From an uncultured Pseudohongiella sp. (GTDB lineage: Bacteria; Pseudomonadota; Gammaproteobacteria; Pseudomonadales; Pseudohongiellaceae): a stretch of DNA of 64,000 nt. The DNA is taken from the NCBI GenBank assembly GCA_951812965.1, contig OX638341.1:602438-666437 (forward strand), written 5' to 3'. The position numbers and the translations under genes were made by a program. This document shows positions 1 to 64,000 of the stretch, in pieces; within the stretch, counting starts at the first letter, position 1; every line of letters starts with the position of its first letter. The notes below the pieces were generated by a model. That model was given only the letters and a program-made list of their open reading frames with translations. It made no database searches and was not told where the DNA came from.

Positions 1-378
1 CGGGACGCCTGCATTCACGAGGAAATCAGCCGCAGGCCGCTGAACTACGACAGTCCCGTGCATCAAGGGGGGCTCAATTTCAGCGGCGGCCAGCGCCAGC
101 GTCTCGAGATCGCCAGAGCGCTGGTCTACAAGCCAACCCTGCTGATTCTCGACGAGGCAACCAGCGCCGTCGACCCGCTGGTCGAGCGTCGGATCGACGA
201 TGCGATCCGCCGCAGAGGGTGCGCCTGCCTCGTCATCGCTCATCGGCTGAGCACGATTCGGGACTGCGACGAGATTATCGTGCTGGATCGGGGCCGGGTG
301 GTCCAGCGCGGGCGGCACGAAGCACTGATGCAAGACCCGGACAATGCCTTGTACCGGCGCCTCATCCTTGGCGAATGA
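1..378 (+). CDS. NHLM-type C39-peptidase ABC exporter, 3' end only
   Basis: The frame is open from base 1 to a TGA at 376-378, so this is the C-terminal part (about 125 residues) of a gene starting left of the window. The ABC signature ([15 protein letters not shown]), Walker B (LLILDEAT) and switch His (IAHRLST) are all present, followed by a C-terminal tail. The stretch before the signature (DACIHEEI...YDSPVHQGG) and the tail ([16 protein letters not shown]) resemble the NHLM bacteriocin-system transporter that carries an N-terminal C39 peptidase and cuts NHLP leader peptides at a Gly-Gly-like site during export. The peptidase and membrane domains are outside the window, so the assignment rests on the ATPase and on the next gene being the second NHLM transporter. 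Expected role: leader removal and export of the peptide encoded at 7438-7713. Confidence 0.85.
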
Positions 379-408
379 CCGCGTGACCGCGATACTGGAC
401 GACCTGAC

Positions 409-3306
409 ATGACCGATCGGTGGATTGCCGCTTCCGTACTGTCCGACTATCCGCTGGTCAGGATGGCGTCGGTCGGCATGCACGAACTCGATGACCCCGA
501 CGCAGCCTGGTACGTGGAAACCGGCTACGTCGATGTGTTCTCCATTGGCATCCGAGACGGCGTTGCCGCAACGGCTTACGAGCATGTGCTGCGCGCCGGC
601 GAGAACAAGTTGCTCTTCGGCGTCGCTGCGTCCGAAGATGCGCCGCTGCGGTTGCGGGCCAAGGCATCGGCGGATCTGGTCGCCCGGCGGATTCCCCTGG
701 CCGACTTGTTCGACGGCCGCTTCGGCGACGCGCTGGGCAGCCGGATCGACGCCTGGGTCGAGGGCCTCACCGAAGCCATTGTCCGGGAAATCGTCGCGCC
801 GCCAATACCCGACGCGCGGCTGGAGCCGGACGCCGAGGTCGCATTGACGCGGGGCGGCGCCGTCACTTCCCGGCGGGGTGTGGTCTGGATTCCGGCCGGT
901 GAGCACATCGAGTTCGTCGGCACGATCGGCACGGACCGCGGCGATATCCCCCTGACTCCCGCGAGCTGGGCGCGGTGCGAAGCCAACGCGCCGCCGCGAC
1001 GGATCTCGACGACGGCGGCGCTGCTGGCGGAAGGGCGCTGCGCCGACGGTCTGGCCGAGTTCCACCGCGTCGCGCTCGCCGCGATTCAGGAAAATCGGGC
1101 GCTGGTGCTGGCGGACCTCGCCAATTTGCAAATGGAGCGCACCACGCTGCGCCGCGAGCAGGAGACGACCGCGAACGAAGCGCTGGACGCATTGGCGTCC
1201 GGCAAGGCCAGCCGGGAGACGCCGGCCACGGAACTCCTGACCGCGCTCAGGACCATCGGCGCACACGAGCAGATCCATTTCCGGACCCCGGCCGGAAGTC
1301 CGCCGCAGACTGACTCCACAGCGCTGGCCGACATCCTGCGCGCGTCCGATGTGAGAGCCCGAGCGGTTCGCCTGCCCGACGATGAGGAGTGGTGGCGCGG
1401 CGACAACGGCGCCATGCTCGGCTATCTCGGGGACAGCCGGATTCCGGTAGCGCTGATCCCGTCCCGCGCCAGCGGACGCTATCGGATCCTGAACCCGCGC
1501 AGTGGCCGGACCGTTCGGGTGACCCGGAAACTGGCCGCCGCGCTGGACCCGCGGGCCGTAACTTTCTATGCACCCTTGCCGCCGCGGCCGGCGGCGGCCG
1601 GCGACGTGCTCCGCATGATTGGCGCCGGAGCAAGGCCCCATCTGCTGAAGTACGCGGCGCTAGGCGTCATGATCGCCCTGATCGCGTACGCTCCGGCATT
1701 ATTGCTGGGTCTGGTGGTGAGCCATATCGCGCCGACCGGAGACCGGGACACACTGCGCGCGGCGATTGCCGGCCTCCTGGCGCTCAGCTTCATCGGCGGT
1801 CTCATGCAACTCATGCAGTCCCTGGCGTTGATTCGAATCGAAGGGCGTGGCGCCACACGCATCACGGGTGCATTCTGGATTCGAATCCTAGGCCTGCCGT
1901 CCCGGATTCTTCGCGGTTACATGGCCGGCGATCTGGCCGCTCGGGCGTTGAGCTTCCAGCAACTGCGCGACGTGATTTCAGGCGCCGTGGCCAACGCGAT
2001 CACCTCGCTGCTGTTCATGCTCCCGGCCGCCTGCCTGCTGCTCGTCTTCGAACCCGCGCTGACAGTTGCCCTGCTGGCGGTGGGCGTAATCGTGCTATTG
2101 GCGCTGGTCCTGCTCGGGGCGGTCCAGCTACGGTGGCGGAAGCGCGCCCTGGAGACTGCCCAGGAACTCTACGGCAAGCTTTACGAGTTCGTCAGCGCCG
2201 TCGGCAGAGTGCAGAAAGCAAGGGCAATGGGCGCTGTCTTCGCGGCCTGGGCCGAACCGTACCGGCTGCAGAAGAGCGCGGAACACCGGGCGAACCAGGT
2301 GGACGCCCTTATGCGCGCAGTCAACGGTTCCGCTCCGCTCCTCGCATCGGCGGCTCTCCTGGCCGTGTTCGCGTTTCGTGCGGCGCCGGCCGCGTCCATC
2401 GGCGACTTCCTCGTGGTATATCTGGCGGGGACCGTGTTCTTCTCCGCCCTCACGCGTCTCGGCGCCGCGGTCTCGGCGCTGACCGAAGTGCTGTCCACAT
2501 ACCGTCAGGCGGTCCCGCTGCTCGGGCAAGCGCCGGAGTTTCCGGCCGAAAGGCGGATGCCCCGCGTCACCGCCAATCGCGTAGGCGGTAACGTTCGACT
2601 GGACCATGCCACTTTTCGCTACGACCTGAACGGTCCCGTGATCCTCGACGATGTCTCGATAAGGTGTCGTCCGGGCGAGTTCGTGGCCATCGTGGGGGAA
2701 TCGGGATCCGGGAAAAGTACGGTGTTCCGGCTCTTGCTCGGACTGGAGAAGCCCGAATCGGGCACGGTCTACTACGACGGTTCCGACCTGTCGGGTTTCG
2801 ATCTCGAGGACTTTCGGAAACAAATCGGCGTCGTGACCCAGGACGCCTCCCTGATGTCTGGAACCATTCTGGAGAACATCGTCGGCGTTGACTCCAGCCT
2901 GACCGAAGACGACGCCTGGGCGGCAGCGGAACAGGCCAGCGTGGCCGGTGACATCCGCAACATGCCGATGGGTATGAACACGGCCGTCGGCGAGGACGTC
3001 GCGCTCCTTTCGGGCGGCCAGAGGCAGCGGATACTGATTGCCGCCGCCCTGGTAAGGAAACCCAGGCTGCTGCTCCTGGACGAGGCGACAAACTCGCTGG
3101 ATAATACGGCCCAGGCCGCCGTGGTCGCCAGCATCGACCGGGCGCTGGCAAGCCGCATCGTGATAGCGCACCGCTTGACGACCATTCGGGACGCCGACCG
3201 AATCTACGTGATGAGCGCCGGCAAGGTGGCGCAGCAAGGCTCGTTCGACGAGTTGGCGACCGTGCCGGGCAAATTCCGGGACCTGGTGGCGAGGCAAACC
3301 GCATGA
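409..3306 (+). CDS. NHLM bacteriocin-system ABC transporter, permease/ATPase subunit
   Basis: 965 residues. Residues 1 to about 390 form the soluble N-terminal region found in the second NHLM transporter family. Hydrophobic membrane segments follow between about 412 and 690. A full ABC ATPase is at about 735-965, with Walker A GESGSGKST near 763, signature LLSGGQRQR near 867, Walker B LLLLDEAT near 889 and switch His in IAHRLTT. It lies 30 bp after the peptidase-type exporter and its stop overlaps the next start (ATGA at 3303-3306), so the genes are probably one operon. The two NHLM transporters normally occur together and are thought to export peptides made with a nitrile-hydratase-like leader. 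There is no peptidase domain in this subunit. Confidence 0.9.
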   Translation: MTDRWIAASVLSDYPLVRMASVGMHELDDPDAAWYVETGYVDVFSIGIRDGVAATAYEHVLRAGENKLLFGVAASEDAPLRLRAKASADLVARRIPLADLFDGRFGDALGSRIDAWVEGLTEAIVREIVAPPIPDARLEPDAEVALTRGGAVTSRRGVVWIPAGEHIEFVGTIGTDRGDIPLTPASWARCEANAPPRRISTTAALLAEGRCADGLAEFHRVALAAIQENRALVLADLANLQMERTTLRREQETTANEALDALASGKASRETPATELLTALRTIGAHEQIHFRTPAGSPPQTDSTALADILRASDVRARAVRLPDDEEWWRGDNGAMLGYLGDSRIPVALIPSRASGRYRILNPRSGRTVRVTRKLAAALDPRAVTFYAPLPPRPAAAGDVLRMIGAGARPHLLKYAALGVMIALIAYAPALLLGLVVSHIAPTGDRDTLRAAIAGLLALSFIGGLMQLMQSLALIRIEGRGATRITGAFWIRILGLPSRILRGYMAGDLAARALSFQQLRDVISGAVANAITSLLFMLPAACLLLVFEPALTVALLAVGVIVLLALVLLGAVQLRWRKRALETAQELYGKLYEFVSAVGRVQKARAMGAVFAAWAEPYRLQKSAEHRANQVDALMRAVNGSAPLLASAALLAVFAFRAAPAASIGDFLVVYLAGTVFFSALTRLGAAVSALTEVLSTYRQAVPLLGQAPEFPAERRMPRVTANRVGGNVRLDHATFRYDLNGPVILDDVSIRCRPGEFVAIVGESGSGKSTVFRLLLGLEKPESGTVYYDGSDLSGFDLEDFRKQIGVVTQDASLMSGTILENIVGVDSSLTEDDAWAAAEQASVAGDIRNMPMGMNTAVGEDVALLSGGQRQRILIAAALVRKPRLLLLDEATNSLDNTAQAAVVASIDRALASRIVIAHRLTTIRDADRIYVMSAGKVAQQGSFDELATVPGKFRDLVARQTA

Positions 3307-4814
3307 CGGTAACGACCGAAGCCGACGGCGAGAAAGCCGGGGCGCCGAATCCGGACAGGATGCTGCTTGCGCGCGAGCGGATTCTCGGGTTCACCGCCCG
3401 CGGGGTGTTCCACGAGGATGACGCCCGTGCCGAGAGGCTTGCCAGGGCTATGGCGGATCGAGCGGGCCTCACCCGCGAGAACGACACGATTGGGCGGCTG
3501 CTCAAATCGGCGCTCGGCAAGACTCTCGATGCGGAATCCGCCGATTTCCACCTGGACGAGTTCGAAACTTCTCGCGACGGCGTCCCTGCCGGAATCGCCG
3601 ATCTCGTGCATCCGATGTCGCCACGCGACTTCTTTGAGCGGCAGTACGACCAGCGCAGACCCATGTTGTTCCGGGGGCCGCCCGACCGCTTCTCGGCGCT
3701 GATGGATTGGGACGACGTCAATGAAATCATCCATGCGCGAAACCTCAAGCCTCCGCAGTTGAAGCTGTGGTCGGACGGTCAGGCATTCCCCGTAACCGAC
3801 CTGTTCAGCCGCGCTTATGGACTTGGCTCAAGAAAGTTGCAACCCGCGGATGAACGGATCGACGGACACAGATTGACTCGCTATCTGCAAAACGGAGCCA
3901 CCTTGATCGTCGATTCCATCGGCACGATACATGAGCCGATCAAAACACTGATTGCCGCCATCGAGGCGAGCCTGGGCACTCACGCCACCGCCAACCTGTA
4001 CGTCTCGTATCGGCGCCAGCGAGGATTCTCCACACATTGGGACAGCCATGACGTTTACGTCCTGCAGGTGCGGGGAAGCAAGGACTGGCGACTTTTCGGC
4101 GAGATGCGCCGGGCGCCGACGGAGTCCGACGTGGCGGCCAATATGCTGCCCCCGGCCCGGCCGATTTGGAGCGGTACGCTCAACAGCGGTGATCTGCTCT
4201 TCATTCCACGCGGGTGGTGGCACGATGCCTGCGTCCCGGAAGAGCGCGACGGCGAGGGAAGCATACACCTGACGGCGCAACTTCAGCAGTATACGGGCCG
4301 TGACGTGCTGACCTGGCTCGCCGCCAAACTGGCGGCCCGTTCGGAGTTGTTCCGAATCAATGTGCCGATGTACGCCGGCCCCGAGGCCGCCGAAGCGTAC
4401 CGGGAGGCTCTGACCAGCCTGGTCGAGGAAGCGTGGCGCCAGTTCACCGTCAAGGACTTCGTTGACGACATGCGTACTGCCTGGAGCGAAGATACGCGGC
4501 TGCATCTGGATAAGCGAGTAGACCCCTGGACTCGGCCGGACTGGGATGCCCACCGGATCGTCGTATGCGGTACTAAGCAGGCGACGTTGCAAGCGGGGCC
4601 GGACGCAAGCTCGTTCCGCCTGACGGCGAACGGTTTTACCTGCGAATTCGACAGCCGCTGCAAGCCACTCGTCATCGCAATGCTCGGCGGCGTCAGCGTC
4701 GGCGACTTGAAGCGCCTCGACCCGGAGCGCTTCCCGGCAACCTTCATCGACCGATTCCTGGTCTCCCTGCTCGTTGCGGACACGGTTCGGACGGCGCCGC
4801 CGGAGAGCGCCTGA
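3303..4814 (+). CDS. JmjC/cupin-type Fe(II)/2-oxoglutarate oxygenase
   Basis: 503 residues, start overlapping the previous stop (ATGA), which suggests translational coupling. The central region matches the bacterial cupin-4/JmjC oxygenases (YcfD/MINA53 relatives, which hydroxylate protein side chains). Iron ligands are visible as H245-x-D247 (in THWDSHD) and H307 (in PRGWWHD), with the usual G-S-K-x-W strand after the first motif. The C-terminal 150 residues are unassigned and may be a winged-helix or dimerisation part, as in YcfD-like enzymes. Its place between the NHLM exporter and a tryptophan halogenase makes a tailoring role on the NHLP peptide likely; which residue it would hydroxylate is unknown. 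The alternative, hydroxylation of a ribosomal protein, fits the operon context less well. Confidence 0.85.
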   Translation: MTVTTEADGEKAGAPNPDRMLLARERILGFTARGVFHEDDARAERLARAMADRAGLTRENDTIGRLLKSALGKTLDAESADFHLDEFETSRDGVPAGIADLVHPMSPRDFFERQYDQRRPMLFRGPPDRFSALMDWDDVNEIIHARNLKPPQLKLWSDGQAFPVTDLFSRAYGLGSRKLQPADERIDGHRLTRYLQNGATLIVDSIGTIHEPIKTLIAAIEASLGTHATANLYVSYRRQRGFSTHWDSHDVYVLQVRGSKDWRLFGEMRRAPTESDVAANMLPPARPIWSGTLNSGDLLFIPRGWWHDACVPEERDGEGSIHLTAQLQQYTGRDVLTWLAAKLAARSELFRINVPMYAGPEAAEAYREALTSLVEEAWRQFTVKDFVDDMRTAWSEDTRLHLDKRVDPWTRPDWDAHRIVVCGTKQATLQAGPDASSFRLTANGFTCEFDSRCKPLVIAMLGGVSVGDLKRLDPERFPATFIDRFLVSLLVADTVRTAPPESA

Positions 4815-4835
4815 CGGCGACTGGAGGCCGCTACC

Positions 4836-6350
4836 ATGCCGTCAGACCCTGACGCGCCAATACGAAAGATCGTGATCGCCGGCGGCGGCACCTCCGGCTG
4901 GATGGCCGCCGCCCTGCTTGCGCGGTGTCTCGTGGACGCCGTCAAGGTAGAACTGGTCGAGTCGGAAGCGGTAGGCACCGTGGGCGTCGGAGAAGCCACG
5001 ATTCCGCCAATCACGCGGTTCAACGAGACGCTCGGTGTCGACGAGGACGATTTTCTCAAGAAGACCGGCGCGACCTTCAAGCTGGGCATTCAGTTCGATG
5101 GCTGGGGCCGCCCGTTCGACTGCTACACGCATGCCTTCGGAAAGATCGGTCTCGACCTCCAATTGGGGCCCTTCTATCAGTATTGGCTGAGAAGCCGCGC
5201 AGAGGGGAACCCGGATAACCTCTGGAACTACTCGATCAACGCGCTCGCGGCGACCGTCCATCGATTCGACCGGGTGGACCCGGGACCGAACGGGCAATTC
5301 GCCTATGCGTATCACTTCGATGCCCGCCTGTATGCCGCCTACCTGCGCGACTACAGCGAAGCGCGCGGAGTGACGCGAACGCAGGGGCGCATAGCAAGCG
5401 TCGAGCGCCATTCCGCGAATGGGCTCATCGCCTCGCTGACGCTTGACGACGGGCGCCAGGTTCGCGGCGACTTCTTCATCGACTGCACCGGCTTCCGCAG
5501 GCTGCTCATCGGCGAAGCGCTCGCGGTGCCCTACGAGGATTGGTCCCACTGGCTACGCTGCGACCGGGCGCTTGCCGTCCCTTGCGAGTCCGCGGTTCCC
5601 TTGCTTGCGCACACCCGCGCCATCGCGAGGAGCGCGGGTTGGCAGTGGCGCATCCCGCTGCAGTTCCGCCTGGGCAATGGCCACGTCTACTGCAGCGCAT
5701 TCATGAGCGATGACGAGGCCGCCTCCATACTGCTCGCCAACCTGGACGGCAAGGCGACCGCGGACCCGAAGCCGCTTAGATTCACGACCGGTCGTTGCCG
5801 TGAGTTCTGGCACAAGAACTGCGTCGCCCTCGGTCTCGCCGCCGGCTTTATGGAACCTCTTGAGTCCACGAGCATTCACCTCGTTCAGAAGGGAATCAGC
5901 CGCCTCGTCGGAAACTTCCCGAGCTCCCCCGGGGATGAAGTCACGCCCCGGCTTTACAATCGACAGATGCTGGCCGAGTTCGATGGCATTCGCGACTTCC
6001 TGATACTGCACTACAAGGCAAATCAGCGGGAGGGCTCAGAGTTCTGGCGTGCCTGTCGGGAGATGCGGGTACCCGATGAGCTTGACTACCGCATGCAACT
6101 GTTCCGGGAGGGCGCTCAGGTCTATTCGGCCCAGTCGGATATATTCCCTGAAGGTTCGTGGGTGCAGGTCCTCCTCGGTCAAAATATCTTGCCGAGGACC
6201 TACCATCGTCTGGCGGACAGCATCGGTTCGGCGGAACTGCATGAATACATGAGCAGGGTCAAGGGCGCGGTCGTGAACACCGTCCGCAAAATGCCGAGCC
6301 ATGCCGACTTTATCGCTACGCACTGCGCCATGGACGCGAAGGGGCAGTAG
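4836..6350 (+). CDS. flavin-dependent tryptophan halogenase
   Basis: 504 residues, close to the PrnA/RebH length. The FAD-binding motif GGGTSGWMAA is at residues 16-25. The catalytic lysine of the family corresponds to K82 (FKLGIQF), the halogenase motif WxWxIP is W269-Q-W271-R-I273-P274, and the active-site Glu region is PLESTSIHL with E343. All key residues look intact. Such enzymes use reduced FAD, halide and oxygen to make HOCl or HOBr, which reacts through the lysine with an indole carbon. No flavin reductase is encoded nearby, so one must be supplied elsewhere. It starts 21 bp after the JmjC gene and is the last gene of the plus-strand operon. The encoded NHLP peptide has one Trp in its core (W89), an obvious candidate substrate; free tryptophan remains possible. 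Confidence 0.93.
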   Translation: MPSDPDAPIRKIVIAGGGTSGWMAAALLARCLVDAVKVELVESEAVGTVGVGEATIPPITRFNETLGVDEDDFLKKTGATFKLGIQFDGWGRPFDCYTHAFGKIGLDLQLGPFYQYWLRSRAEGNPDNLWNYSINALAATVHRFDRVDPGPNGQFAYAYHFDARLYAAYLRDYSEARGVTRTQGRIASVERHSANGLIASLTLDDGRQVRGDFFIDCTGFRRLLIGEALAVPYEDWSHWLRCDRALAVPCESAVPLLAHTRAIARSAGWQWRIPLQFRLGNGHVYCSAFMSDDEAASILLANLDGKATADPKPLRFTTGRCREFWHKNCVALGLAAGFMEPLESTSIHLVQKGISRLVGNFPSSPGDEVTPRLYNRQMLAEFDGIRDFLILHYKANQREGSEFWRACREMRVPDELDYRMQLFREGAQVYSAQSDIFPEGSWVQVLLGQNILPRTYHRLADSIGSAELHEYMSRVKGAVVNTVRKMPSHADFIATHCAMDAKGQ

Positions 6351-6431
6351 GCGCGCCGAGCGGGACGCGTCCTGCTGTTGAACACCGCCACCGCAGGTGT
6401 TGAGCCTCCGGCGCTCCCCGGACGTCGGGCG

Positions 6432-7268
6432 TCAGTACGTTTCCCCGGGAGCAGGCGTTGCGGGCGGCAATTCCGCCTGGAATCGCCGGACACGCGTCAG
6501 CTTGTCCGTCTCTTCCTGAAACAGCGCCATCACCCGTACCTCCACCGTCAGCCGCGGCGGCGCGTCCGATCCGACCGCGGGATCGGGGACGGCGCCGTGG
6601 AACACACCTCGCCGGTGAGACGCCTCTTCCAACGTGTCGTACTGCTTGTGTACCAGGACTTCGTCCGCAGTCATTGCCGGAAAGAAGTGCCACCGCTGCG
6701 TTGGGCGATACACAAGTCGATAGCTGTAACCCACTCGCGGAGGGTCTTTCCGGTCAAGCGAATCGGCCAGTACGACGTCTTCGGACATCACTGAGCGCAG
6801 ATCGCACACTGCCAGCGGCATCGTCTGCACGGGACGCTCGAAATCGCAGTTTCGCCAGAGCGTGTAGATGCGAAAGTGGCGGTCTTCCGCCGCCCCATCC
6901 AGAGGCAGTTCCGCATACGGAGTGACATCGGTGTGAAAAAGTGGTTCATGTCGCACCATGGGCGCGCGAAGCGTCTTGCGGTTTCCCGTCCACGCGCCCG
7001 GCGGCGAGTCGCGATACTGATAGTTGAGCACCTTGCAGGCTATGCAGCCGGTTAGCTGCCGAACGAGTTCCCGGAACTCCTCGAACAGGATGGGAATCTG
7101 GGCCGGGTCGTGGAAGTCGGTGATGCGGGTAGGGTGGCGCGCCAAGGTGAAACCGTGCGCGGCCAGCTCCGGGAGTTCCGCTAAAGTCCGCGCATCGGCC
7201 ACCCGAATGGGCCGCTCCTCGAACATGGACGCACGCTCCCCGTCATCGACCCACTCCACCGGGGGCAT
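6432..7268 (-). CDS. CmcJ/NvfI-family putative Fe/2OG oxygenase
   Basis: About 278 residues from the ATG at 7268; an in-frame GTG at 7331 would add 21 residues, and neither start has a strong ribosome site. The pattern matches the CmcJ/AsaB/NvfI family of secondary-metabolite hydroxylases: an F-H-T-D-V-T-P block (first iron ligands HxD), then PLAVCD, a W-H-F-F-P-x-M-T-x-D-E-V-L-V block, a distal H in VFHGAV, and the R of VEVRV expected to bind 2-oxoglutarate. Known members oxidise antibiotics or meroterpenoids. The gene lies downstream of the NHLP precursor on the same strand and converges with the halogenase, so it is a second oxygenase candidate for the peptide. The family assignment is from motif pattern only. 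Confidence 0.78.
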   Translation of the reverse strand: MPPVEWVDDGERASMFEERPIRVADARTLAELPELAAHGFTLARHPTRITDFHDPAQIPILFEEFRELVRQLTGCIACKVLNYQYRDSPPGAWTGNRKTLRAPMVRHEPLFHTDVTPYAELPLDGAAEDRHFRIYTLWRNCDFERPVQTMPLAVCDLRSVMSEDVVLADSLDRKDPPRVGYSYRLVYRPTQRWHFFPAMTADEVLVHKQYDTLEEASHRRGVFHGAVPDPAVGSDAPPRLTVEVRVMALFQEETDKLTRVRRFQAELPPATPAPGETY

Positions 7269-7349
7269 ACATCTACCCCGATAGCGCTCATTGACGAAGC
7301 GCCCTATTGTCCGGATCACCGTACAGTTCACCGTACAGTGCGGGGACGC

Positions 7350-7426
7350 GACCCGACCGGGTCACGAGCCTTCAATGAACCGAGGCACCCGATCTCCGCT
7401 GACGAGCCGCACGACGCCAACGTCGT
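7350..7426 (-). promoter_or_regulatory. two stem-loops between RiPP precursor and oxygenase gene
   Basis: Twelve bases after the precursor stop there is a perfect inverted repeat ACGACG-CCAA-CGTCGT (7411-7426), and further on GACCCG-AC-CGGGTC (7350-7363). Neither is followed by a clear T-run. Such hairpins often sit between a RiPP precursor and its enzymes, protecting the short message or reducing read-through so the peptide is made in excess. This role is inferred. Confidence 0.4.
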
Positions 7427-7437
7427 TGTAAACTGCG

Positions 7438-7713
7438 TCAACAGTCCCAGGCGTAATCAGTCGATCCATCGCAACCGGCGCCCGCCACTTGCGACATCTC
7501 TTCTCCGGTCAACTCCGCTGACGGGGGCAGCACGATGTGCGCCGTGTCGACGCTGTTGTCCTCGTGTACATGGATCTTGAAGCCATCGGGCAGGGCAATG
7601 CCCATATCGTCTCGAAGCGCGGTAACCGGATCGTCGAGCAAACGCTTGCGGAAACCCGGATCAGTGAGCGACTTGCCCATGATCTCCTCTCGCAATTGGC
7701 CAACTGTTTTCAT
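7438..7713 (-). CDS. NHLP-leader RiPP precursor peptide
   Basis: 91 residues with a good ribosome site (AGGGGAT, 6 bases before ATG). Residues 1 to about 66 match the nitrile-hydratase-like leader family (F-R-K-R-L-L-D-D-P..A-L, then M-G-I-A-L-P and the V-L-P-P segment at 61-64). It ends in the leader motif L68-T-G-E-E-M-S-Q-V76-A-G-A-G80, equivalent to the usual VAGG cleavage site of C39 peptidases. The remaining core is C81-D-G-S-T-D-Y-A-W89-D-C91: 11 residues, cysteine at both ends, one Trp, one Tyr, Asp at 82, 86 and 90, and no basic residue. Cleavage after A79 or G80 cannot be decided from sequence. The gene starts 65 bp after the RND permease stop on the same strand. NHLM exporters, a halogenase and two oxygenases in the same locus support its being the substrate. 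Confidence 0.92.
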   Translation of the reverse strand: MKTVGQLREEIMGKSLTDPGFRKRLLDDPVTALRDDMGIALPDGFKIHVHEDNSVDTAHIVLPPSAELTGEEMSQVAGAGCDGSTDYAWDC

Positions 7714-7778
7714 GATTTTTATCCCCTAAAGCAAGATTTGACGTGTCGAATATATCATGAGTCGTGCCTCGCAATACA

Positions 7779-10700
7779 CTACCGATGCTTTTCCTGTCGC
7801 GAGGGGATTTCCGCGGGCGCGGGTTTCGCGGAAAACAGGTCCTCCGCGACCAGATAGACGCAAGGCACCAGGAACAGGGTGATCGCCGTGGCGAACAGCA
7901 GGCCCCAGGCGAGCGAGATGGCCATCGGCACGAAGAAGTCCGTGGCCGGATTATCGTTGAGCATCAGCGGCATGAGCCCCGCGAAGGTCGTGGTGCACGT
8001 AATGAGGATAGGCCGGAAACGCACGATGCCGGCGCGGCGCACGGCAAGGCCCGCGTCAACGCCGATGCGCCTTTGCCGGTTGACGTAATCGATCAGCACG
8101 AGGCTTGTGTTGACTACTACCCCCGCCAGGGCAACGAGTCCGAAGATGGACGTGATCGTGACCGGCTGGCCCATGATGAGATGTCCGGCGATGGCGCCGA
8201 CCGCTCCGAAGGGGATGACGCTCATGATCACCAGCGGCTGGAAATAGGAACGCAGCGGGATGGCCAGCAGCGCATAGATCGTGAGCAGCGCCAAAGGGAC
8301 GAGACTGAAGAGTCCTGCGGTCGATTCGTTGCGCTGCTCGCGCTCGCCACCGAGCGAATAACGGATGCCCTGGTAGCCGGACAGGATTCTCGGCAGCGCA
8401 TCGGCCGTGAGCGCTTGCAGCACCGCTTCGGGCGTCACGATGTCGCGGTCGACGTCGGCGCGCACGATCACTACGCGCTCACGGTCGAAGCGCGTAATGG
8501 TAGAGTACCCTCTGCCGAGTTCGACCCCGGCGACGGCCGCGAACGGAATCTCCGCGCCATCGGCGGTCCGGATGCGCATGTCTTCCAGATCGCCCAGAGA
8601 TCGCCGCTCGGCTTCAGGGTAGCGGACCATGACGCGTACGTCCTCGGCGCCGCGCTGCACACGCTGCACTTCCTCCCCGTAAAATGCCTGACGTGTCTGA
8701 CGCGCGAGATCGCTGAGCGTCAAACCCGATTGACGACCCGGCGGAAGCAACGTCAGCTTGGCTTCCTGCTTGCCCGAACGGAACGAATCGGAAATATCCT
8801 GGACACCTTCGAAACGCGCCAGTTCCGTGCGCAACTGCGCGGCGGCATTGGCCAGATCGTCCACATTGCGGCCTTGCAGCCGAATGGCAATGGCGTCACC
8901 TACCGCAAATCCCACGGTGTTGAAGGTGAGCGACAAGCTGCCGTAAATCGACCCGGTCAACTCACGCCAGCGGCTCGATATATCACTGACGGACACGTTG
9001 CCGCGTTCCCCGGCCGGCGGAATCGACAGCACGAGTTCCGCGATGTGGCTCTCGGACACAACCGAGCGCGCCCCCGACGATCGGCCGACGGAACTGAAAA
9101 TATGCTCGATCAACGAAGGGCGGTTCGGGTGGGCGGTGTCCAGTTCGGCTTTCAATTGCAAGGCCGCACGCTCGATCTGGTGCGCCGCCCGCGCGGTTTG
9201 AGCGACATCGACGCCCGGCGGCATCTCCACCCGCGCAACGATACTGTCGCTCTCGATCCGGGGCGCGAACTGCGTTTCGACCCGGCCGCTCGCGAGCAGG
9301 CCAAGCGTCACGATCAGGACGCTCACGCCTATCGCCAGCGCTGCGTACCGCGATTCGATCGCGCGGTCGAGCGCCGGGCCGTAACCGTCGCGGGCCAATC
9401 GCTCGATACCGGCGCCGATACGTCGCTGGAGCCGCCGCCATGCCGCGTACGAAGCGTTGACCCCGGCCGCCGGGTCCGTCGGCGGCGGTCCTTTTCGGTG
9501 CGCCAGGTGAGCCGGGAGGACAAACTGGGATTCGACGATGCTGAAAACAAGACAGATGGCGACGACGTATCCGATGGCGGAAACCAACTGTCCCGTGACG
9601 CCGGGAGCGAAAACAAGCGGCGTGAATGCGGCGATCGTGGTCAGTGCGCCGAATATGACCGGCACGGCCACTTCGCTCGTGCCGTCCACAGCCGCGGCGA
9701 AGCGGTCCTTGCCCTGTTGCTCGTGCGCGAAAACGCGCTCGCCGACGACGATGGCGTCGTCCACGACAATGCCGAGCACGAGGATGAAGCCGACCACGGA
9801 CACGGTGCTTACGGTGATTCCCAACGCACCCATCATGCCGACCGTGCCGAGCATTGCCACCGGGATGCCGACAGCGACCCACAGGGCCAGTCGGAATCGC
9901 AGTAGCACCGCAAGAAACAGCAGCACCAGCGCCAGACCGCTCACGGCGGCGCCGAGCAGGATGTCGATGCGCGCCTCCAGCGACTCGGACTGGTCGCGCG
10001 AGACGGTCAATTCGATGCCCTCGGGCATTCGCAGCCGGGCTTCGTCCACGTATCGCCGCGCCCGTTCGCTGATATTGAGCACGTCTTCGCCGCCGACCCG
10101 GTTGACCCGCACGACGGCTGCGGGCCTGCCATCGAATCGCGCTTCCGATTCGCCTTCCCGAAACCCGTCCACGATCGTTGCGATCTCATCCAGATATACC
10201 CTGGTGCCGTCCTCCCTGGAGAGGACGACGATGTCGCGAAAATCTTCGCCGGTATAGGCCTGACCCTGGGTGCGGAGCAGGATTTCCCCGGCGCCTGACT
10301 CAATGGAACCACCGGGCATGTCCAGCGAAGTGCGCCGCACGGCGTCGGCCACCTGGTCGAAAGTGAGTCCCATCCGCCGTAGGGTTTGCTCCGAGACCTC
10401 GATGGATATCTCATCGGCGCGGACAAAGGCGACTTCGACATTCGAGATGCCCTCCAGCGCCGTGATCCCGTCGCGCAGTCCGTTCGCCAGTTCCTTCAGC
10501 GCGCGTTCGTCCGCATCGCCGCTGACCACGATCTCCAGCGCAGTTTCAATGTTCGGCATCAGCGACACCACAGGGCGCTCGGTCTCTCTCGGAAACGTGG
10601 AGATGGCGTCGATCCGGTTCTTGATCCCGTTGGCGGTCCGGATGCGGTTGGCATTGGTCTCGAGTTCGAGCAACACGACGCCGAAGCCTTCGTTCGCGAT

Positions 10701-10949
10701 CGACGTCATTGAACGGATGCCCTCGATGCCCGCAACGGTCTCCTCGATCCGCAGCAGGACGCCATTCTCGACTTCCTCCGGCGCCGCCCCAAGATAGGGT
10801 ACGGAGACCGTGACGATATTCGACTCGATCGACGGCAATTCCTCGTGCCTGATCTGAAAAACGGCGATCAGCCCGCCGACCACGAGAATCGTCATCAGCA
10901 GGTTGGCCGCAACGGGGTTGCCGACGAACCATCCGATGACGGGCTTCAT
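7779..10949 (-). CDS. RND-family efflux pump, inner-membrane permease
   Basis: 1056 residues, the usual length of AcrB/MdtB-type permeases. It begins with the typical N-terminal membrane helix (WFVGNPVAANLLM) and the N-P-V and P-S-I-E segments of the hydrophobe/amphiphile exporter group. Two large periplasmic loops and twelve expected helices follow. The proton-relay Asp pair is visible in GIVVDDAIVVGERVFA. Its ATG overlaps the stop of the adaptor gene by four bases (ATGA at 10946-10949), so they are co-translated. No outer-membrane factor gene is present in the window. Because the NHLP precursor follows 65 bp downstream on the same strand, the pump could protect the producer or export the product; that is inference, and it may equally be a general drug or solvent pump. 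Confidence 0.93.
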   Translation of the reverse strand: MKPVIGWFVGNPVAANLLMTILVVGGLIAVFQIRHEELPSIESNIVTVSVPYLGAAPEEVENGVLLRIEETVAGIEGIRSMTSIANEGFGVVLLELETNANRIRTANGIKNRIDAISTFPRETERPVVSLMPNIETALEIVVSGDADERALKELANGLRDGITALEGISNVEVAFVRADEISIEVSEQTLRRMGLTFDQVADAVRRTSLDMPGGSIESGAGEILLRTQGQAYTGEDFRDIVVLSREDGTRVYLDEIATIVDGFREGESEARFDGRPAAVVRVNRVGGEDVLNISERARRYVDEARLRMPEGIELTVSRDQSESLEARIDILLGAAVSGLALVLLFLAVLLRFRLALWVAVGIPVAMLGTVGMMGALGITVSTVSVVGFILVLGIVVDDAIVVGERVFAHEQQGKDRFAAAVDGTSEVAVPVIFGALTTIAAFTPLVFAPGVTGQLVSAIGYVVAICLVFSIVESQFVLPAHLAHRKGPPPTDPAAGVNASYAAWRRLQRRIGAGIERLARDGYGPALDRAIESRYAALAIGVSVLIVTLGLLASGRVETQFAPRIESDSIVARVEMPPGVDVAQTARAAHQIERAALQLKAELDTAHPNRPSLIEHIFSSVGRSSGARSVVSESHIAELVLSIPPAGERGNVSVSDISSRWRELTGSIYGSLSLTFNTVGFAVGDAIAIRLQGRNVDDLANAAAQLRTELARFEGVQDISDSFRSGKQEAKLTLLPPGRQSGLTLSDLARQTRQAFYGEEVQRVQRGAEDVRVMVRYPEAERRSLGDLEDMRIRTADGAEIPFAAVAGVELGRGYSTITRFDRERVVIVRADVDRDIVTPEAVLQALTADALPRILSGYQGIRYSLGGEREQRNESTAGLFSLVPLALLTIYALLAIPLRSYFQPLVIMSVIPFGAVGAIAGHLIMGQPVTITSIFGLVALAGVVVNTSLVLIDYVNRQRRIGVDAGLAVRRAGIVRFRPILITCTTTFAGLMPLMLNDNPATDFFVPMAISLAWGLLFATAITLFLVPCVYLVAEDLFSAKPAPAEIPSRQEKHR

Positions 10950-12133
10950 GATCCGTACGCGCCCGGCGCCACGGCCGACTCGTCCTTGACCACTTCAACG
11001 CGCATGCCTTCCACCACCGCCTGCAAGACTGTAAGGCACACGCGTTCGCCCCTTTCCAGACCGCCGTCAATGTAGGCGTCGTCTCCGTATATGCGAGCAA
11101 TTTTTACCGTACGGAAGCGCAATCGATCATCCTCGTCCACCACCAGCACCTGGTTGCCGTTGCGAACCGCTGAACGCGGCACCACACTCACGCTGTCGGC
11201 GGAGAGTCCCAGTATTTCCGCCGCGACGAACAGTCCCACCGGCGGCGGAACGTAAGTCGAATCACCCGAAACCCCGTCGCCGGCGCCTACGCGGGCGACT
11301 GCGTTCACCATCCGGCTGCGCAAGTCAATCTCCGCTTCGACGCGCACGACCCTGCCTCGCCATACGTAACTCCGCCCAGCGTAGTCCGCCGACAGCGATA
11401 CTTCCGGGGAGATGGACTCGTCCAGTTCCCCGCGATGCATGGCCGGAATATCGAGGTAGGCCAGTTGCCGGTCCGCAATCGGCAGACGCACCTCCATGTA
11501 GTCCACCGCGTACAGCCGCGCGATGGCGCCGCCGCGGCTGACGAACTGGCCCACGTCGATCTGCTCGCTGCGCACAAGTCCGGCAAACGGCGCCAATATC
11601 TCAGTCCTGGATAGATCGAGTTCGGCTTGCTTCAGAGTCGCGCGGGCATCGGCTAGCGCCGCTTCGGTCACCCGTGCGGTTCTCGCGCCCGATTCGACTT
11701 CGGAACGGCTGATGAGATTGCCTGCTTCCATCTCCCGCAGCCGCCGCAACTCGAAAGCGGCAAATTCCTGTTCCGCCATGGCCCGGTCCACGGCCGCGCG
11801 AGCCCGCCCCAGGGCATACCGATAGTCCCGCTCGTCGATACGCAGCAATGGTTCGCCTTCCTCGAAGTACCCTCCGGCGACCAGGTTCGGAGAAACCCAC
11901 ACGACGTTGCCCGAAACTTCCGGCACCAGATCCGCCTCGGTGCGGGGGGACACCGTTCCCTGGCTGTGGACCACCATGCGCACGCCGCCGGGGTTCACAT
12001 GCATGACCCTGACGGCCGGGGCTATGGGTGCCGGCTCGCTCGGGTCAAGTTGCGGCCGTGTCGCGATCAGTGCTGCCATGATTGCCACTGATAGCGCGAC
12101 GGCGGCGACCGCGACGATGGTAAAGGGCTTCAT
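10946..12133 (-). CDS. RND efflux periplasmic adaptor (membrane fusion protein)
   Basis: About 395 residues from the ATG at 12133, which has GGGGATTT just upstream; a TTG at 12163 would add ten. An N-terminal hydrophobic segment (FTIVAVAAVALSVAIMAAL) anchors it to the inner membrane. The V-x-P-x-V-S-G-N-V biotinyl-lipoyl half (DLVPEVSGNVVWV), an alpha-helical hairpin, the second lipoyl half (ILAPFAGLVRSEQIDVGQFV) and beta-barrel regions follow in the usual order. It bridges the permease at 7779-10949 to an outer-membrane channel encoded elsewhere. It is divergent from the gene at 12319, with about 185 bp between the starts. Confidence 0.9.
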   Translation of the reverse strand: MKPFTIVAVAAVALSVAIMAALIATRPQLDPSEPAPIAPAVRVMHVNPGGVRMVVHSQGTVSPRTEADLVPEVSGNVVWVSPNLVAGGYFEEGEPLLRIDERDYRYALGRARAAVDRAMAEQEFAAFELRRLREMEAGNLISRSEVESGARTARVTEAALADARATLKQAELDLSRTEILAPFAGLVRSEQIDVGQFVSRGGAIARLYAVDYMEVRLPIADRQLAYLDIPAMHRGELDESISPEVSLSADYAGRSYVWRGRVVRVEAEIDLRSRMVNAVARVGAGDGVSGDSTYVPPPVGLFVAAEILGLSADSVSVVPRSAVRNGNQVLVVDEDDRLRFRTVKIARIYGDDAYIDGGLERGERVCLTVLQAVVEGMRVEVVKDESAVAPGAYGS

Positions 12134-12318
12134 AAATCCCCGCACCCGCCTGTAACGGGCCAATGGACCATGACTTGATGTTACCCCAACTGTACCCGCC
12201 TCGCAGTCACCGAATCTTGTCGGTGTATGTTGCCGGTGTATTGCCGCATCCGCCGATTGATCCTAAACTCGACCTGTTCCACGCCGAAGACCGGTCTGGG
12301 AGAGGGACGCAACGGATC

Positions 12319-13401
12319 ATGAGCACGGCCCGTTCACATAGACTCGGACGGACGATTCTCGACGGGCCGCTCGACGTCGTGCTTGAGACCGTTTGTCATG
12401 CGCTTCCGACCGCGCTGCTTACCGCCAGGGGGGCGGGCCTGCAGCAATTGCATCACCTTCCGGCTTGTGCGCTCGAAACGACATTTGGTTTCGAGAGCCG
12501 CTTGTCCGACCCGCGGCCCGCTTGCGACTTCTTCCTGACGGCGACGCCCGGCACACGGTTCGCGAAGTATCTCGTCAAGCGCGGCGCCCGCGACGACGCC
12601 ACGCCGCCAGAGTTGGCGCTGGGCTGGTATCTGACGGAAGTCGGGCGACCCGCCAGTTTCCTGTCGCGATGGTTCAGCGGCGCGATTCTGGAGTACGACG
12701 TGGTGGAGGCGCCGGCGAATAGGCCGGCGCCGATGGGCGTGTTCCTCGAAGCCCATTGGAGCAACGATGACGCCCACCCTCTTGTACAGAGTACGAGGCG
12801 ACGCGAGAAACTCGGCAACCCGGGCGTGATGACGGCCGCAATTGCGGCCGCGGTGGGTCAGGAAGAGAGCCCCGACTTGCGAATGGCCGTGGAGACGCTT
12901 TTCGCCGCCTTGCCGGAAGGGGCCGGCTGCTCCCATGTGGGCGCCTTTCCCATGCGGGATTCTTCCGCGCTCCGCATCGTGTTTTCCATGGCGATGAGAG
13001 AATCCGCCCAGTTTCTGGAACGGGTCGGCTGGCGCGGCAGTCTTGACTCGCTGGCGCGCCTTTCCCGCGAACTCGATCCGCTGCTCCCCCGCATCGGGCT
13101 GGCCTGCGACCTGAACGCCGCGGGACTCCATCCGAGAATCGGCCTTGAGTTGTATCGCGGGCGCGGCTGGACCGAGACGTCGCCAGCCAGTTGGCTTGTG
13201 CTCCTGGATTACCTTGGCGAGCGCGGTCTGGTAACACCGGAGAAAGCTCAAGCGCTCCGGACATGGCCAAACCGCGAAATGCTCTTCGGTTCGCGGGGAG
13301 CGATGAGGTTGCTTTCGGGAGTAAATCACTTGAAGCTGACTTTCGATGGGCCGGTCATGCAAGCGAAAGTCTACATCGGCGCCCGGCTCTTTGCCGCCTG
13401 A
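12319..13401 (+). CDS. uncharacterised protein paired with a cyclase-like gene
   Basis: About 360 residues from the ATG at 12319; the frame is open upstream to 12163, but that part looks non-coding. I do not recognise a named family with confidence. No signal peptide or membrane helix is evident. The C-terminal half has a regular pattern: I-G-L-E-L-Y followed by a hydrophobic L-L-D-Y-L-x-E-R-G-L-V-T-P-E-K-A-Q-A-L segment, then NHLKLTF and a final strand QAKVYIGARLF. The feel is of an alpha/beta fold ending in a paired strand. It is followed 22 bp later by the squalene-cyclase-like gene and is probably co-transcribed with it. Association with the RiPP locus is by position only. An ABBA-type peptide prenyltransferase was considered, but I see no diagnostic motif. 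Confidence 0.6.
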   Translation: MSTARSHRLGRTILDGPLDVVLETVCHALPTALLTARGAGLQQLHHLPACALETTFGFESRLSDPRPACDFFLTATPGTRFAKYLVKRGARDDATPPELALGWYLTEVGRPASFLSRWFSGAILEYDVVEAPANRPAPMGVFLEAHWSNDDAHPLVQSTRRREKLGNPGVMTAAIAAAVGQEESPDLRMAVETLFAALPEGAGCSHVGAFPMRDSSALRIVFSMAMRESAQFLERVGWRGSLDSLARLSRELDPLLPRIGLACDLNAAGLHPRIGLELYRGRGWTETSPASWLVLLDYLGERGLVTPEKAQALRTWPNREMLFGSRGAMRLLSGVNHLKLTFDGPVMQAKVYIGARLFAA

Positions 13402-13423
13402 ATTCTTTCGAGGAACAATTTGA

Positions 13424-14434
13424 ATGACTGACTTCTCGCAGGAACCGCAGACGTTGGTAAAGCTCGCCAATCAGGCCATCGACAGGGGACTTGCGTTTAT
13501 CGATGCTCACGTATCTGAGGAGGGGCTCTGGCTCCACAACTGGTTCGACATCGATCGGCCCGAAGCGAGGCGTGTCGATCCAACCCCTTTCGTCGGCGCC
13601 CTGGGATCGTTGTCGCTGCACGGCATCGCCGACCCTCGCGCCGAAGCGATCCTCACGCGAACCAAACTTTACACAGCGGCGACCATGGAGCCGCCGGGCA
13701 TCTGGCGCTACTGGCCGCATCTGCCGCCGGACGCCGACACCACATCCATCTGCAATCTCGTCCTGGGTTTTCATCCCATGCTGCTTGGCGGGTGGTACGA
13801 ACAGGTTCTGCTCAGGCATCGCAGCCCGGAGGGTCTCTTTCACACTTGGCTCGAAAATGCACCGGTCAACGATGCCGATCCAGTATTGAACGCAAACGTC
13901 GTGGCCTGTCTCGGCGATACGCCGGGCACCCGGAAGGCGCAATGCTGGCTCAAGCGGATCATTGGCGACGGTACCGACGCCAATGAGATGCGCTACTACT
14001 GGGACGTCATGGATCTTTATAGCGCCATCTTGCGCGCCCACCACCTGCATCCGCCGGTGTTCGCCGGCATCCTGCCGATCATCGCCGACCGCATAGCCTC
14101 GCGCCGCCGAGCGGATGGCGCCTACGGCGACGGCCTGCGCACCTGCCTCGCCGTGACCACGCTACGTCAACTCGGGAAGCCCCTGTGGGGCGCCTGGGCA
14201 GCCGTCACGCTCGAACATCTGCTCGGCCTGCAAATGCCGGACGGCGGCTGGCCGGACTCGTGGCAGGCGTCGGGACCCCGCTGGCCGGAACCGCGCCTCT
14301 ATGTATTCTCCTCGCGCACTTACGACACCGCCAATTGCATCGAAGCGATCAGCGACCTGCTCGACGGATGCGAAGACGTGCAGGCCGGGCGCCGAACGGG
14401 GATTCGCGCAATCGCCGATCCATTTTCCGAATAG
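13424..14434 (+). CDS. squalene-cyclase/prenyltransferase-like alpha-toroid protein
   Basis: 336 residues. Repeated helical pairs and a QW-type motif (LLGLQMPDGGWPDSW near residues 266-280) point to the alpha/alpha-toroid fold shared by squalene-hopene cyclases, prenyltransferase beta subunits and related proteins. It is about half the length of a squalene-hopene cyclase. The protonating D-x-D-D motif is not evident; a D-A-D-T-T segment (residues 104-108) aligns only loosely. It has no signal peptide. It follows the uncharacterised gene by 22 bp. A terpene-cyclising activity cannot be claimed; it may be a non-catalytic or peptide-binding toroid. Whether it belongs to the RiPP pathway is open. 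Confidence 0.7.
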   Translation: MTDFSQEPQTLVKLANQAIDRGLAFIDAHVSEEGLWLHNWFDIDRPEARRVDPTPFVGALGSLSLHGIADPRAEAILTRTKLYTAATMEPPGIWRYWPHLPPDADTTSICNLVLGFHPMLLGGWYEQVLLRHRSPEGLFHTWLENAPVNDADPVLNANVVACLGDTPGTRKAQCWLKRIIGDGTDANEMRYYWDVMDLYSAILRAHHLHPPVFAGILPIIADRIASRRRADGAYGDGLRTCLAVTTLRQLGKPLWGAWAAVTLEHLLGLQMPDGGWPDSWQASGPRWPEPRLYVFSSRTYDTANCIEAISDLLDGCEDVQAGRRTGIRAIADPFSE

Positions 14435-14547
14435 AGAACGCCATCAGCGAAACCCCGTCCCTGAACCCGGTTTAACTATCGTCGGCCAGATTGCTATATT
14501 GGCGTCCCCGTACCGGAATCGGGCGGGCGCGATACTGGAGAGAAAAT

Positions 14548-15066
14548 ATGTTGAGATTCTTGAAGTGGCTGGTAATCGTCATCGTCGGCACGGCGCTTGC
14601 CGTCTGGATATTCCTGTTGGCCATGCGGCTGAGCGACGGACCCGTGGCGGTCATCCCCGGCGGCCCTTTTCGCAGCGGCGAGCCTACCCCGGTCCCCGAC
14701 GACTGGAGCTTTCTGCGCGACCGCATGGAAGTCGAGTTCCAGACAATGGACCCGGCGACAACCCGCACCGTGTGGGTCGGCGTCCACGACAGTCGGTTGT
14801 TCCTGGTGAGCGGCTACATGAACTCCTGGTACGGCGGCATCTGGAAACAATGGCCGCATTACATGGGCGACGACACCCGTATCGTGCTGCGCGTGGATGA
14901 CAGCCTTTACGATCTCGAACTTGAGCGTGTGATGGGCGGCCCCGACGTGGCGCCGGTCCTTTCCGAGTTCGCCAGAAAGTACGGCGGCGCCGACCCAGGC
15001 GCGGTAACGAATGACGACGCCGTCACGTCGGGATCGGTGTGGATGTACGAAGCGTTCGCGCGGTAG
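14548..15066 (+). CDS. membrane-anchored protein of unknown function
   Basis: 172 residues from the ATG at 14548, chosen because GGAGAG lies six bases upstream and the protein then begins with a membrane anchor (FLKWLVIVIVGTALAVWIFLLA). The rest is predicted outside the cytoplasm and rich in beta strands (TRTVWVGVHDSRLFLVSGY, then DTRIVLRVDDSLYDLELERV). The pattern recalls small split-barrel (PNPOx-like) proteins, but no ligand motif is clear, so no function is given. A weak promoter-like TATATT occurs at about 14493-14498. It is followed 29 bp later by another small gene on the same strand, so the two may be co-transcribed. Confidence 0.65.
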   Translation: MLRFLKWLVIVIVGTALAVWIFLLAMRLSDGPVAVIPGGPFRSGEPTPVPDDWSFLRDRMEVEFQTMDPATTRTVWVGVHDSRLFLVSGYMNSWYGGIWKQWPHYMGDDTRIVLRVDDSLYDLELERVMGGPDVAPVLSEFARKYGGADPGAVTNDDAVTSGSVWMYEAFAR

Positions 15067-15095
15067 ACCGTAGCGGTCTGGAAAAGGAGAAGAAC

Positions 15096-15353
15096 ATGGC
15101 GAAATACTATGCAAGCAATCCGGTAGACGGACTCGTGCCCCTTAACGGCGAGACCCTGATCGAAGCGATCGAAGACGCGGCGAACCACGACTGGAAGTTC
15201 ACCGACGGCACGATTCCCATTTTCGACGGCAGCGCCAAACCCATCGCCTGGATGGATCCGGAAGACTGTGCCTGGACCCTGACCCCGCCCGCCACCTGGT
15301 GGCCGGCCAAATCGGACTCTCACGACGCCAGGGAAAAGAATATCAGGCACTAG
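15096..15353 (+). CDS. small acidic protein of unknown function
   Basis: 85 residues from the ATG at 15096, which has AAGGAGA seven bases upstream; the longer open frame from 15039 lacks such a site. It is soluble, without signal peptide or helix long enough to cross a membrane, and rich in Trp and Asp in its second half (IAWMDPEDCAWTL, TPPATWWPA). I do not recognise the family. It follows the membrane-anchored gene at 14548-15066 by 29 bp. Confidence 0.6.
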   Translation: MAKYYASNPVDGLVPLNGETLIEAIEDAANHDWKFTDGTIPIFDGSAKPIAWMDPEDCAWTLTPPATWWPAKSDSHDAREKNIRH

Positions 15354-15432
15354 GGCGATGGCCGATCTCGCACGGAGTCGGCATTCGTGCCATGATTTCC
15401 ATTCTTTCGATCAACCCGGACGCGAAAATACG

Positions 15433-16638
15433 ATGAAGACCGATACCGTTTCCCGAACGCTGTTGCCCTTGGCCGTGCTGTTACTTGTCGGCTGCGGCGA
15501 GGCGCCGACCGAAACCGGCGCCAGTTTCGAAGAGGCCTTGCAGACGCAACTGATCCAGGCAAGCCCGGGCGATGTCATCGAGATTCCGGCCGGGGTGCAC
15601 GAGATCTCCCGCAGCCTTTCGCTGACGGTGCCCGGCGTGACCATTCGCGGTGCGGGAATGGACCGGTCAGTGCTCTCATTCCGCAACCAGATTCAGGGCG
15701 CCGAAGGGCTGCTCGTTACGGCGGATGATTTCGTGATCGAGGATCTCGCCATCGAGGACACCGTGGGCGATGCGCTCAAGATCAACAACAGCAACAACGT
15801 CGTCGTCCGCCGGGTGCGCACGGAATGGACCAATGGGCCAGATTCGGAAAACGGTGCCTACGGCATTTACCCGGTGCAGTCGCGCAATATTCTGATCGAC
15901 GGCTCGGTGGCCATCGGAGCGGCAGACGCGGGCATTTATGTCGGCCAGTCGAGCCAGATCATCGTGCGCAACTCACGCGCCGAATACAACGTCGCGGGCA
16001 TTGAGATCGAGAATTCGACCTACGCCGACGTCTACGACAATGTCGCCACCAATAACACCGGCGGCGTCCTCGTATTCGACCTGCCCAACCTGGAAGTCCA
16101 GGGCGGTCAGGCGACCCGCGTGTTCAACAACCGGATCGAGGGGAACAACACGGCCAATTTCGCGCCTCCCGGCGCCATCGTCGGCAATGTGCCGGCCGGC
16201 ACAGGGCTGCTCGTATTGGCCAATGACAATATCGAAGTTTTCGAGAACCGCTTCGCCGGCAACGACAACGTCAACATCATGATCTACAGCTTCGTACTGG
16301 GCGGCAGAACCATCGACGACCCGAACTACGACCCCTACCCCGAACAGATCCACATCCACGACAACGTCTTTGAGGGCGGCGGCACGGTTCCGGCCCATGC
16401 GCTGCTCGCTGCATGGCACGAGCAGACCGGTGAGAATTCTCCCGACATCGTCTGGGGCGGCCTCATGAAGGAAGGCGCTTCGTTAGAAAACCTGATCTGT
16501 CTCGGAGAAAGCGCGGGCCAGTCGTTCATGAATCTGAACGGCGGCAGCGACCCGGCCATGGTCAGCACCGACCTTGCCCCCCACCGCTGCGCCTTGCCGC
16601 GGCTGGCGCCGGTGGAGTTGGAAACGCCGGGGGACTGA
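15433..16638 (+). CDS. parallel beta-helix repeat lipoprotein
   Basis: About 401 residues from the ATG at 15433. A lipoprotein signal peptide ends at a lipobox LLLVGC, so the mature protein should be anchored to a membrane by its N-terminal Cys. The remainder shows the ladder of short repeats of a right-handed parallel beta-helix, such as N-N-S-N-N-V-V-V-R-R, SRNILIDGSVAIGAADAGIYV, SQIIVRNSRAEYNVAGIEI and NDNIEVFENRFAGN. This is the NosD/pectate-lyase-like fold, used for binding or cleaving carbohydrates or as a scaffold. No catalytic signature is visible, so activity is not assigned. The stop is followed directly by a palindrome and tandem repeats. Confidence 0.85.
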   Translation: MKTDTVSRTLLPLAVLLLVGCGEAPTETGASFEEALQTQLIQASPGDVIEIPAGVHEISRSLSLTVPGVTIRGAGMDRSVLSFRNQIQGAEGLLVTADDFVIEDLAIEDTVGDALKINNSNNVVVRRVRTEWTNGPDSENGAYGIYPVQSRNILIDGSVAIGAADAGIYVGQSSQIIVRNSRAEYNVAGIEIENSTYADVYDNVATNNTGGVLVFDLPNLEVQGGQATRVFNNRIEGNNTANFAPPGAIVGNVPAGTGLLVLANDNIEVFENRFAGNDNVNIMIYSFVLGGRTIDDPNYDPYPEQIHIHDNVFEGGGTVPAHALLAAWHEQTGENSPDIVWGGLMKEGASLENLICLGESAGQSFMNLNGGSDPAMVSTDLAPHRCALPRLAPVELETPGD

Positions 16639-16641
16639 TTC

Positions 16642-17020
16642 GGGCGAGGCATGCCTCGCCCCTACATTGCCCCCAGTGCACCGGTATCGACCTTGGGTTG
16701 CTCTCGCCCCTGCATTGCCCCCAGTGCACCGGTATCGACCTTGGGTTGCTCTCGCCCCTACATTGCCCTCAGTGCACCGGAATCGACCTTGGGTTGCTCG
16801 CCCCTGCATTGCCCTCAGTGCACCGGAATCGACCTTGGGTTGCTCGCCCCTGCATTGCCCCCAGTGCACCGGAATCGACCTTGGGTTGCTCGCCCCTACA
16901 TTGCCCCCAGTGCACCGGTATCGACCTTGGGTTGCTCTCGCCCCTGCATCACCTCAAACGCATCGGCAAGTTCGTTCTATCTGTAGCGATGCTCCTGTAG
17001 GGGCGACGCATGCGTCGCCC
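16642..17020. repeat. 46/48-bp tandem repeats bounded by two palindrome types
   Basis: This gene-free stretch begins with GGGCGAGGCATGCCTCGCCC (16642-16661) and ends with GGGCGACGCATGCGTCGCCC (17001-17020). In between, a unit beginning GCCCCTRCATTGCC and containing CAGTGCACCGG and CGACCTTGGGTTGC starts at 16658, 16706, 16754, 16800, 16846 and 16892, with a partial seventh at 16940. The spacing is 48 bp where the junction has an extra CT and 46 bp otherwise. The unit start reuses the right arm of the palindrome, so the array seems to have grown from it. Open frames across it are only translations of the repeat. Confidence 0.9.
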
Positions 17021-17026
17021 GCGGGC

Positions 17027-17638
17027 TCAGGATTCTGGTCTGGTTTTTCGCAACCTGCGCCAGCCGCCATTGGCGGCCCAGTAGCCAAACTGGGCCAATA
17101 CGATCAGCGCGATGAAAAGCGGGAAGCTGCCCCAGTCACGGCCTACCTGGAAGTAAAAAACCGCCTGATAGTCGCGCGCTTCGGTCGGATGGCTGGCGGT
17201 GACGATACCGATATAGCTTCCCTGTTCGGTGAATTCGTGGCTGGCGCGATAGTAACCGCTCGGTTCGATCGACGGCTCCTGGTAATACTCGGTGAGCGGT
17301 TCCAGATCTCCCATGGCGAGGATGTCGTCCCAGTCGGCGAAACGTCCTGTTCCGGTCTCATCGCGGATGATGCGGAAGTCGACCCGCATTTCCTGCAACA
17401 GTTCGTGCAGATATTCCATGATGAAGACGGAGCGCGCGGCGCCGGGAACGTCCTCGCAGAACTCTTCCGCTCCGCGGGATTCGGGCTGGAAGATCGTGAA
17501 ATGCGCGGTCAGAAAGTCGATATCGATTACGCAGAGATCGTCTTCGAGAGCGACGCTGCCATGGGCTCGCACGGACTCCGCCTGGCCCACGGCAAGCAGG
17601 CCGGCAAAAACAGAAACAATCAGCAGTCGTCGCATCAA
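17027..17638 (-). CDS. periplasmic protein with C-terminal membrane anchor, unknown function
   Basis: 203 residues. A signal peptide (MMRRLLIVSVFAGLLAVGQA) is followed by a mature region starting near HGSVALEDDLCVIDIDFLTAHFTIF, with a second Cys in EEFCEDV. A single membrane helix near the C-terminus (FPLFIALIVLAQFGYWAA) and a basic tail put the C-terminus in the cytoplasm. The central region is beta-rich and ends in a segment (GSYIGIVTASHP) that resembles proteins with an immunoglobulin-like fold. The two Cys could form a disulfide. I do not recognise a functional assignment. It lies 17 bp downstream of the SDR gene on the same strand and may share its transcript. Confidence 0.7.
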   Translation of the reverse strand: MMRRLLIVSVFAGLLAVGQAESVRAHGSVALEDDLCVIDIDFLTAHFTIFQPESRGAEEFCEDVPGAARSVFIMEYLHELLQEMRVDFRIIRDETGTGRFADWDDILAMGDLEPLTEYYQEPSIEPSGYYRASHEFTEQGSYIGIVTASHPTEARDYQAVFYFQVGRDWGSFPLFIALIVLAQFGYWAANGGWRRLRKTRPES

Positions 17639-17655
17639 CCGACCGGGAATTCCCC

Positions 17656-18348
17656 TTACCAGGGAATGACGGCGCCGTCATATGCGAAAAAGCCGCCTGA
17701 ATCCGGCTGACCGACGCGGTCGATCACTCGTATCATCCCGCTGACGCTGGTGTGCGCGTCGATCAGCGCATTGGGGCCTCCCATGTCGGTCTGCACCCAG
17801 CCGGGATGCAGCACCACCGAAACGAAATCTTCTCCCGCCAGGTCCACGGAAAGGCTTTTCACCGCCGCATTCAGGGCGCTCTTGGAACTGCGATAGGCAT
17901 AGGAGCCGCCGCCGCGGTTGTCGGCGATGGAGCCCATCTTGGAAGTGATGAAGACGAGTTTTCTCCCGGCGCCCTCGCGCAGATTCGGCAGCAAGGTCTG
18001 GGCCAGCAGGATCGGCGCGATGCAGTTCACGCGCATGACTTCGGACCAGTTGTCGCCTTCGAGTTGACCGATTGCAGCGCCGCGGGGGCCGTACACCCCG
18101 GCGTTGTTGATCAGCACGTCGATCGCCAGTCCGTTGAGCTGCCGGCCGAGAGCGGCGATGGACTTGTCGTCCGCGACTTCGAGTTCCAGCACCTGGAGAT
18201 TCTCGTGCGTGTCGTACAAGCCGTTGAGCTCACTCATCGAGCGGTCGCCGCGGCAGGTGGCGATCACATTCTCGCCCCGGTCCACCAGTTGCCTGACGAA
18301 TTCCAGGCCCAGTCCGCGGCTCGCGCCGGTCACCAGATACGTAGCCAT
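17656..18348 (-). CDS. short-chain dehydrogenase/reductase
   Basis: 230 residues from the ATG at 18348, with GGAGGAAGC immediately upstream. A Rossmann fold with the nucleotide motif TGASRGLG (residues 7-14), the NNAG motif (81-84), the catalytic Ser in FITSKMGS (S136) and the Y152-x-x-x-K156 pair are all in place, so it should be an active classical SDR. R33 and R36 after the second strand (TCRGDR) suggest preference for NADP(H). The substrate cannot be inferred; the sequence is of the CsgA/sniffer-like subgroup with unknown physiological substrates. Confidence 0.9.
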   Translation of the reverse strand: MATYLVTGASRGLGLEFVRQLVDRGENVIATCRGDRSMSELNGLYDTHENLQVLELEVADDKSIAALGRQLNGLAIDVLINNAGVYGPRGAAIGQLEGDNWSEVMRVNCIAPILLAQTLLPNLREGAGRKLVFITSKMGSIADNRGGGSYAYRSSKSALNAAVKSLSVDLAGEDFVSVVLHPGWVQTDMGGPNALIDAHTSVSGMIRVIDRVGQPDSGGFFAYDGAVIPW

Positions 18349-18412
18349 GCTTCCTCCACCCGCTCGGGAAAGGCGCAAATCTACTAGCATGAAGCGAGAC
18401 AGTCAAAGATTG

Positions 18413-18599
18413 ATCCTGCGACTTCGCGCAGGGTGAGGCCCGATCGGCGCAGCCGACAAGAAGCAAAGCTTTCTTGAGGGCCGAACGACTTGCCATGGAT
18501 GGCAAGGCTGGGGCCAATCGAAGTCAATGCGCCCGCGCCAAGGATGGCATGAACAATTTATCAGAATCCCCCAGGAGATCCTGCGACTTCGCGCAGGAT
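18413..18599. repeat. second dispersed inverted-repeat family (CCTGCG...CGCAGG)
   Basis: The 370-bp gap before the TonB receptor has two copies of ATCCTGCG-ACTTCG-CGCAGG, at 18413-18433 (last base diverged) and 18578-18599 (perfect 8-bp arms). A reversed partial copy (GCGCGAAGTCGCGGAATCTCC) follows near 18616. A related partial copy occurs at 55500-55543. These resemble REP-like intergenic repeats. Nothing else coding was seen in the gap. Confidence 0.6.
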
Positions 18600-18720
18600 G
18601 ACATGGGTGTAACCGCGCGAAGTCGCGGAATCTCCTCGCTGGCCCCGGTTTCGGCTGCTGCGGTAACATGCTCTAAATCCGCTGCGTCCCCTGACTGCTC
18701 ACAATATCGATGAATTCGAC

Positions 18721-21000
18721 ATGAAAGCTGGATTGCTTATATCCGGACTATTGCTGGCTTCTTCGGCGCTGGCGCAGGACGCTCAGGAAATCGTCGTCAT
18801 CGGCGTGGCGCCTGCCGATGCCGGCCTGGAACCGGGCAAGATACCCTATCCGGTGCAAACCGCCGACGCCGAGGATCTCGCCAACGCCGCCGCGACCAGT
18901 CTGGCCGATTTCCTGCGCGGCGCTTTCGGCAGCGTTTCGCTGAACGACGCCCAGAACAATCCCTTGCAGCCGGACCTGCAATATCGCGGTTTCACGGTTT
19001 CTCCCCTGCTCGGCCTGGCCCAGGGAATCGCTGTATACCAAAATGGCGTCCGCATAAACGAACCGCTCGGCGACACGGTCAACTGGGATCTGCTGCCGCA
19101 ATCGGCCATCGGCAACATCGCACTTACCGGCGGCGCCACGCCGCTGTTCGGCCTGAACAGTCTCGGCGGCTCCATGGCCATCGACATGAAGGACGGCTTC
19201 GGGTACGAAGGCTTCGGCGCCGACCTCAGCGCCGGCTCCTTCGGTCGCAGCCGCGGCAGCCTCGAATTCGGCGGCAACAATGGCTCATTCGCCTACTATC
19301 TGAACCTGGAAGACTTTCGCGAAGACGGCTGGCGCGACCATTCCGAATCCGACGCCTTCAACGTCTACGGCACGCTGGGCTGGCGCGGCGATACCGGCCA
19401 GGTGAATCTGAACTACCAGCATGGAGAATCCGATCTGATCGGCAATGGCTCCTCACCGGTGGAATTGCTGGCCATCGACCGCGCAGCAATTTTCACCGGC
19501 CCCGACATCACCGCCAATGACATGGACATGGTAAGCCTGGATTTCAGCCGAGTAATCAGTGAGCGCAGCAGCATCGGCGGAAACGTTTTCCTGCGCCGCA
19601 ACGACACCAGCGCCTTCAACGGCGACGCATCCGAGTACGACCTGGGGGAATTCAACGAGGACGATCTTTCCGGCACCGGCATCCTGTCCGACGAGGCGAT
19701 CAACAATCTCAGCGACCGCAGCCAGAAAACCCGCGGCGCGGATTTTCAATGGACTACGGCAACCAACCTGTTCGGCTTCAGCAGCCGCGTACTTCTCGGC
19801 GCGGCTTGGCATCGCGGAGAGTCCGATTTCGACTCGGTGGTGGAGTTGGCCGATATCGACCCCCACAGCCGCCTGACCACGGGGCTCGGCACCGGTACAT
19901 TCGTCGACGAGGATGCCACCCTGATCAATACCGAAACCGAATCGACCAGCATCTATTTCACCTCTACCACCGATCTCGGCGAGACGCTGGCGTTGACGGT
20001 CTCGGCGCGTTCGAACCATACCGACGTCAGTCTGCGCGACCTCTCGGGTGAGCGACCCGAACTGAACGGCGATCACGGTTTCTCGCGCATCAATCCCGCC
20101 ATCGGCCTGACCTGGCAGGCGAACGAAAATCACAATTTCTATGCCTCCCTCGGCGAGTCGAATCGCGCCCCGACGCCGATCGAACTCGCCTGCAACGAAT
20201 ACGTCTACGATCTGGCGGTTGAATACGCCATCGCCGACGGCGAGGACACCGACGATGTCGAATTCGAATGCCGGCTGCCCAATGCCTTTCTCGCCGACCC
20301 GCCGCTCGAAGACGTCGTCGCCCGCAATGTGGAACTGGGCGCCCGGGGCATGCTCGAAGAGAACACGAGTTACGGTCTGAGCCTGTTCCGCACCGACAAC
20401 GAGAACGACATCCTGTTTCAGACCACCGGCCGCGCCACCGGCCTGTTCGCCAACGTCGACCGCACCCGCCGGGAAGGCATCGAGGGCAATCTCGCCGGCA
20501 ACCTGGGCAGCCTGAACTGGTTCGCTGCCTACAGTTATATCAGCGCCACTTTCGAGGACGATTTCCAGGTACTGAGTCCGAACCACGATCACGCCGACGG
20601 GGAAGGCGAAATCACCGTGCTCGCCGGCGACAGCATTCCGGGCATTCCGGCGCATCAATTCAAGCTCGGCGCCGACTACGCCTTCGACGAGCGGCTGATC
20701 CTGTCGCTCGACCTGATCGCCAACAGCGGCCAATACCTGCGCGGAGACGAGTCCAACGAGCTCGATGAAGTCGACGGCTATAACCTGGTCAATCTCGGCG
20801 CGCGCTATCGCGTCAGCGACAGACTGTCGCTATACGCCAAGGTCCACAACCTGTTCGATTCGAAGTTCGAGACCTTCGGCCTGCTGGGCGAAGAACCCGA
20901 CGAGGTCGAAGTACCCCTGATCGAGGATTTCGAGATACCGGTCTTCCTCGGCGCGGCGCCGCCGAGAGCCGGCTTTCTCGGCCTGCGTTACCGTTTCTGA
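18721..21000 (+). CDS. TonB-dependent outer-membrane receptor
   Basis: 759 residues. A signal peptide (MKAGLLISGLLLASSALAQ) is followed by a TonB-box-like EIVVIG. A plug domain (about 25-165) carries typical segments such as QYRGFTV, GIAVYQNGVRINEP and GGATPLFGLNSLGG. A long beta-barrel ends in the outer-membrane signature G-L-R-Y-R-F. It imports a large ligand (siderophore, vitamin or oligomer) across the outer membrane using TonB energy. A His/Asp-rich loop (NHDHADGEGE near residue 620) and many acidic loops could reflect metal-complex binding, but the ligand is not determinable. It is monocistronic and converges with imuA, the two stops being adjacent at 20998-21003. Confidence 0.93.
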   Translation: MKAGLLISGLLLASSALAQDAQEIVVIGVAPADAGLEPGKIPYPVQTADAEDLANAAATSLADFLRGAFGSVSLNDAQNNPLQPDLQYRGFTVSPLLGLAQGIAVYQNGVRINEPLGDTVNWDLLPQSAIGNIALTGGATPLFGLNSLGGSMAIDMKDGFGYEGFGADLSAGSFGRSRGSLEFGGNNGSFAYYLNLEDFREDGWRDHSESDAFNVYGTLGWRGDTGQVNLNYQHGESDLIGNGSSPVELLAIDRAAIFTGPDITANDMDMVSLDFSRVISERSSIGGNVFLRRNDTSAFNGDASEYDLGEFNEDDLSGTGILSDEAINNLSDRSQKTRGADFQWTTATNLFGFSSRVLLGAAWHRGESDFDSVVELADIDPHSRLTTGLGTGTFVDEDATLINTETESTSIYFTSTTDLGETLALTVSARSNHTDVSLRDLSGERPELNGDHGFSRINPAIGLTWQANENHNFYASLGESNRAPTPIELACNEYVYDLAVEYAIADGEDTDDVEFECRLPNAFLADPPLEDVVARNVELGARGMLEENTSYGLSLFRTDNENDILFQTTGRATGLFANVDRTRREGIEGNLAGNLGSLNWFAAYSYISATFEDDFQVLSPNHDHADGEGEITVLAGDSIPGIPAHQFKLGADYAFDERLILSLDLIANSGQYLRGDESNELDEVDGYNLVNLGARYRVSDRLSLYAKVHNLFDSKFETFGLLGEEPDEVEVPLIEDFEIPVFLGAAPPRAGFLGLRYRF

Positions 21001-21669
21001 TCATTCTCCGGCGAGCGCCTCGGGCCCCAGCCGCACGCCGCTGCAGCGGACATTGCCCCGGGCCCGCAGAATGCTGACGCGCGGTCCCTCATCGCCGGCG
21101 CTGCCGGCGCGGCTCAATTGCAGGCGCAAGGCCGAATAGGGGCAGCCGCTATTGCCGCGCTGGAACAGCACGGCCAGACTGTTGCCGGTATTGGCGGCCA
21201 GTTGCAGCCGGCGCAACACCTGATGCGAGAGCCCGTTCTGCCAGGCGAGCACCAGGCGGCAGGAACGCAAGGCCTTTTCCATGCTCCATAGCGCATTGCG
21301 CAAGGAGGCGCCCGGCGCTATCACCAGCAACTTCCCGATATCGACTCCGGCCTGGACCAGGGCTGGCGCATAAGGCGCCGCGGGCGGGCATACCCAGAGC
21401 ACCCACTGCCCCTGGCTGGTCAACGCTCGCATCAGGGGAACCAGCAATTGCAATTCCCCCATGCCGCGGCGCGGGCAGACGATCTCCACCAGGCCCCTGG
21501 ACGGCCAGCCGCTATTCGGAAGAATGCCGTCGAGCCCGGGGAATCCGGTGCTCACGCCCTGTTCGCCCTGGGCGGCCGTGTAATGGCCCCGCCAGAGGTC
21601 GGGGACGTCCCGCAACAAGGCTTCGATGATTTCCTGTTTGCAGCCGGCCCGGCTGCCGGTAACGGACAT
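21001..21669 (-). CDS. imuA: ImuA, translesion-synthesis accessory protein
   Basis: 222 residues, the expected size for ImuA (SulA/RecA-like). The N-terminal half has G-V-S-T-G-F-P-G-L-D-G-I-L-P and G-L-V-E-I-V-C-P-R-R-G-M-G-E-L-Q-L-L, a RecA-like core with a degenerate nucleotide loop as is usual in ImuA. The C-terminal half has the WQNGLSHQVLRRLQLAA segment. ImuA acts with ImuB and DnaE2 in SOS mutagenesis. Here the usual downstream imuB and dnaE2 are absent: the gene ends against a convergent TonB receptor. A LexA box lies 22 bp upstream of the start, supporting SOS control. Confidence 0.85.
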   Translation of the reverse strand: MSVTGSRAGCKQEIIEALLRDVPDLWRGHYTAAQGEQGVSTGFPGLDGILPNSGWPSRGLVEIVCPRRGMGELQLLVPLMRALTSQGQWVLWVCPPAAPYAPALVQAGVDIGKLLVIAPGASLRNALWSMEKALRSCRLVLAWQNGLSHQVLRRLQLAANTGNSLAVLFQRGNSGCPYSALRLQLSRAGSAGDEGPRVSILRARGNVRCSGVRLGPEALAGE

Positions 21670-21691
21670 TTTGCCGCCTCTTTCGCTGAAA

Positions 21692-21711
21692 TACTGTATA
21701 TGTGTACAGTA
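21692..21711. promoter_or_regulatory. LexA-binding SOS box upstream of imuA
   Basis: TACTGTATATGTGTACAGTA matches the gammaproteobacterial LexA consensus TACTG(TA)5CAGTA except at two inner positions, and both outer half-sites are perfect. It sits 22 bp upstream of the imuA start codon, where it would overlap the promoter. It also lies 135 bp before the small gene at 21846 on the other strand, which could share the control. Confidence 0.88.
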
Positions 21712-21845
21712 TATTGCCTGGAATTTGCCCCAGGCAAGCCCCGAAACATGAAATTTTCGTAAAAAAACCGTAATGGGACTAAAGCAATGAGTAGAAATGC
21801 CGCTCAGGAAATCAAGGAGTTAGCAACCTTACAAGGAGAATCAAG

Positions 21846-21935
21846 ATGCGTAGTGGACCGGATATTATCTGGGTAATGACTGCGGTACTCGTCGTTGGAA
21901 CCCTGTTCACCACCGTCGCCCAGGCATTGATGTAA
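21846..21935 (+). CDS. 29-residue single-helix membrane peptide
   Basis: ATG at 21846 is preceded by a strong ribosome site (AAGGAGAATCAAG) and the frame runs 29 codons to TAA. The peptide is MRSGPDIIWVMTAV followed by LVVGTLFTTVAQALM: a short polar start and one hydrophobic helix of about 20 residues. It looks like a small inner-membrane protein. No function can be given. It lies alone between imuA (divergent) and the folate cyclo-ligase (convergent). Confidence 0.6.
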   Translation: MRSGPDIIWVMTAVLVVGTLFTTVAQALM

Positions 21936-21969
21936 GCCGAACGCGCCCGCTAACCGACCAAACCTGATT

Positions 21970-22557
21970 TCAGCCACTATCCCCGCGATAGAAAATTCGC
22001 TCGGGCGTAACCACCGCATCGAGCGGCACGTCCCACTCCCTGACCGGCAGCGCATCCAGCAACTGGCATTCATGCGCCAGGCCCACGAGCATGGGCCGGG
22101 ATTCGGAACTCGTCAGGCGAAAAGCGAAAGCCCGGTCGTAGAAACCCTTGCCGTTGCCGAGCCGGGCGCAATCGCGGGTGAAGCCGACCAGGGGCACGAA
22201 CGCCAGGTCGAGGGATTGCGGCTCGATATGCATTCCTTCCGCGGGCTCGGGAATTCGCCAGCGATTTTCCGCAAGACTTGAGCCGGCCTCGTATCTGACG
22301 AAGTCGAGGTCATGTTCTCCGGCTATCACCGGCAGGAAGCAGTGCTTCTTTTCGTCGAGCGCGAGTCGCAATAGCGGACCAGGCGAGATTTCCCCGGCGA
22401 CGGCCATATAGAACGCGACCTGCCGGCCGGCGCGGAAAAATTCCCGGTCGCGAATTTTTTCAAGCAGGCCCGTGGCGGCGCTGCTTTGCTCTTCCGATGG
22501 GAGGCTGCGCCTGAGACGGCGCAAACGGACACGCAAGGCATTCAGGTCCTGCGTCAT
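21970..22557 (-). CDS. 5-formyltetrahydrofolate cyclo-ligase
   Basis: 195 residues, typical length. The family converts 5-formyl-THF to 5,10-methenyl-THF with ATP. Visible are the N-terminal helix rich in Arg (LRVRLRRLRRSLP), VAFYMAVAGEISPGPLL, a K-K-H-C-F-L-P-V region, the substrate/ATP segment D-L-A-F-V-P-L-V-G-F with the following G-N-G-K-G-F-Y-D-R loop, and the final VVTPERIFY. As in other Gammaproteobacteria (ygfA/fau), it lies just downstream of a 6S RNA and zapA. Confidence 0.92.
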   Translation of the reverse strand: MTQDLNALRVRLRRLRRSLPSEEQSSAATGLLEKIRDREFFRAGRQVAFYMAVAGEISPGPLLRLALDEKKHCFLPVIAGEHDLDFVRYEAGSSLAENRWRIPEPAEGMHIEPQSLDLAFVPLVGFTRDCARLGNGKGFYDRAFAFRLTSSESRPMLVGLAHECQLLDALPVREWDVPLDAVVTPERIFYRGDSG

Positions 22558-22572
22558 CCTCCTTCACCTGTA

Positions 22573-22756
22573 GGGCAGTCCCCCAAGACACCGCTACCAA
22601 AGTTGCCCTGAACCCTGTGGTTCAGGTGGTGGCCCTCGCGAAGTATCAGGCTTTCCGGCAGCCGGACATGCACAACAACTTCTTTCGAGACAGCCTCCGG
22701 GTACAAAATTATCGGGTCAAGAACATTTTTGATTGGCAAATGTCCCAGGGAACCGA
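22573..22756 (-). ncRNA. ssrS: 6S RNA
   Basis: The 248-bp space between zapA and the folate cyclo-ligase is where Gammaproteobacteria carry ssrS. On the minus strand, TATACT (22763-22768 in plus coordinates) could be a -10 box. The closing stem pairs CCCTGGGAC (22742-22750) with GTCTTGGGG (near 22581-22589). Inner pairs include CCTGAACC with GGTTCAGG near the 3' part, like the 6S stem near the central bubble. Length would be about 184 nt, the normal 6S size. 6S RNA binds sigma-70 RNA polymerase. Ends are approximate. Confidence 0.78.
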
Positions 22757-22805
22757 AACCACAGTATATATTGGCCCGGCGGCGGGGGGAAATCGTCAGT
22801 GCGGA

Positions 22806-23120
22806 TCAGTCCGTCGGCGCTTCCTCGCCGGCCAGGACGCGGTCGAGCTTGTCTTCGAGTTGCGCAAGGCGGACATCGTCGCGAGCCGACGCGCCGCCTT
22901 CGCCGCTCGATCCGGTCAGCAGTTCATGGGCGATGTTCAAAGCCACCATGACGGCTATCTGTTCCCGCTCGAGGTTGGGGCCGCGACGCTGGACCCGGTA
23001 CATTCGCTCATCGATATAGCGGGCGGATTCCATTAGCGCGCTGCGCTCTTCGGGCGGACAATTCACCCGGTAACTCTTGTCGAGAATGGTAAGCAAGACG
23101 GTATTGCTGTCGTCGGCCAT
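22806..23120 (-). CDS. zapA: cell division protein ZapA
   Basis: 104 residues. The N-terminal beta/alpha domain (VLLTILDKSYRVNCPPEERSAL, ARYIDERMYRV) and the long C-terminal helix (QIAVMVALNIAHELL, then VRLAQLEDKLDRVLA) match ZapA, which binds and bundles FtsZ filaments at the division site. It is followed by 6S RNA and 5-formyl-THF cyclo-ligase and preceded 16 bp upstream by a small coiled-coil gene, the usual gammaproteobacterial order. Confidence 0.9.
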   Translation of the reverse strand: MADDSNTVLLTILDKSYRVNCPPEERSALMESARYIDERMYRVQRRGPNLEREQIAVMVALNIAHELLTGSSGEGGASARDDVRLAQLEDKLDRVLAGEEAPTD

Positions 23121-23136
23121 GTCGGTCCCCGGTGAA

Positions 23137-23343
23137 TCAGGCGTGTTCCAGCGCCTTCAGGCGCATCAGAATGGCTTGCAGACGCTGCTTCGCTTCGCGG
23201 TTCTTCTCCAGCAACTGCCGTCGTTCGGTACGCAGATTCTGCTCGTTATCCTTGAGCAACTGATTCTCCTCACGCAATTTCCCGGAAAGGGCGATCAAGT
23301 CATCGACCTTTCCATGCAGCGCTTCGATTCGGTCTTCTTCCAT
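23137..23343 (-). CDS. ZapB-like small coiled-coil protein
   Basis: 68 residues from the ATG at 23343. The frame continues upstream to 23472 only by reading through a palindromic repeat, so that extension is rejected. The whole protein is a heptad-rich coiled coil (ALHGKVDDLIALSGKLREEN, then LLEKNREAKQRLQAILMRL). Small proteins of this kind (TIGR02449-like, ZapB-related) are found directly before zapA and probably help Z-ring assembly; that role is inferred from position. Confidence 0.75.
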   Translation of the reverse strand: MEEDRIEALHGKVDDLIALSGKLREENQLLKDNEQNLRTERRQLLEKNREAKQRLQAILMRLKALEHA

Positions 23344-23425
23344 AGGGTTAGCGTCCGGCCTGTACCACTCCGCGACTATAGAACCGCCTGCGGAATGGGT
23401 CAATAACGTGTGCGCCTTCAGCATG

Positions 23426-23501
23426 TAGGGGCGAGGCATGCCTCGCCCGCGAACGGCCCCGAAACCGTGCAACTGCCGGGCGAGGCATGCCTCGCCCCTA
23501 C
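23426..23501. repeat. paired palindrome element
   Basis: Two copies of GGGCGAGGCATGCCTCGCCC (23429-23448 and 23478-23497) flank a spacer that includes CGAACGGCCCCGAAACCGTG. The pair is bounded by GTAGG on the left and CCTAC on the right, so the whole unit is itself inverted. Similar pairs with the same spacer are at 28.2, 31.2 and 50.5 kb. A further CTCGCCCCTACATGCTG follows at 23505-23521. Confidence 0.85.
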
Positions 23502-23588
23502 ATGCTCGCCCCTACATGCTGAACCCGCACATCTGCTTGGGTTTGCCGGCGGTTCCCGCTATGCTTGCGGGCGCATCGCGGAAATATC

Positions 23589-24905
23589 ATGACTATCGAC
23601 CCAAGGGAATTCAGCCGGCGCCGGACGGCGCTGATCGAAGCACTGCAGCCCGGCAGCGTTGCATTGCTGGCCTCGGCGCCTGAGCGGGTGCGCAGCCGGG
23701 ACGTGCATCACGCCTATCGCCAGGACAGCGACTTCTTCTATCTGACAGGTTTCGCAGAAGCCGGCGCCCTGCTGGCCCTTGTGCCCGGGCGCGAGGAAGG
23801 CGAATCCGTACTTTTTTGCCAACCGAAGGACCCGCAGAAGGAATTATGGGAAGGCATTCTGCTCGGCCCGGACGCGGCGGTTGAAAAGCTGGGCGTAGAC
23901 CAGGCGTATCCCATCGGCGAAATCGACGGGGTCGTGCCGGAACTGATGGCCGGCAGGGAACGGATTCATTATCGCATTGGCTTTGATTCGGATTTCGACG
24001 AAAAGGTCATGGGCTGGGCGCGCGCCGCCCGCGCGAAGGCCCGCCACGGCGGCCCGGCGCCGGGACAATTCCTGCTGCTCGACGATCTGCTGCACGAGAT
24101 GCGTCTGTTCAAGAGCGAGGAAGAAATCCGCTTGATGGAGGAAGCCGCGCGGATTTCCGCCGAGGGGCACCGGCGCATCATGCAATATTGCCGGCCGGGT
24201 ATTTACGAGTACGAACTCGAGGCCGAATTACTGCATTGCTTCCTGCGCAACGGCAGCCGCGCCGCGGCCTACGGCTCTATCGTCGGGTCCGGGGCCAATG
24301 CCTGCATCCTGCATTACGTCAGCAACGAAGCCCGGGTCGAGGACGGCGATCTGGTGCTGGTCGACGCCGGCTGCGAATTCCGGCATTACGCCGCGGACAT
24401 CACCCGCACTTTCCCCGCCAACGGCCGCTTCAGCGCCGAGCAGCGCGAGATTTACCGGATCGTGTTGCAGGCCCAGGCCGCGGCCATCGAAGCGGTGCGC
24501 CCCGGCGCGTCCTGCGAAGTACCGCAGCAGGCCGCGGTCGATGCGATCGTCGACGGACTGCTGCAATTGGGACTGTTGTCCGGAACGGCCGACGAAGTCA
24601 TCGAAACCGAAGCGTACAAGCCCTTCTACATGCATCGCGTCGGACATTGGCTCGGCATTGATGTGCACGACGTGGGCAGTTACCGCAACGGCGAAGACTG
24701 GCGGCCTTTCGAGCCGGGGATGGTGACAACCATCGAGCCGGGAATCTATATCGCGCCGGATAACGAGGACGTCGCGCCGCGCTGGCGCGGCATCGGCGTG
24801 CGAATCGAGGACGATGTGCTCGTTACCGAAAGCGGCAATCGCATTCTCAGCGATGACGTTCCCCGCGGCATGGAAGAAATCGAAGCCATCATGGCGGCCG
24901 CCTGA
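23589..24905 (+). CDS. pepP: Xaa-Pro aminopeptidase P
   Basis: 438 residues from the ATG at 23589. The N-terminal aminopeptidase-P domain contains the RDVHHAYRQDSDFFYLTGF block. The C-terminal pita-bread metallopeptidase domain has the five expected metal ligands: Asp in VLVDAGCEFRHYA, Asp in ADITRTFP, His in HRVGHWLGIDVHD, Glu in TTIEPGIYI and Glu in GVRIEDDVLVT. It removes an N-terminal residue preceding proline. It is followed 8 bp later by ubiH, as in Escherichia coli (pepP-ubiH-ubiI). Confidence 0.95.
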   Translation: MTIDPREFSRRRTALIEALQPGSVALLASAPERVRSRDVHHAYRQDSDFFYLTGFAEAGALLALVPGREEGESVLFCQPKDPQKELWEGILLGPDAAVEKLGVDQAYPIGEIDGVVPELMAGRERIHYRIGFDSDFDEKVMGWARAARAKARHGGPAPGQFLLLDDLLHEMRLFKSEEEIRLMEEAARISAEGHRRIMQYCRPGIYEYELEAELLHCFLRNGSRAAAYGSIVGSGANACILHYVSNEARVEDGDLVLVDAGCEFRHYAADITRTFPANGRFSAEQREIYRIVLQAQAAAIEAVRPGASCEVPQQAAVDAIVDGLLQLGLLSGTADEVIETEAYKPFYMHRVGHWLGIDVHDVGSYRNGEDWRPFEPGMVTTIEPGIYIAPDNEDVAPRWRGIGVRIEDDVLVTESGNRILSDDVPRGMEEIEAIMAAA

Positions 24906-24913
24906 AGCCCGCC

Positions 24914-26128
24914 ATGTCCCTTACCAGTGACAAGCGCGAACGCCCCATCGTGGTGGTCGGCGGTGGTTTCGCCGGCGCGAGTTTCGCGCTCGCGGCGGCG
25001 GGCCAGGAAACTCCGGTGCTGGTGGTGGAAGCCATCGCCCCCGGAGGCGGAGACGGCGGATTCGATGCGCGCTCGACAGCGCTTTCCTGGGGCACGCGCC
25101 GCATATTCGAATCGCTGGGCGTATGGGACGATCTCGGCGCCGCTCCCTGTCCGATTCTTCGCATCGAAGTATCGGATCGGGGCCATCTTGGCGGCGTCAG
25201 TTTCGATCACGGCGAGCAGGGCCAGGAAGCGCTCGGTTACGTGGTGGAGAACCACGTCCTCGGCGGCGCCTTGCGTGAAAAGGTGGCAGCATCGGAGCAT
25301 ATCGACCTGCTCGCTCCGGCCAATTTGACTTCAGCCGGGCCGGTTCCCGAAGGCATGAAATTGAGCATTCGCCGGGGCGAGAACGAGCAGGATCTGATCG
25401 CGGCGCTTACCGTGCTCGCCGACGGCGGCAGGTCCCCCATCGCCGCGCAACTCGGCATCGGACGGCAACTGAAATCTTATGAACAACATGCCCTCGTCGC
25501 CAATGTTGCGCTGGAGAAATCGCATCGCAATATCGCTTATGAGCGATTCACCGAACACGGACCGCTCGCGTTGCTGCCCTTGCCGACGGTGGAAGGCGTT
25601 CATCGCGCTTCGCTGGTCTGGACCTTGCCGGAACCGCTGGCGCTGGAAAACATGGAATTGGGCGAGGCCGAATTGCTGCCGCGGCTGCAACGGGAATTCG
25701 GGCCGGGCATGGGCCGCGTTACCGGCATCGGACGGCGGGCCTGCTTTCCCTTGCAATTGAGCCGGGCGAGCGAGCAGGCGCGGCCGGGACTGGCGCTACT
25801 CGGCAACGCCGCCCACACTTTGCATCCGGTAGCCGGTCAGGGTTTCAACCTCGCCTTGCGCGATTGCATGGCGCTGGCCGGAGTCGTGCGCGAGGCAAGG
25901 GAACGCGGACTATGGCCGGGAGACATGTCGGTATTGCAAGGCTATATCGACGAGCAGGAATTCGATCAGGAAAAGACCATCCTGTTCACCGACCTGCTGG
26001 TCAACCTGTTCTCGGGTAAAAATGCCGCCAAGGCTGGTTTCCGGCGACTGGGATTACTGGCGCTGGACTTGCTGCCGCCCATGCGCCGGCGCTTCGTTAG
26101 TAATGCAATGGGGCTGGGGTCGTTCTAG
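24914..26128 (+). CDS. ubiH: UbiH-type FAD monooxygenase (ubiquinone synthesis)
   Basis: 404 residues. FAD-binding motif GGGFAGASFALAAAG is near residues 17-31; the second FAD motif is LLGNAAHTLHPVAGQGFNLALRD near residue 295. This places it in the UbiH/UbiF/UbiI/Coq6 aromatic-ring hydroxylase family, and position directly after pepP favours UbiH, which hydroxylates 2-octaprenyl-6-methoxyphenol. The DG segment (VLADGGRSPIAAQLGI) is also intact. The last four bases overlap the convergent MaoC gene. Confidence 0.9.
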   Translation: MSLTSDKRERPIVVVGGGFAGASFALAAAGQETPVLVVEAIAPGGGDGGFDARSTALSWGTRRIFESLGVWDDLGAAPCPILRIEVSDRGHLGGVSFDHGEQGQEALGYVVENHVLGGALREKVAASEHIDLLAPANLTSAGPVPEGMKLSIRRGENEQDLIAALTVLADGGRSPIAAQLGIGRQLKSYEQHALVANVALEKSHRNIAYERFTEHGPLALLPLPTVEGVHRASLVWTLPEPLALENMELGEAELLPRLQREFGPGMGRVTGIGRRACFPLQLSRASEQARPGLALLGNAAHTLHPVAGQGFNLALRDCMALAGVVREARERGLWPGDMSVLQGYIDEQEFDQEKTILFTDLLVNLFSGKNAAKAGFRRLGLLALDLLPPMRRRFVSNAMGLGSF

Positions 26129-26601
26129 CCTCCGGCGTTCTTGTCGACCACGGTCATGCCGAGCCATTCGGCGACCAGCGCGGGTTTTTCCTCGTCTTCG
26201 ATTTCGACGGTCACTGCGTACCGGGTCAGGTAACGGCCGGGTTGTTTCTCTTCGGCTGAAGCAAGATTGAATCTTGCCCGGATGCGCTGGCCGGATCTGA
26301 CGGGATTGACGAAGCGTACGCGGTCGAGGCCGTAGTTGATGCCCATGACGGTGTTTTCGAGTTTCAAGCCGCCGCGGGAACTGAGGGCGCTGAGCAGGGA
26401 CAGGGTGAGGAAGCCGTGGGCGATGGTGCCGCCGAAAGGGGTTTGGGCGGCTCGGTGGGCGTCGACGTGGATGTATTGGTGATCGTCGGTGGCGTCGGCG
26501 AACTGGTCGATGCGATCCTGTTCGATGGTCAGCCAGTCGGTTACGCCTACTTCTTGCCCGATGTGGTCCTGCAGGGCATCTGCTGGAATCAGTTTGTTCA
26601 T
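26125..26601 (-). CDS. MaoC-family enoyl-CoA hydratase-like protein
   Basis: 158 residues with a single hot-dog domain. The hydratase-2 signature is present: F-A-D-A-T-D-D-H-Q-Y-I-H-V-D, giving the catalytic Asp/His pair, then FGGTIAHGFLTLSLL. Such proteins hydrate (R)-specific enoyl-CoA esters in fatty-acid or PHA metabolism. It is convergent with ubiH, whose stop it overlaps by four bases, and lies between ubiH and the ubiI-like gene, interrupting the usual ubi pair. The substrate is not known. Confidence 0.88.
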   Translation of the reverse strand: MNKLIPADALQDHIGQEVGVTDWLTIEQDRIDQFADATDDHQYIHVDAHRAAQTPFGGTIAHGFLTLSLLSALSSRGGLKLENTVMGINYGLDRVRFVNPVRSGQRIRARFNLASAEEKQPGRYLTRYAVTVEIEDEEKPALVAEWLGMTVVDKNAGG

Positions 26602-26675
26602 GTTCTCCTCTCCGCCAGTGCAAAGTTCGGCAGTTTATCAGCATCGGGTATCTGGCGGAATTTGTGGCTTTGAAC

Positions 26676-26856
26676 GGGCGAGGCATGCCTCGCCCCTACC
26701 GGGTCGGAAACGATTGCGCCACATCCGATTCTGTTGATCGTTCGGGAAAATCTGCGCCGTGACGGATTTGGTTTTGCGTAGGGGCGACGCATGCGTCGCC
26801 CGCGGGTGTTGTACGATTTCCGGAGCACTCGCGGGCGAGGCATGCCTCGCCCCTAC
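26676..26856. repeat. three palindrome copies in the MaoC-ubiI gap
   Basis: Of the 373-bp gap, the supported content is GGGCGAGGCATGCCTCGCCC at 26676-26695 and 26833-26852, and GGGCGACGCATGCGTCGCCC at 26782-26801. The last two enclose a 31-bp spacer and are flanked by GTAGG and CCTAC. Open reading frames through here are repeat translations. The ubiI-like start at 26975 follows 120 bp later. Confidence 0.85.
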
Positions 26857-26974
26857 AGCGATAACCTGGGCATGGATCAATCGCGTTCCTGTAAGTCATC
26901 TGATGTCTGCCCCTTCGTTCACTTCGACCCGGTGGAAACATGTCCGACTGATTCACACAAGTTACAATGCAGTC

Positions 26975-28198
26975 ATGAATGACGGGATTGAAAAATTTGA
27001 TTTGGTGATTGCCGGCGGGGGTATTGTCGGGGCGACCTTGGCTTGTTTGCTGGATGAGCTGGAGTTGCGGGTTGCGTTGGTGGAGCAGCGATTGCCGGAA
27101 GAGGGAGAGCTGGCTTTTCGGGGGGCCGAGTTGCGGTTTGATGCGCGGGTCAGTGCCTTGAATGAGTCTTCGCGGCAGGTGTTGGGAGATGTTGGGGTCT
27201 GGAGCGGGATTCGGGCGGCTCGTTGTTGTGATTATCGGGAGATGCAGGTCTGGGATGCGGAGGGGACGGGATCGATTCATTTTTCGGCGGCGGCGTTGGG
27301 GGCGGAGAGTCTGGGCACGATCGTCGAGAATTCGATTGTGCTGGCGGAGCTTTATGAGCGGCTGCGCGGGCAGGAGAATCTGAGTATTGTGTCGCCGTTT
27401 ACGAGTGCCGCGCTGGAAACCGGCGCCGGTGGCGAGGTGGTGCTGGTCGGTGAATCGGGGCGGCGTTTGCAGGCAGGTCTGCTGGTGGGGGCGGACGGCG
27501 GGAATTCCGCTGTTCGCAGGCTGGCGAAAATCTCCAGTGCGGAATGGGAATATGGACAGTCGGCTCTGGTGACGACGGTCAGGACTGCCAGGTCTCATGA
27601 GTTAACAGCCTGGCAGCGCTTTCTCGAAACTGGTCCCCTGGCCTTTCTGCCGTTAGCGGCCGCGGAAGAAAGCGAATTTCGGCATAGTTCCATTGTCTGG
27701 TCGACGCTGCCGGACGAAGCGGAAGAGCTTGTGCAAATGCCGGATGAGCAATTTCGCGCGCGCCTTGCGGCCGCGATTGAACATCGTCTGGGTGACGTTG
27801 AATGGAGCGACCGGCGCTACAGTTTTCCTCTGCGGCAGCGTCACGCGGACAGTTACGTGAAGGACAATATCGTTCTTGCGGGCGATGCGGCGCATACGAT
27901 TCATCCCCTGGCCGGCCAGGGCGTGAATCTCGGCGTCAGGGATGTAGCGGTGCTGGCGGAAGAGATTCGCGCCGGTCTGGCTGCCGGCAGGCTGTTGAAC
28001 GATCCGGTCGTACTTCGCCGCTACGAACGACGGCGCAAGATCGACAACCTGGGCATGATGTGGGCCATGGAAGGGCTGCACCGGCTCTTTGGCGCCCAGC
28101 CGCTGCCGCTGCGCTGGCTGCGCAATTCCGGCCTGAATCTGGTCGACCGCGCCGCCCCGTTGAAGAACTTCCTGGCCCGCCGCGCCATCGGCGTATGA
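26975..28198 (+). CDS. UbiI/Coq6-family FAD monooxygenase
   Basis: 407 residues from the ATG at 26975; the frame runs upstream to 26759 only through palindromic repeats. It has the N-terminal FAD motif D-L-V-I-A-G-G-G-I-V-G-A-T-L-A, the middle VGADGGNSAVRRLA motif, and the second FAD motif LAGDAAHTIHPLAGQGVNLGVRD. It belongs to the ubiquinone hydroxylase group and, following pepP-ubiH, is probably the UbiI (C5-hydroxylase) equivalent; UbiF cannot be excluded. The first 600 bases use unusually G/T-rich codons (many TTG, GGG, GCG), while the rest looks like its neighbours. Confidence 0.88.
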   Translation: MNDGIEKFDLVIAGGGIVGATLACLLDELELRVALVEQRLPEEGELAFRGAELRFDARVSALNESSRQVLGDVGVWSGIRAARCCDYREMQVWDAEGTGSIHFSAAALGAESLGTIVENSIVLAELYERLRGQENLSIVSPFTSAALETGAGGEVVLVGESGRRLQAGLLVGADGGNSAVRRLAKISSAEWEYGQSALVTTVRTARSHELTAWQRFLETGPLAFLPLAAAEESEFRHSSIVWSTLPDEAEELVQMPDEQFRARLAAAIEHRLGDVEWSDRRYSFPLRQRHADSYVKDNIVLAGDAAHTIHPLAGQGVNLGVRDVAVLAEEIRAGLAAGRLLNDPVVLRRYERRRKIDNLGMMWAMEGLHRLFGAQPLPLRWLRNSGLNLVDRAAPLKNFLARRAIGV

Positions 28199-28220
28199 GG
28201 CTAGATGTCTGTGCAGGTTC

Positions 28221-28316
28221 AGATACATGTGGGACCGTAGGGGCGAGGCACGCCTCGCCCGTGGTTGGCCCCGAAACCGTGCAATACCCGCGGGCGAGGC
28301 ATGCCTCGCCCCTAGG
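28221..28316. repeat. paired palindrome element
   Basis: GGGCGAGGCACGCCTCGCCC (28241-28260, one base off symmetry) and GGGCGAGGCATGCCTCGCCC (28292-28311) flank a spacer with GGCCCCGAAACCGTGCAA. The left flank (TTCAGATACATGTGGGACCG) is nearly the same as that of the copy at 50.45 kb. Confidence 0.82.
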
Positions 28317-28403
28317 CGCTGAGCCCGAGCAATGTCTCGAAAAGTAACGGAATTCCTGTATACTCCGTTGTCGATTTCCGCGATGCACCTGGAGTGACTC
28401 CAA

Positions 28404-28589
28404 ATGAAAAGAATTCTCGCGGTACTTGCCGCCGGAATGCTGGTCGGCAATGTGGCCCATGCCCAACTCGACACCGCCGCGCTCGAACAGGCGATGGCCA
28501 ATCCGGCCGACGATCACACCGTGGGGCCGTTCGACCCCAGCCTTGGCCGGAATACCGACCGTATCGTGGTCAAGCTTGTTCGAAGATAA
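28404..28589 (+). CDS. small secreted protein of unknown function
   Basis: 61 residues. A clear signal peptide (MKRILAVLAAGMLVGNVAHA) should be cut after AHA, leaving about 41 residues with no Cys: acidic and polar, ending in the basic tail IVVKLVRR. The bases before the start form a small inverted repeat TGGAGT-G-ACTCCA (28391-28403) that overlaps the ribosome-site region. A strong terminator follows the stop by 15 bp, so this is a stand-alone short transcript. The family is not recognised. Confidence 0.65.
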   Translation: MKRILAVLAAGMLVGNVAHAQLDTAALEQAMANPADDHTVGPFDPSLGRNTDRIVVKLVRR

Positions 28590-28604
28590 GCTCCAGCAAG
28601 CTCC

Positions 28605-28634
28605 AAAGGGGGCCGTACTTCGGCCCCCTTTTTC
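28605..28634 (+). terminator. Rho-independent terminator
   Basis: AAAGGGGGCCG-TACTT-CGGCCCCCTTT forms a perfect 11-bp stem with a 5-nt loop and continues into a T-run. It ends the small secreted protein transcript. Confidence 0.9.
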
Positions 28635-28719
28635 TTGCGCGCCCGCGCCACGCGGGCCGGTCCGATCGCCTTGCCCGAGGCGTATCGTATCCATTTGAGA
28701 TTCGGGTCGGCTGAGTATC

Positions 28720-30549
28720 GTGGCTGAACCACCTTCCAATCCCGTAAGCAGATTCCTGTCGGTTTTCCGCTACAGCGCGCTGGCGATGCGCATCGTCTGG
28801 GATACCAGCGCCTCGTTGACGGTGGTGATGGCCCTGGCGACGATCGTCAACGGCATCCTCCCCGCTTCCATCGCCTTCGTCGGCGGACTGTTCGTCGACG
28901 CTGTAGCCGGCGCCCTGACGTCCGTGGACGACGCGGCCATCGCCCAGGCGCGCTCGGATGCGCTGTTTTATGTGCTGGTGGAAGCCGGTCTGGTGGTGAT
29001 AATGACGGGCGCGCAACGGCTCACCACGGTCAGCCGGTCGATCCTGCAGGTGCTGCTCGGCAACAAGATCAACGTGATGATCATCGAAAAGGCGCTGACG
29101 CTCGAATTGAGTCATTTCGAGGACGCCGAATATTACGACAAGTTGCTGCGCGCCCGGCGCGAGGCATCGAGCCGCCCGCTCGGCCTGGTCATGAAGACTT
29201 TCGACCTGATGCGCGACCTGATCGCCCTGCTCGCCATTGGCGCCTGGCTGTTCCAGTTCTCGCCCTGGGTCGTGTTATTGCTCGTGTTTACCGGCTTGCC
29301 GGCATTCGTCGCCGAGGCGGGATTTTCCGGCGAGGCCTTCCGCATCATGCGCCGCCGCTCGCCCGAACGGCGCATGCAGTTCTACCTGGAAATGGTGCTG
29401 ACCCGGGAAGACGGCGTCAAGGAAGTCAAGTTGCTGCAAATGGGCCGGCTGTTCCTGCAACGCTATATCGACATCTTCCGCAATATCTACCGGGAAGATC
29501 GCAACCTCGTGCTGCGGCGTAATTTCTGGGGCTATCTGCTCGGACTGCTGTCGAGCGCGGCGTTCTATTTCGCCTATGGCTGGGTCGGCTTCTCGGCCAT
29601 CGCCGGCGCCATCACGATCGGACAGATGACCGCCTACATCGCCCAGTTCAGGCTCGGCCAGAATTCGGTCAGCAACAGCCTTACCGCAGTGAACGGCATG
29701 TATGAGGACAATCTCTATCTGTCGACTCTGACCGAATACCTCGAGCACGAAGTGCCGGAACCGACGGGAGACCGGATGCAGGGGCCCGAACCCGGCGACG
29801 GCATACGCTTCGAAAACGTCAGTTTCACTTATCCGGGCAGCGAACAGCCCGCGCTCGACAATGTCAACCTGCATATCCGGCCGGGCGAGCGCCTCGCAAT
29901 CGTAGGCGAAAACGGCAGCGGCAAGACCACGCTGATCAAGTTGCTGGGCCGGCTCTACACGCCGTCGGCGGGCCGCATCATGCTTGAAGGACTGGAACTC
30001 TCGCAATGGGACATCGAAGCGCTGCGGCGCAAGATCGGCGTGATCTTCCAGGACTTCGCGCGCTACCAGCTACTCGTCGGCGAGAATATCGGCATCGGCG
30101 ACGTGGATGAACTCGATAACGAACCGCAGGTCATCGAGGCGTCGCACAAAGGCATGGCGGACGTATTTATCCGCGATCTGCCGAAGGACTATCGCACCCA
30201 ACTCGGCACCTGGTTCAAGGACGGCAAGGAACTGTCCGGCGGCCAATGGCAGAAAATTGCGCTGTCCCGCGCCTTCATGCGCACCAGGGCCGACATCCTC
30301 ATCCTCGACGAACCCACCGCCGCCATCGACGCCCGCGCCGAAGCGGAAATCTTCGCCCACTTCGGCAAGCTGACCGAGAATCGCATCTCGATCATCATCT
30401 CGCATCGCTTCTCCACGGTACGCATGGCCGACCACATCATCGTGCTCGACGCCGGCAGCATCCAGGAGGAAGGCAGCCACGAGCAATTGCTGCAAGCCGG
30501 CGGACAATATGCCAACCTGTTCACATTGCAGGCGAAGGGTTACCAGTAA
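28720..30549 (+). CDS. ABC exporter (fused permease and ATPase)
   Basis: 609 residues with GTG start. An N-terminal membrane domain of about six helices (residues 30-330) is joined to an ATPase with Walker A IVGENGSGKTTLIKL near 391-405, signature ELSGGQWQKIALSRA near 505-519, Walker B ILILDEPTAAID and switch His in IISHRFST. It is a type-IV (MsbA/bacteriocin-exporter-like) half-transporter that would act as a homodimer. The W in the signature (SGGQWQ) is common in peptide or lipid exporters of this group. The substrate is unknown. The stop overlaps the next start by one base (TAATG), so it is co-translated with a LysE-type transporter. Confidence 0.9.
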   Translation: MAEPPSNPVSRFLSVFRYSALAMRIVWDTSASLTVVMALATIVNGILPASIAFVGGLFVDAVAGALTSVDDAAIAQARSDALFYVLVEAGLVVIMTGAQRLTTVSRSILQVLLGNKINVMIIEKALTLELSHFEDAEYYDKLLRARREASSRPLGLVMKTFDLMRDLIALLAIGAWLFQFSPWVVLLLVFTGLPAFVAEAGFSGEAFRIMRRRSPERRMQFYLEMVLTREDGVKEVKLLQMGRLFLQRYIDIFRNIYREDRNLVLRRNFWGYLLGLLSSAAFYFAYGWVGFSAIAGAITIGQMTAYIAQFRLGQNSVSNSLTAVNGMYEDNLYLSTLTEYLEHEVPEPTGDRMQGPEPGDGIRFENVSFTYPGSEQPALDNVNLHIRPGERLAIVGENGSGKTTLIKLLGRLYTPSAGRIMLEGLELSQWDIEALRRKIGVIFQDFARYQLLVGENIGIGDVDELDNEPQVIEASHKGMADVFIRDLPKDYRTQLGTWFKDGKELSGGQWQKIALSRAFMRTRADILILDEPTAAIDARAEAEIFAHFGKLTENRISIIISHRFSTVRMADHIIVLDAGSIQEEGSHEQLLQAGGQYANLFTLQAKGYQ

Positions 30550-31169
30550 TGATGGAGCCGGTCTGGGCGTATTTTCTGGTCGGCGCCCTGGCGTGCTTTC
30601 TCGGCACCATCCCGATCGGCCCGATCAACCTGGCGGTGGTCAAGGCTACGGTCGACCATGACCGCGGGCGCGGCGCGGAACTCGCCCTTGCGGCAAGCAT
30701 CGTCGAAATCGGTGAGGCGGTCATCGCCATCTGCTTCGGCCTGGTAATCAGCAGTTTCCTGGAGATGAACCCCGTGCTGCGGCTGGCGATTGCCCTGGCG
30801 TTCTTCGTGCTGGCGGGCGCACTGCTTATGCGCAAGCCGAATACCGGAATGGCGCCGGCGATACCCTCCCAAAGCTCGTATTTCCGCCGCGGGCTGCTCA
30901 TCGCCGCATTGAATCCCCAGGCGGTGCCTTTCTGGGTCCTGGCACTGGCGGTCATCAGCCAATACTTCTCCTTCAACTACGAAGGCCTGTTCCTCGCCAC
31001 CTTCCTTGCCGGCGTATTCCTCGGCAAACTGGCGGCTCTCTCCAGCTTTATTGTCCTGGCCGGCTATCTGAAGTCCCGCCTCCAGTCCGCGAGTAAACGG
31101 GTAAACCAGGCGCTTGCCCTGGTGCTGCTCCTGATCGGAGTTTCCCAGTTGAGCGAACTCCTGCCATGA
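30549..31169 (+). CDS. LysE/RhtB-type amino-acid exporter
   Basis: 206 residues from the ATG at 30549, overlapping the ABC exporter stop. Five or six hydrophobic helices, the N-terminal F-L-V-G-A-L-A-C-F-L-G-T-I-P-I-G-P-I-N block and the central A-A-L-N-P-Q-A-V-P-F-W pattern are those of the LysE superfamily (compare GPxxL and NPK of RhtB). Such proteins export amino acids or small solutes. Translational coupling to an ABC exporter suggests a joint role, but the substrate cannot be told. Confidence 0.82.
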   Translation: MMEPVWAYFLVGALACFLGTIPIGPINLAVVKATVDHDRGRGAELALAASIVEIGEAVIAICFGLVISSFLEMNPVLRLAIALAFFVLAGALLMRKPNTGMAPAIPSQSSYFRRGLLIAALNPQAVPFWVLALAVISQYFSFNYEGLFLATFLAGVFLGKLAALSSFIVLAGYLKSRLQSASKRVNQALALVLLLIGVSQLSELLP

Positions 31170-31220
31170 GCTTGAAGGCAGGCGTGTGCGGATTACCGTT
31201 GAAGGTTGATACAGAGGTAT

Positions 31221-31346
31221 GGGCGAGGCATGCCTCGCTTGCGAACGGCTCCGAAACCATGCAACTCCCGCGGGCGAGGCATGCCTCGCTTGCGAACGGC
31301 CCCGAAACCATGCAACTCCCGCGGGCGAGGCATGCCTCGCCCCTAC
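31221..31346. repeat. triple palindrome element
   Basis: Three copies of the GGGCGAGGCATGCCTCGC-type palindrome at 31221-31240, 31272-31291 and 31323-31342, exactly 51 bp apart. They are separated by spacers with GCGAACGGCYCCGAAACCATGCAACTCCCG. The first two have lost the final CC (TT instead). This is a small tandem expansion of the paired element found elsewhere. Confidence 0.88.
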
Positions 31347-31423
31347 ATGCTGAACCCGCACACAGGATTGCGAATACCAGGCAAGTTGGATACTCTGCCC
31401 GCAGCCCGGCATGAGGAAAATCC

Positions 31424-31795
31424 ATGGCAGCCCCGTCCGGCCCAGGCAAATCCGGAGAAAGCCTGCGCGAAAAAGCCGCGCGCAAGAGCGGCTTGGCCCG
31501 CGTACGAGCCCTCAAGCAGATCGAGCGCGCACGCACCCGGCTCATCGTCTGTTTCTGGACCTTGCCCGTCTACATGGCCGGAGTCTGGCTGCTGCTCGAG
31601 GAGCGGCGCGAGATCGACGTCTTCATGCTCGTGTACATCGCAATCTGGTCCGGGTTCGCCCTCGACATGGCGCGGCGCGCCTGCCCCGGCTGCGGCCGGC
31701 AATTCTTCGTTCGCAATATCCTCATGAACCTGATGACCCGCAAATGCGTGCATTGCGGAATTCCGCTGCGGGAGGCTCCCGAAGCCATTGAGTAA
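31424..31795 (+). CDS. two-helix membrane protein with zinc ribbon
   Basis: 123 residues; GAGGAAAA lies just before the ATG. A basic N-terminus is followed by two membrane helices (LIVCFWTLPVYMAGVWLLL and FMLVYIAIWSGFALDMA). A cytoplasmic zinc-ribbon-like C-terminus has C-P-G-C-G-R-Q-F-F and C-V-H-C-G (two CxxC pairs about 20 residues apart). I do not recognise a named family. It is 31 bp upstream of recQ and may share its transcript. Confidence 0.7.
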   Translation: MAAPSGPGKSGESLREKAARKSGLARVRALKQIERARTRLIVCFWTLPVYMAGVWLLLEERREIDVFMLVYIAIWSGFALDMARRACPGCGRQFFVRNILMNLMTRKCVHCGIPLREAPEAIE

Positions 31796-31826
31796 GTTCA
31801 GGAACAAGACAAAAGGAACTTGATGA

Positions 31827-33688
<1,862 letters not shown>

Positions 33689-33692
<4 letters not shown>

Positions 33693-35025
33693 GGGCGACG
33701 CATGCGTCGCCCTGCAGGTATCCGAGTCTTGTGCAAATCCGAAACGCGGGCGAGGCATGCCTCGCCCCTACGAATGCTCGGATACATTTACAGGGTTTCC
33801 GATGATGCCGGTTACATCTGTAGGGGCGACGCATGCGTCGCCCTGCAGGTATCCGAGTCTTGTGCAAATCCGAAACGCGGGCGAGGCATGCCTCGCCCCT
33901 ACGAATGCTCGGATACATTTACAGGGTTTCCGATGATGCCGGTTGCATCTGTAGGGGCGACGCATGCGTCGCCCTGCAAGTATCCGGGTCTTGTGCAAAT
34001 CCGAAACGCGGGCGAGGCATGCCTCGCCCCTACGAATGCTCGGATACATCTGCAGGGTTTCCGATGATGCCGGTTGCATCTGTAGGGGCGACGCATGCGT
34101 CGCCCTGCAAGTATCCGGGTCTTGTGCAAATCCGAAACGCGGGCGAGGCATGCCTCGCCCCTACGAATGCTCGGATACATTTACAGGGTTTCCGATGATG
34201 CCGGTTGCATCTGTAGGGGCGACGCATGCGTCGCCCTGCAAGTATCCGGGTCTTGTGCAAATCCGAAACGCGGGCGAGGCATGCCTCGCCCCTACGAATG
34301 CTCGGATACATTTACAGGGTTTCCGATGATGCCGGTTACATCTGTAGGGGCGACGCATGCGTCGCCCTGCAGGTATCCGGGTCTTGTGCAAATCCGAAAC
34401 GCGGGCGAGGCATGCCTCGCCCCTACGAATGCTCGGATACATTTGCAGGGTTTCCGATTACGCCGGTTGCATCTGTAGGGGCGACGCATGCGTCGCCCTG
34501 CAGGTATCCGGGTCTTGTGCAAATCCGAAACGCGGGCGAGGCATGCCTCGCCCCTACGAATGCTCGGATACATCTGCAGGGTTTCCGATTACGCCGGTTA
34601 CATCTGTAGGGGCGACGCATGCGTCGCCCTGCAGGTATCCGAGTCTTGTGCAAATCCGAAACGCGGGCGAGGCATGCCTCGCCCCTACGAATGCTCGGAT
34701 ACATTTACAGGGTTTCCGATGATGCCGGTTGCATCTGTAGGGGCGACGCATGCGTCGCCCTGCAGGTATCCGAGTCTTGTGCAAATCCGAAACGCGGGCG
34801 AGGCATGCCTCGCCCCTACGAATGCTCGGATACATTTGCAGGGTTTCCGATGATGCCGGTTAAATCTGAAGGGGCGACGCATGCGTCGCCCTGCAGGTAT
34901 CCGGGTCTTGTGCAAATCCGAAACGCGGGCGAGGCATGCCTCGCCCCTACGAATGCTCGGATACATCTGCAGGGTTTCCGATGATGCCGGTTGCATCTGT
35001 AGGGGCGACGCATGCGTCGCCCTCG
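33689..35025. repeat. array of ten 131-bp repeats with two palindromes per unit
   Basis: Units start at 33689 and then every 131 bp (33820, 33951, 34082, 34213, 34344, 34475, 34606, 34737, 34868), with a partial eleventh at 34999. Each unit holds GGGCGACGCATGCGTCGCCC, a 46-bp arm containing CTTGTGCAAATCCGAAACGC, then GGGCGAGGCATGCCTCGCCC, and a 47-bp arm with GAATGCTCGGATACAT and CAGGGTTTCCGAT. The units differ by only a few point changes. The array fills the whole convergent gap between recQ and gltD. Apparent 90-127-residue frames here are repeat translations. It is not CRISPR, because there are no unique spacers. Confidence 0.97.
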
Positions 35026-35028
35026 GAT

Positions 35029-36510
<1,482 letters not shown>

Positions 36511-36533
36511 TCTTTATGTCACATTTCCGTTTT

Positions 36534-36551
36534 CCCCTGCCGCGGCAGGGG
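36534..36551. promoter_or_regulatory. 18-bp perfect palindrome between gltB and gltD
   Basis: CCCCTGCCGCGGCAGGGG can form a tight hairpin in the gltB-gltD message. It is followed by AAAA, not T, in the transcribed direction, so it is more likely a processing or stability element than a terminator. Confidence 0.45.
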
Positions 36552-36575
36552 CGTTTACATTTAAAGGAAGTTCGC

Positions 36576-39500
36576 TCAAGCGGCGGTCGCCGCTTTGCGT
36601 TCGGCCAATACGCGCTTGTATTCGGTCGGCATGACCTTGACGAATTCCGCCAGACTGCGCTCCCAGTTGTCCAGCACATGTCGGGCGACGGTCGAGCCGG
36701 TATACCTGGCGTGATCTTCGATCAGCGTCTTCAATTCGAGAATATCCTCGGCGGCGCTCAATGTCTCCAGGCCAAGCGTGCCCATATTGCATTGGGCGGG
36801 CAGGCGGCTTTCGGGGTCCCATACATAGGCGATGCCGCCGCTCATGCCGGCGCCCATATTGCGCCCGACCGGCCCAAGCACGACGACGCGGCCGCCGGTC
36901 ATGTATTCGCAGCCGTGATCGCCGATGCCTTCGACGACTGCATGGGCGCCGCTGTTGCGCACCGCGAAACGCTCCGCCGCCATGCCGCGGAAATAGGCTT
37001 CGCCGCCGGTGGCGCCGTACAGCACGACATTGCCGATGAGAATGTTTTCCTCCGCTCTGAAAGTGCTTTCCTTGGGCGGATAAATCACCAGTTTGCCGCC
37101 GGACAGGCCCTTGCCGACATAGTCGTTGGCGTCGCCTTCGACGGTGATGCGCACGCCCTTGACGAGCCAGGCGCCGAGACTCTGGCCGGCCGAGCCGCGC
37201 AGACGGATGTCGATGGTGTCCTCGGGCAGCATTTTTTCCTGCCAGCGCCGCGCTATCTCGTTCGACAACATGGTGCCGACCACGCGGTTGACGTTCTTCA
37301 CCTCGCGTTCGATCCGCACTTTTTCGCCGCGTTCGAGCGCCGGCGCCGCGAGTTCGATCAGTTCGATGTCGAGAGCCTTTTCCAGGCCGTGGTCCTGTTC
37401 CCGGTTGCAATAGACATCGGTGTCCTCGAACAGGATCTGCGCCGGTTCGAGCATGGCGCTCAGATCGAGTCCGCTGGCCTTCCAGTGGCTGATCGCGTCA
37501 TCGGTTTGCAGCAGGTCGACCCGGCCGATCATCTCGTTGACCGTACGCAGGCCGAGCTGCGCCATGATGCCGCGCAATTCCTCGGCCACCATGAACATGT
37601 AATTGACCACGTGCTCGGGCTTGCCGCGGAACTTGCGGCGCAGTTCCGGGTCCTGGGTGGCGATTCCCACCGGGCAGGTATTCATGTGGCATTTGCGCAT
37701 CATGATGCAGCCCAGGGTGATCAGCGGCGCGGTGGAAAAGCCGAATTCCTCCGCGCCGAGCAGGGCGGCGACAGCCACGTCGCGGCCGGTCTTGAGTTGA
37801 CCGTCGGTCTGCAACACGACCCGCGAGCGCAGATTGTTCATCACCAGGGTCTGGTGGGTTTCCGCCACGCCGAGTTCCCAGGGCAGGCCGGCATGCTTGA
37901 TCGAGGTCAACGGCGAAGCCCCGGTGCCGCCGTCGTGGCCGGCTATCACGAGATGGTCGGTCTTGGCCTTGGTCACGCCGGCGGCGATCGTGCCGACGCC
38001 GATTTCTGAAACCAGCTTGACGCTGATGCGCGCCCGGCGGTTGGAGTTTTTGAGATCGTGGATGAGTTGGGCGATATCCTCGATCGAATAAATGTCGTGG
38101 TGCGGCGGCGGGCTGATCAATCCCACGCCCGGCGTCGAATGACGTATGCGAGCGATGTTCTCGTCGACTTTGCGGCCGGGCAATTCACCGCCTTCGCCGG
38201 GCTTGGCGCCCTGGGCGATCTTGATCTGCAACTCGTCGGAGTTGGCCAGGTACCACATGGTCACGCCGAAGCGGCCCGAAGCGACCTGCTTGATCGCCGA
38301 ACGGCTCGAATCGCCGCTCGGCATCGGTTCGAACCGAGCCGGATCCTCGCCGCCTTCGCCGGTATTCGACTTGCCGCCGATGCGATTCATGGCGACGGCC
38401 AGGGCCTGATGGCTCTCGTCGGATATTGAGCCGAAGCTCATTGCCCCGGTGGCGAAGCGCCTGACGATCTCCTTCGCGGGCTCGACTTCATCGAGCGGAA
38501 TCGGCTCATTCACATCCGTGCGGAATTGCAGCAGGCCGCGCAAGGTCGCGCGCTTGGCCGCTTCTTCGTTGGCGAAGCGGGCAAAGGTGCGGTAAGCCTC
38601 GGCATTGTTGCCGCGGGCGGCGATCTGCAAATTGAAGATCGTGTCGGGATTCCACATGTGGGTTTCGCCGCCGCTGCGCCAATGGAAATCGCCGGGATTG
38701 CTCAATACGGGCAGGCGCTCGCTTTCGCGCAGCGGAAAACCGATTCGATGGCGCCGTAGCAGTTCGGTTTCCAGCACGTCAAAATTGACGCCTTGTACGC
38801 GGCTTGCCGTGCCGGTAAAGCAACGCTCTATGATTTCGTCCGCCAGCCCCACCGCTTCGAAGATCTGCGCGCCCTTGTAGGACTGCAAGGTGGAGATGCC
38901 CATTTTTGCCATGACCTTGAGCATGCCCTTGGCCACGCCTTTCCTGTAGGCGGCCACGATCGAGGCCTCATCGCGATAGCCGTCCCCGAGCAGGCCGTCG
39001 CCGTTGGCCTTCCACAAGGCTTCGAAAGCCACGTAGGGATTGACTGCGTCGGCGCCATAGCCGGTCAGCAGGCAATGATGATGCACTTCCCGGGCTTCGC
39101 CGGTCTCGATGATTATGCCGATCTGGGTGCGCTGCTGATTGCGCACGAGATGATGATGCACCGCGCCGCAGGCGAGCAGGGCGCTCACGGGCACGCGGTC
39201 GCGGGAGATCGCCCGGTCGGACAGGATAATAAAGGAGTAGCCGTCGTGTATGGCGCCCGAAGCCTCGTTGCAGATGCGCTGCAGCGCTTGCTGGAATGAG
39301 TATTCAGATCCAGGGCCGGCATGACCGTCGAATGTGATGTCGATGACCCGGCTGCGCATGCCGCGATAGTCCATGTCGCGGATTTCCGCGAGTTGGGAAT
39401 TGGACAGGATCGGATGATCGAGGCTCAGCCGGTGCGCGTGCTGCTGCGTGGTTTCGAGCAGATTGCCCTCCGGGCCGATGAAACAGCGCAAGGACATCAC

Positions 39501-41165
39501 CACTTCCTCGCGAATCGAGTCGATTGCCGGGTTGGTGACCTGGGCGAACAACTGCTTGAAATAGTCGTAGATCATGCGCGGCTTGTCCGAAAGGCAGGCC
39601 AGGGCGGTGTCGTTGCCCATGGAACCGAGCGGGTCGCGCGCCTCGGTCACCAGCGGCAACAGCATGAACTGGATGGTTTCGCTGGTATAGCCGAAGGCCT
39701 GCATGCGCGGCAGCAGGTCTTCGCCTTCGAGCGCGCCCTCCAGCAAATGCGCCGCGCTGTCTTTATTCAGGTCACGGGCAAAATCCTCGAGTACGACTTT
39801 TTCGGCGGCAAGCCATTCGCCGTAAGGCCGCCGGCCGCAGATGTCGCTTTTCACTTCCTCGTCCGGAATCAGCCGGCCCTGTTCGAAATCGAGCAGGAAG
39901 ATCCGGCCCGGCTGCAGGCGTCCCTTTGACCGTACATTGGCAGGGTCCACCGGCAATACGCCGACTTCAGAAGCCATGATGCACTTGTCGTCGTGGGTGA
40001 TGTAATAGCGACTCGGCCGCAGGCCGTTGCGGTCGAGCACGGCGCCGATATAGTGGCCGTCGGAAAAGACGATCGAAGCCGGGCCGTCCCAGGGCTCCAT
40101 CAGCGCGGAATGGTATTCGTAGAAATCCTTGCGCTTCGGTTCGATGTTGCAGTCCGACTGCCATGCTTCCGGAATCATCATCATGGTCGCTTCCGCCAGC
40201 GAGCGTCCACTGAGCAGCAGCAACTCGAGCGCGTTGTCGAATGCGCCCGAGTCGGAAACATCGTCGTCGATCACGGGAAAGACTACCGGCAGGCGGTCGC
40301 CGAAAGCCTCGCTGACCATGGTGCCCTGCCGCGCCAGCATGGCGTTGACGTTGCCGCGCAAGGTGTTGATCTCGCCGTTGTGGCTCATGAAACGGTTCGG
40401 CTGGGCGCGGTCCCAGGACGGGAAAGTATTGGTGCTGAAACGGGAATGCACCATCGCCATATGCGTGGCGAATTCAGGGTTGGTCAAGTCATTATAAAAA
40501 GGAAAGAGCTGCCCCGGCGTCAACATGCCCTTGTAGACGATGACCTTGCTCGACAGGCTGCAAGCATAGAGCAACTTGCGTTCGGTCAGCGAGGCGTCGT
40601 TGCGCAAGGCATGGGTAAAGCGCTTGCGGATTACGTACAGCGCGCGCTCGAAGGCGTTCTGTTCGAGCCCATCGGCTGCGGCAACGAAGATTTGCTCGAT
40701 GCGAGGCTGAGCGGCAAGCGCGGCGGGACCGACGTCGGCGGCTTCGGCGTCCACCGGTACGAGCCGCCATCCGACGACAGTCTGGCCTTCCGCGGCGACG
40801 ATCTCGTCGATGACCTTGCGGCAGACGGCGCGCTCTTCCTCGATACGCGGCAGGAAGACGTTACCGACGGCGAACCTGCCGTCCGGCGGCAAATCGCTGT
40901 CGAGTTCTGCGCCTGCGATCTTGCGGAAAAAACCATGGGGCAGTCCGACCAGGATGCCGGCGCCGTCGCCTGTATTCGCCTCGAAACCGCAGCCGCCCCG
41001 GTGATCCATGCGAGAATTGACATGGAAGGCGTCGAGCATGATCTGGTGGCTGGGCCGGCCCTTGATGTCCGCGACAAGGCCGACGCCGCAGGAGTCCTTC
41101 TCCTGGGCAGGATCATACAACCCTGTCTTTTCTGGAAGTCCGATGATTGCCGGCAGCTTGCTCAT
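36576..41165 (-). CDS. gltB: glutamate synthase large subunit
   Basis: 1529 residues from the ATG at 41165; the frame is open to 41270, but the start at 41165 places the nucleophile where expected. The glutaminase Cys is C26 in EKDSCGVG, exposed after removal of a short propeptide. Following parts are the class-II amidotransferase domain, the central domain, the FMN/2-oxoglutarate synthase domain with the 3Fe-4S Cys motif (C-I-M-M-R-K-C-H-M-N-T-C-P-V-G), and the C-terminal beta-helix (GXGXG-like repeats). It works with GltD. Confidence 0.96.
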   Translation of the reverse strand: MSKLPAIIGLPEKTGLYDPAQEKDSCGVGLVADIKGRPSHQIMLDAFHVNSRMDHRGGCGFEANTGDGAGILVGLPHGFFRKIAGAELDSDLPPDGRFAVGNVFLPRIEEERAVCRKVIDEIVAAEGQTVVGWRLVPVDAEAADVGPAALAAQPRIEQIFVAAADGLEQNAFERALYVIRKRFTHALRNDASLTERKLLYACSLSSKVIVYKGMLTPGQLFPFYNDLTNPEFATHMAMVHSRFSTNTFPSWDRAQPNRFMSHNGEINTLRGNVNAMLARQGTMVSEAFGDRLPVVFPVIDDDVSDSGAFDNALELLLLSGRSLAEATMMMIPEAWQSDCNIEPKRKDFYEYHSALMEPWDGPASIVFSDGHYIGAVLDRNGLRPSRYYITHDDKCIMASEVGVLPVDPANVRSKGRLQPGRIFLLDFEQGRLIPDEEVKSDICGRRPYGEWLAAEKVVLEDFARDLNKDSAAHLLEGALEGEDLLPRMQAFGYTSETIQFMLLPLVTEARDPLGSMGNDTALACLSDKPRMIYDYFKQLFAQVTNPAIDSIREEVVMSLRCFIGPEGNLLETTQQHAHRLSLDHPILSNSQLAEIRDMDYRGMRSRVIDITFDGHAGPGSEYSFQQALQRICNEASGAIHDGYSFIILSDRAISRDRVPVSALLACGAVHHHLVRNQQRTQIGIIIETGEAREVHHHCLLTGYGADAVNPYVAFEALWKANGDGLLGDGYRDEASIVAAYRKGVAKGMLKVMAKMGISTLQSYKGAQIFEAVGLADEIIERCFTGTASRVQGVNFDVLETELLRRHRIGFPLRESERLPVLSNPGDFHWRSGGETHMWNPDTIFNLQIAARGNNAEAYRTFARFANEEAAKRATLRGLLQFRTDVNEPIPLDEVEPAKEIVRRFATGAMSFGSISDESHQALAVAMNRIGGKSNTGEGGEDPARFEPMPSGDSSRSAIKQVASGRFGVTMWYLANSDELQIKIAQGAKPGEGGELPGRKVDENIARIRHSTPGVGLISPPPHHDIYSIEDIAQLIHDLKNSNRRARISVKLVSEIGVGTIAAGVTKAKTDHLVIAGHDGGTGASPLTSIKHAGLPWELGVAETHQTLVMNNLRSRVVLQTDGQLKTGRDVAVAALLGAEEFGFSTAPLITLGCIMMRKCHMNTCPVGIATQDPELRRKFRGKPEHVVNYMFMVAEELRGIMAQLGLRTVNEMIGRVDLLQTDDAISHWKASGLDLSAMLEPAQILFEDTDVYCNREQDHGLEKALDIELIELAAPALERGEKVRIEREVKNVNRVVGTMLSNEIARRWQEKMLPEDTIDIRLRGSAGQSLGAWLVKGVRITVEGDANDYVGKGLSGGKLVIYPPKESTFRAEENILIGNVVLYGATGGEAYFRGMAAERFAVRNSGAHAVVEGIGDHGCEYMTGGRVVVLGPVGRNMGAGMSGGIAYVWDPESRLPAQCNMGTLGLETLSAAEDILELKTLIEDHARYTGSTVARHVLDNWERSLAEFVKVMPTEYKRVLAERKAATAA

Positions 41166-41651
41166 GGAATATGGACCCGATCCCGAATTACTTTCATTCC
41201 CGGCGCGGATCACCTTGCCTGGGAACAGTCTTGAAACGGATCTTGATTTGTCCAGACCGGCTTCGCTCAAGAAGCGGAAAACCCGATCAAATGCTCCGGT
41301 TCCGTGCGTCCGAGAGGGCCGCTCAACATAACATCGGCGAAAAAATTGTCAAGCAGGGGTTTGGATTCGGTAGGGGCGACGCATGTGGCGCCCGTCAGTT
41401 GTTCGGTGTCGGGGCCATCCGCGGGACAGGCAATCGGTTTCCGGCACTGTTTAATTAATGTTATTGCGAGGCTGAAAACCGGGTGCTAGAAAGAACGGTT
41501 CAACCCCAAATCAACCATTCCAAAAGAGACCTTTGCTTTACGATCAATCACAAGAAAACCAACGATTTCTGTAGGCAGCCGAATCAGCAATCTTGCCTTG
41601 GCGATCCCTTCAGAGGACTCGAACATACTGAGTATCAAGAGAGGCGCAGTC
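41166..41651. other. intergenic region before TonB receptor
   Basis: About 485 bp between the divergent gltB and TonB receptor starts. It holds one decayed palindrome (TAGGGGCGACGCATGTGGCGCCC near 41371-41393) and a lower-GC stretch at 41440-41600. I see no convincing gene. A minus-strand frame reading into this stretch ends in a barrel-like tail (VSFGMVDLGLNRSF, stop at 41486) but lacks a credible start. Confidence 0.5.
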
Positions 41652-44600
41652 ATGAGGATTAGAAAACTTCCCGCAAAACGTAAGTTGATCACTAGCTGTA
41701 TATTCGCCGCACTTGCCGGAAACGGCCCTGCGGTTTTCGGGCAGGATAACGCCACCGAAATCGAAGAGGTCCTGGTCACCGGTTCGCTCATCAGAGGCAC
41801 TCCGCTCGACGCGCCGTCTCCGGTAACGGTCGTCGACCGGGCCAACATCGAACAGCAGGGCGCAGCCGGCATCTGGGACGTCATCAAGAATCTCAACATC
41901 AACCAGGGTTCGACGACGCACACCAACGGGAGTTCCGGCAACGGAATTTCCGGAGCCACGTCGAACATCAATCTTCGAAATCTCGGCACCAACTCAACCC
42001 TGACCCTGGTTAACGGAAAGCGGGTAACACCGGTTGCCGGCGTAACTCTCGACGGCAGCGAGTTCGTCGACCTGAACGCGATTCCGATCATGATGACCGA
42101 GCGCATAGAAGTGCTGACCGACGGCGGTTCGGCTCTCTATGGCTCCGATGCGGTTGCCGGTGTGGTTAACGTCATCATGCGCACCGACTTCGAAGGGCTG
42201 GAAGTGTACGGCGACGTACAGCAGATCGCCGGGGAAGGATCCACCATGGATCAGACGGCCAGTGCGATCTGGGGGTGGAGCAGCGACGATCAGGCCACTC
42301 ACCTAGTGGTTGCCGGAGAGTTCTTCGAGCGAGACGCTGTGCCCGCGGCGGCCGCTTCCAATTTCGGGCCGGATTCCATGGTGATGGAAAACAACACCCG
42401 AATCATTGCCGTGCCCAGCCTGGGATTTTCCGTAAATCCGGCATACATCAACCAGGAACTGACCGCCCTGAAGGCCTCGACGGGGAACTCGGGAATCGAG
42501 TACACGGACCCTCTCTGCGAACAAGTCGGCGCCCAGATTTCCACGCGAAACAGCCGGGACATCAACCCGGAATCGGGCTGTTGGGACGATGTGTCGCAAT
42601 ACGAGTACCTGTTGCCGGCGCAAACCCGATCTTCGGTAGTGCTTTCTTTCGATCACTCTTTCAGTGAGCAATTCAACTTCTATTCCATGCTCCAGGTTTC
42701 GGATCAGAGCACCAATCGATCCGATGACGGAACCGTCAACGTGGTCGGAATCGGTCCCTACCACCTGCCGCCCTACGGCACGACCAATCACCCGCTGGGG
42801 TCGGCGGCGCAATTGGGCGCATTCGCACATATTGCCGGAAATTCCATTCCGACCATCACCAACGCCCCCATCGACGCCGCCAACGGCGGACCCGGATCGC
42901 CCGCATTTGTCGAATACATATCCGAGTACCCCAGACCGGGCGACCGAAGTTACGAAACTACCGATTTGCGGCATGAATCGTTCCAGGGAGGCTTCGATGG
43001 CGACTTCGAATTCATGGATCGTCCAATGAGATACGACGTGTCCTACGCCTGGAGCCGAAGCGACGTTTACCGCCTGGACAGATCCTTCCAGCGAGACCGC
43101 ATGGAGTTGGCGGCAAACGGTCTGGGCGGGCCGAATTGCACGCCGAACGGCATTCCGAATTTCAATCTGGATTCGGAACTGTACTGGCAGTTGGTCGGAG
43201 CATCGGTTTTCCTGGTCGTGGCGCCTTCCTACCCGTGGATGATGCGGGAAAGCATTTCCCAGGCGCTGACCAGCAGCAATCAGGGTCAGGGCGGCTGCCA
43301 ATTCTTCAATCCGCTGCTGACCTCCGTAACCGACCCGAATTTTGCCAACAGCACAGAGTTGCTCGACTGGATGTCGCCGATAGTGCCGGTATCGGATCGC
43401 ACCAACACCCTGGGCGTCTTCGATGCGCTGGTTTCCGGAGATCTTTTTGAAATGAGCGGCGGCACGGCGGCATTCGCCCTGGGCTACCAGCATCGGGACT
43501 TTCAGCAGGTCAGCCGCTCCTACCCGCTGATCGAACCGGGCCATCCCAACGCCATCCTGTCTTACGGCGAGGGTCTGACGGAAGTCGCCGAAACCTACTA
43601 TGTCAGCAACGACAACAATTTCGGCGGCTATATCACCCGGTCATTCGACAACAGCAGGAAAGTGGACGCGCTGATGGCGGAAGTTTCGCTGCCGTTTCTT
43701 GAAAACGTGGAGTCGCAACTGGCCGTGCGCTATGAGGATTACGGCGGCTTGATCGGCGGCGAATTGAGTCCGAAAGCGGCGATCAGTTGGCGGCCGCGCG
43801 AAGACCTGCTGCTGCGGGCTTCGTATTCCCAGTCGTTCCGGGCGCCAAACATGGAATTGATCTTCGTCGGCCGGGCAAGCGCCGGACAGTCGTTCATCGA
43901 CCCCCTCGCGAGACAGGAAGTGCGCGCCGGCGTATTACCGGCAACGGTAGCCAACGGCGAGTCCGAGCGGCTGGTCAACTTCGGCATCCCGAGCCCGAAT
44001 CTCGGTAACGAAAGGGCTGACACCTACAGCGCCGGATTCATCTGGGCGCCGCTCGAGGGCAGTCTCGAAGGCGCTTCAGTGCAGATGGACTTCTGGCGCT
44101 TCGACTTCGTTGACCGGGTAGTCTCGGAGCAGCCTTCGTCCGTGGTAGAGGCCGAAGTCGCACGGTTCGATGCGGCAGTCGGCAATCCGGGGAATTACGT
44201 TACCCACGATTCCCTGGCGGACGGCGCCCCGGCTCCGTTCACTCCTTGCAACCCGGATGAGGTGGCGGCCCAGTATGGCGCCAACTCCGATGAACGTCTC
44301 AACTGCGTGGTCGACCCAAGGCTCTACATCGTTCCCAGGGTCGAGCGGAAGTTTGCCGACGCCGACCTGGTGTCGGTGGAACTCCAGTCGGTCAACGCCG
44401 GTAACATCATCAGCGATGGCGTGGATGTCCGCCTCGGCTACACCTGGGCGAACGACCTGGGTGATTTTCGCATCGGGCTGGACTACACCCATGTGCGGCA
44501 GTATGAAATTGCCGGCCTGCCAGGGTTCGACAACGGCTTCAACGGCACTGGCGTTACCGATGCCGCCGGCACCACGGGCGACGGCGGCGCCACCTTGCTG

Positions 44601-44981
44601 TCGCTGCCCGACAATCGCGGGTTCATAACCTTCAACTGGAATCGGGGCGATCACAGCTTTACCGCGATCAACCGTCATATCGGCAGTTACGACAACCTGG
44701 GATACGACGCCGTGGTTGTCGACGGCAACGACCTGATTAGATCGCTTGCCAGCCGGACCGTAGATGCGTATCAATCCCTGGACGTGCAGTATTCCTACAC
44801 TCACGACTGGGACAATCCCCGTTTCGGCTCGTCGGTATTCACCCTGGGCGTACTGGATCTGTTCGAATCGGATCTGCCCTACATCGAGAAAGGCGACGAT
44901 ACTTCGCTGGAAAATTTCGATCTGAACACATTCGATCCGCGAGGCAGACGCATCTATGCCCGCGCCCTGTTCAGATTCTAA
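41652..44981 (+). CDS. large TonB-dependent outer-membrane receptor
   Basis: 1109 residues from the ATG at 41652 (AGAGAGGCG upstream). A signal-like N-terminus (SCIFAALAGNGPAVFGQ) is followed by a TonB-box region (EIEEVLVTGS). The plug contains LIRGTPLDAPSPVTVV, INLRNLGTNSTLTLVNGKRV and YGSDAVAGVVNVI. The barrel is long, with large loops, and ends in F-R-F. This pattern is of the receptor class used by marine bacteria for peptides, oligosaccharides or other organics. Its neighbour 125 bp downstream is a secreted redoxin/copper-oxygenase fusion, suggesting a shared substrate. Confidence 0.92.
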   Translation: MRIRKLPAKRKLITSCIFAALAGNGPAVFGQDNATEIEEVLVTGSLIRGTPLDAPSPVTVVDRANIEQQGAAGIWDVIKNLNINQGSTTHTNGSSGNGISGATSNINLRNLGTNSTLTLVNGKRVTPVAGVTLDGSEFVDLNAIPIMMTERIEVLTDGGSALYGSDAVAGVVNVIMRTDFEGLEVYGDVQQIAGEGSTMDQTASAIWGWSSDDQATHLVVAGEFFERDAVPAAAASNFGPDSMVMENNTRIIAVPSLGFSVNPAYINQELTALKASTGNSGIEYTDPLCEQVGAQISTRNSRDINPESGCWDDVSQYEYLLPAQTRSSVVLSFDHSFSEQFNFYSMLQVSDQSTNRSDDGTVNVVGIGPYHLPPYGTTNHPLGSAAQLGAFAHIAGNSIPTITNAPIDAANGGPGSPAFVEYISEYPRPGDRSYETTDLRHESFQGGFDGDFEFMDRPMRYDVSYAWSRSDVYRLDRSFQRDRMELAANGLGGPNCTPNGIPNFNLDSELYWQLVGASVFLVVAPSYPWMMRESISQALTSSNQGQGGCQFFNPLLTSVTDPNFANSTELLDWMSPIVPVSDRTNTLGVFDALVSGDLFEMSGGTAAFALGYQHRDFQQVSRSYPLIEPGHPNAILSYGEGLTEVAETYYVSNDNNFGGYITRSFDNSRKVDALMAEVSLPFLENVESQLAVRYEDYGGLIGGELSPKAAISWRPREDLLLRASYSQSFRAPNMELIFVGRASAGQSFIDPLARQEVRAGVLPATVANGESERLVNFGIPSPNLGNERADTYSAGFIWAPLEGSLEGASVQMDFWRFDFVDRVVSEQPSSVVEAEVARFDAAVGNPGNYVTHDSLADGAPAPFTPCNPDEVAAQYGANSDERLNCVVDPRLYIVPRVERKFADADLVSVELQSVNAGNIISDGVDVRLGYTWANDLGDFRIGLDYTHVRQYEIAGLPGFDNGFNGTGVTDAAGTTGDGGATLLSLPDNRGFITFNWNRGDHSFTAINRHIGSYDNLGYDAVVVDGNDLIRSLASRTVDAYQSLDVQYSYTHDWDNPRFGSSVFTLGVLDLFESDLPYIEKGDDTSLENFDLNTFDPRGRRIYARALFRF

Positions 44982-45105
44982 GGATGGAATTGTGCAGAGA
45001 AGACTGAAGCCACAGGCTTGTTTAATTATCGCGGTTTCGGATGAACCACGGGTTTGGTAGGCTGGTGCTCTTACCCGGAGGCGTGATCTCCAGAGGGCTT
45101 GAACC

Positions 45106-46836
45106 ATGAAAAAAATCTTGTTGGCGGTGACGTTCCTTGTTGCTGCGCAATCCTTGTACGCTCAGGAGCGAGTCGGCGATTTCGCCTTGCTCGACCAGAA
45201 CGGCGACTTCCATCAAATGGGGCGCTACAACTACCAGGATGCGGTTGTGCTGCTGACCCAGGGGGCCGATTGCAGTTCGTTTGCCGCCACGCTGGCGCAA
45301 TACAGCGTAGTCGACAACAAATACTCCGGCAGCGGCTTCGAATTCATGATGATCAACGTCACCGGCGACCGGGATCGCGAGAGCGTGCTCCGGCAGGCAA
45401 CGCAATACGGTACGGATCTGCCGCTGCTGATGGATGAGAGCCAGGTCGTTTCCCATGCGTTGGGAGTGACTGGCGTCGGCGAAGCGGTGGTGCTGGATCC
45501 GGAACGTTTCGAAGTACTGTATCGTGGCTCCGTGCGGGGGCTGGATCCGGCATTGCGCGAGATTTCCCAGGGCATGGACGTGAGTGGCGCAGCAACGGAA
45601 ATCAATGGCTGTGAAGTAGATTTCTCCGCCATCGAGCAATATGACAACGGCGCTTCGGTTTCCTATAGCCGGGACATCGCCCCGATGCTGGTGGAAAATT
45701 GCTCGAACTGCCACCGCGATTTGGGTATCGCCCCATTCGCCATGGACAGCCACCTGATGATTCAGGGCTGGGCCCCGATGATCCGGGAAGTGGTGCTCAC
45801 CAAGCGCATGCCGCCGGGTCAGATCGACCCCCATATCGGCGATGTAAGAATCAATCGCAACCTGTCACCGGAACAGACCCAAAAGCTGATCAGTTGGATT
45901 GACGCCGGCGCGCGGAAGGACGCGGGGCCGGATCCCCTGGCGTCCGTCGACTGGCCGGACACCAAGTGGCCATTGGGCGAGCCCGATGTTGTCGTGAACA
46001 TCCCGCCCCAGGAAGTTCCCGCCACGGGAGTGATGGAATATATCTGGGTGGATTCGGGCTTTGCGTTCGAGCGGGATAGCTGGGTCAAGGGCGCCGACCT
46101 GATCCCGGGAGACAGAAGCGTAGTTCACCACATTCTCGCCCGAGCGGTTCCGCCGGGCATGTCCGGCCCTGAAATCGGCATTTGCCCCACTCCTTGTGAA
46201 ACCGGACAAGGATCGAGAAGTCCGGAAGAGAGAGGCATCAATCTACCCGCTTACATCCCCGGCAACAACGCGAGATTTTTCGAGGAAAATACGGGCCAGT
46301 TCGTGCCTGCCGGCTCAAGAATGGTGTTTCAGATGCACTACACCACCAATGGCAGGGCCACGACCGATAACTCGGAGTTCGGCGTCTATTTCTACGAAGC
46401 CGGCTTTACTCCAACGGAAGAATTGCAGGATGGCGGTGTGATGGCCAATGATTTCCTGATTCCCCCCAACGCGAGCGACCACGAAGTGGTCCGCGCGAGG
46501 GTGATTCCCCAGGATGCCGAAGTCATCAGTTTTTATCCGCACATGCATGTCCGCGGGAAGCGGATGAAATGGACTGCCATCTATCCGGACGGCACTCGCG
46601 AGCCTTTGTTGTCAGTGCCTAATTATGATTTCAACTGGCAGATGACCTATCACCTGGCGGAACCGAAGTTCGTTCCGGCCGGAACCACGATCCTGGTCGA
46701 AGGCGCATTCGACAATTCGCCGACCAATCCCGACAACCCGGACCCGAACGCCTCGATCACCTGGGGCGATCAGAGCTGGGAGGAAATGTTCATCGCCAAC
46801 ATGCAGATGAAGTACGTCGATTCGGGAGCGCCATAA
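45106..46836 (+). CDS. secreted redoxin/cytochrome c/copper monooxygenase fusion
   Basis: 576 residues with a signal peptide (MKKILLAVTFLVAAQSLYA). Three parts: an AhpC/TSA-like redoxin (about 20-165) without a CxxC pair; a haem c site C199-S-N-C202-H203 with further cytochrome-like sequence including an MPPG segment; and a C-terminal domain like the copper type II ascorbate-dependent monooxygenases (PHM/DBM). Copper ligands are H341-H342 (VVHHIL), H411 (MHYTT) and H479-M-H481 (PHMHVRGK). Expected activity is hydroxylation of a substrate in the periplasm, with electrons passed from the haem domain. The substrate is unknown. Directly downstream of a TonB receptor. Confidence 0.85.
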   Translation: MKKILLAVTFLVAAQSLYAQERVGDFALLDQNGDFHQMGRYNYQDAVVLLTQGADCSSFAATLAQYSVVDNKYSGSGFEFMMINVTGDRDRESVLRQATQYGTDLPLLMDESQVVSHALGVTGVGEAVVLDPERFEVLYRGSVRGLDPALREISQGMDVSGAATEINGCEVDFSAIEQYDNGASVSYSRDIAPMLVENCSNCHRDLGIAPFAMDSHLMIQGWAPMIREVVLTKRMPPGQIDPHIGDVRINRNLSPEQTQKLISWIDAGARKDAGPDPLASVDWPDTKWPLGEPDVVVNIPPQEVPATGVMEYIWVDSGFAFERDSWVKGADLIPGDRSVVHHILARAVPPGMSGPEIGICPTPCETGQGSRSPEERGINLPAYIPGNNARFFEENTGQFVPAGSRMVFQMHYTTNGRATTDNSEFGVYFYEAGFTPTEELQDGGVMANDFLIPPNASDHEVVRARVIPQDAEVISFYPHMHVRGKRMKWTAIYPDGTREPLLSVPNYDFNWQMTYHLAEPKFVPAGTTILVEGAFDNSPTNPDNPDPNASITWGDQSWEEMFIANMQMKYVDSGAP

Positions 46837-46846
46837 GCACCCTGGC

Positions 46847-46869
46847 GGGAGCCCGCGGCGCGGGCTCCC
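46847..46869. terminator. hairpin between convergent genes
   Basis: GGGAGCCCGC-GGC-GCGGGCTCCC has a perfect 10-bp stem, placed 10 bp after one stop and 10 bp before the other. It probably ends transcription from both sides, although a T-run is absent. Confidence 0.6.
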
Positions 46870-46879
46870 GGGTTCGACG

Positions 46880-48469
46880 CTACCGCTCGACAGAGTTGTA
46901 CCGGTCGTTCAGATAACGGTCCAGTTCGTCGAGTTGGTCCTTGCGGAAAAAGGATCCCTGACCGACCTCGGCGCCGATGATCTGGTGCTGCTGCGTCTCG
47001 AGTTCATAACCTGGCCAAACCGGTAATCCCGAACGATTGGGATTGCCGGTTGCGGCAAATTGCGTCCAGTAGTCGTTCAGGAGTTTCGCTATGTTCCGAT
47101 CCGTTTCGCTCGCGCCTTCAGGTAGTTCGTCGAATACGTAACGCAGTTCCATGGCATGGGGAGAGCGCTGCGACGGATCGTCCAGATTACGCGTGAACAC
47201 GTACATGAAGCTGTCCGCCGTGGTTTTCGCCATCGCATTCACCACCTCCCTGGTGGGCCTGGCAAACCAGGAGTCGCTGTTGTAGTCGACATCCACGGTC
47301 AGCACGTCCTCATCGGAATCCGCTACATAGTAATCCAGCAAGTTACCCGCGAATTCCCCGAATTCGGCTTCCCTGGCGGCCCGCTGCGCGGCGGCGGTCG
47401 CGAATGAATTCTCCTCGTTGACAAACAGCAGTCCTTCCCCGTCATTGCTGCCGGCCAGCAGGGGCACGACATTGTGGGAACCTTCCGCGAATATTCGCGC
47501 GGGTGAATCGGGGAACATCCAGCCGTCTTCGACCAGCGAGACCTGGTGCTGCAGGTTCAGCACGTCATCGGCCGCGAGCGAACGCATGGTCGCGAGCAAA
47601 TCACCTTCGCCCGCAATGCCCAGTTCATTCAGCTTGGCCGCGATGGCTTGCCGTCCGCGGGATTCCGCGCTGTCCGAGAGGCCGTTATTGCGCTTGAGAT
47701 GGGTCATGTTTCCGGGAGTGATCCAGACACTCTGGCCGATGGCCTTGTGAAACAGTCCCGAGGCCAGCGGAGTCGCCAATAGCGCGTAGACACTGGCGCC
47801 TCCGGCCGACTCGCCGAAAATCGTGACGTTTTCCGGATCACCGCCGAATCCCGCGATGTTGTCCCGCACCCATTCCAGCGCCGCGATGTGGTCGAGAATT
47901 CCGTAATTGCCGGAGACCCCGCGATCTGATTCCGCCGACAGCGCGGGATGAGCCATGAAGCCGAACGCGCCAAGACGATAATTCACCGAAACCAGCACGA
48001 CGCCGTTTTCGGCGAAAGCCTCACCGTCATAAGTGCCGGTTATTCCGGTGCTGAACGAGCCCACGTTGGCCCCCGCGCCGCTGGACCAGCCGCCGCCATG
48101 AATCCAGACCATGACCGGTCGACTTTCGTCCACCGTCTCCGCATCTGTCCAGACATTCAGATAGAGACAGTCTTCGCTCATGAGCGCGGCTGTCCGCTGC
48201 TGCATGCAAACGGGCGCGAAGGAATCCGCTTCGAGCACGCCCTTCCAGGGAATCGGCGGCCGGGGCGCTTGCCAGCGCAGGTCTCCGACGGGCGGCGCCG
48301 CGAACGGTATGCCTCTGAACACCCGGACGCCACTGTCGAGTTCGACTCCTGCCACGAGTCCGGACGTCAGTTCTACCGGCTCCTCGACGGCGTTGGCGCC
48401 GGACTCGGCGAAAGCGAGGAAAACGGTCAATGCAAATGCGAACGGCAGTCTGTTGAATTTCATGCTCAT
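46880..48469 (-). CDS. secreted type-B carboxylesterase
   Basis: 529 residues with a signal peptide (FAFALTVFLAFAESGANA). Alpha/beta-hydrolase of the carboxylesterase-B family: the oxyanion region VMVWIHGGGWSSGAG, the nucleophile elbow GESAGG, the early V-R-V-F-R-G-I-P-F-A-A-P-P pattern and DCLYLNVW are clear. Catalytic Ser is in FGESAGGAS; the acid (in GSNDGEGLLF or nearby) and His (in RSPHAMELRYVF) are expected. It hydrolyses esters in the periplasm. Divergent from a TetR regulator, with a palindrome between, it is the likely regulated target. Confidence 0.92.
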   Translation of the reverse strand: MSMKFNRLPFAFALTVFLAFAESGANAVEEPVELTSGLVAGVELDSGVRVFRGIPFAAPPVGDLRWQAPRPPIPWKGVLEADSFAPVCMQQRTAALMSEDCLYLNVWTDAETVDESRPVMVWIHGGGWSSGAGANVGSFSTGITGTYDGEAFAENGVVLVSVNYRLGAFGFMAHPALSAESDRGVSGNYGILDHIAALEWVRDNIAGFGGDPENVTIFGESAGGASVYALLATPLASGLFHKAIGQSVWITPGNMTHLKRNNGLSDSAESRGRQAIAAKLNELGIAGEGDLLATMRSLAADDVLNLQHQVSLVEDGWMFPDSPARIFAEGSHNVVPLLAGSNDGEGLLFVNEENSFATAAAQRAAREAEFGEFAGNLLDYYVADSDEDVLTVDVDYNSDSWFARPTREVVNAMAKTTADSFMYVFTRNLDDPSQRSPHAMELRYVFDELPEGASETDRNIAKLLNDYWTQFAATGNPNRSGLPVWPGYELETQQHQIIGAEVGQGSFFRKDQLDELDRYLNDRYNSVER

Positions 48470-48574
48470 GGCTCCTGTCGGGCGTATCCGCGCTCAGATA
48501 CGCAAGATCTGGTTTGCAGAGAGTAAGTTAAGCCGGACATGGATTCTCCAGAAGTGTGTACAAAATTTGCTTTT

Positions 48575-48588
48575 CAGTTAATTAACTG
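48575..48588. promoter_or_regulatory. palindromic candidate TetR operator
   Basis: CAGTTAATTAACTG is a perfect 14-bp palindrome, AT-rich, in the 157-bp gap between the divergent esterase and TetR genes. It lies 39 bp before the regulator start. TetR proteins usually bind such sites and control both genes. Confidence 0.6.
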
Positions 48589-48626
48589 TTTAATTTAACC
48601 TCAGCCGTCTGCTTTCGAGGTGAGAA

Positions 48627-49298
48627 ATGACTTCGAGCAATGTCCAGACGAAACACCCGCTTGGCCGACCCCCGGATTCCGCGAGCGACCCTGTCAGCGA
48701 TCGCCTGTTGCACGCGGCGAAAGAATTGTTCAGCAATTACGAATACCGGGCGGTATCCATCCGGCAGATCGCGGCGCTGGCCGGCGTCAATACCGCAATG
48801 GTGCATTACTATTTCGGAGACAAGGCGGGGCTGTACAGAAACATGATGGAGAAAGTCTCCCTTCCCGTCGAGGACGCGCTCAGGAAGATTGCCGCCCGCG
48901 ACGATCTTTCCATCACCGAGTTCATCCGAGTGTGGATGCGGGCGATGTACGACAATCCCTGGTACCCGGTTTTCATACTGAAGGAAGGCGTGCTCGGCCA
49001 GGGTCCGATTCATCAGTTCACCTCGACCAGGCTCGGTGAAGTCATGGCGCCGGCGCTGCGGAAAGCCCTGGAGAACGACCGGCAGAACGGCCGTCTGCGA
49101 AAGGAACTCGATCTGAAACTCGTAGCGATGTCTCTGGTCAGTTTGCAGACCTATCCTTTCCTGGTCAGGCCATTGCTGGAGAAATCCCTGGGAATCTCAT
49201 TTGATCAGGATCAATTCGACACTCTGTGCAATCACACGACCGATATCTTTCTGCATGGCGTGCTCGAATACGAGGAAAAGCCCGGTTCATTGGTCTAG
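48627..49298 (+). CDS. TetR/AcrR-family transcriptional regulator
   Basis: 223 residues. An N-terminal helix-turn-helix domain (about residues 24-70) with A-V-S-I-R-Q-I-A-A-L-A-G-V-N-T-A-M-V-H-Y-Y-F-G-D-K, the family's recognition helix pattern, is followed by an all-helical ligand-binding domain. It probably represses itself and the divergent esterase through the palindrome at 48575-48588. The effector is unknown; it may be linked to the receptor and copper oxygenase next door. Confidence 0.9.
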   Translation: MTSSNVQTKHPLGRPPDSASDPVSDRLLHAAKELFSNYEYRAVSIRQIAALAGVNTAMVHYYFGDKAGLYRNMMEKVSLPVEDALRKIAARDDLSITEFIRVWMRAMYDNPWYPVFILKEGVLGQGPIHQFTSTRLGEVMAPALRKALENDRQNGRLRKELDLKLVAMSLVSLQTYPFLVRPLLEKSLGISFDQDQFDTLCNHTTDIFLHGVLEYEEKPGSLV

Positions 49299-49365
49299 CC
49301 GCCTCGTTTCGAGCGTTTAATTTCTTTCGTTGAGTCGCCGATTTTCCGGTGATACGGTGACTCGC

Positions 49366-50379
49366 ATGATTTCCGCAAAATCCATGTTGCCCGGCATTAT
49401 TCCGTTGCTGGCGCTCGCCTTGGGCGCAGGCGCACAGACCAATTATGAAGTCCCGAAAACCGAATTCGGCCATCCGGATTTTCAGGGAGTCTGGAACTAT
49501 GCCTCGAATACCCCGCTGCAACGCCCGGAAGAATTGGGCGAAAAAGCGTTCTACACACCGGCGGAAATCGCGGAACTGGTGGCAGAAAGGGAAGCCGCGA
49601 TAGCCGCCAACACCGAACGAACCACCGGCGGAGGCAGACCGCAGGCCGGCGTCGGCGGCTATAACGATTTCTGGGTGGAAAGCGCGGGATTGCAGGAGAA
49701 TGTGAGAACTTCCCTGATTACTTATCCCGCGAACGGCCGGTTTCCGCCGCTCGCGGAAGGCGCCGTGGTTCAGGAAAGCGACGCGTCCGGCGTTACCGAG
49801 ATCCCCGGTGAGCGTCCTGTCCTTTTTACCGTTGGCGGAATTTCGAGCGACGGCCCGGAAGACCGGGGCTTGTCGGAACGCTGCCTGGTCGGGTTCAATT
49901 CCGGCGCACCGATCTTTCCCAGCCTGTACAACAACAATATCCAGATTTTCCAGAACCGGGATCATGTCGTGCTGCTCACCGAAATGATCCACGACGCCAG
50001 AATCGTGCTCATTGGCGACCGCCCGGCGCTCGATGACGGCATCCGCTTGTGGACGGGCGATTCCCGCGGCTACTACGAAGGCGATACCCTGGTTGTGGAA
50101 ACCAGGAATTTCAATGCGCTGACCGGCACCTTCATGGAACCGAGAATCGCCTGGGGCAATTCCTACCACAAGGTGCTCACGGAGAAGTTCACCCGCATAT
50201 CTCACGACACCATCGAATACGAATTCACCATCGACGACCCAGCCACATTCAGCGACAAGGTCACGGCGCTGATACCCATGACCAAGGTTGCCGGACACCT
50301 CTACGAATATGCCTGCCACGAAGGCAATTACGGTTTGACGAACATTCTGCGCGGCGCCCGCGCGCAAGAAAACAACTGA
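49366..50379 (+). CDS. secreted protein of unknown function
   Basis: 337 residues from the ATG at 49366. A signal peptide (MLPGIIPLLALALGAGAQT) is followed by segments DFQGVWNYASNTPLQRP, LYNNNIQIFQNRDHVVLLTEMIHDARIV, a GDSRGYYEGDTLVVETRNFN block, and a C-terminal YEYACHEGNYGLTNILRGAR with one conserved-looking Cys and His. This layout is common in secreted proteins of marine and soil bacteria, but no activity is known to me. It follows the TetR gene on the same strand by about 70 bp and may be part of the same regulon. Confidence 0.75.
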   Translation: MISAKSMLPGIIPLLALALGAGAQTNYEVPKTEFGHPDFQGVWNYASNTPLQRPEELGEKAFYTPAEIAELVAEREAAIAANTERTTGGGRPQAGVGGYNDFWVESAGLQENVRTSLITYPANGRFPPLAEGAVVQESDASGVTEIPGERPVLFTVGGISSDGPEDRGLSERCLVGFNSGAPIFPSLYNNNIQIFQNRDHVVLLTEMIHDARIVLIGDRPALDDGIRLWTGDSRGYYEGDTLVVETRNFNALTGTFMEPRIAWGNSYHKVLTEKFTRISHDTIEYEFTIDDPATFSDKVTALIPMTKVAGHLYEYACHEGNYGLTNILRGARAQENN

Positions 50380-50429
50380 GCCACTTGCCGATTCCGGCCG
50401 ATTGCCGCCCACCCGCCAGCGGTTGTGCA

Positions 50430-50530
50430 CATGTTCAAATACATGTGAGATCGTAGGGGCGAGGCATGCCTCGCCCGCGAACGGCCCCGAAACCGTGCAA
50501 CTGACGGGCGAGGCATGCCTCGCCCCTACC
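50430..50530. repeat. paired palindrome element
   Basis: GGGCGAGGCATGCCTCGCCC at 50457-50476 and 50506-50525, with a spacer that includes CGAACGGCCCCGAAACCGTG. The left flank (TTCAAATACATGTGAGATCG) resembles the one at 28.2 kb. Confidence 0.86.
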
Positions 50531-50609
50531 GGTCCCGCACACGGGTTGTTGCGAAATGCGGGGCGGTGTTTTAACCTACGCTCGACTCATTCCGATGTAA
50601 CGGAGGCGA

Positions 50610-51203
50610 ATGCAACCCGTGAATCCTCAACTCACCCGACGACGCTTTATCAAAGGCGTAATTGCCTCGGGCGCCGTGGCAGGCACGACCTCGCTGTGGT
50701 ACGCAGCGAACGGCCAGTCCCGCCCCGCCGGGGCCGTGGAGCGCATGATCCGGCTCAACGTCAACGGCCAGGACCGCACCGTCGATGTGGCGCCCCAGGA
50801 AACCCTGGCGTCCACGTTGCGCTACAAACTGGGACTCACCGGCACCAAGCTCGGATGCAACCGCGGCGAATGCGGCGCCTGCACCGTGCTGGTGGACGAT
50901 ATTCCCACTTATGCCTGTTCCGTTCTTACGCATTCCTTCAAGAACGGACGCATCGAAACCGTGGAGGGGCTGGAAGCGCCCGACGGCACGCTGCATCCGG
51001 TGCAGCAGGGGTTCGTCGACGCGCTCGGTCCTCAATGCGGCTATTGCACGCCGGGCCAGGTAATGGCGGCGGTCGGACTGCTGCGGGCAAACCCGAATCC
51101 CACCCGGGAAGAAGCGCGGATGGGCTTGGCGGGCAATATCTGCCGCTGCGGCTCCTACGACTCTTACCTCGACGGCGTCATGCGCGCCGCTGAAATAGGA
51201 TAA
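50610..51203 (+). CDS. Tat-exported [2Fe-2S] subunit of a molybdenum hydroxylase
   Basis: 197 residues. A twin-arginine signal T-R10-R11-R12-F-I-K precedes a hydrophobic stretch and a Gln/Ala cut region. The plant-type [2Fe-2S] site is C83, C88, C91 and C103, and the second cluster is C143, C146, C178 and C180 (CGYCTPG, CRCGSY). This is the iron-sulfur subunit of the xanthine-dehydrogenase/aldehyde-oxidase family and resembles PaoA of E. coli. Starts 5 bp before the large-subunit gene; the complex is expected in the periplasm, all subunits carried by this Tat signal. Confidence 0.92.
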   Translation: MQPVNPQLTRRRFIKGVIASGAVAGTTSLWYAANGQSRPAGAVERMIRLNVNGQDRTVDVAPQETLASTLRYKLGLTGTKLGCNRGECGACTVLVDDIPTYACSVLTHSFKNGRIETVEGLEAPDGTLHPVQQGFVDALGPQCGYCTPGQVMAAVGLLRANPNPTREEARMGLAGNICRCGSYDSYLDGVMRAAEIG

Positions 51204-51208
51204 TCATC

Positions 51209-53650
51209 ATGGCCTATATGCATATCGGAAAAGACTTCGTTCCGCCGGACGTGATCGGCAAGGTCACCGGACGGATCAAATATGCGGAAGACTATACCCG
51301 CGAGGGCATGGTCTACGCCCGCCTGCTCACCAGCCCCATTCCCCATGCGCGCGTACTCGATATCGACGCCTCCGAAGCGCTGGCGATGGAAGGTGTGTTC
51401 GGCATTCTGACGGCTGATGAGGTTTATCCCGACGGTGAACCCCAATCCACGGGTCTGAAGATCCTGACCAACGAACCGACCCTGGTCGGCGAGCCGATCC
51501 TGGCGCTGGCCGCGGTCGACGAAAAGACCGCCGAATCCGCGATTGCCGCTATCAATGTGACTTTCGAACGGCTGCCTTTCGTACTCGATCCGCTCGACAG
51601 CTTGCAGGAAGGCGGCCCGAACGCTTTCGTCGGCGGCAATACTTTCGGTCAGCAAGGGTTCACTGAAGCGAAGTGGTCTTCGGACCAGGTGGCCAGTTTC
51701 CGCGCGGGCAACGCCCCGGCGGAAGATGCGCCTACCACTGGCCCGATTCCCACCTTCTCCATCGGCGATCTCGAAGCCGGATTCGCCGCCGCCGAAGACG
51801 GCTTCGTCTACGAAGGCAGCTTCACCACGGCCGGGTATCCGCACCATTCCATGGAGCCGCGCAGCGCCATGGCCTACTGGGAAGACGGCAAGCTCTACCT
51901 GCATGGCACTTCCCAGAGCCTGACCGCGCTCGCCAACGACATGGCGGGCATCATCGGCGTCGCGAAGGAAGACCTGGTCTTCATCAACGCGGCCACCGGC
52001 GGCGGCTTCGGCCAGCGCGCCCGGGCCGGCAGCATTCCGAGCATGGCGATTCCCGCCAAGATGTCGCAAAAGCTGAACCGCCCGGTGATGATGCGCATCA
52101 CCCGCGAGGAAGAGTTTACCATCGGCGGCGCCCGCCAGGGTTTCCAGGGCTGGATCAAGGTCGGTTTCCGGCCGGACGGCGTGATGTCCGCCTGCGACAT
52201 ATTCGTCGTGTCCGATAACGGCGGCAAGGGAGGAGGCGCGGACGCCTTCTCCGCGGCGGATTGCATCAGCATCCTGTACCAGACCGAAGCAGTGCGCTTC
52301 CGCGGCGCCTCGGTCGCCACCAATACCGCCCATCGCGGTGCCCAGCGCGGCCCGGGTCAGAACCAGATCGCGCCGATCATCTCCCCTATCATGGATGTGG
52401 CGGCGGATGCGCTCGGCATGAGCCGGCTCGATATCCGCGTGGTCAACTCGGCCCAGACCGGCGACGTCGGCGGTCCCCAGGGAACGCCGCTGACCAGCGC
52501 CTACATGCCGGAAGCGCTGCGGCAGGCCGCGGACGCCTTCGATTGGGAAGGACGGGAGACGCGCCGCCGCCAGCGCAGCGGCAGCAAGGTGACCGGCCTC
52601 GGCATCGGCCAGGGCTATCACAACGCTGGCCGCAGCGGCATGGACGGTATCGTCATGATGGGCGCCGACGGCAGGCTCAAGATCCATAGCGGGGTCGGCA
52701 ACCTGGGAACTTATTCCTACGCCGCCACCTCGCGAGCCGCGGCCGAAGTGCTGAAGATGCCATGGGATCGCTGTGACATCGTCACCGGGCGCACCGACAA
52801 TCATCTACCCATCACTTCACCGCAGGACGGCAGCAACTCCATCTTCACCAATACCCGCACCTGTTACGGCGCGGCCATGGACATGGTGGCGAAGATGAAG
52901 GAAATCGCCGCGGCCGACCTTGGCGGGGAGCCGGCGGATTACGACATTTCCGAGGAGCGGGTGCACCAGATCGCCGACGGCAGCGTCGGCATGACTTACG
53001 CCGAAGTCGCCCAGCGGGCGATGGAACTCGGCGGCAAGTACACCGGCGAAGCGGAGTTGCCCGAAGAATTGCACGAGTGGACGCAAATCGCCGCCTCTCG
53101 CCTGGCCGGTTCAGCCTTCATGGGCATCTATCACGACCCGGCCCATTCGAACAATCCGCCCGGATTCACCGTAACCTGCACCGAGATCGAACTCGATCTC
53201 GAAACCGGCAAGTACGAAATCCTCGACATGGTCAGCATCGGCGAATGCGGCACCGTGGTGCATCCGCAAGGGCTGAAGAATCAGCTCGTCGGCGGGGCGG
53301 TCTGGGGAATCGGCCTGTCGGCGCTGGAGAGGCACCTGTACGATCCGCAGAACGGATTGCCCGCCAGCACCGGATACTGGCAAAGCAAGGTTCCCACCTA
53401 TCTCGACACTCCGGTCAAGATCGACACCGGCTGGGTGGACCTCCCCGACCCGGAAAACCCGGTCGGCGCCCGCGGCATCGGCGAGCCTTCCCAGGGCTCG
53501 GTGTCGGCCGCCTTGACCGCCGCAATCACGGACGCGCTCGACGGACACATCTTCGGCGCGGCCCCGATTACGACGGACATGATAATTAACCACATCGCAG
53601 GCACGCAGGAAGATGCGGTAGCCCTTGCCCAGAATAATTTCCGAGGTTGA
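51209..53650 (+). CDS. molybdenum-cofactor subunit of xanthine-dehydrogenase family
   Basis: 813 residues. The N-terminal domain (VTGRIKYAEDYTREGMVYARLLTSPIPHARV) and the Moco-binding segments (GGGFGQRARAG, RGAQRGPGQNQ, GMDGIVMM) match the large subunit of the family. The base Glu of the active site is E759 in RGIGEPSQGS. It lacks its own signal peptide, as expected if exported with the [2Fe-2S] subunit. Substrate (aldehyde, purine or N-heterocycle) cannot be inferred from sequence alone. Operon order here is Fe-S, Moco, FAD and cytochrome b. Confidence 0.92.
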   Translation: MAYMHIGKDFVPPDVIGKVTGRIKYAEDYTREGMVYARLLTSPIPHARVLDIDASEALAMEGVFGILTADEVYPDGEPQSTGLKILTNEPTLVGEPILALAAVDEKTAESAIAAINVTFERLPFVLDPLDSLQEGGPNAFVGGNTFGQQGFTEAKWSSDQVASFRAGNAPAEDAPTTGPIPTFSIGDLEAGFAAAEDGFVYEGSFTTAGYPHHSMEPRSAMAYWEDGKLYLHGTSQSLTALANDMAGIIGVAKEDLVFINAATGGGFGQRARAGSIPSMAIPAKMSQKLNRPVMMRITREEEFTIGGARQGFQGWIKVGFRPDGVMSACDIFVVSDNGGKGGGADAFSAADCISILYQTEAVRFRGASVATNTAHRGAQRGPGQNQIAPIISPIMDVAADALGMSRLDIRVVNSAQTGDVGGPQGTPLTSAYMPEALRQAADAFDWEGRETRRRQRSGSKVTGLGIGQGYHNAGRSGMDGIVMMGADGRLKIHSGVGNLGTYSYAATSRAAAEVLKMPWDRCDIVTGRTDNHLPITSPQDGSNSIFTNTRTCYGAAMDMVAKMKEIAAADLGGEPADYDISEERVHQIADGSVGMTYAEVAQRAMELGGKYTGEAELPEELHEWTQIAASRLAGSAFMGIYHDPAHSNNPPGFTVTCTEIELDLETGKYEILDMVSIGECGTVVHPQGLKNQLVGGAVWGIGLSALERHLYDPQNGLPASTGYWQSKVPTYLDTPVKIDTGWVDLPDPENPVGARGIGEPSQGSVSAALTAAITDALDGHIFGAAPITTDMIINHIAGTQEDAVALAQNNFRG

Positions 53651-53651
53651 C

Positions 53652-54647
53652 ATGGTAGCCACATCTCATGACGTAATGCCCGACATTGAGCTTTATCAGC
53701 CCGCTGATGAAGCGAACGCGCTCGAACTGGCGGATACGCTCGGTTCCGACGGCTGGCTGCTCGGCGGCGGACAGGACACTTACGGCTGGTTGAAAGACCG
53801 CAACAAGTCTCCTTCCGCGATGATCGAACTGACCGGGATCGACGCCTGGAAAGGGGTATCCGAAACCGGTGACGGGATCGAAATCGGGGCGGTGACGACT
53901 CTGACCGAAATCGCCGAGCACTCACTGATCCAGTCGCGCTTCGCCCTGCTGGCGACCGCCGCCGGGCAGGTGGCGAGCCCACAGATTCGCAATGTCGGAA
54001 CCCTGGGCGGCAACCTGATTCAGGACACCCGCTGCTGGTATTACCGCCGTGGCCTCAGTTGCTATCGCGCGGGCGGCAACATCTGTTACGCCGACTCGCC
54101 CGAAGGACTCAACCGCGAACATGCGCTGTTCGGCTCCAGCCGCTGCGTGGCGGTGAGCCCTTCCGATACGGCGCCGGCGCTGGTGGCCCTGGACGCCACC
54201 ATGGTGGTGAGCAGCGCGAGCGGGCAGCGACTGATCGCGGCCGAAGACTTTTTCGTCGGACCCGCGCGGGACATCCTCAACATGACCGTGCTCAACGAAG
54301 GCGAGATCCTCACCGCGGTGCGCATCCCCAACACCTGGGCCAATGCGGAGTACTACTTCGAGAAAGTGGCCGACCGCAATGTCTGGGATTTCGCCCTGGT
54401 CAACATCGCCTCGGCGATGCGGGTCGAAAACGGCGTGATCCAGGATGCGCGCATGGCCTGCGGAGCGGTGGAATGCGTTCCCCGCCGGCTGACGCAAGTC
54501 GAGAACATGTTGCGCGGCCAGGCCCGGTCCGAGGATCTCGGCGCCGAGGCCGGAGAACTTGCCGTGCAAGGGGCGCGGCCTTTGAATTACAACCATTTCA
54601 AAGTGCCCTTGATGGCGAACCTGGTGAAGCGGGCGGTCCGAGCCTGA
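53652..54647 (+). CDS. FAD subunit with [4Fe-4S] site
   Basis: 331 residues from the ATG at 53652, one base after the previous stop. The FAD-binding region includes W-L-L-G-G-G-Q-D-T and V-G-T-L-G-G-N-L. A Cys-rich insert with C128, C137, C145 and C165 matches the pattern that holds a [4Fe-4S] cluster in 4-hydroxybenzoyl-CoA reductase and PaoB. The C-terminal CO-dehydrogenase flavoprotein domain follows. It moves electrons from the Fe-S subunit to the next carrier, probably the cytochrome b encoded next. Confidence 0.9.
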   Translation: MVATSHDVMPDIELYQPADEANALELADTLGSDGWLLGGGQDTYGWLKDRNKSPSAMIELTGIDAWKGVSETGDGIEIGAVTTLTEIAEHSLIQSRFALLATAAGQVASPQIRNVGTLGGNLIQDTRCWYYRRGLSCYRAGGNICYADSPEGLNREHALFGSSRCVAVSPSDTAPALVALDATMVVSSASGQRLIAAEDFFVGPARDILNMTVLNEGEILTAVRIPNTWANAEYYFEKVADRNVWDFALVNIASAMRVENGVIQDARMACGAVECVPRRLTQVENMLRGQARSEDLGAEAGELAVQGARPLNYNHFKVPLMANLVKRAVRA

Positions 54648-54702
54648 TTTTCGGGCCGCGGCCGAGCCGACAATATTCGAAAATTCGAAGAGGTCTACTG
54701 TT

Positions 54703-55473
54703 GTGGAAGAAGGAATAGTGCGCTATCGGCGGGACGTATGGGGTGAAGAAGTCATCCTTGGCGTCTCGTGGGATTTGCTCTGGGTGGTCGCGGTTGCCGT
54801 GCTGGTGCTGCTGGCTGCTCACGCCATCGTCATGGCCGTGCTTGTCAACCGCAAGATGGACAAGCCAAGCGCCGACGGCCGCCGCGTGTTGCGGCATGAA
54901 ACCATCGACCGGTGGTTCCACTGGATCATGGCGGTCAGCATCCTATTGCTGATCTTCACTGGTGTCGCTCCCATCATCGGCCTGCGCGTTGCCTGGCTGG
55001 AAATCCACTGGATTTCCGGGTTGATCCTGACTTTCGTGGTTGTTTTCCACATCATCCGATCCCTGTTCTGGCAGGATTTCAAGTCGATGATCCTGGGGCC
55101 GCGCGATTTCGGCGAGCCATTCGATTCGGCGAAGAAGCCCGGCAAGTACTCGTTCGAGCAAAAAGGCATGCACTGGGCGGTGACTATCGTGGCGCTGACC
55201 GTGATCGTGACCGGCATCCTCATGTTTGTGCAAATCGACACGCCGTTCTGGGACCGCACCAACAGCATGCCGGAAGACCAGCTTGGTCTGGTATTCCTGC
55301 TACACGGCCTGTCCACCCTGGCGCTGGTGGCCCTGGCGGCTTCGCATATGTACTTTGCCCTGCGGCCGGAGAAGATTTTCTACACCCGGTCCATGCTTAC
55401 CGGCTGGATCTCCGAGGAGGAGATGGCGGCAAACCACGACACCACCCGCTGGTCTCCGAAAGAAGCCGATTGA
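54703..55473 (+). CDS. membrane cytochrome b (di-haem, FdnI/CybB-like)
   Basis: 256 residues from a GTG. Five hydrophobic helices include the His-bearing ones HETIDRWFHWIMAVS, LEIHWISGLILTFVVVFHII, GMHWAVTIVALTVIVTG and LHGLSTLALVALAASHMYFAL, enough to bind two haems b. It resembles the gamma subunit of formate dehydrogenase and cytochrome b561. Position after the FAD subunit makes it the likely link that puts electrons from the periplasmic hydroxylase into the quinone pool. Confidence 0.82.
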   Translation: MEEGIVRYRRDVWGEEVILGVSWDLLWVVAVAVLVLLAAHAIVMAVLVNRKMDKPSADGRRVLRHETIDRWFHWIMAVSILLLIFTGVAPIIGLRVAWLEIHWISGLILTFVVVFHIIRSLFWQDFKSMILGPRDFGEPFDSAKKPGKYSFEQKGMHWAVTIVALTVIVTGILMFVQIDTPFWDRTNSMPEDQLGLVFLLHGLSTLALVALAASHMYFALRPEKIFYTRSMLTGWISEEEMAANHDTTRWSPKEAD

Positions 55474-55547
55474 TACCTGCGAACTGCATGGATGCCCTTG
55501 CCCGTCATTCTTCGCGTAGCGAAGCAAAGTCGCAGAATCTCCTTCAT

Positions 55548-55572
55548 CAGCCCCAATCCGGGATTGGGGCTG
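55548..55572. terminator. hairpin after cytochrome b gene
   Basis: CAGCCCCAATC-CGG-GATTGGGGCTG has a perfect 11-bp stem. It is preceded by a partial copy of the repeat seen at 18.4-18.6 kb. No T-run follows; it may end the molybdenum-hydroxylase operon or be a REP-like element. Confidence 0.5.
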
Positions 55573-55618
55573 AAGTTATTGTCTGCAAGAAAACCGCCGG
55601 AAGCAAAAGGTTCCCACT

Positions 55619-56029
55619 GTGAGCAAACTCGAAGACGATATCGAAACGATAGAAGCCGGCTATGAATTCCTGCTGGCCTACGCCGCCCAGGGCCGCCCGG
55701 CTCAGGCGGAAACCGGCCCGGGGCCCCATGCCCGGCCCACGATCGAAGGCATGAGCAAGGCCGTGCAAAGCCTGCAGGACGCCCTGGGCGATTCCGACAA
55801 GGAATTCGAACGCGTCATCGCCGAGGACTGCGCCAAGGCCGGCGCCGCGATGCGCTTCATCCTCGCACAGGACAAGATCGGCTCGGAGATGGTCGACAAC
55901 CTGAACGCTTCGATCCACCTGCGCGCGGTGCTGACCGACCTGTTCCTCTATAGTGAAGTGCTCAGGCCGCTGCCCCTCGACACCGCCCAGGGCAACGTCC
56001 AGACCTTCGATCCTTCTTCCACGAATTGA
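55619..56029 (+). CDS. small helical protein of unknown function
   Basis: 136 residues from a GTG. Mainly alpha-helical, with IETIEAGYEFLLAYAAQG, then SKAVQSLQDALGDSDKEFERVIAEDC and a final LRAVLTDLFLYSEVLRPLP. There is no signal or membrane helix. Two Asp/Glu-rich helices and a single Cys are the only marked points. I do not recognise the family. It stands alone between the hairpin at 55548 and the Fic-like gene. Confidence 0.55.
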   Translation: MSKLEDDIETIEAGYEFLLAYAAQGRPAQAETGPGPHARPTIEGMSKAVQSLQDALGDSDKEFERVIAEDCAKAGAAMRFILAQDKIGSEMVDNLNASIHLRAVLTDLFLYSEVLRPLPLDTAQGNVQTFDPSSTN

Positions 56030-56056
56030 CCGGATTATTGCGCATATAATCTTATA

Positions 56057-56860
56057 TTGCGTAATTCCCACCTTATATCTTGCGCGATTTGTTTTATTTG
56101 CGCGAATAGCCTGATCGAAAACAAGGATGAAATCGGCTGGAATCGATATACGATTCTGAACCTGCACAATTTGTTGTCTGAGGGCTTGCTCGATGACTCC
56201 GATGCGGAAGGCAGGATTCGACAAACCGAAGTCGGCATATCAGGCTCGGCCTTCAAACCGCTGGGAGTGCCGCAAATCGTGGAGGAATGCTTCGACCAGC
56301 TTCTCACGAAAGCCGCCGCTATAAACGATCCCTTCGAAAAGGCATTCTTCGTACTGGCGCAGCTTCCCTATCTTCAGCCGTTTCCGGACGTGAACAAGCG
56401 GGTGGCGCGCCTGGCCGTGAACATCCCCTTGCTCAAGTTGAATCTCACGCCGCTTTCCTGGGACCGTGTGCGGAGGGAGACCTACATCGCAGCCTTGCTG
56501 GGCGTGTACGAATTGAATCGAACCGAGTTGCTGCGGGATTTGTTCATCTGGGCCTACAAGCGCTCGGCCGCCAGGTACGAATCCGTCAGGTTGGTTGTGG
56601 GCGACCCGGACCCGTTCAGAATGAAACATCGCGATTCGATACGCGGAATAGTCAGCGCCATAATAAGAGAACGCATGGACCAGAAACAGGCGCTGGTCTA
56701 CATTCGCGAATGGATAGAGCGGAACATCGCCCCGCAAGACGCCCAACTGTTCCAGGAACACATCGAACGCGATCTGCTCGCCATGCACGAGGGAAGAATC
56801 GCCGGCTTCCCTCTCAAACCCGCGGAATTCAAGGAATGGCAAGAAATCTGGAATGCCTGA
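56057..56860 (+). CDS. Fic-family protein, N-terminally shortened
   Basis: Up to 267 residues from a doubtful TTG at 56057. The Fic core is recognisable: I-L-N-L-H-N-L-L near 33, the LPYLQPFPDVNKRVARLA motif near 106-123 and the C-terminal WAYKRS and LVVGDPDPFR blocks. The canonical Fic motif begins with catalytic His (HPFxDGNK/GR); here it is Gln (QPFPDVNKR), so AMPylation by the classic mechanism is unlikely, although this Q form is familiar in a subgroup. N-S-L-I-E-N near residue 18 resembles a decayed inhibitory motif (S/TxxxEG/N). The usual N-terminal region is missing, and the start sits in AT-rich DNA just after a TATAAT (56045-56050). Probably truncated. Confidence 0.7.
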   Translation: MRNSHLISCAICFICANSLIENKDEIGWNRYTILNLHNLLSEGLLDDSDAEGRIRQTEVGISGSAFKPLGVPQIVEECFDQLLTKAAAINDPFEKAFFVLAQLPYLQPFPDVNKRVARLAVNIPLLKLNLTPLSWDRVRRETYIAALLGVYELNRTELLRDLFIWAYKRSAARYESVRLVVGDPDPFRMKHRDSIRGIVSAIIRERMDQKQALVYIREWIERNIAPQDAQLFQEHIERDLLAMHEGRIAGFPLKPAEFKEWQEIWNA

Positions 56861-56893
56861 TGGGCGCCTGGCCGGAGTTGCTCTCGTTTTCGG

Positions 56894-57130
56894 TTAAATC
56901 AATTTGTATTCTTGATGTGCGGGGGGTTTCGAGCTTTCCGGGTCTACCGGGACTGGGGTTTTTTCGACGACTTTGCCGTTTTCCATGATCGCGACCTTGT
57001 TGCCGAAGAAGGCGGCGCGGCGGTAGGCGGTTTGGGCGGCTCGGAGCAAGGCGGCTTCGATGGCCTCTTCACTGGTGTCGAGAGTGGGCTGATTCGACTG
57101 TTTCGTGGATCGGGAATTCCGTGCTTTCAT
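56894..57130 (-). CDS. probable antitoxin of zeta-like pair
   Basis: 78 residues. A basic, disordered N-terminus (MKARNSRSTKQSN) is followed by a helix E-E-A-I-E-A-A-L-L-R-A-A-Q-T-A-Y-R-R-A-A and a short strand KVAIMENGKVVEKTPV. Its ATG overlaps the toxin stop (57127-57130). Its size and position suggest that it neutralises the kinase-like toxin. The family is not recognised by name. Confidence 0.6.
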   Translation of the reverse strand: MKARNSRSTKQSNQPTLDTSEEAIEAALLRAAQTAYRRAAFFGNKVAIMENGKVVEKTPVPVDPESSKPPAHQEYKLI

Positions 57131-57657
57131 CGCTTTCCTCCAGTTTCCAGCAAAATCGGTTTGGGACCGGAATTATCGTATATTTGCCATTCGTCCACCA
57201 GTGACCGGTAGACCTTTCCGAAATTGCGCCAACTGGCGTGAAAGCGCCGACGAATCACCGCCTCGGGCACGTCGTGGCCGCCTTCCGACACCCGCAGCCG
57301 TACTCGGTCGACGGCCAGATCGGGGCTGGGCAGTCGCAGATAAAATAGCTTGACGACGTAGCTTCGCTCGCGCCAGTGCGAAATCGAGCGGGCGTACCCG
57401 CTTCCGCTGAGGGTTGTCTCGAACGCGAAGCTCTCGCCGTTGGCGACGTGTTCCCTAATCGTGTTCAGCAGCATGCGGCCGGCGCGGAAGTTCGCCGAAG
57501 ATTGATTGAACGGGCTCAAGCCTGCGGCGATAAGGTCGGCGTTGACGAATGCGAGGTTTTCCGGCTCGGCCGCCAGCAACTCGGTCGCGAAGGTGGTTTT
57601 TCCCGCTCCGTTCGGTCCGGCGAATATTAGTATCTTGCTGTCTTTCGGCACATTCAC
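57127..57657 (-). CDS. zeta-toxin-like P-loop kinase
   Basis: 176 residues, with AGGTGA directly before the ATG. The Walker A G14-P-N-G-A-G-K-T-T22 is preceded by a hydrophobic strand. A V-N-A-D-L-I-A-A-G-L segment and the F-E-T-T-L-S-G motif match the zeta/PezT family, whose members phosphorylate UDP-GlcNAc and poison cell-wall synthesis. The later R-V-R-L-R-V-S-E-G-G-H-D-V-P region agrees with the family's R-rich lid. Here toxin precedes antitoxin, overlapping by four bases. Activity is inferred. Confidence 0.8.
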   Translation of the reverse strand: MNVPKDSKILIFAGPNGAGKTTFATELLAAEPENLAFVNADLIAAGLSPFNQSSANFRAGRMLLNTIREHVANGESFAFETTLSGSGYARSISHWRERSYVVKLFYLRLPSPDLAVDRVRLRVSEGGHDVPEAVIRRRFHASWRNFGKVYRSLVDEWQIYDNSGPKPILLETGGKR

Positions 57658-57818
57658 CTGCCAAAAGTTCGCTTAGAATCATCCATTCGATTCAATCCGT
57701 AGCTCGGAGTCAATTTCACAGTTCCGTCAGGGAGCGGCTGTAGTCATCGGCGGAAAAGCCCGATACTATCCGCAGCCGGTTAGTATGCCCAATTCCGGAC
57801 TTCTTTAGCGAGCAGTAA

Positions 57819-58835
57819 ATGATTGATTTTCCGCCGCGCCTCGACCTGGCTCGCCTGCCGACGCCTTTGACCAGGATGGATCGGCTGTCGGCTGAATTTT
57901 CCGGTGTCGATATCTGGGTCAAGCACGACGAGATGACCGGTGTCGAGGTTTCCGGCAACAAGGTTCGCAAGCTCGAATTCATCTTCGCGGAAGCGTTGGC
58001 GCAAGGTTGCGACACCGTCATCACCTGCGGCGGGGTGCAGTCGAATCATTGCCGCGCAACCGCCGTACTCGCCGCCCGTCTTGGGCTCAAGGCGCATCTG
58101 CTGTTGCGCGGCGAACGCCCGTCCTGGCTGTCGGGCAATCTGCTGCTCGACCACCTCAGCGGCGCCGAAATCAGCTACATTTCCCAGGCAGACTGGCACA
58201 CGCACGAGGATTACGGGCGCGAACTGCAAGCCGATTATGAACGCCGGGGCCACCGCGCCCAGTTCATCCCCATCGGCGGCAGCGACGCCATAGGGCTATG
58301 GGGATACATCGCCGCCTGCGAAGAACTGCGGAAGGATTTCGAACGCACGGGAATCGAGCCCGACGCCATCGTCGTCGCCACCGGCTCCGGCGGCACCCAG
58401 AGCGGCTTGCTGGTCGGCCGGGAACTCGCCGGTCTGCGCGCCCGGATACTTGCATTCAACGTCTGCGACGACGCTGCCTGGTTCGAGCAAAAGGTGCGCC
58501 GGGACGTGGCGGCCTGGAGCGAGCGCTACGATGCCGCATTCGATGTTGAAAGTCTGGCCATCGACACAATTGAAGGCTACATGGGGCCGGGATATGGCGA
58601 GGCGGGCCCGAAAGTGTACCGGACCATCGCCACGGTGGCGCGCCGGGAAGGCGTTTTCCTCGATCCGGTCTATACAGGAAAAGCCTTTAATGGCATGTTA
58701 TCGGAACTTCGCAAGGGACAAAGCGGATGTCTGGCCGGGGCCGGCACCGTGGTTTTTATCCATACCGGCGGCCTGTTCGGCGTATTTCCGCACCATCTGC
58801 AATTTGATTTTTTACAGGATCCAAAACATGAGTAG
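57819..58835 (+). CDS. D-cysteine desulfhydrase/ACC-deaminase-like PLP enzyme
   Basis: 338 residues of the fold-type-II PLP family. The Schiff-base lysine is in the V-S-G-N-K-V-R-K-L-E-F segment, and the Gly-rich phosphate loop is TGSGGTQSGLLVG. G-G-V-Q-S-N-H-C-R-A-T, the usual segment after the second strand, is also there. Members degrade D-cysteine to pyruvate, H2S and ammonia, or act on related amino acids; D-cysteine desulfhydrase is more likely than ACC deaminase in this class, but sequence alone does not prove it. The stop overlaps the next start by eight bases. Confidence 0.85.
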   Translation: MIDFPPRLDLARLPTPLTRMDRLSAEFSGVDIWVKHDEMTGVEVSGNKVRKLEFIFAEALAQGCDTVITCGGVQSNHCRATAVLAARLGLKAHLLLRGERPSWLSGNLLLDHLSGAEISYISQADWHTHEDYGRELQADYERRGHRAQFIPIGGSDAIGLWGYIAACEELRKDFERTGIEPDAIVVATGSGGTQSGLLVGRELAGLRARILAFNVCDDAAWFEQKVRRDVAAWSERYDAAFDVESLAIDTIEGYMGPGYGEAGPKVYRTIATVARREGVFLDPVYTGKAFNGMLSELRKGQSGCLAGAGTVVFIHTGGLFGVFPHHLQFDFLQDPKHE

Positions 58836-60051
58836 ATTTGTCTTGCTACTTTCTTTCGCTGCATTGGCCGCTTGCGAACCGGATGCGGATTCAGTCGCGC
58901 CGGCAGAGCCGGAAGCTCCGGCGCCGCCCGCGGCTTTCGAAGCCGCCGGAGCGGAAAGCGCCGAAACCTATGCCGACGGAGTCGCCGGCGCCACCGTGAC
59001 TGAAGAATCGGCGCCGGGCAATTTCGTCGACGGTGAATTCGAAGCGGTTCTGCTTTCGAACACACGGCAACTGATCACCGAAGGCCTGCGTTCGGGCGAA
59101 GGGTATTTCAGCGCCGACGGCGAACGATTCATTTACCAGTCGGAAGTGCCCGGCGACAATCCCTTCTACCAGATTCACCTGATGGACCTTGCCACGGAAA
59201 CCGCATCCGTGGTCTCGCCGGGCATTGGCCTTACCACTTGTTCCTGGGTCCATCCGACGCTCGAACGCATCATGTTCTCTTCCACACACGAAGATCCCGA
59301 CGCATTGGCGAAACAGGCCGAAGAAATCGAGATCAGGCAAAGCGGGATCGACCGTCCCTATGGCTGGGACTACGACCGCCAATACGAGATCTACCAGGCC
59401 GACACCGATGGCGGTAATCTGATCAATCTGACCAATGCCGACGGCTACGACGCCGAAGGCTCCTATTCCTCCGACGGCTCGAAAATCCTGTTCGCGTCCA
59501 ACCGGGAAGCTTACAGCCGGCCCCTGAGCCGGGCGGAAAGGGCGCTGCTCGAAGACGACGCCTCGTATTTCATGGATCTCTACATCATGGACGCCGACGG
59601 CGGCAACGTGACCCAGCTAACCTTCTCGCCGGGCTACGACGGCGGCCCGTTTTTCAGCCCGGACGACAGCAAGATAGTCTGGCGGCGATTCAATCCCGAC
59701 GGCAACAGCGCCGAGATCTGGACCATGAACGTCGAAGGCAGCGAAGCGCGGCAATTGACCGCCGAAGCCATGGTGGCCTGGGGGCCGTATTTCCATCCGA
59801 GCGACGAATACATCATCTATTCGAGCAACCTGCTCGGCCACGCCAATTTCGAACTGTTCCTGATCGATGTCGACGGTTACGGACCGCCGGTGCGCGCCAC
59901 CAATACCGAAGGCACCGATATCCTGCCGGTATTTTCGCCGGACGGCAGTCGCCTGGCCTGGAGTACGACGCGCACACCGGACGGCGCCTCGCAAATTCAC
60001 ATCGGCGACTGGGACCACGCCGCCGCAATGGAGTTGCTCGGCCTGAACTGA
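58828..60051 (+). CDS. TolB-like beta-propeller lipoprotein
   Basis: 407 residues from the ATG at 58828, which overlaps the PLP enzyme stop. A lipoprotein signal ends at A-L-A-A-C. A low-complexity Ala/Pro/Glu linker (residues 20-60) precedes several PD40/TolB propeller blades (YFSADGERFIYQS, SYSSDGSKILFASN, FFSPDDSKIVWRRF, VFSPDGSRLAWST). Proteins of this type bind partners or ligands at membranes; no catalytic site is visible. It is followed 13 bp later by a large secreted peptidase and may be its partner. Confidence 0.85.
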   Translation: MSRFVLLLSFAALAACEPDADSVAPAEPEAPAPPAAFEAAGAESAETYADGVAGATVTEESAPGNFVDGEFEAVLLSNTRQLITEGLRSGEGYFSADGERFIYQSEVPGDNPFYQIHLMDLATETASVVSPGIGLTTCSWVHPTLERIMFSSTHEDPDALAKQAEEIEIRQSGIDRPYGWDYDRQYEIYQADTDGGNLINLTNADGYDAEGSYSSDGSKILFASNREAYSRPLSRAERALLEDDASYFMDLYIMDADGGNVTQLTFSPGYDGGPFFSPDDSKIVWRRFNPDGNSAEIWTMNVEGSEARQLTAEAMVAWGPYFHPSDEYIIYSSNLLGHANFELFLIDVDGYGPPVRATNTEGTDILPVFSPDGSRLAWSTTRTPDGASQIHIGDWDHAAAMELLGLN

Positions 60052-60064
60052 TCCGGAGCGCCAA

Positions 60065-63000
60065 ATGCGGAAACCGTCCCGAAATCTGCTTGCCTGCCTG
60101 CTATGCTGCCTGTCCCTTACGGCCGCGGCGCAAGCGGCTTTGGCGCAGGCAGCTGACTCGCCGGAACTGATTCACCACAGTCTTCAAATCAGCCTCGACC
60201 CCGTGGCCGGCGAAATCGAGGTGCTTGATACCGTCACCTTGCCGCCCTCGCTGACAGGAAGCCCGGCCGAATTCAGGCTCAACAGCAATCTGGAAGTAAC
60301 GCCGGGTGAAGCAAGCCCGCAATCCGCTTTCGGCCTGCCCGCGGGCGTCCTGCTCAACACCGTGAGCGGCGAAGTCGCGCCAACCGATGCCTATCGGGTC
60401 GAAACCGGCGCCGACGGCAGTTTCACCGTCAGCTATCGCGGCCGCATCTCCGAAGTCGTGGCGCAGCAAGGCGCGGAATATGCCCAGAGCTTTTCCGAAA
60501 CCACGGGCATCATCGACTCCCGCGGCGTGTATCTGAGCAAGGCGAGTTACTGGGTTCCCGACTTCGGCGACAACCTGGTCAGTTTCGACCTGCGGGTGGA
60601 ATTCGCCGATTCGGCCCAGGACTGGCTCGCCGTCAGCCAGGGCGACCGCTTTGGTCCGAACGGCTGGCGCAGCGGCGACCCAATGGAGGAAATCTACCTG
60701 ATCGCCGCGCAATTCACTGAATACTCGCAAATGGCCGGCGATGTCGAGGCGCTGGCCTATCTGCGCACGCCGGACCCGAACCTGGCGATCCGCTATCTCG
60801 ACGCAACCGAGCGCTATCTGCAACTTTACGAGCCCATGCTCGGCGAATATCCCTATTCCAAGTTCGCGCTGGTGGAGAACTTCTGGGAAACCGGCTATGG
60901 CATGCCTTCGTTCACCTTGCTCGGCTCCCAGGTGATCCGTTTCCCTTTCATTCTCGAATCGTCCTATCCCCATGAACTCCTGCACAACTGGTGGGGCAAC
61001 GGCGTCTACCCGGACTATGAAAGCGGAAACTGGAGCGAAGGGCTGACGGCCTATCTGGCCGATCACCTGTTCCGCGAAATGGACGGTCGCGGCGCCGAAT
61101 ACCGCAAGGACATGCTCGCGCGTTATCGCAATTACGTCGCCGAGGAAACCGATTTCCCGCTGACCGAATTCACCACGCGCGATTCGGCGGCCTCCCAGGC
61201 GGTTGGATACGGCAAGACCCTCATGCTCTGGCACATGTTGCGGGTGGAACTCGGGGATGAGTTGTTTCTCGAAGGCCTGCGGCGGCTGTACGCAGATTAT
61301 CGCTTCCAGCGCATCGGCTTCACGGGCATCGCCGAGTTGTTCTCGGAGGTCGCCGGCTTCGACCTGGGGCCGTTCTTCGCGCAATGGGTCGATCGCACCG
61401 GGGCGCCCGAGATTTCGGTAAGCGTCGACGAAGTGGGCAACAATCAGGCGCAGATCCTTTTCGCCCAGATCCACAGCGGAGAGCCCTATGAATTGAACCT
61501 GCCGCTGGCGTTGTATTACGCCGGCCAGGAAGAGCCGGAAATTCATTTCGTGCGCCTAACGCAAAAACTCGAAGGCGTAGTCGCGCCGGATTACGACCGC
61601 CTCGAAGCGGTGCTGGTCGATCCCTGGTTCGATCTCTTCCGCAAACTCGACCGGGAAGAAACCCCGCCCACGGTGGGCGAGATGTTCGGCGCGCAGGAAA
61701 TCGCCTTCCTGCTGCCGCGCGAGAACCGCGAAGAGTGGCGGCGCATGGCGGAAGCTTTCGCCGCGGGCGTCGATGCGCGCATCCTGACGGAAGAGTCGAT
61801 GAGCGCCTTGCCGCCGGACCGCTCGGTGTGGGTGCTCGGCCGCGAAAATCCCTTCGCCGATGCGGCGCTCACAGCCGCGGCGGCTTATGGCGCGGCGGCG
61901 GGCGCCGAAGACTTCGTTCTCAACGGCCAGCCGCTGCCTTTCGCCGACCGCAGCACCGTGATCATCGGCCGCCATCCGGCCAATCCGGAACTCGCCATCG
62001 GACTGATCCACGTCGACGGCATGGCCGCTATGTCAGGCATGATCGAGAAACTTCCGCACTACGGCCGATATTCCTATCTCAGTTTTTACGGCGAGGAGCC
62101 GACCAATGACGTCTCGGGCGTATGGAACAGCCCGGACTCGCCCCTGCAATGGCTGCGTCCCGGCCTGGGGTCCGCGCCCGCGTTTACGCTGCCGCCGCTG
62201 GAAACGCTGGCGGAGTTGCCGCCGAAGTATCTGCCCGGCCAGTTTCTGCGCCACACCGAATACCTCGCCGGCCCCGAACTGGAAGGACGCGGCATCGGCA
62301 GTCGCGGACTCGAAGAGGCGGCGCTTTACATCGCCGAACAGTTCCGCGCCGCCGGCCTGCAACCGCTCGATGGCGACTTCCTGCATCGCTGGCGAGAAAC
62401 GGTGGCGGGCGCCGGAGAAGTGGAATTGGCCAATGTGGTCGGCATGCTGCCCGGCGTCAATCCCGATCTAAGCGCGCAGCCGATCGTCGTCGGCGCGCAC
62501 TACGACCATCTCGGCAGCGAAGGCGGCGAAATTCATCCCGGCGCCGACGACAACGCGTCCGGCGTCGCCATCCTGATCGAGACCGCGAGCAAACTCGCAC
62601 GCGCATTCGGCCCCCAGCGGCCGATACTGTTCGTCGCATTCACGGCCGAGGAAGCGGGATTGCTTGGATCGCGACGCTTTTTGCAAGAGCCCCCCGGCGG
62701 CTTCAGCGATTACTTCGCCATGATCAATCTGGACTCGGTGGGCCGCCTGGAAGGCCGCAGCTTGCAGGTGTTCGGCACGGAAAGCGCGTATGAATGGCCC
62801 TTCATGGCCCAGGGCATCGGCTTTACCATCGGCGTGCAATCCGAGTTTCCCGCGGCGGCTATCGCGAGCAGCGACCACGCGAGTTTCCTCGAGGCCGGCA
62901 TCCCGGCGATTCATCTCTTCGCCGGCGCGCATGCGGATTTTCATCGCCCTTCGGACACCAGCGACAAGCTCGATACCGCCGGCATGTCGGATATCGCCCT

Positions 63001-63370
63001 CTGGCTGGAAGAAGCGGTGGTCTACCTCGGCGACCGCACCGAGCCTTTCCGTGTCACGCTGGAAAACGCGCCCGAGATTCCGGCGCCGTCCCAGGGCGCC
63101 GCTCCACGCAGGGCCGCGCTCGGCGTAGTGCCCGATTTCGGCTGGACTGGCGAAGGCGTGCGCGTCGACGGCGTGACTCCCGGCAGCGCGGCGGAGGCCA
63201 CCGGATTACAGGCAAACGACATCCTCCTCCGCTTCAATGGCGAAATAGTCGATGACCTGCAAAATTATTCTGAATTGTTACGAGAGGTCGAGCCTGGCGA
63301 TTCGGTGCGCCTCGATATCAGAAGGCAGCGGCAGTTATTGGAATTGGAAGCCGTACTCGGCGAGCGTTAG
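60065..63370 (+). CDS. secreted metallopeptidase fusion (M1-like + M28 + PDZ)
   Basis: 1101 residues. A signal peptide ends near ALAQ. The N-terminal part looks like an M1 (gluzincin) aminopeptidase: H303-E304-L-L-H307 and E325 in NWSEG, giving HExxH-x17-E, after a GYGMPSF region in place of GAMEN. The later part is an M28 aminopeptidase with metal ligands H812 and D814 in AHYDH, D828-D829 in ADDNASG and E862-E863 in TAEEAG. A PDZ domain (about 1015-1095, with LGVVPDFG and G-L-Q-A-N-D-I-L-L) closes it. Two zinc peptidase sites in one chain would degrade peptides in the periplasm. It follows the TolB-like lipoprotein closely. Confidence 0.88.
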   Translation: MRKPSRNLLACLLCCLSLTAAAQAALAQAADSPELIHHSLQISLDPVAGEIEVLDTVTLPPSLTGSPAEFRLNSNLEVTPGEASPQSAFGLPAGVLLNTVSGEVAPTDAYRVETGADGSFTVSYRGRISEVVAQQGAEYAQSFSETTGIIDSRGVYLSKASYWVPDFGDNLVSFDLRVEFADSAQDWLAVSQGDRFGPNGWRSGDPMEEIYLIAAQFTEYSQMAGDVEALAYLRTPDPNLAIRYLDATERYLQLYEPMLGEYPYSKFALVENFWETGYGMPSFTLLGSQVIRFPFILESSYPHELLHNWWGNGVYPDYESGNWSEGLTAYLADHLFREMDGRGAEYRKDMLARYRNYVAEETDFPLTEFTTRDSAASQAVGYGKTLMLWHMLRVELGDELFLEGLRRLYADYRFQRIGFTGIAELFSEVAGFDLGPFFAQWVDRTGAPEISVSVDEVGNNQAQILFAQIHSGEPYELNLPLALYYAGQEEPEIHFVRLTQKLEGVVAPDYDRLEAVLVDPWFDLFRKLDREETPPTVGEMFGAQEIAFLLPRENREEWRRMAEAFAAGVDARILTEESMSALPPDRSVWVLGRENPFADAALTAAAAYGAAAGAEDFVLNGQPLPFADRSTVIIGRHPANPELAIGLIHVDGMAAMSGMIEKLPHYGRYSYLSFYGEEPTNDVSGVWNSPDSPLQWLRPGLGSAPAFTLPPLETLAELPPKYLPGQFLRHTEYLAGPELEGRGIGSRGLEEAALYIAEQFRAAGLQPLDGDFLHRWRETVAGAGEVELANVVGMLPGVNPDLSAQPIVVGAHYDHLGSEGGEIHPGADDNASGVAILIETASKLARAFGPQRPILFVAFTAEEAGLLGSRRFLQEPPGGFSDYFAMINLDSVGRLEGRSLQVFGTESAYEWPFMAQGIGFTIGVQSEFPAAAIASSDHASFLEAGIPAIHLFAGAHADFHRPSDTSDKLDTAGMSDIALWLEEAVVYLGDRTEPFRVTLENAPEIPAPSQGAAPRRAALGVVPDFGWTGEGVRVDGVTPGSAAEATGLQANDILLRFNGEIVDDLQNYSELLREVEPGDSVRLDIRRQRQLLELEAVLGER

Positions 63371-63381
63371 CGAAACCTGTT

Positions 63382-63531
63382 TCACAACGCCGCCGAGACA
63401 ATCACGCCCGCCATTACGGCGAGACTTACGGTTACAACGAGCTTCCAGACTAATTTACTTCTTGTATCAGCCCAAACATATTTTTCTTCTTCTTTCACGA
63501 AGATTCCATGATCGAGCTTGCGGGTCCACAT
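63382..63531 (-). CDS. 49-residue single-helix membrane protein
   Basis: From ATG (63531) to TGA in 50 codons; GGAAGAGGA lies about ten bases upstream. An N-terminal charged part (MWTRKLDHGIFVKEEEKYVW) is followed by a helix (LVVTVSLAVMAGVIVSAAL). It looks like a small inner-membrane protein. It ends 11 bp from the end of the peptidase gene on the opposite strand. Unrecognised; coding is likely but not certain. Confidence 0.5.
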   Translation of the reverse strand: MWTRKLDHGIFVKEEEKYVWADTRSKLVWKLVVTVSLAVMAGVIVSAAL

Positions 63532-63735
63532 CAATTATCAGTCCTCTTCCAGATTGTCCGTAACATTGATTCAACCACGAAATCAGGGATTTGAAAACTC
63601 TTCAATTCTAGCAATGTAGCGAGAAATTATGATGAATTGTGGCAGTGTGAACACGACGATTAAATGAAATTGATTGTGACGAATCCCGCCCCCGGATAGC
63701 GGGTAATTTTTTAGATACTGTATAGTCGATTGATA

Positions 63736-64000
63736 ATGCCATTTCGCCATCCAGCCACATTGCTCCGTTGCCTCGTCACCCCGCTGCTTGTTGTCATGGC
63801 CGACGCCGCCATGGCGCAAATGCCGCAACTGACCCGAGTCGAAGAAGGTGAAGCCAATATCGAACTGGACGGTTTCGTCAACGAGCCGGTCTGGGACCGC
63901 ATTCCCGTCGTCGACGGGATGCGGGTAATCGAACCGGACACCCTGGCCGAAGCCCCTTACGAAACCCATGTCCGCATGTTCTACACCGAGCGCGGAATCT
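63736..64000 (+). CDS. secreted DUF5916/CBM9-like protein, 5' part
   Basis: The first 88 residues, cut by the right edge. A signal peptide (LLRCLVTPLLVVMADAAMA) is followed by I-E-L-D-G-F-V-N-E-P-V-W-D-R-I-P, the start of a CBM9-like beta-sandwich typical of large DUF5916 outer-membrane-associated proteins (a beta-barrel follows in full-length members). Function is unknown. Confidence 0.75.
   Translation, partial: MPFRHPATLLRCLVTPLLVVMADAAMAQMPQLTRVEEGEANIELDGFVNEPVWDRIPVVDGMRVIEPDTLAEAPYETHVRMFYTERGI

Follow-up and report, generated by a model that had tools for sequence, protein, structure and literature searches.

The left end of the window (the whole 64,000-nucleotide stretch analyzed here, G000:C1:602438-666437, from a genome of one contig with 3,425,201 bases) carries a locus that probably encodes a leader-guided pathway of the proteusin type, in which the Trp region of a peptide core would be prenylated, terpene-cyclized, halogenated and oxidized, followed by C39 cleavage and export. 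The gene content, the predicted folds, the retained catalytic residues and the conserved linkage to NHLP precursors are established directly. The locus contains the following features:

1-378, plus strand: NHLM ABC1 exporter, C-terminal part (TIGR03796, 815.3 bits, below the cut-off of 853.3; whole gene at L005 10600-12816)
409-3306, plus strand: NHLM ABC2 exporter (TIGR03797, 661.1 bits, below the cut-off of 709.4)
3303-4814, plus strand: JmjC_2 (PF08007) oxygenase of the Fe(II)/2-oxoglutarate type (77.9 bits, cut-off 22)
4836-6350, plus strand: flavin-dependent Trp-halogenase family protein (PF04820, Trp_halogenase, 595.5 bits, cut-off 21)
6432-7331, minus strand: CmcJ/NvfI-type non-heme iron oxygenase (NF041278, 160.2 bits, cut-off 80)
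7438-7713, minus strand: NHLP precursor of 91 aa (TIGR03793, 54.4 bits, cut-off 50.9)
7441-7476, minus strand: likely core GCDGSTDYAWDC, with Trp at 7447-7449 (putative cleavage site from an alignment of 10)
7779-10949, minus strand: RND efflux pump (ACR_tran, 516.2 bits)
10946-12133, minus strand: RND membrane-fusion protein, MFP (HlyD_3, 37.7 bits; the start codon is our choice)
12319-13401, plus strand: ABBA-fold prenyltransferase-like protein (the ORF opens at 12163; start set by homology)
13424-14434, plus strand: class II terpene-cyclase-like protein of the drimenol synthase/MstE type (DADTT motif)

The genes are arranged in two convergent runs and one divergent pair. The plus-strand run consists of a short HlyD-like ORF (left of the window), ABC1 (mostly left of it), ABC2, JmjC_2 and the Trp-halogenase. 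The minus-strand run consists of MFP (12133-10946), the RND pump (10949-7779), the NHLP precursor (7713-7438) and the CmcJ/NvfI oxygenase (7331-6432). The prenyltransferase and cyclase genes form a second plus-strand group, 12319-13401 and then 13424-14434. ABC2 and JmjC overlap by 4 bp, as do the RND pump and MFP, and the gaps are 21 bp between JmjC and the halogenase, 65 bp between the precursor and the RND pump, 106 bp between CmcJ and the precursor, and 22 bp between the prenyltransferase and the cyclase. The putative operons are assigned from this spacing. An Rfam scan of window positions 1-20000 gave no match. Beyond the locus, a 46-bp tandem repeat is found at 16652-16949 (6.3 copies, 94% matches).

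An earlier note on this DNA had described the NHLM pair, the JmjC oxygenase, the Trp halogenase, the NHLP precursor and the CmcJ/NvfI oxygenase, and the profile matches bear out all of them. The locus is also cut by the left edge, as the note said, with most of ABC1 and the HlyD-like ORF lying outside the window. The prenyltransferase-fold and cyclase-fold genes, both inside the region that it described, were missed. Its proposal of "halogenation plus hydroxylation" as the chemistry leaves out these two proteins, and it is unsupported because prenyltransferase-like and cyclase-like proteins recur beside NHLP precursors in relatives of the locus.

TIGR03796 and TIGR03797 are by far the best families for the exporter pair, which falls 38 and 48 bits short of their equivalog cut-offs. 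Full-length ABC1 contains a C39 leader-peptidase domain (Peptidase_C39, 108.4 bits). The two exporters share 43% (ABC1) and 41% (ABC2) identity with their counterparts in a second, srp-type locus of the same genome. Homologs of the RND pump (31-33%) adjoin NHLP or prenyltransferase genes in L154, L171, L172, L176 and L179-L182, and homologs of MFP (27-29%) are found in L154, L171, L172, L176, L180 and L182.

The precursor sequence ends in LTGEEMSQVAGAGCDGSTDYAWDC and shares 35% identity (E 6e-18) with the SrpE-like precursor encoded elsewhere in this genome. Its G78-A79 pair aligns with the GG or AG pair (mostly GG) of nine relatives, and the core is therefore most likely GCDGSTDYAWDC, which as a linear peptide has a calculated mass of 1291.4121 Da. 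A single Trp is located in this core, as had been claimed. The leader motif extends from L68 to M73, giving L(X)4M as compared to L(X)4L in srp precursors, and an LCCCW-type core is absent.

The predicted fold of the 12319-13401 product is that of an ABBA aromatic prenyltransferase (AlphaFold2 pLDDT 85.5); the best 44 Foldseek rows are all ABBA enzymes, and the model has the ABBA barrel. The protein has no Pfam or NCBIfam match, and a profile of its family found no PDB sequence at E up to 10, so no solved member is matched by sequence. Prenyl transfer is a candidate activity, based on the model. The 13424-14434 product is predicted to be a class II terpene cyclase of the drimenol-synthase/MstE type with an alpha/alpha toroid, and it also lacks a Pfam or NCBIfam family match. 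Its Asp105, the catalytic Asp of the DxD motif, is invariant in 10 of 10 aligned sequences and corresponds in the alignment to the Asp replaced by Asn in the AsDMS D333N entry. Elsewhere, class II terpene-cyclase-like domains carry an in-frame NHLP leader (L007 14867-16168, L099 10754-12094, L103 8801-10123, L110 5775-7088), which suggests that the NHLP leader fold may have been reused as an enzyme docking module.

The prenyltransferase family is present in 11 of the 137 genomes of the bacterial family, at 21 places. An NHLP match (E up to 0.001) is found within 6 kb at 18 of these places, and the other three are on two contigs with no NHLP match listed. Conversely, 10 of the 12 genomes having an NHLP match over the cut-off carry the prenyltransferase family. 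In a sample of the phylum the family is found in 3 of 398 genomes, including its own, with one match being weak (E 4e-4). On a Nostoc plasmid, a copy and two NHLP precursors are 2.7 kb apart, and on an Azospirillum plasmid a copy adjoins an NHLP array and YcaO. In genome G485, a Nif11 precursor adjacent to LanM is bordered by a JmjC_2 protein and a member of the prenyltransferase family (L191 3309-9111), and this locus has no NHLP match. Since no model in Pfam or NCBIfam matches the family, a possible prenylation and terpene cyclization of a group of symbiont NHLP peptides is hidden from these databases.

The JmjC protein has NO66 and MINA as its closest solved structures, and His245, Asp247 and His307 (H-x-D...H) are conserved in all five aligned sequences. 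Window-type JmjC proteins (37-38% identity) are found in four of the ten genomes tested through their loci, and we take these four to be sponge symbionts. In a fifth, G140, the match is 29%, with no NHLP match nearby. All four have NHLP precursors, the prenyltransferase, a cyclase homolog and an RND pump in the stretches examined, as well as a precursor ending in ITFWDDF less than 3 kb from JmjC. The cyclase immediately precedes JmjC in three of them, and CmcJ is found in one, at 32%. No match to the window halogenase is found in any of these four genomes. The window locus can therefore be described as the JmjC cassette plus a halogenase. Other JmjC matches in the 137-genome search scored at most 105 bits, and 29 such loci (1.9-4.1 kb each) have no NHLP leader match. 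The JmjC query found no relative in the genome-contig and viral-contig collections.

These linkages bear on a rival reading, in which the core is only halogenated and hydroxylated while the prenyltransferase-like and cyclase-like genes are inactive or serve a separate product and are adjacent by chance. The two genes do stand as their own divergent pair, beginning 185 bp from the MFP gene, the cyclase has no profile match, and both are connected to the peptide through gene context. Chance adjacency is nevertheless unlikely. Among the genomes of the bacterial family searched, the prenyltransferase family hardly occurs outside NHLP loci, and cyclase, JmjC, prenyltransferase, NHLP and RND stay together in all four genomes with a 37-38% JmjC protein.

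A wider scan of genome contigs with five window-type sequences gave 30 loci, all of them MAG records, from Alpha- and Gammaproteobacteria and one Binatia; going by the MAG names, these relatives are presumably sponge inhabitants. Of these loci, 17 have CmcJ, 14 a Trp-halogenase, 10 a methyltransferase, 6 the cyclase, 4 the MFP/RND pair and 3 JmjC, and none has YcaO. The counts are not independent, since many of the contigs are truncated, five of the 30 duplicate contigs encountered before, and some are nearly identical. Matches to an SrpI-like query are cross-matches on Trp halogenases and were left uncounted. In the ten loci with a methyltransferase (L096 15835-16620 and alike), it accompanies the prenyltransferase and usually CmcJ, and the cores end in SY or SW.

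The 30 loci contain 104 leader-matching ORFs, of which 96 are below 200 aa with E <1e-15, and 68 of these are distinct by their last 20 residues. Fifty of the 68 C-termini end in Trp and seven in Tyr, and 60 have one of the two within the last three residues. Such aromatic-ending cores would be expected if a common enzyme acts on the terminal aromatic residue, although this is not proof. As counter-cases, srp-type cores ending in SCCM, SCCL and SCCV adjoin the prenyltransferase family, and two Nostoc cores end in KS. The window core is itself atypical: two residues follow its Trp and it contains two Cys, whereas none of the 68 sequences has a Cys in the last 20 residues. Arrays of 7 to 18 NHLP precursors surround prenyltransferase genes in L168-L173 and L176, with very diverse, mostly Trp-ending cores.

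The second oxygenase belongs to the CmcJ/NvfI type. Its profile finds NvfI (7de2, E 3e-21), and His133, Asp135 and His245 are invariant in 4 of 4 sequences. Our literature searches found nothing on NHLP with JmjC and nothing relevant on CmcJ with RiPPs. According to the available text of several reports, BipG is a JmjC hydroxylase acting on a RiPP precursor (PMC12707348; also PMC12257519), there are PF08007 proteins with RRE-like folds that have bacterial homologs in RiPP-like contexts (PMC12710340), and four gene-cluster families from sponges combine a cupin-4 enzyme with an NHLP domain (PMC9426513). The link between cupin/JmjC and NHLP has therefore been seen already in that last report. The biphenomycin systems (BipG/BpmG), as the available text describes them (PMC12707348, PMC12257519), share with the window a JmjC oxygenase and a RiPP precursor, associated here by gene context, and differ in the precursor and the partner genes.

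Two further JmjC contexts were observed. A second JmjC_2 gene of the source genome (L147 5446-7065, G000:C1:122-124 kb) is preceded by an ORF of 142 aa that contains GEGTDSSDQSG repeats and lacks a Pfam match. On Streptomyces plasmids, short ORFs ending in DGGGTGRSDGND (L039 9803-9940, L040 9734-9880) immediately precede a cupin/JmjC relative and an aldo/keto reductase, and they are possibly a small RiPP family.

The nearest solved relative of the halogenase is 6y1w (E 4e-154). The GxGxxG, Lys and WxWxIP regions, which we take to be the named motifs of Trp halogenases, align between the two. A paralog with 57% identity is located in the same genome at G000:1403865, where the neighboring genes resemble, on inspection by eye, genes for sugar use and TonB receptors. 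Two trees were built, the first with 32 rows (38 halogenase matches minus six duplicates) and the second with 31 (14 of the 38 left out and seven added). The omissions from the second were duplicates, one very long branch, two SrpI-like rows and five of a distant TonB-locus group.

When nine halogenases from further prenyltransferase loci are included in the tree, the window halogenase stays among the sugar-locus enzymes (94/83 support, not starred), and its exact sister is unsure because the window row has a long branch. A common origin with the nine is rejected (p-AU 1.6e-6 with ten rows, 6.8e-40 in an earlier comparison with three rows). The nine may themselves form one clade (p 0.34), and an NHLP precursor is found in the examined stretch for eight of them, but not in that of L154. 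The window halogenase is not a close relative of SrpI either, being 25% identical to the SrpI-like protein encoded in this genome and standing apart from it in the tree. Separate recruitments of RiPP halogenases would be the simplest reading of these relationships.

The same relationships would fit an enzyme that arose by duplication of the TonB-linked halogenase from the sugar locus and is inactive on the peptide, leaving a RiPP that is prenylated and oxidized only. The 57% paralog, the rejected grouping with the nine and the JmjC-bearing relatives without a halogenase match all point in this direction. On the other hand, the gene lies directly behind JmjC in the exporter run, the window core contains a Trp, and nearly half of the 30 prenyltransferase loci have a Trp-halogenase, which makes an inactive duplicate improbable.

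A scan of the 12.4 kb left of the window covered 13 ORFs, which come from a simple caller that may miss a small gene. Nearest to the window are the remainder of ABC1, the short HlyD-like ORF (25% identity, E 5e-5, to its counterpart in the srp-type locus), an ORF of 63 aa and an ABC_membrane_3 gene. Nine ORFs further left comprise HNH, FG-GAP, EamA, DUF1499, an alpha/beta hydrolase, a ParE/Phd pair and two methyltransferases. No YcaO, LanM or radical SAM match is found among the 13 ORFs, and none is recognized in the locus. This flank, where the earlier note had suggested looking for a lanthionine, radical SAM or YcaO enzyme, thus holds none of the three among the ORFs scanned, and its description of an NHLP locus free of them stands. 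Moreover, LANC_like has no match genome-wide, indicating that there is no lanthionine synthetase, unlike in mpp-like lanthipeptides.

The sole YcaO of the genome is at G000:C1:1346580, about 0.73 Mb from the window locus. It belongs to the srp-type locus (G000:C1:1336000-1355000, L007), which has an NHLP precursor ending in ISAGLCCCW, a 436-aa Trp_halogenase protein, a fatty-acid-desaturase-like protein and NHLM exporters. This locus also has a homolog of the window prenyltransferase and a cyclase homolog with the fused N-terminal NHLP leader. According to the available text of PMC10858898, LCCCW is the SrpE core, SrpI brominates its C-terminal Trp after YcaO cyclization, and leaders of other proteusins support SrpI action. 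A halogenated NHLP peptide is therefore already known, and the earlier statement that no such product had been described is wrong as far as halogenation is concerned. Elsewhere in this genome (L008 73-4300, G000:C1:196-200 kb), genes for a Cas4-Cas1 fusion and Cas2 precede a stretch of regular repeats that, judged by eye, resembles a CRISPR array.

It is very unlikely that this distant YcaO makes azolines at Cys, Ser or Thr of the window precursor before halogenation, as in SrpE: these residues are present in the core, the leaders are 35% identical, no other YcaO exists in the genome and other proteusin leaders support SrpI (PMC10858898, available text), but each locus has its own exporters, the cores differ and none of the 30 loci with a window-type prenyltransferase has a YcaO.

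Compared to the srp proteusins of sponge microbiomes (SrpE/SrpI/SrpC), the window is alike in the NHLP leader, the NHLM exporters and the Trp halogenase. It lacks YcaO and the CCCW core, adds JmjC, CmcJ and RND, and has a halogenase far from the SrpI-like protein. NctPC, in the available description (PMC13290415), combines Trp prenylation with terpene cyclization, giving a cyclized geranylgeranyl group on Trp. Compared by description, the window is similar in having an ABBA-fold prenyltransferase and an MstE-like class II cyclase, but they are two ORFs rather than a fusion, and a halogenase and two oxygenases are added. The mpp cluster of Moorena producens, in the available text, is a Nif11 cluster with a brominase, a prenyltransferase, a terpene synthase and an oxygenase (PMC11791876), in which Trp geranylation (MppC) and bromination (MppI) depend on a long structured leader (PMC12715784, PMC11791876). 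The window is like mpp (MppI, MppC, MppD, MppG) in having a long structured leader, a Trp halogenase, a prenyltransferase, a terpene enzyme and an oxygenase. By the same descriptions mpp has a Nif11 leader and LanM, whereas the window has an NHLP leader and no lanthionine enzyme.

In the pathway that we consider probable, the short core, probably GCDGSTDYAWDC, would be modified at or near its single Trp while the leader is still attached. The ABBA-fold protein would add an isoprenoid to the core, most likely at the Trp indole, and the separate MstE-like cyclase would turn it into rings. The Trp-halogenase protein would install Br or Cl. The JmjC and CmcJ/NvfI-type proteins would hydroxylate or further oxidize core residues, with the Asp adjacent to the Trp as a candidate. 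The C39 domain of ABC1 would then cleave behind G78-A79, and the product would leave the cell through the NHLM exporters. The RND pair would likely provide a second route, for export or for self-protection. We infer the activities, the modified residue, the prenyl length, the halogen, the order of the steps and the bioactivity from the genes and the predicted folds.

To our knowledge, no other NHLP peptide has a halogen, a cyclized terpene and a hydroxyl, and the window product would be the first if this pathway is correct. Within the searches made, the novelty lies in how the enzymes are combined, in the occurrence of prenyltransferase and cyclase as separate proteins on an NHLP scaffold, and in a prenyltransferase family unnamed in Pfam and NCBIfam. 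Every kind of enzyme is already known, as is the overall kind, a tailored NHLP/Nif11 RiPP.

More tentatively, and at somewhat less than even chance for the proposal taken jointly, the relatives may constitute a class for which no name was found, which could be called meroterpenoid proteusins. An NHLP leader would present the core to an unannotated ABBA prenyltransferase, often together with an MstE-type cyclase that is stand-alone or leader-fused, and dozens of different cores would receive an isoprenoid at a C-terminal Trp or Tyr, cyclized where a cyclase is present, in symbionts of several bacterial classes. Halogenases would have joined at least three times (the SrpI type, the nine-loci type, and the window type from a sugar-locus halogenase).

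The locus offers a testable case of a group of symbiont NHLP peptides that would be prenylated and terpene-cyclized. This one small locus houses three candidate enzymes that could serve peptide chemistry: an ABBA prenyltransferase that is probably leader-dependent, a stand-alone peptide cyclase and a peptide halogenase of a new clade. For the origin of RiPP halogenases, the findings suggest repeated capture from TonB-linked uptake loci.
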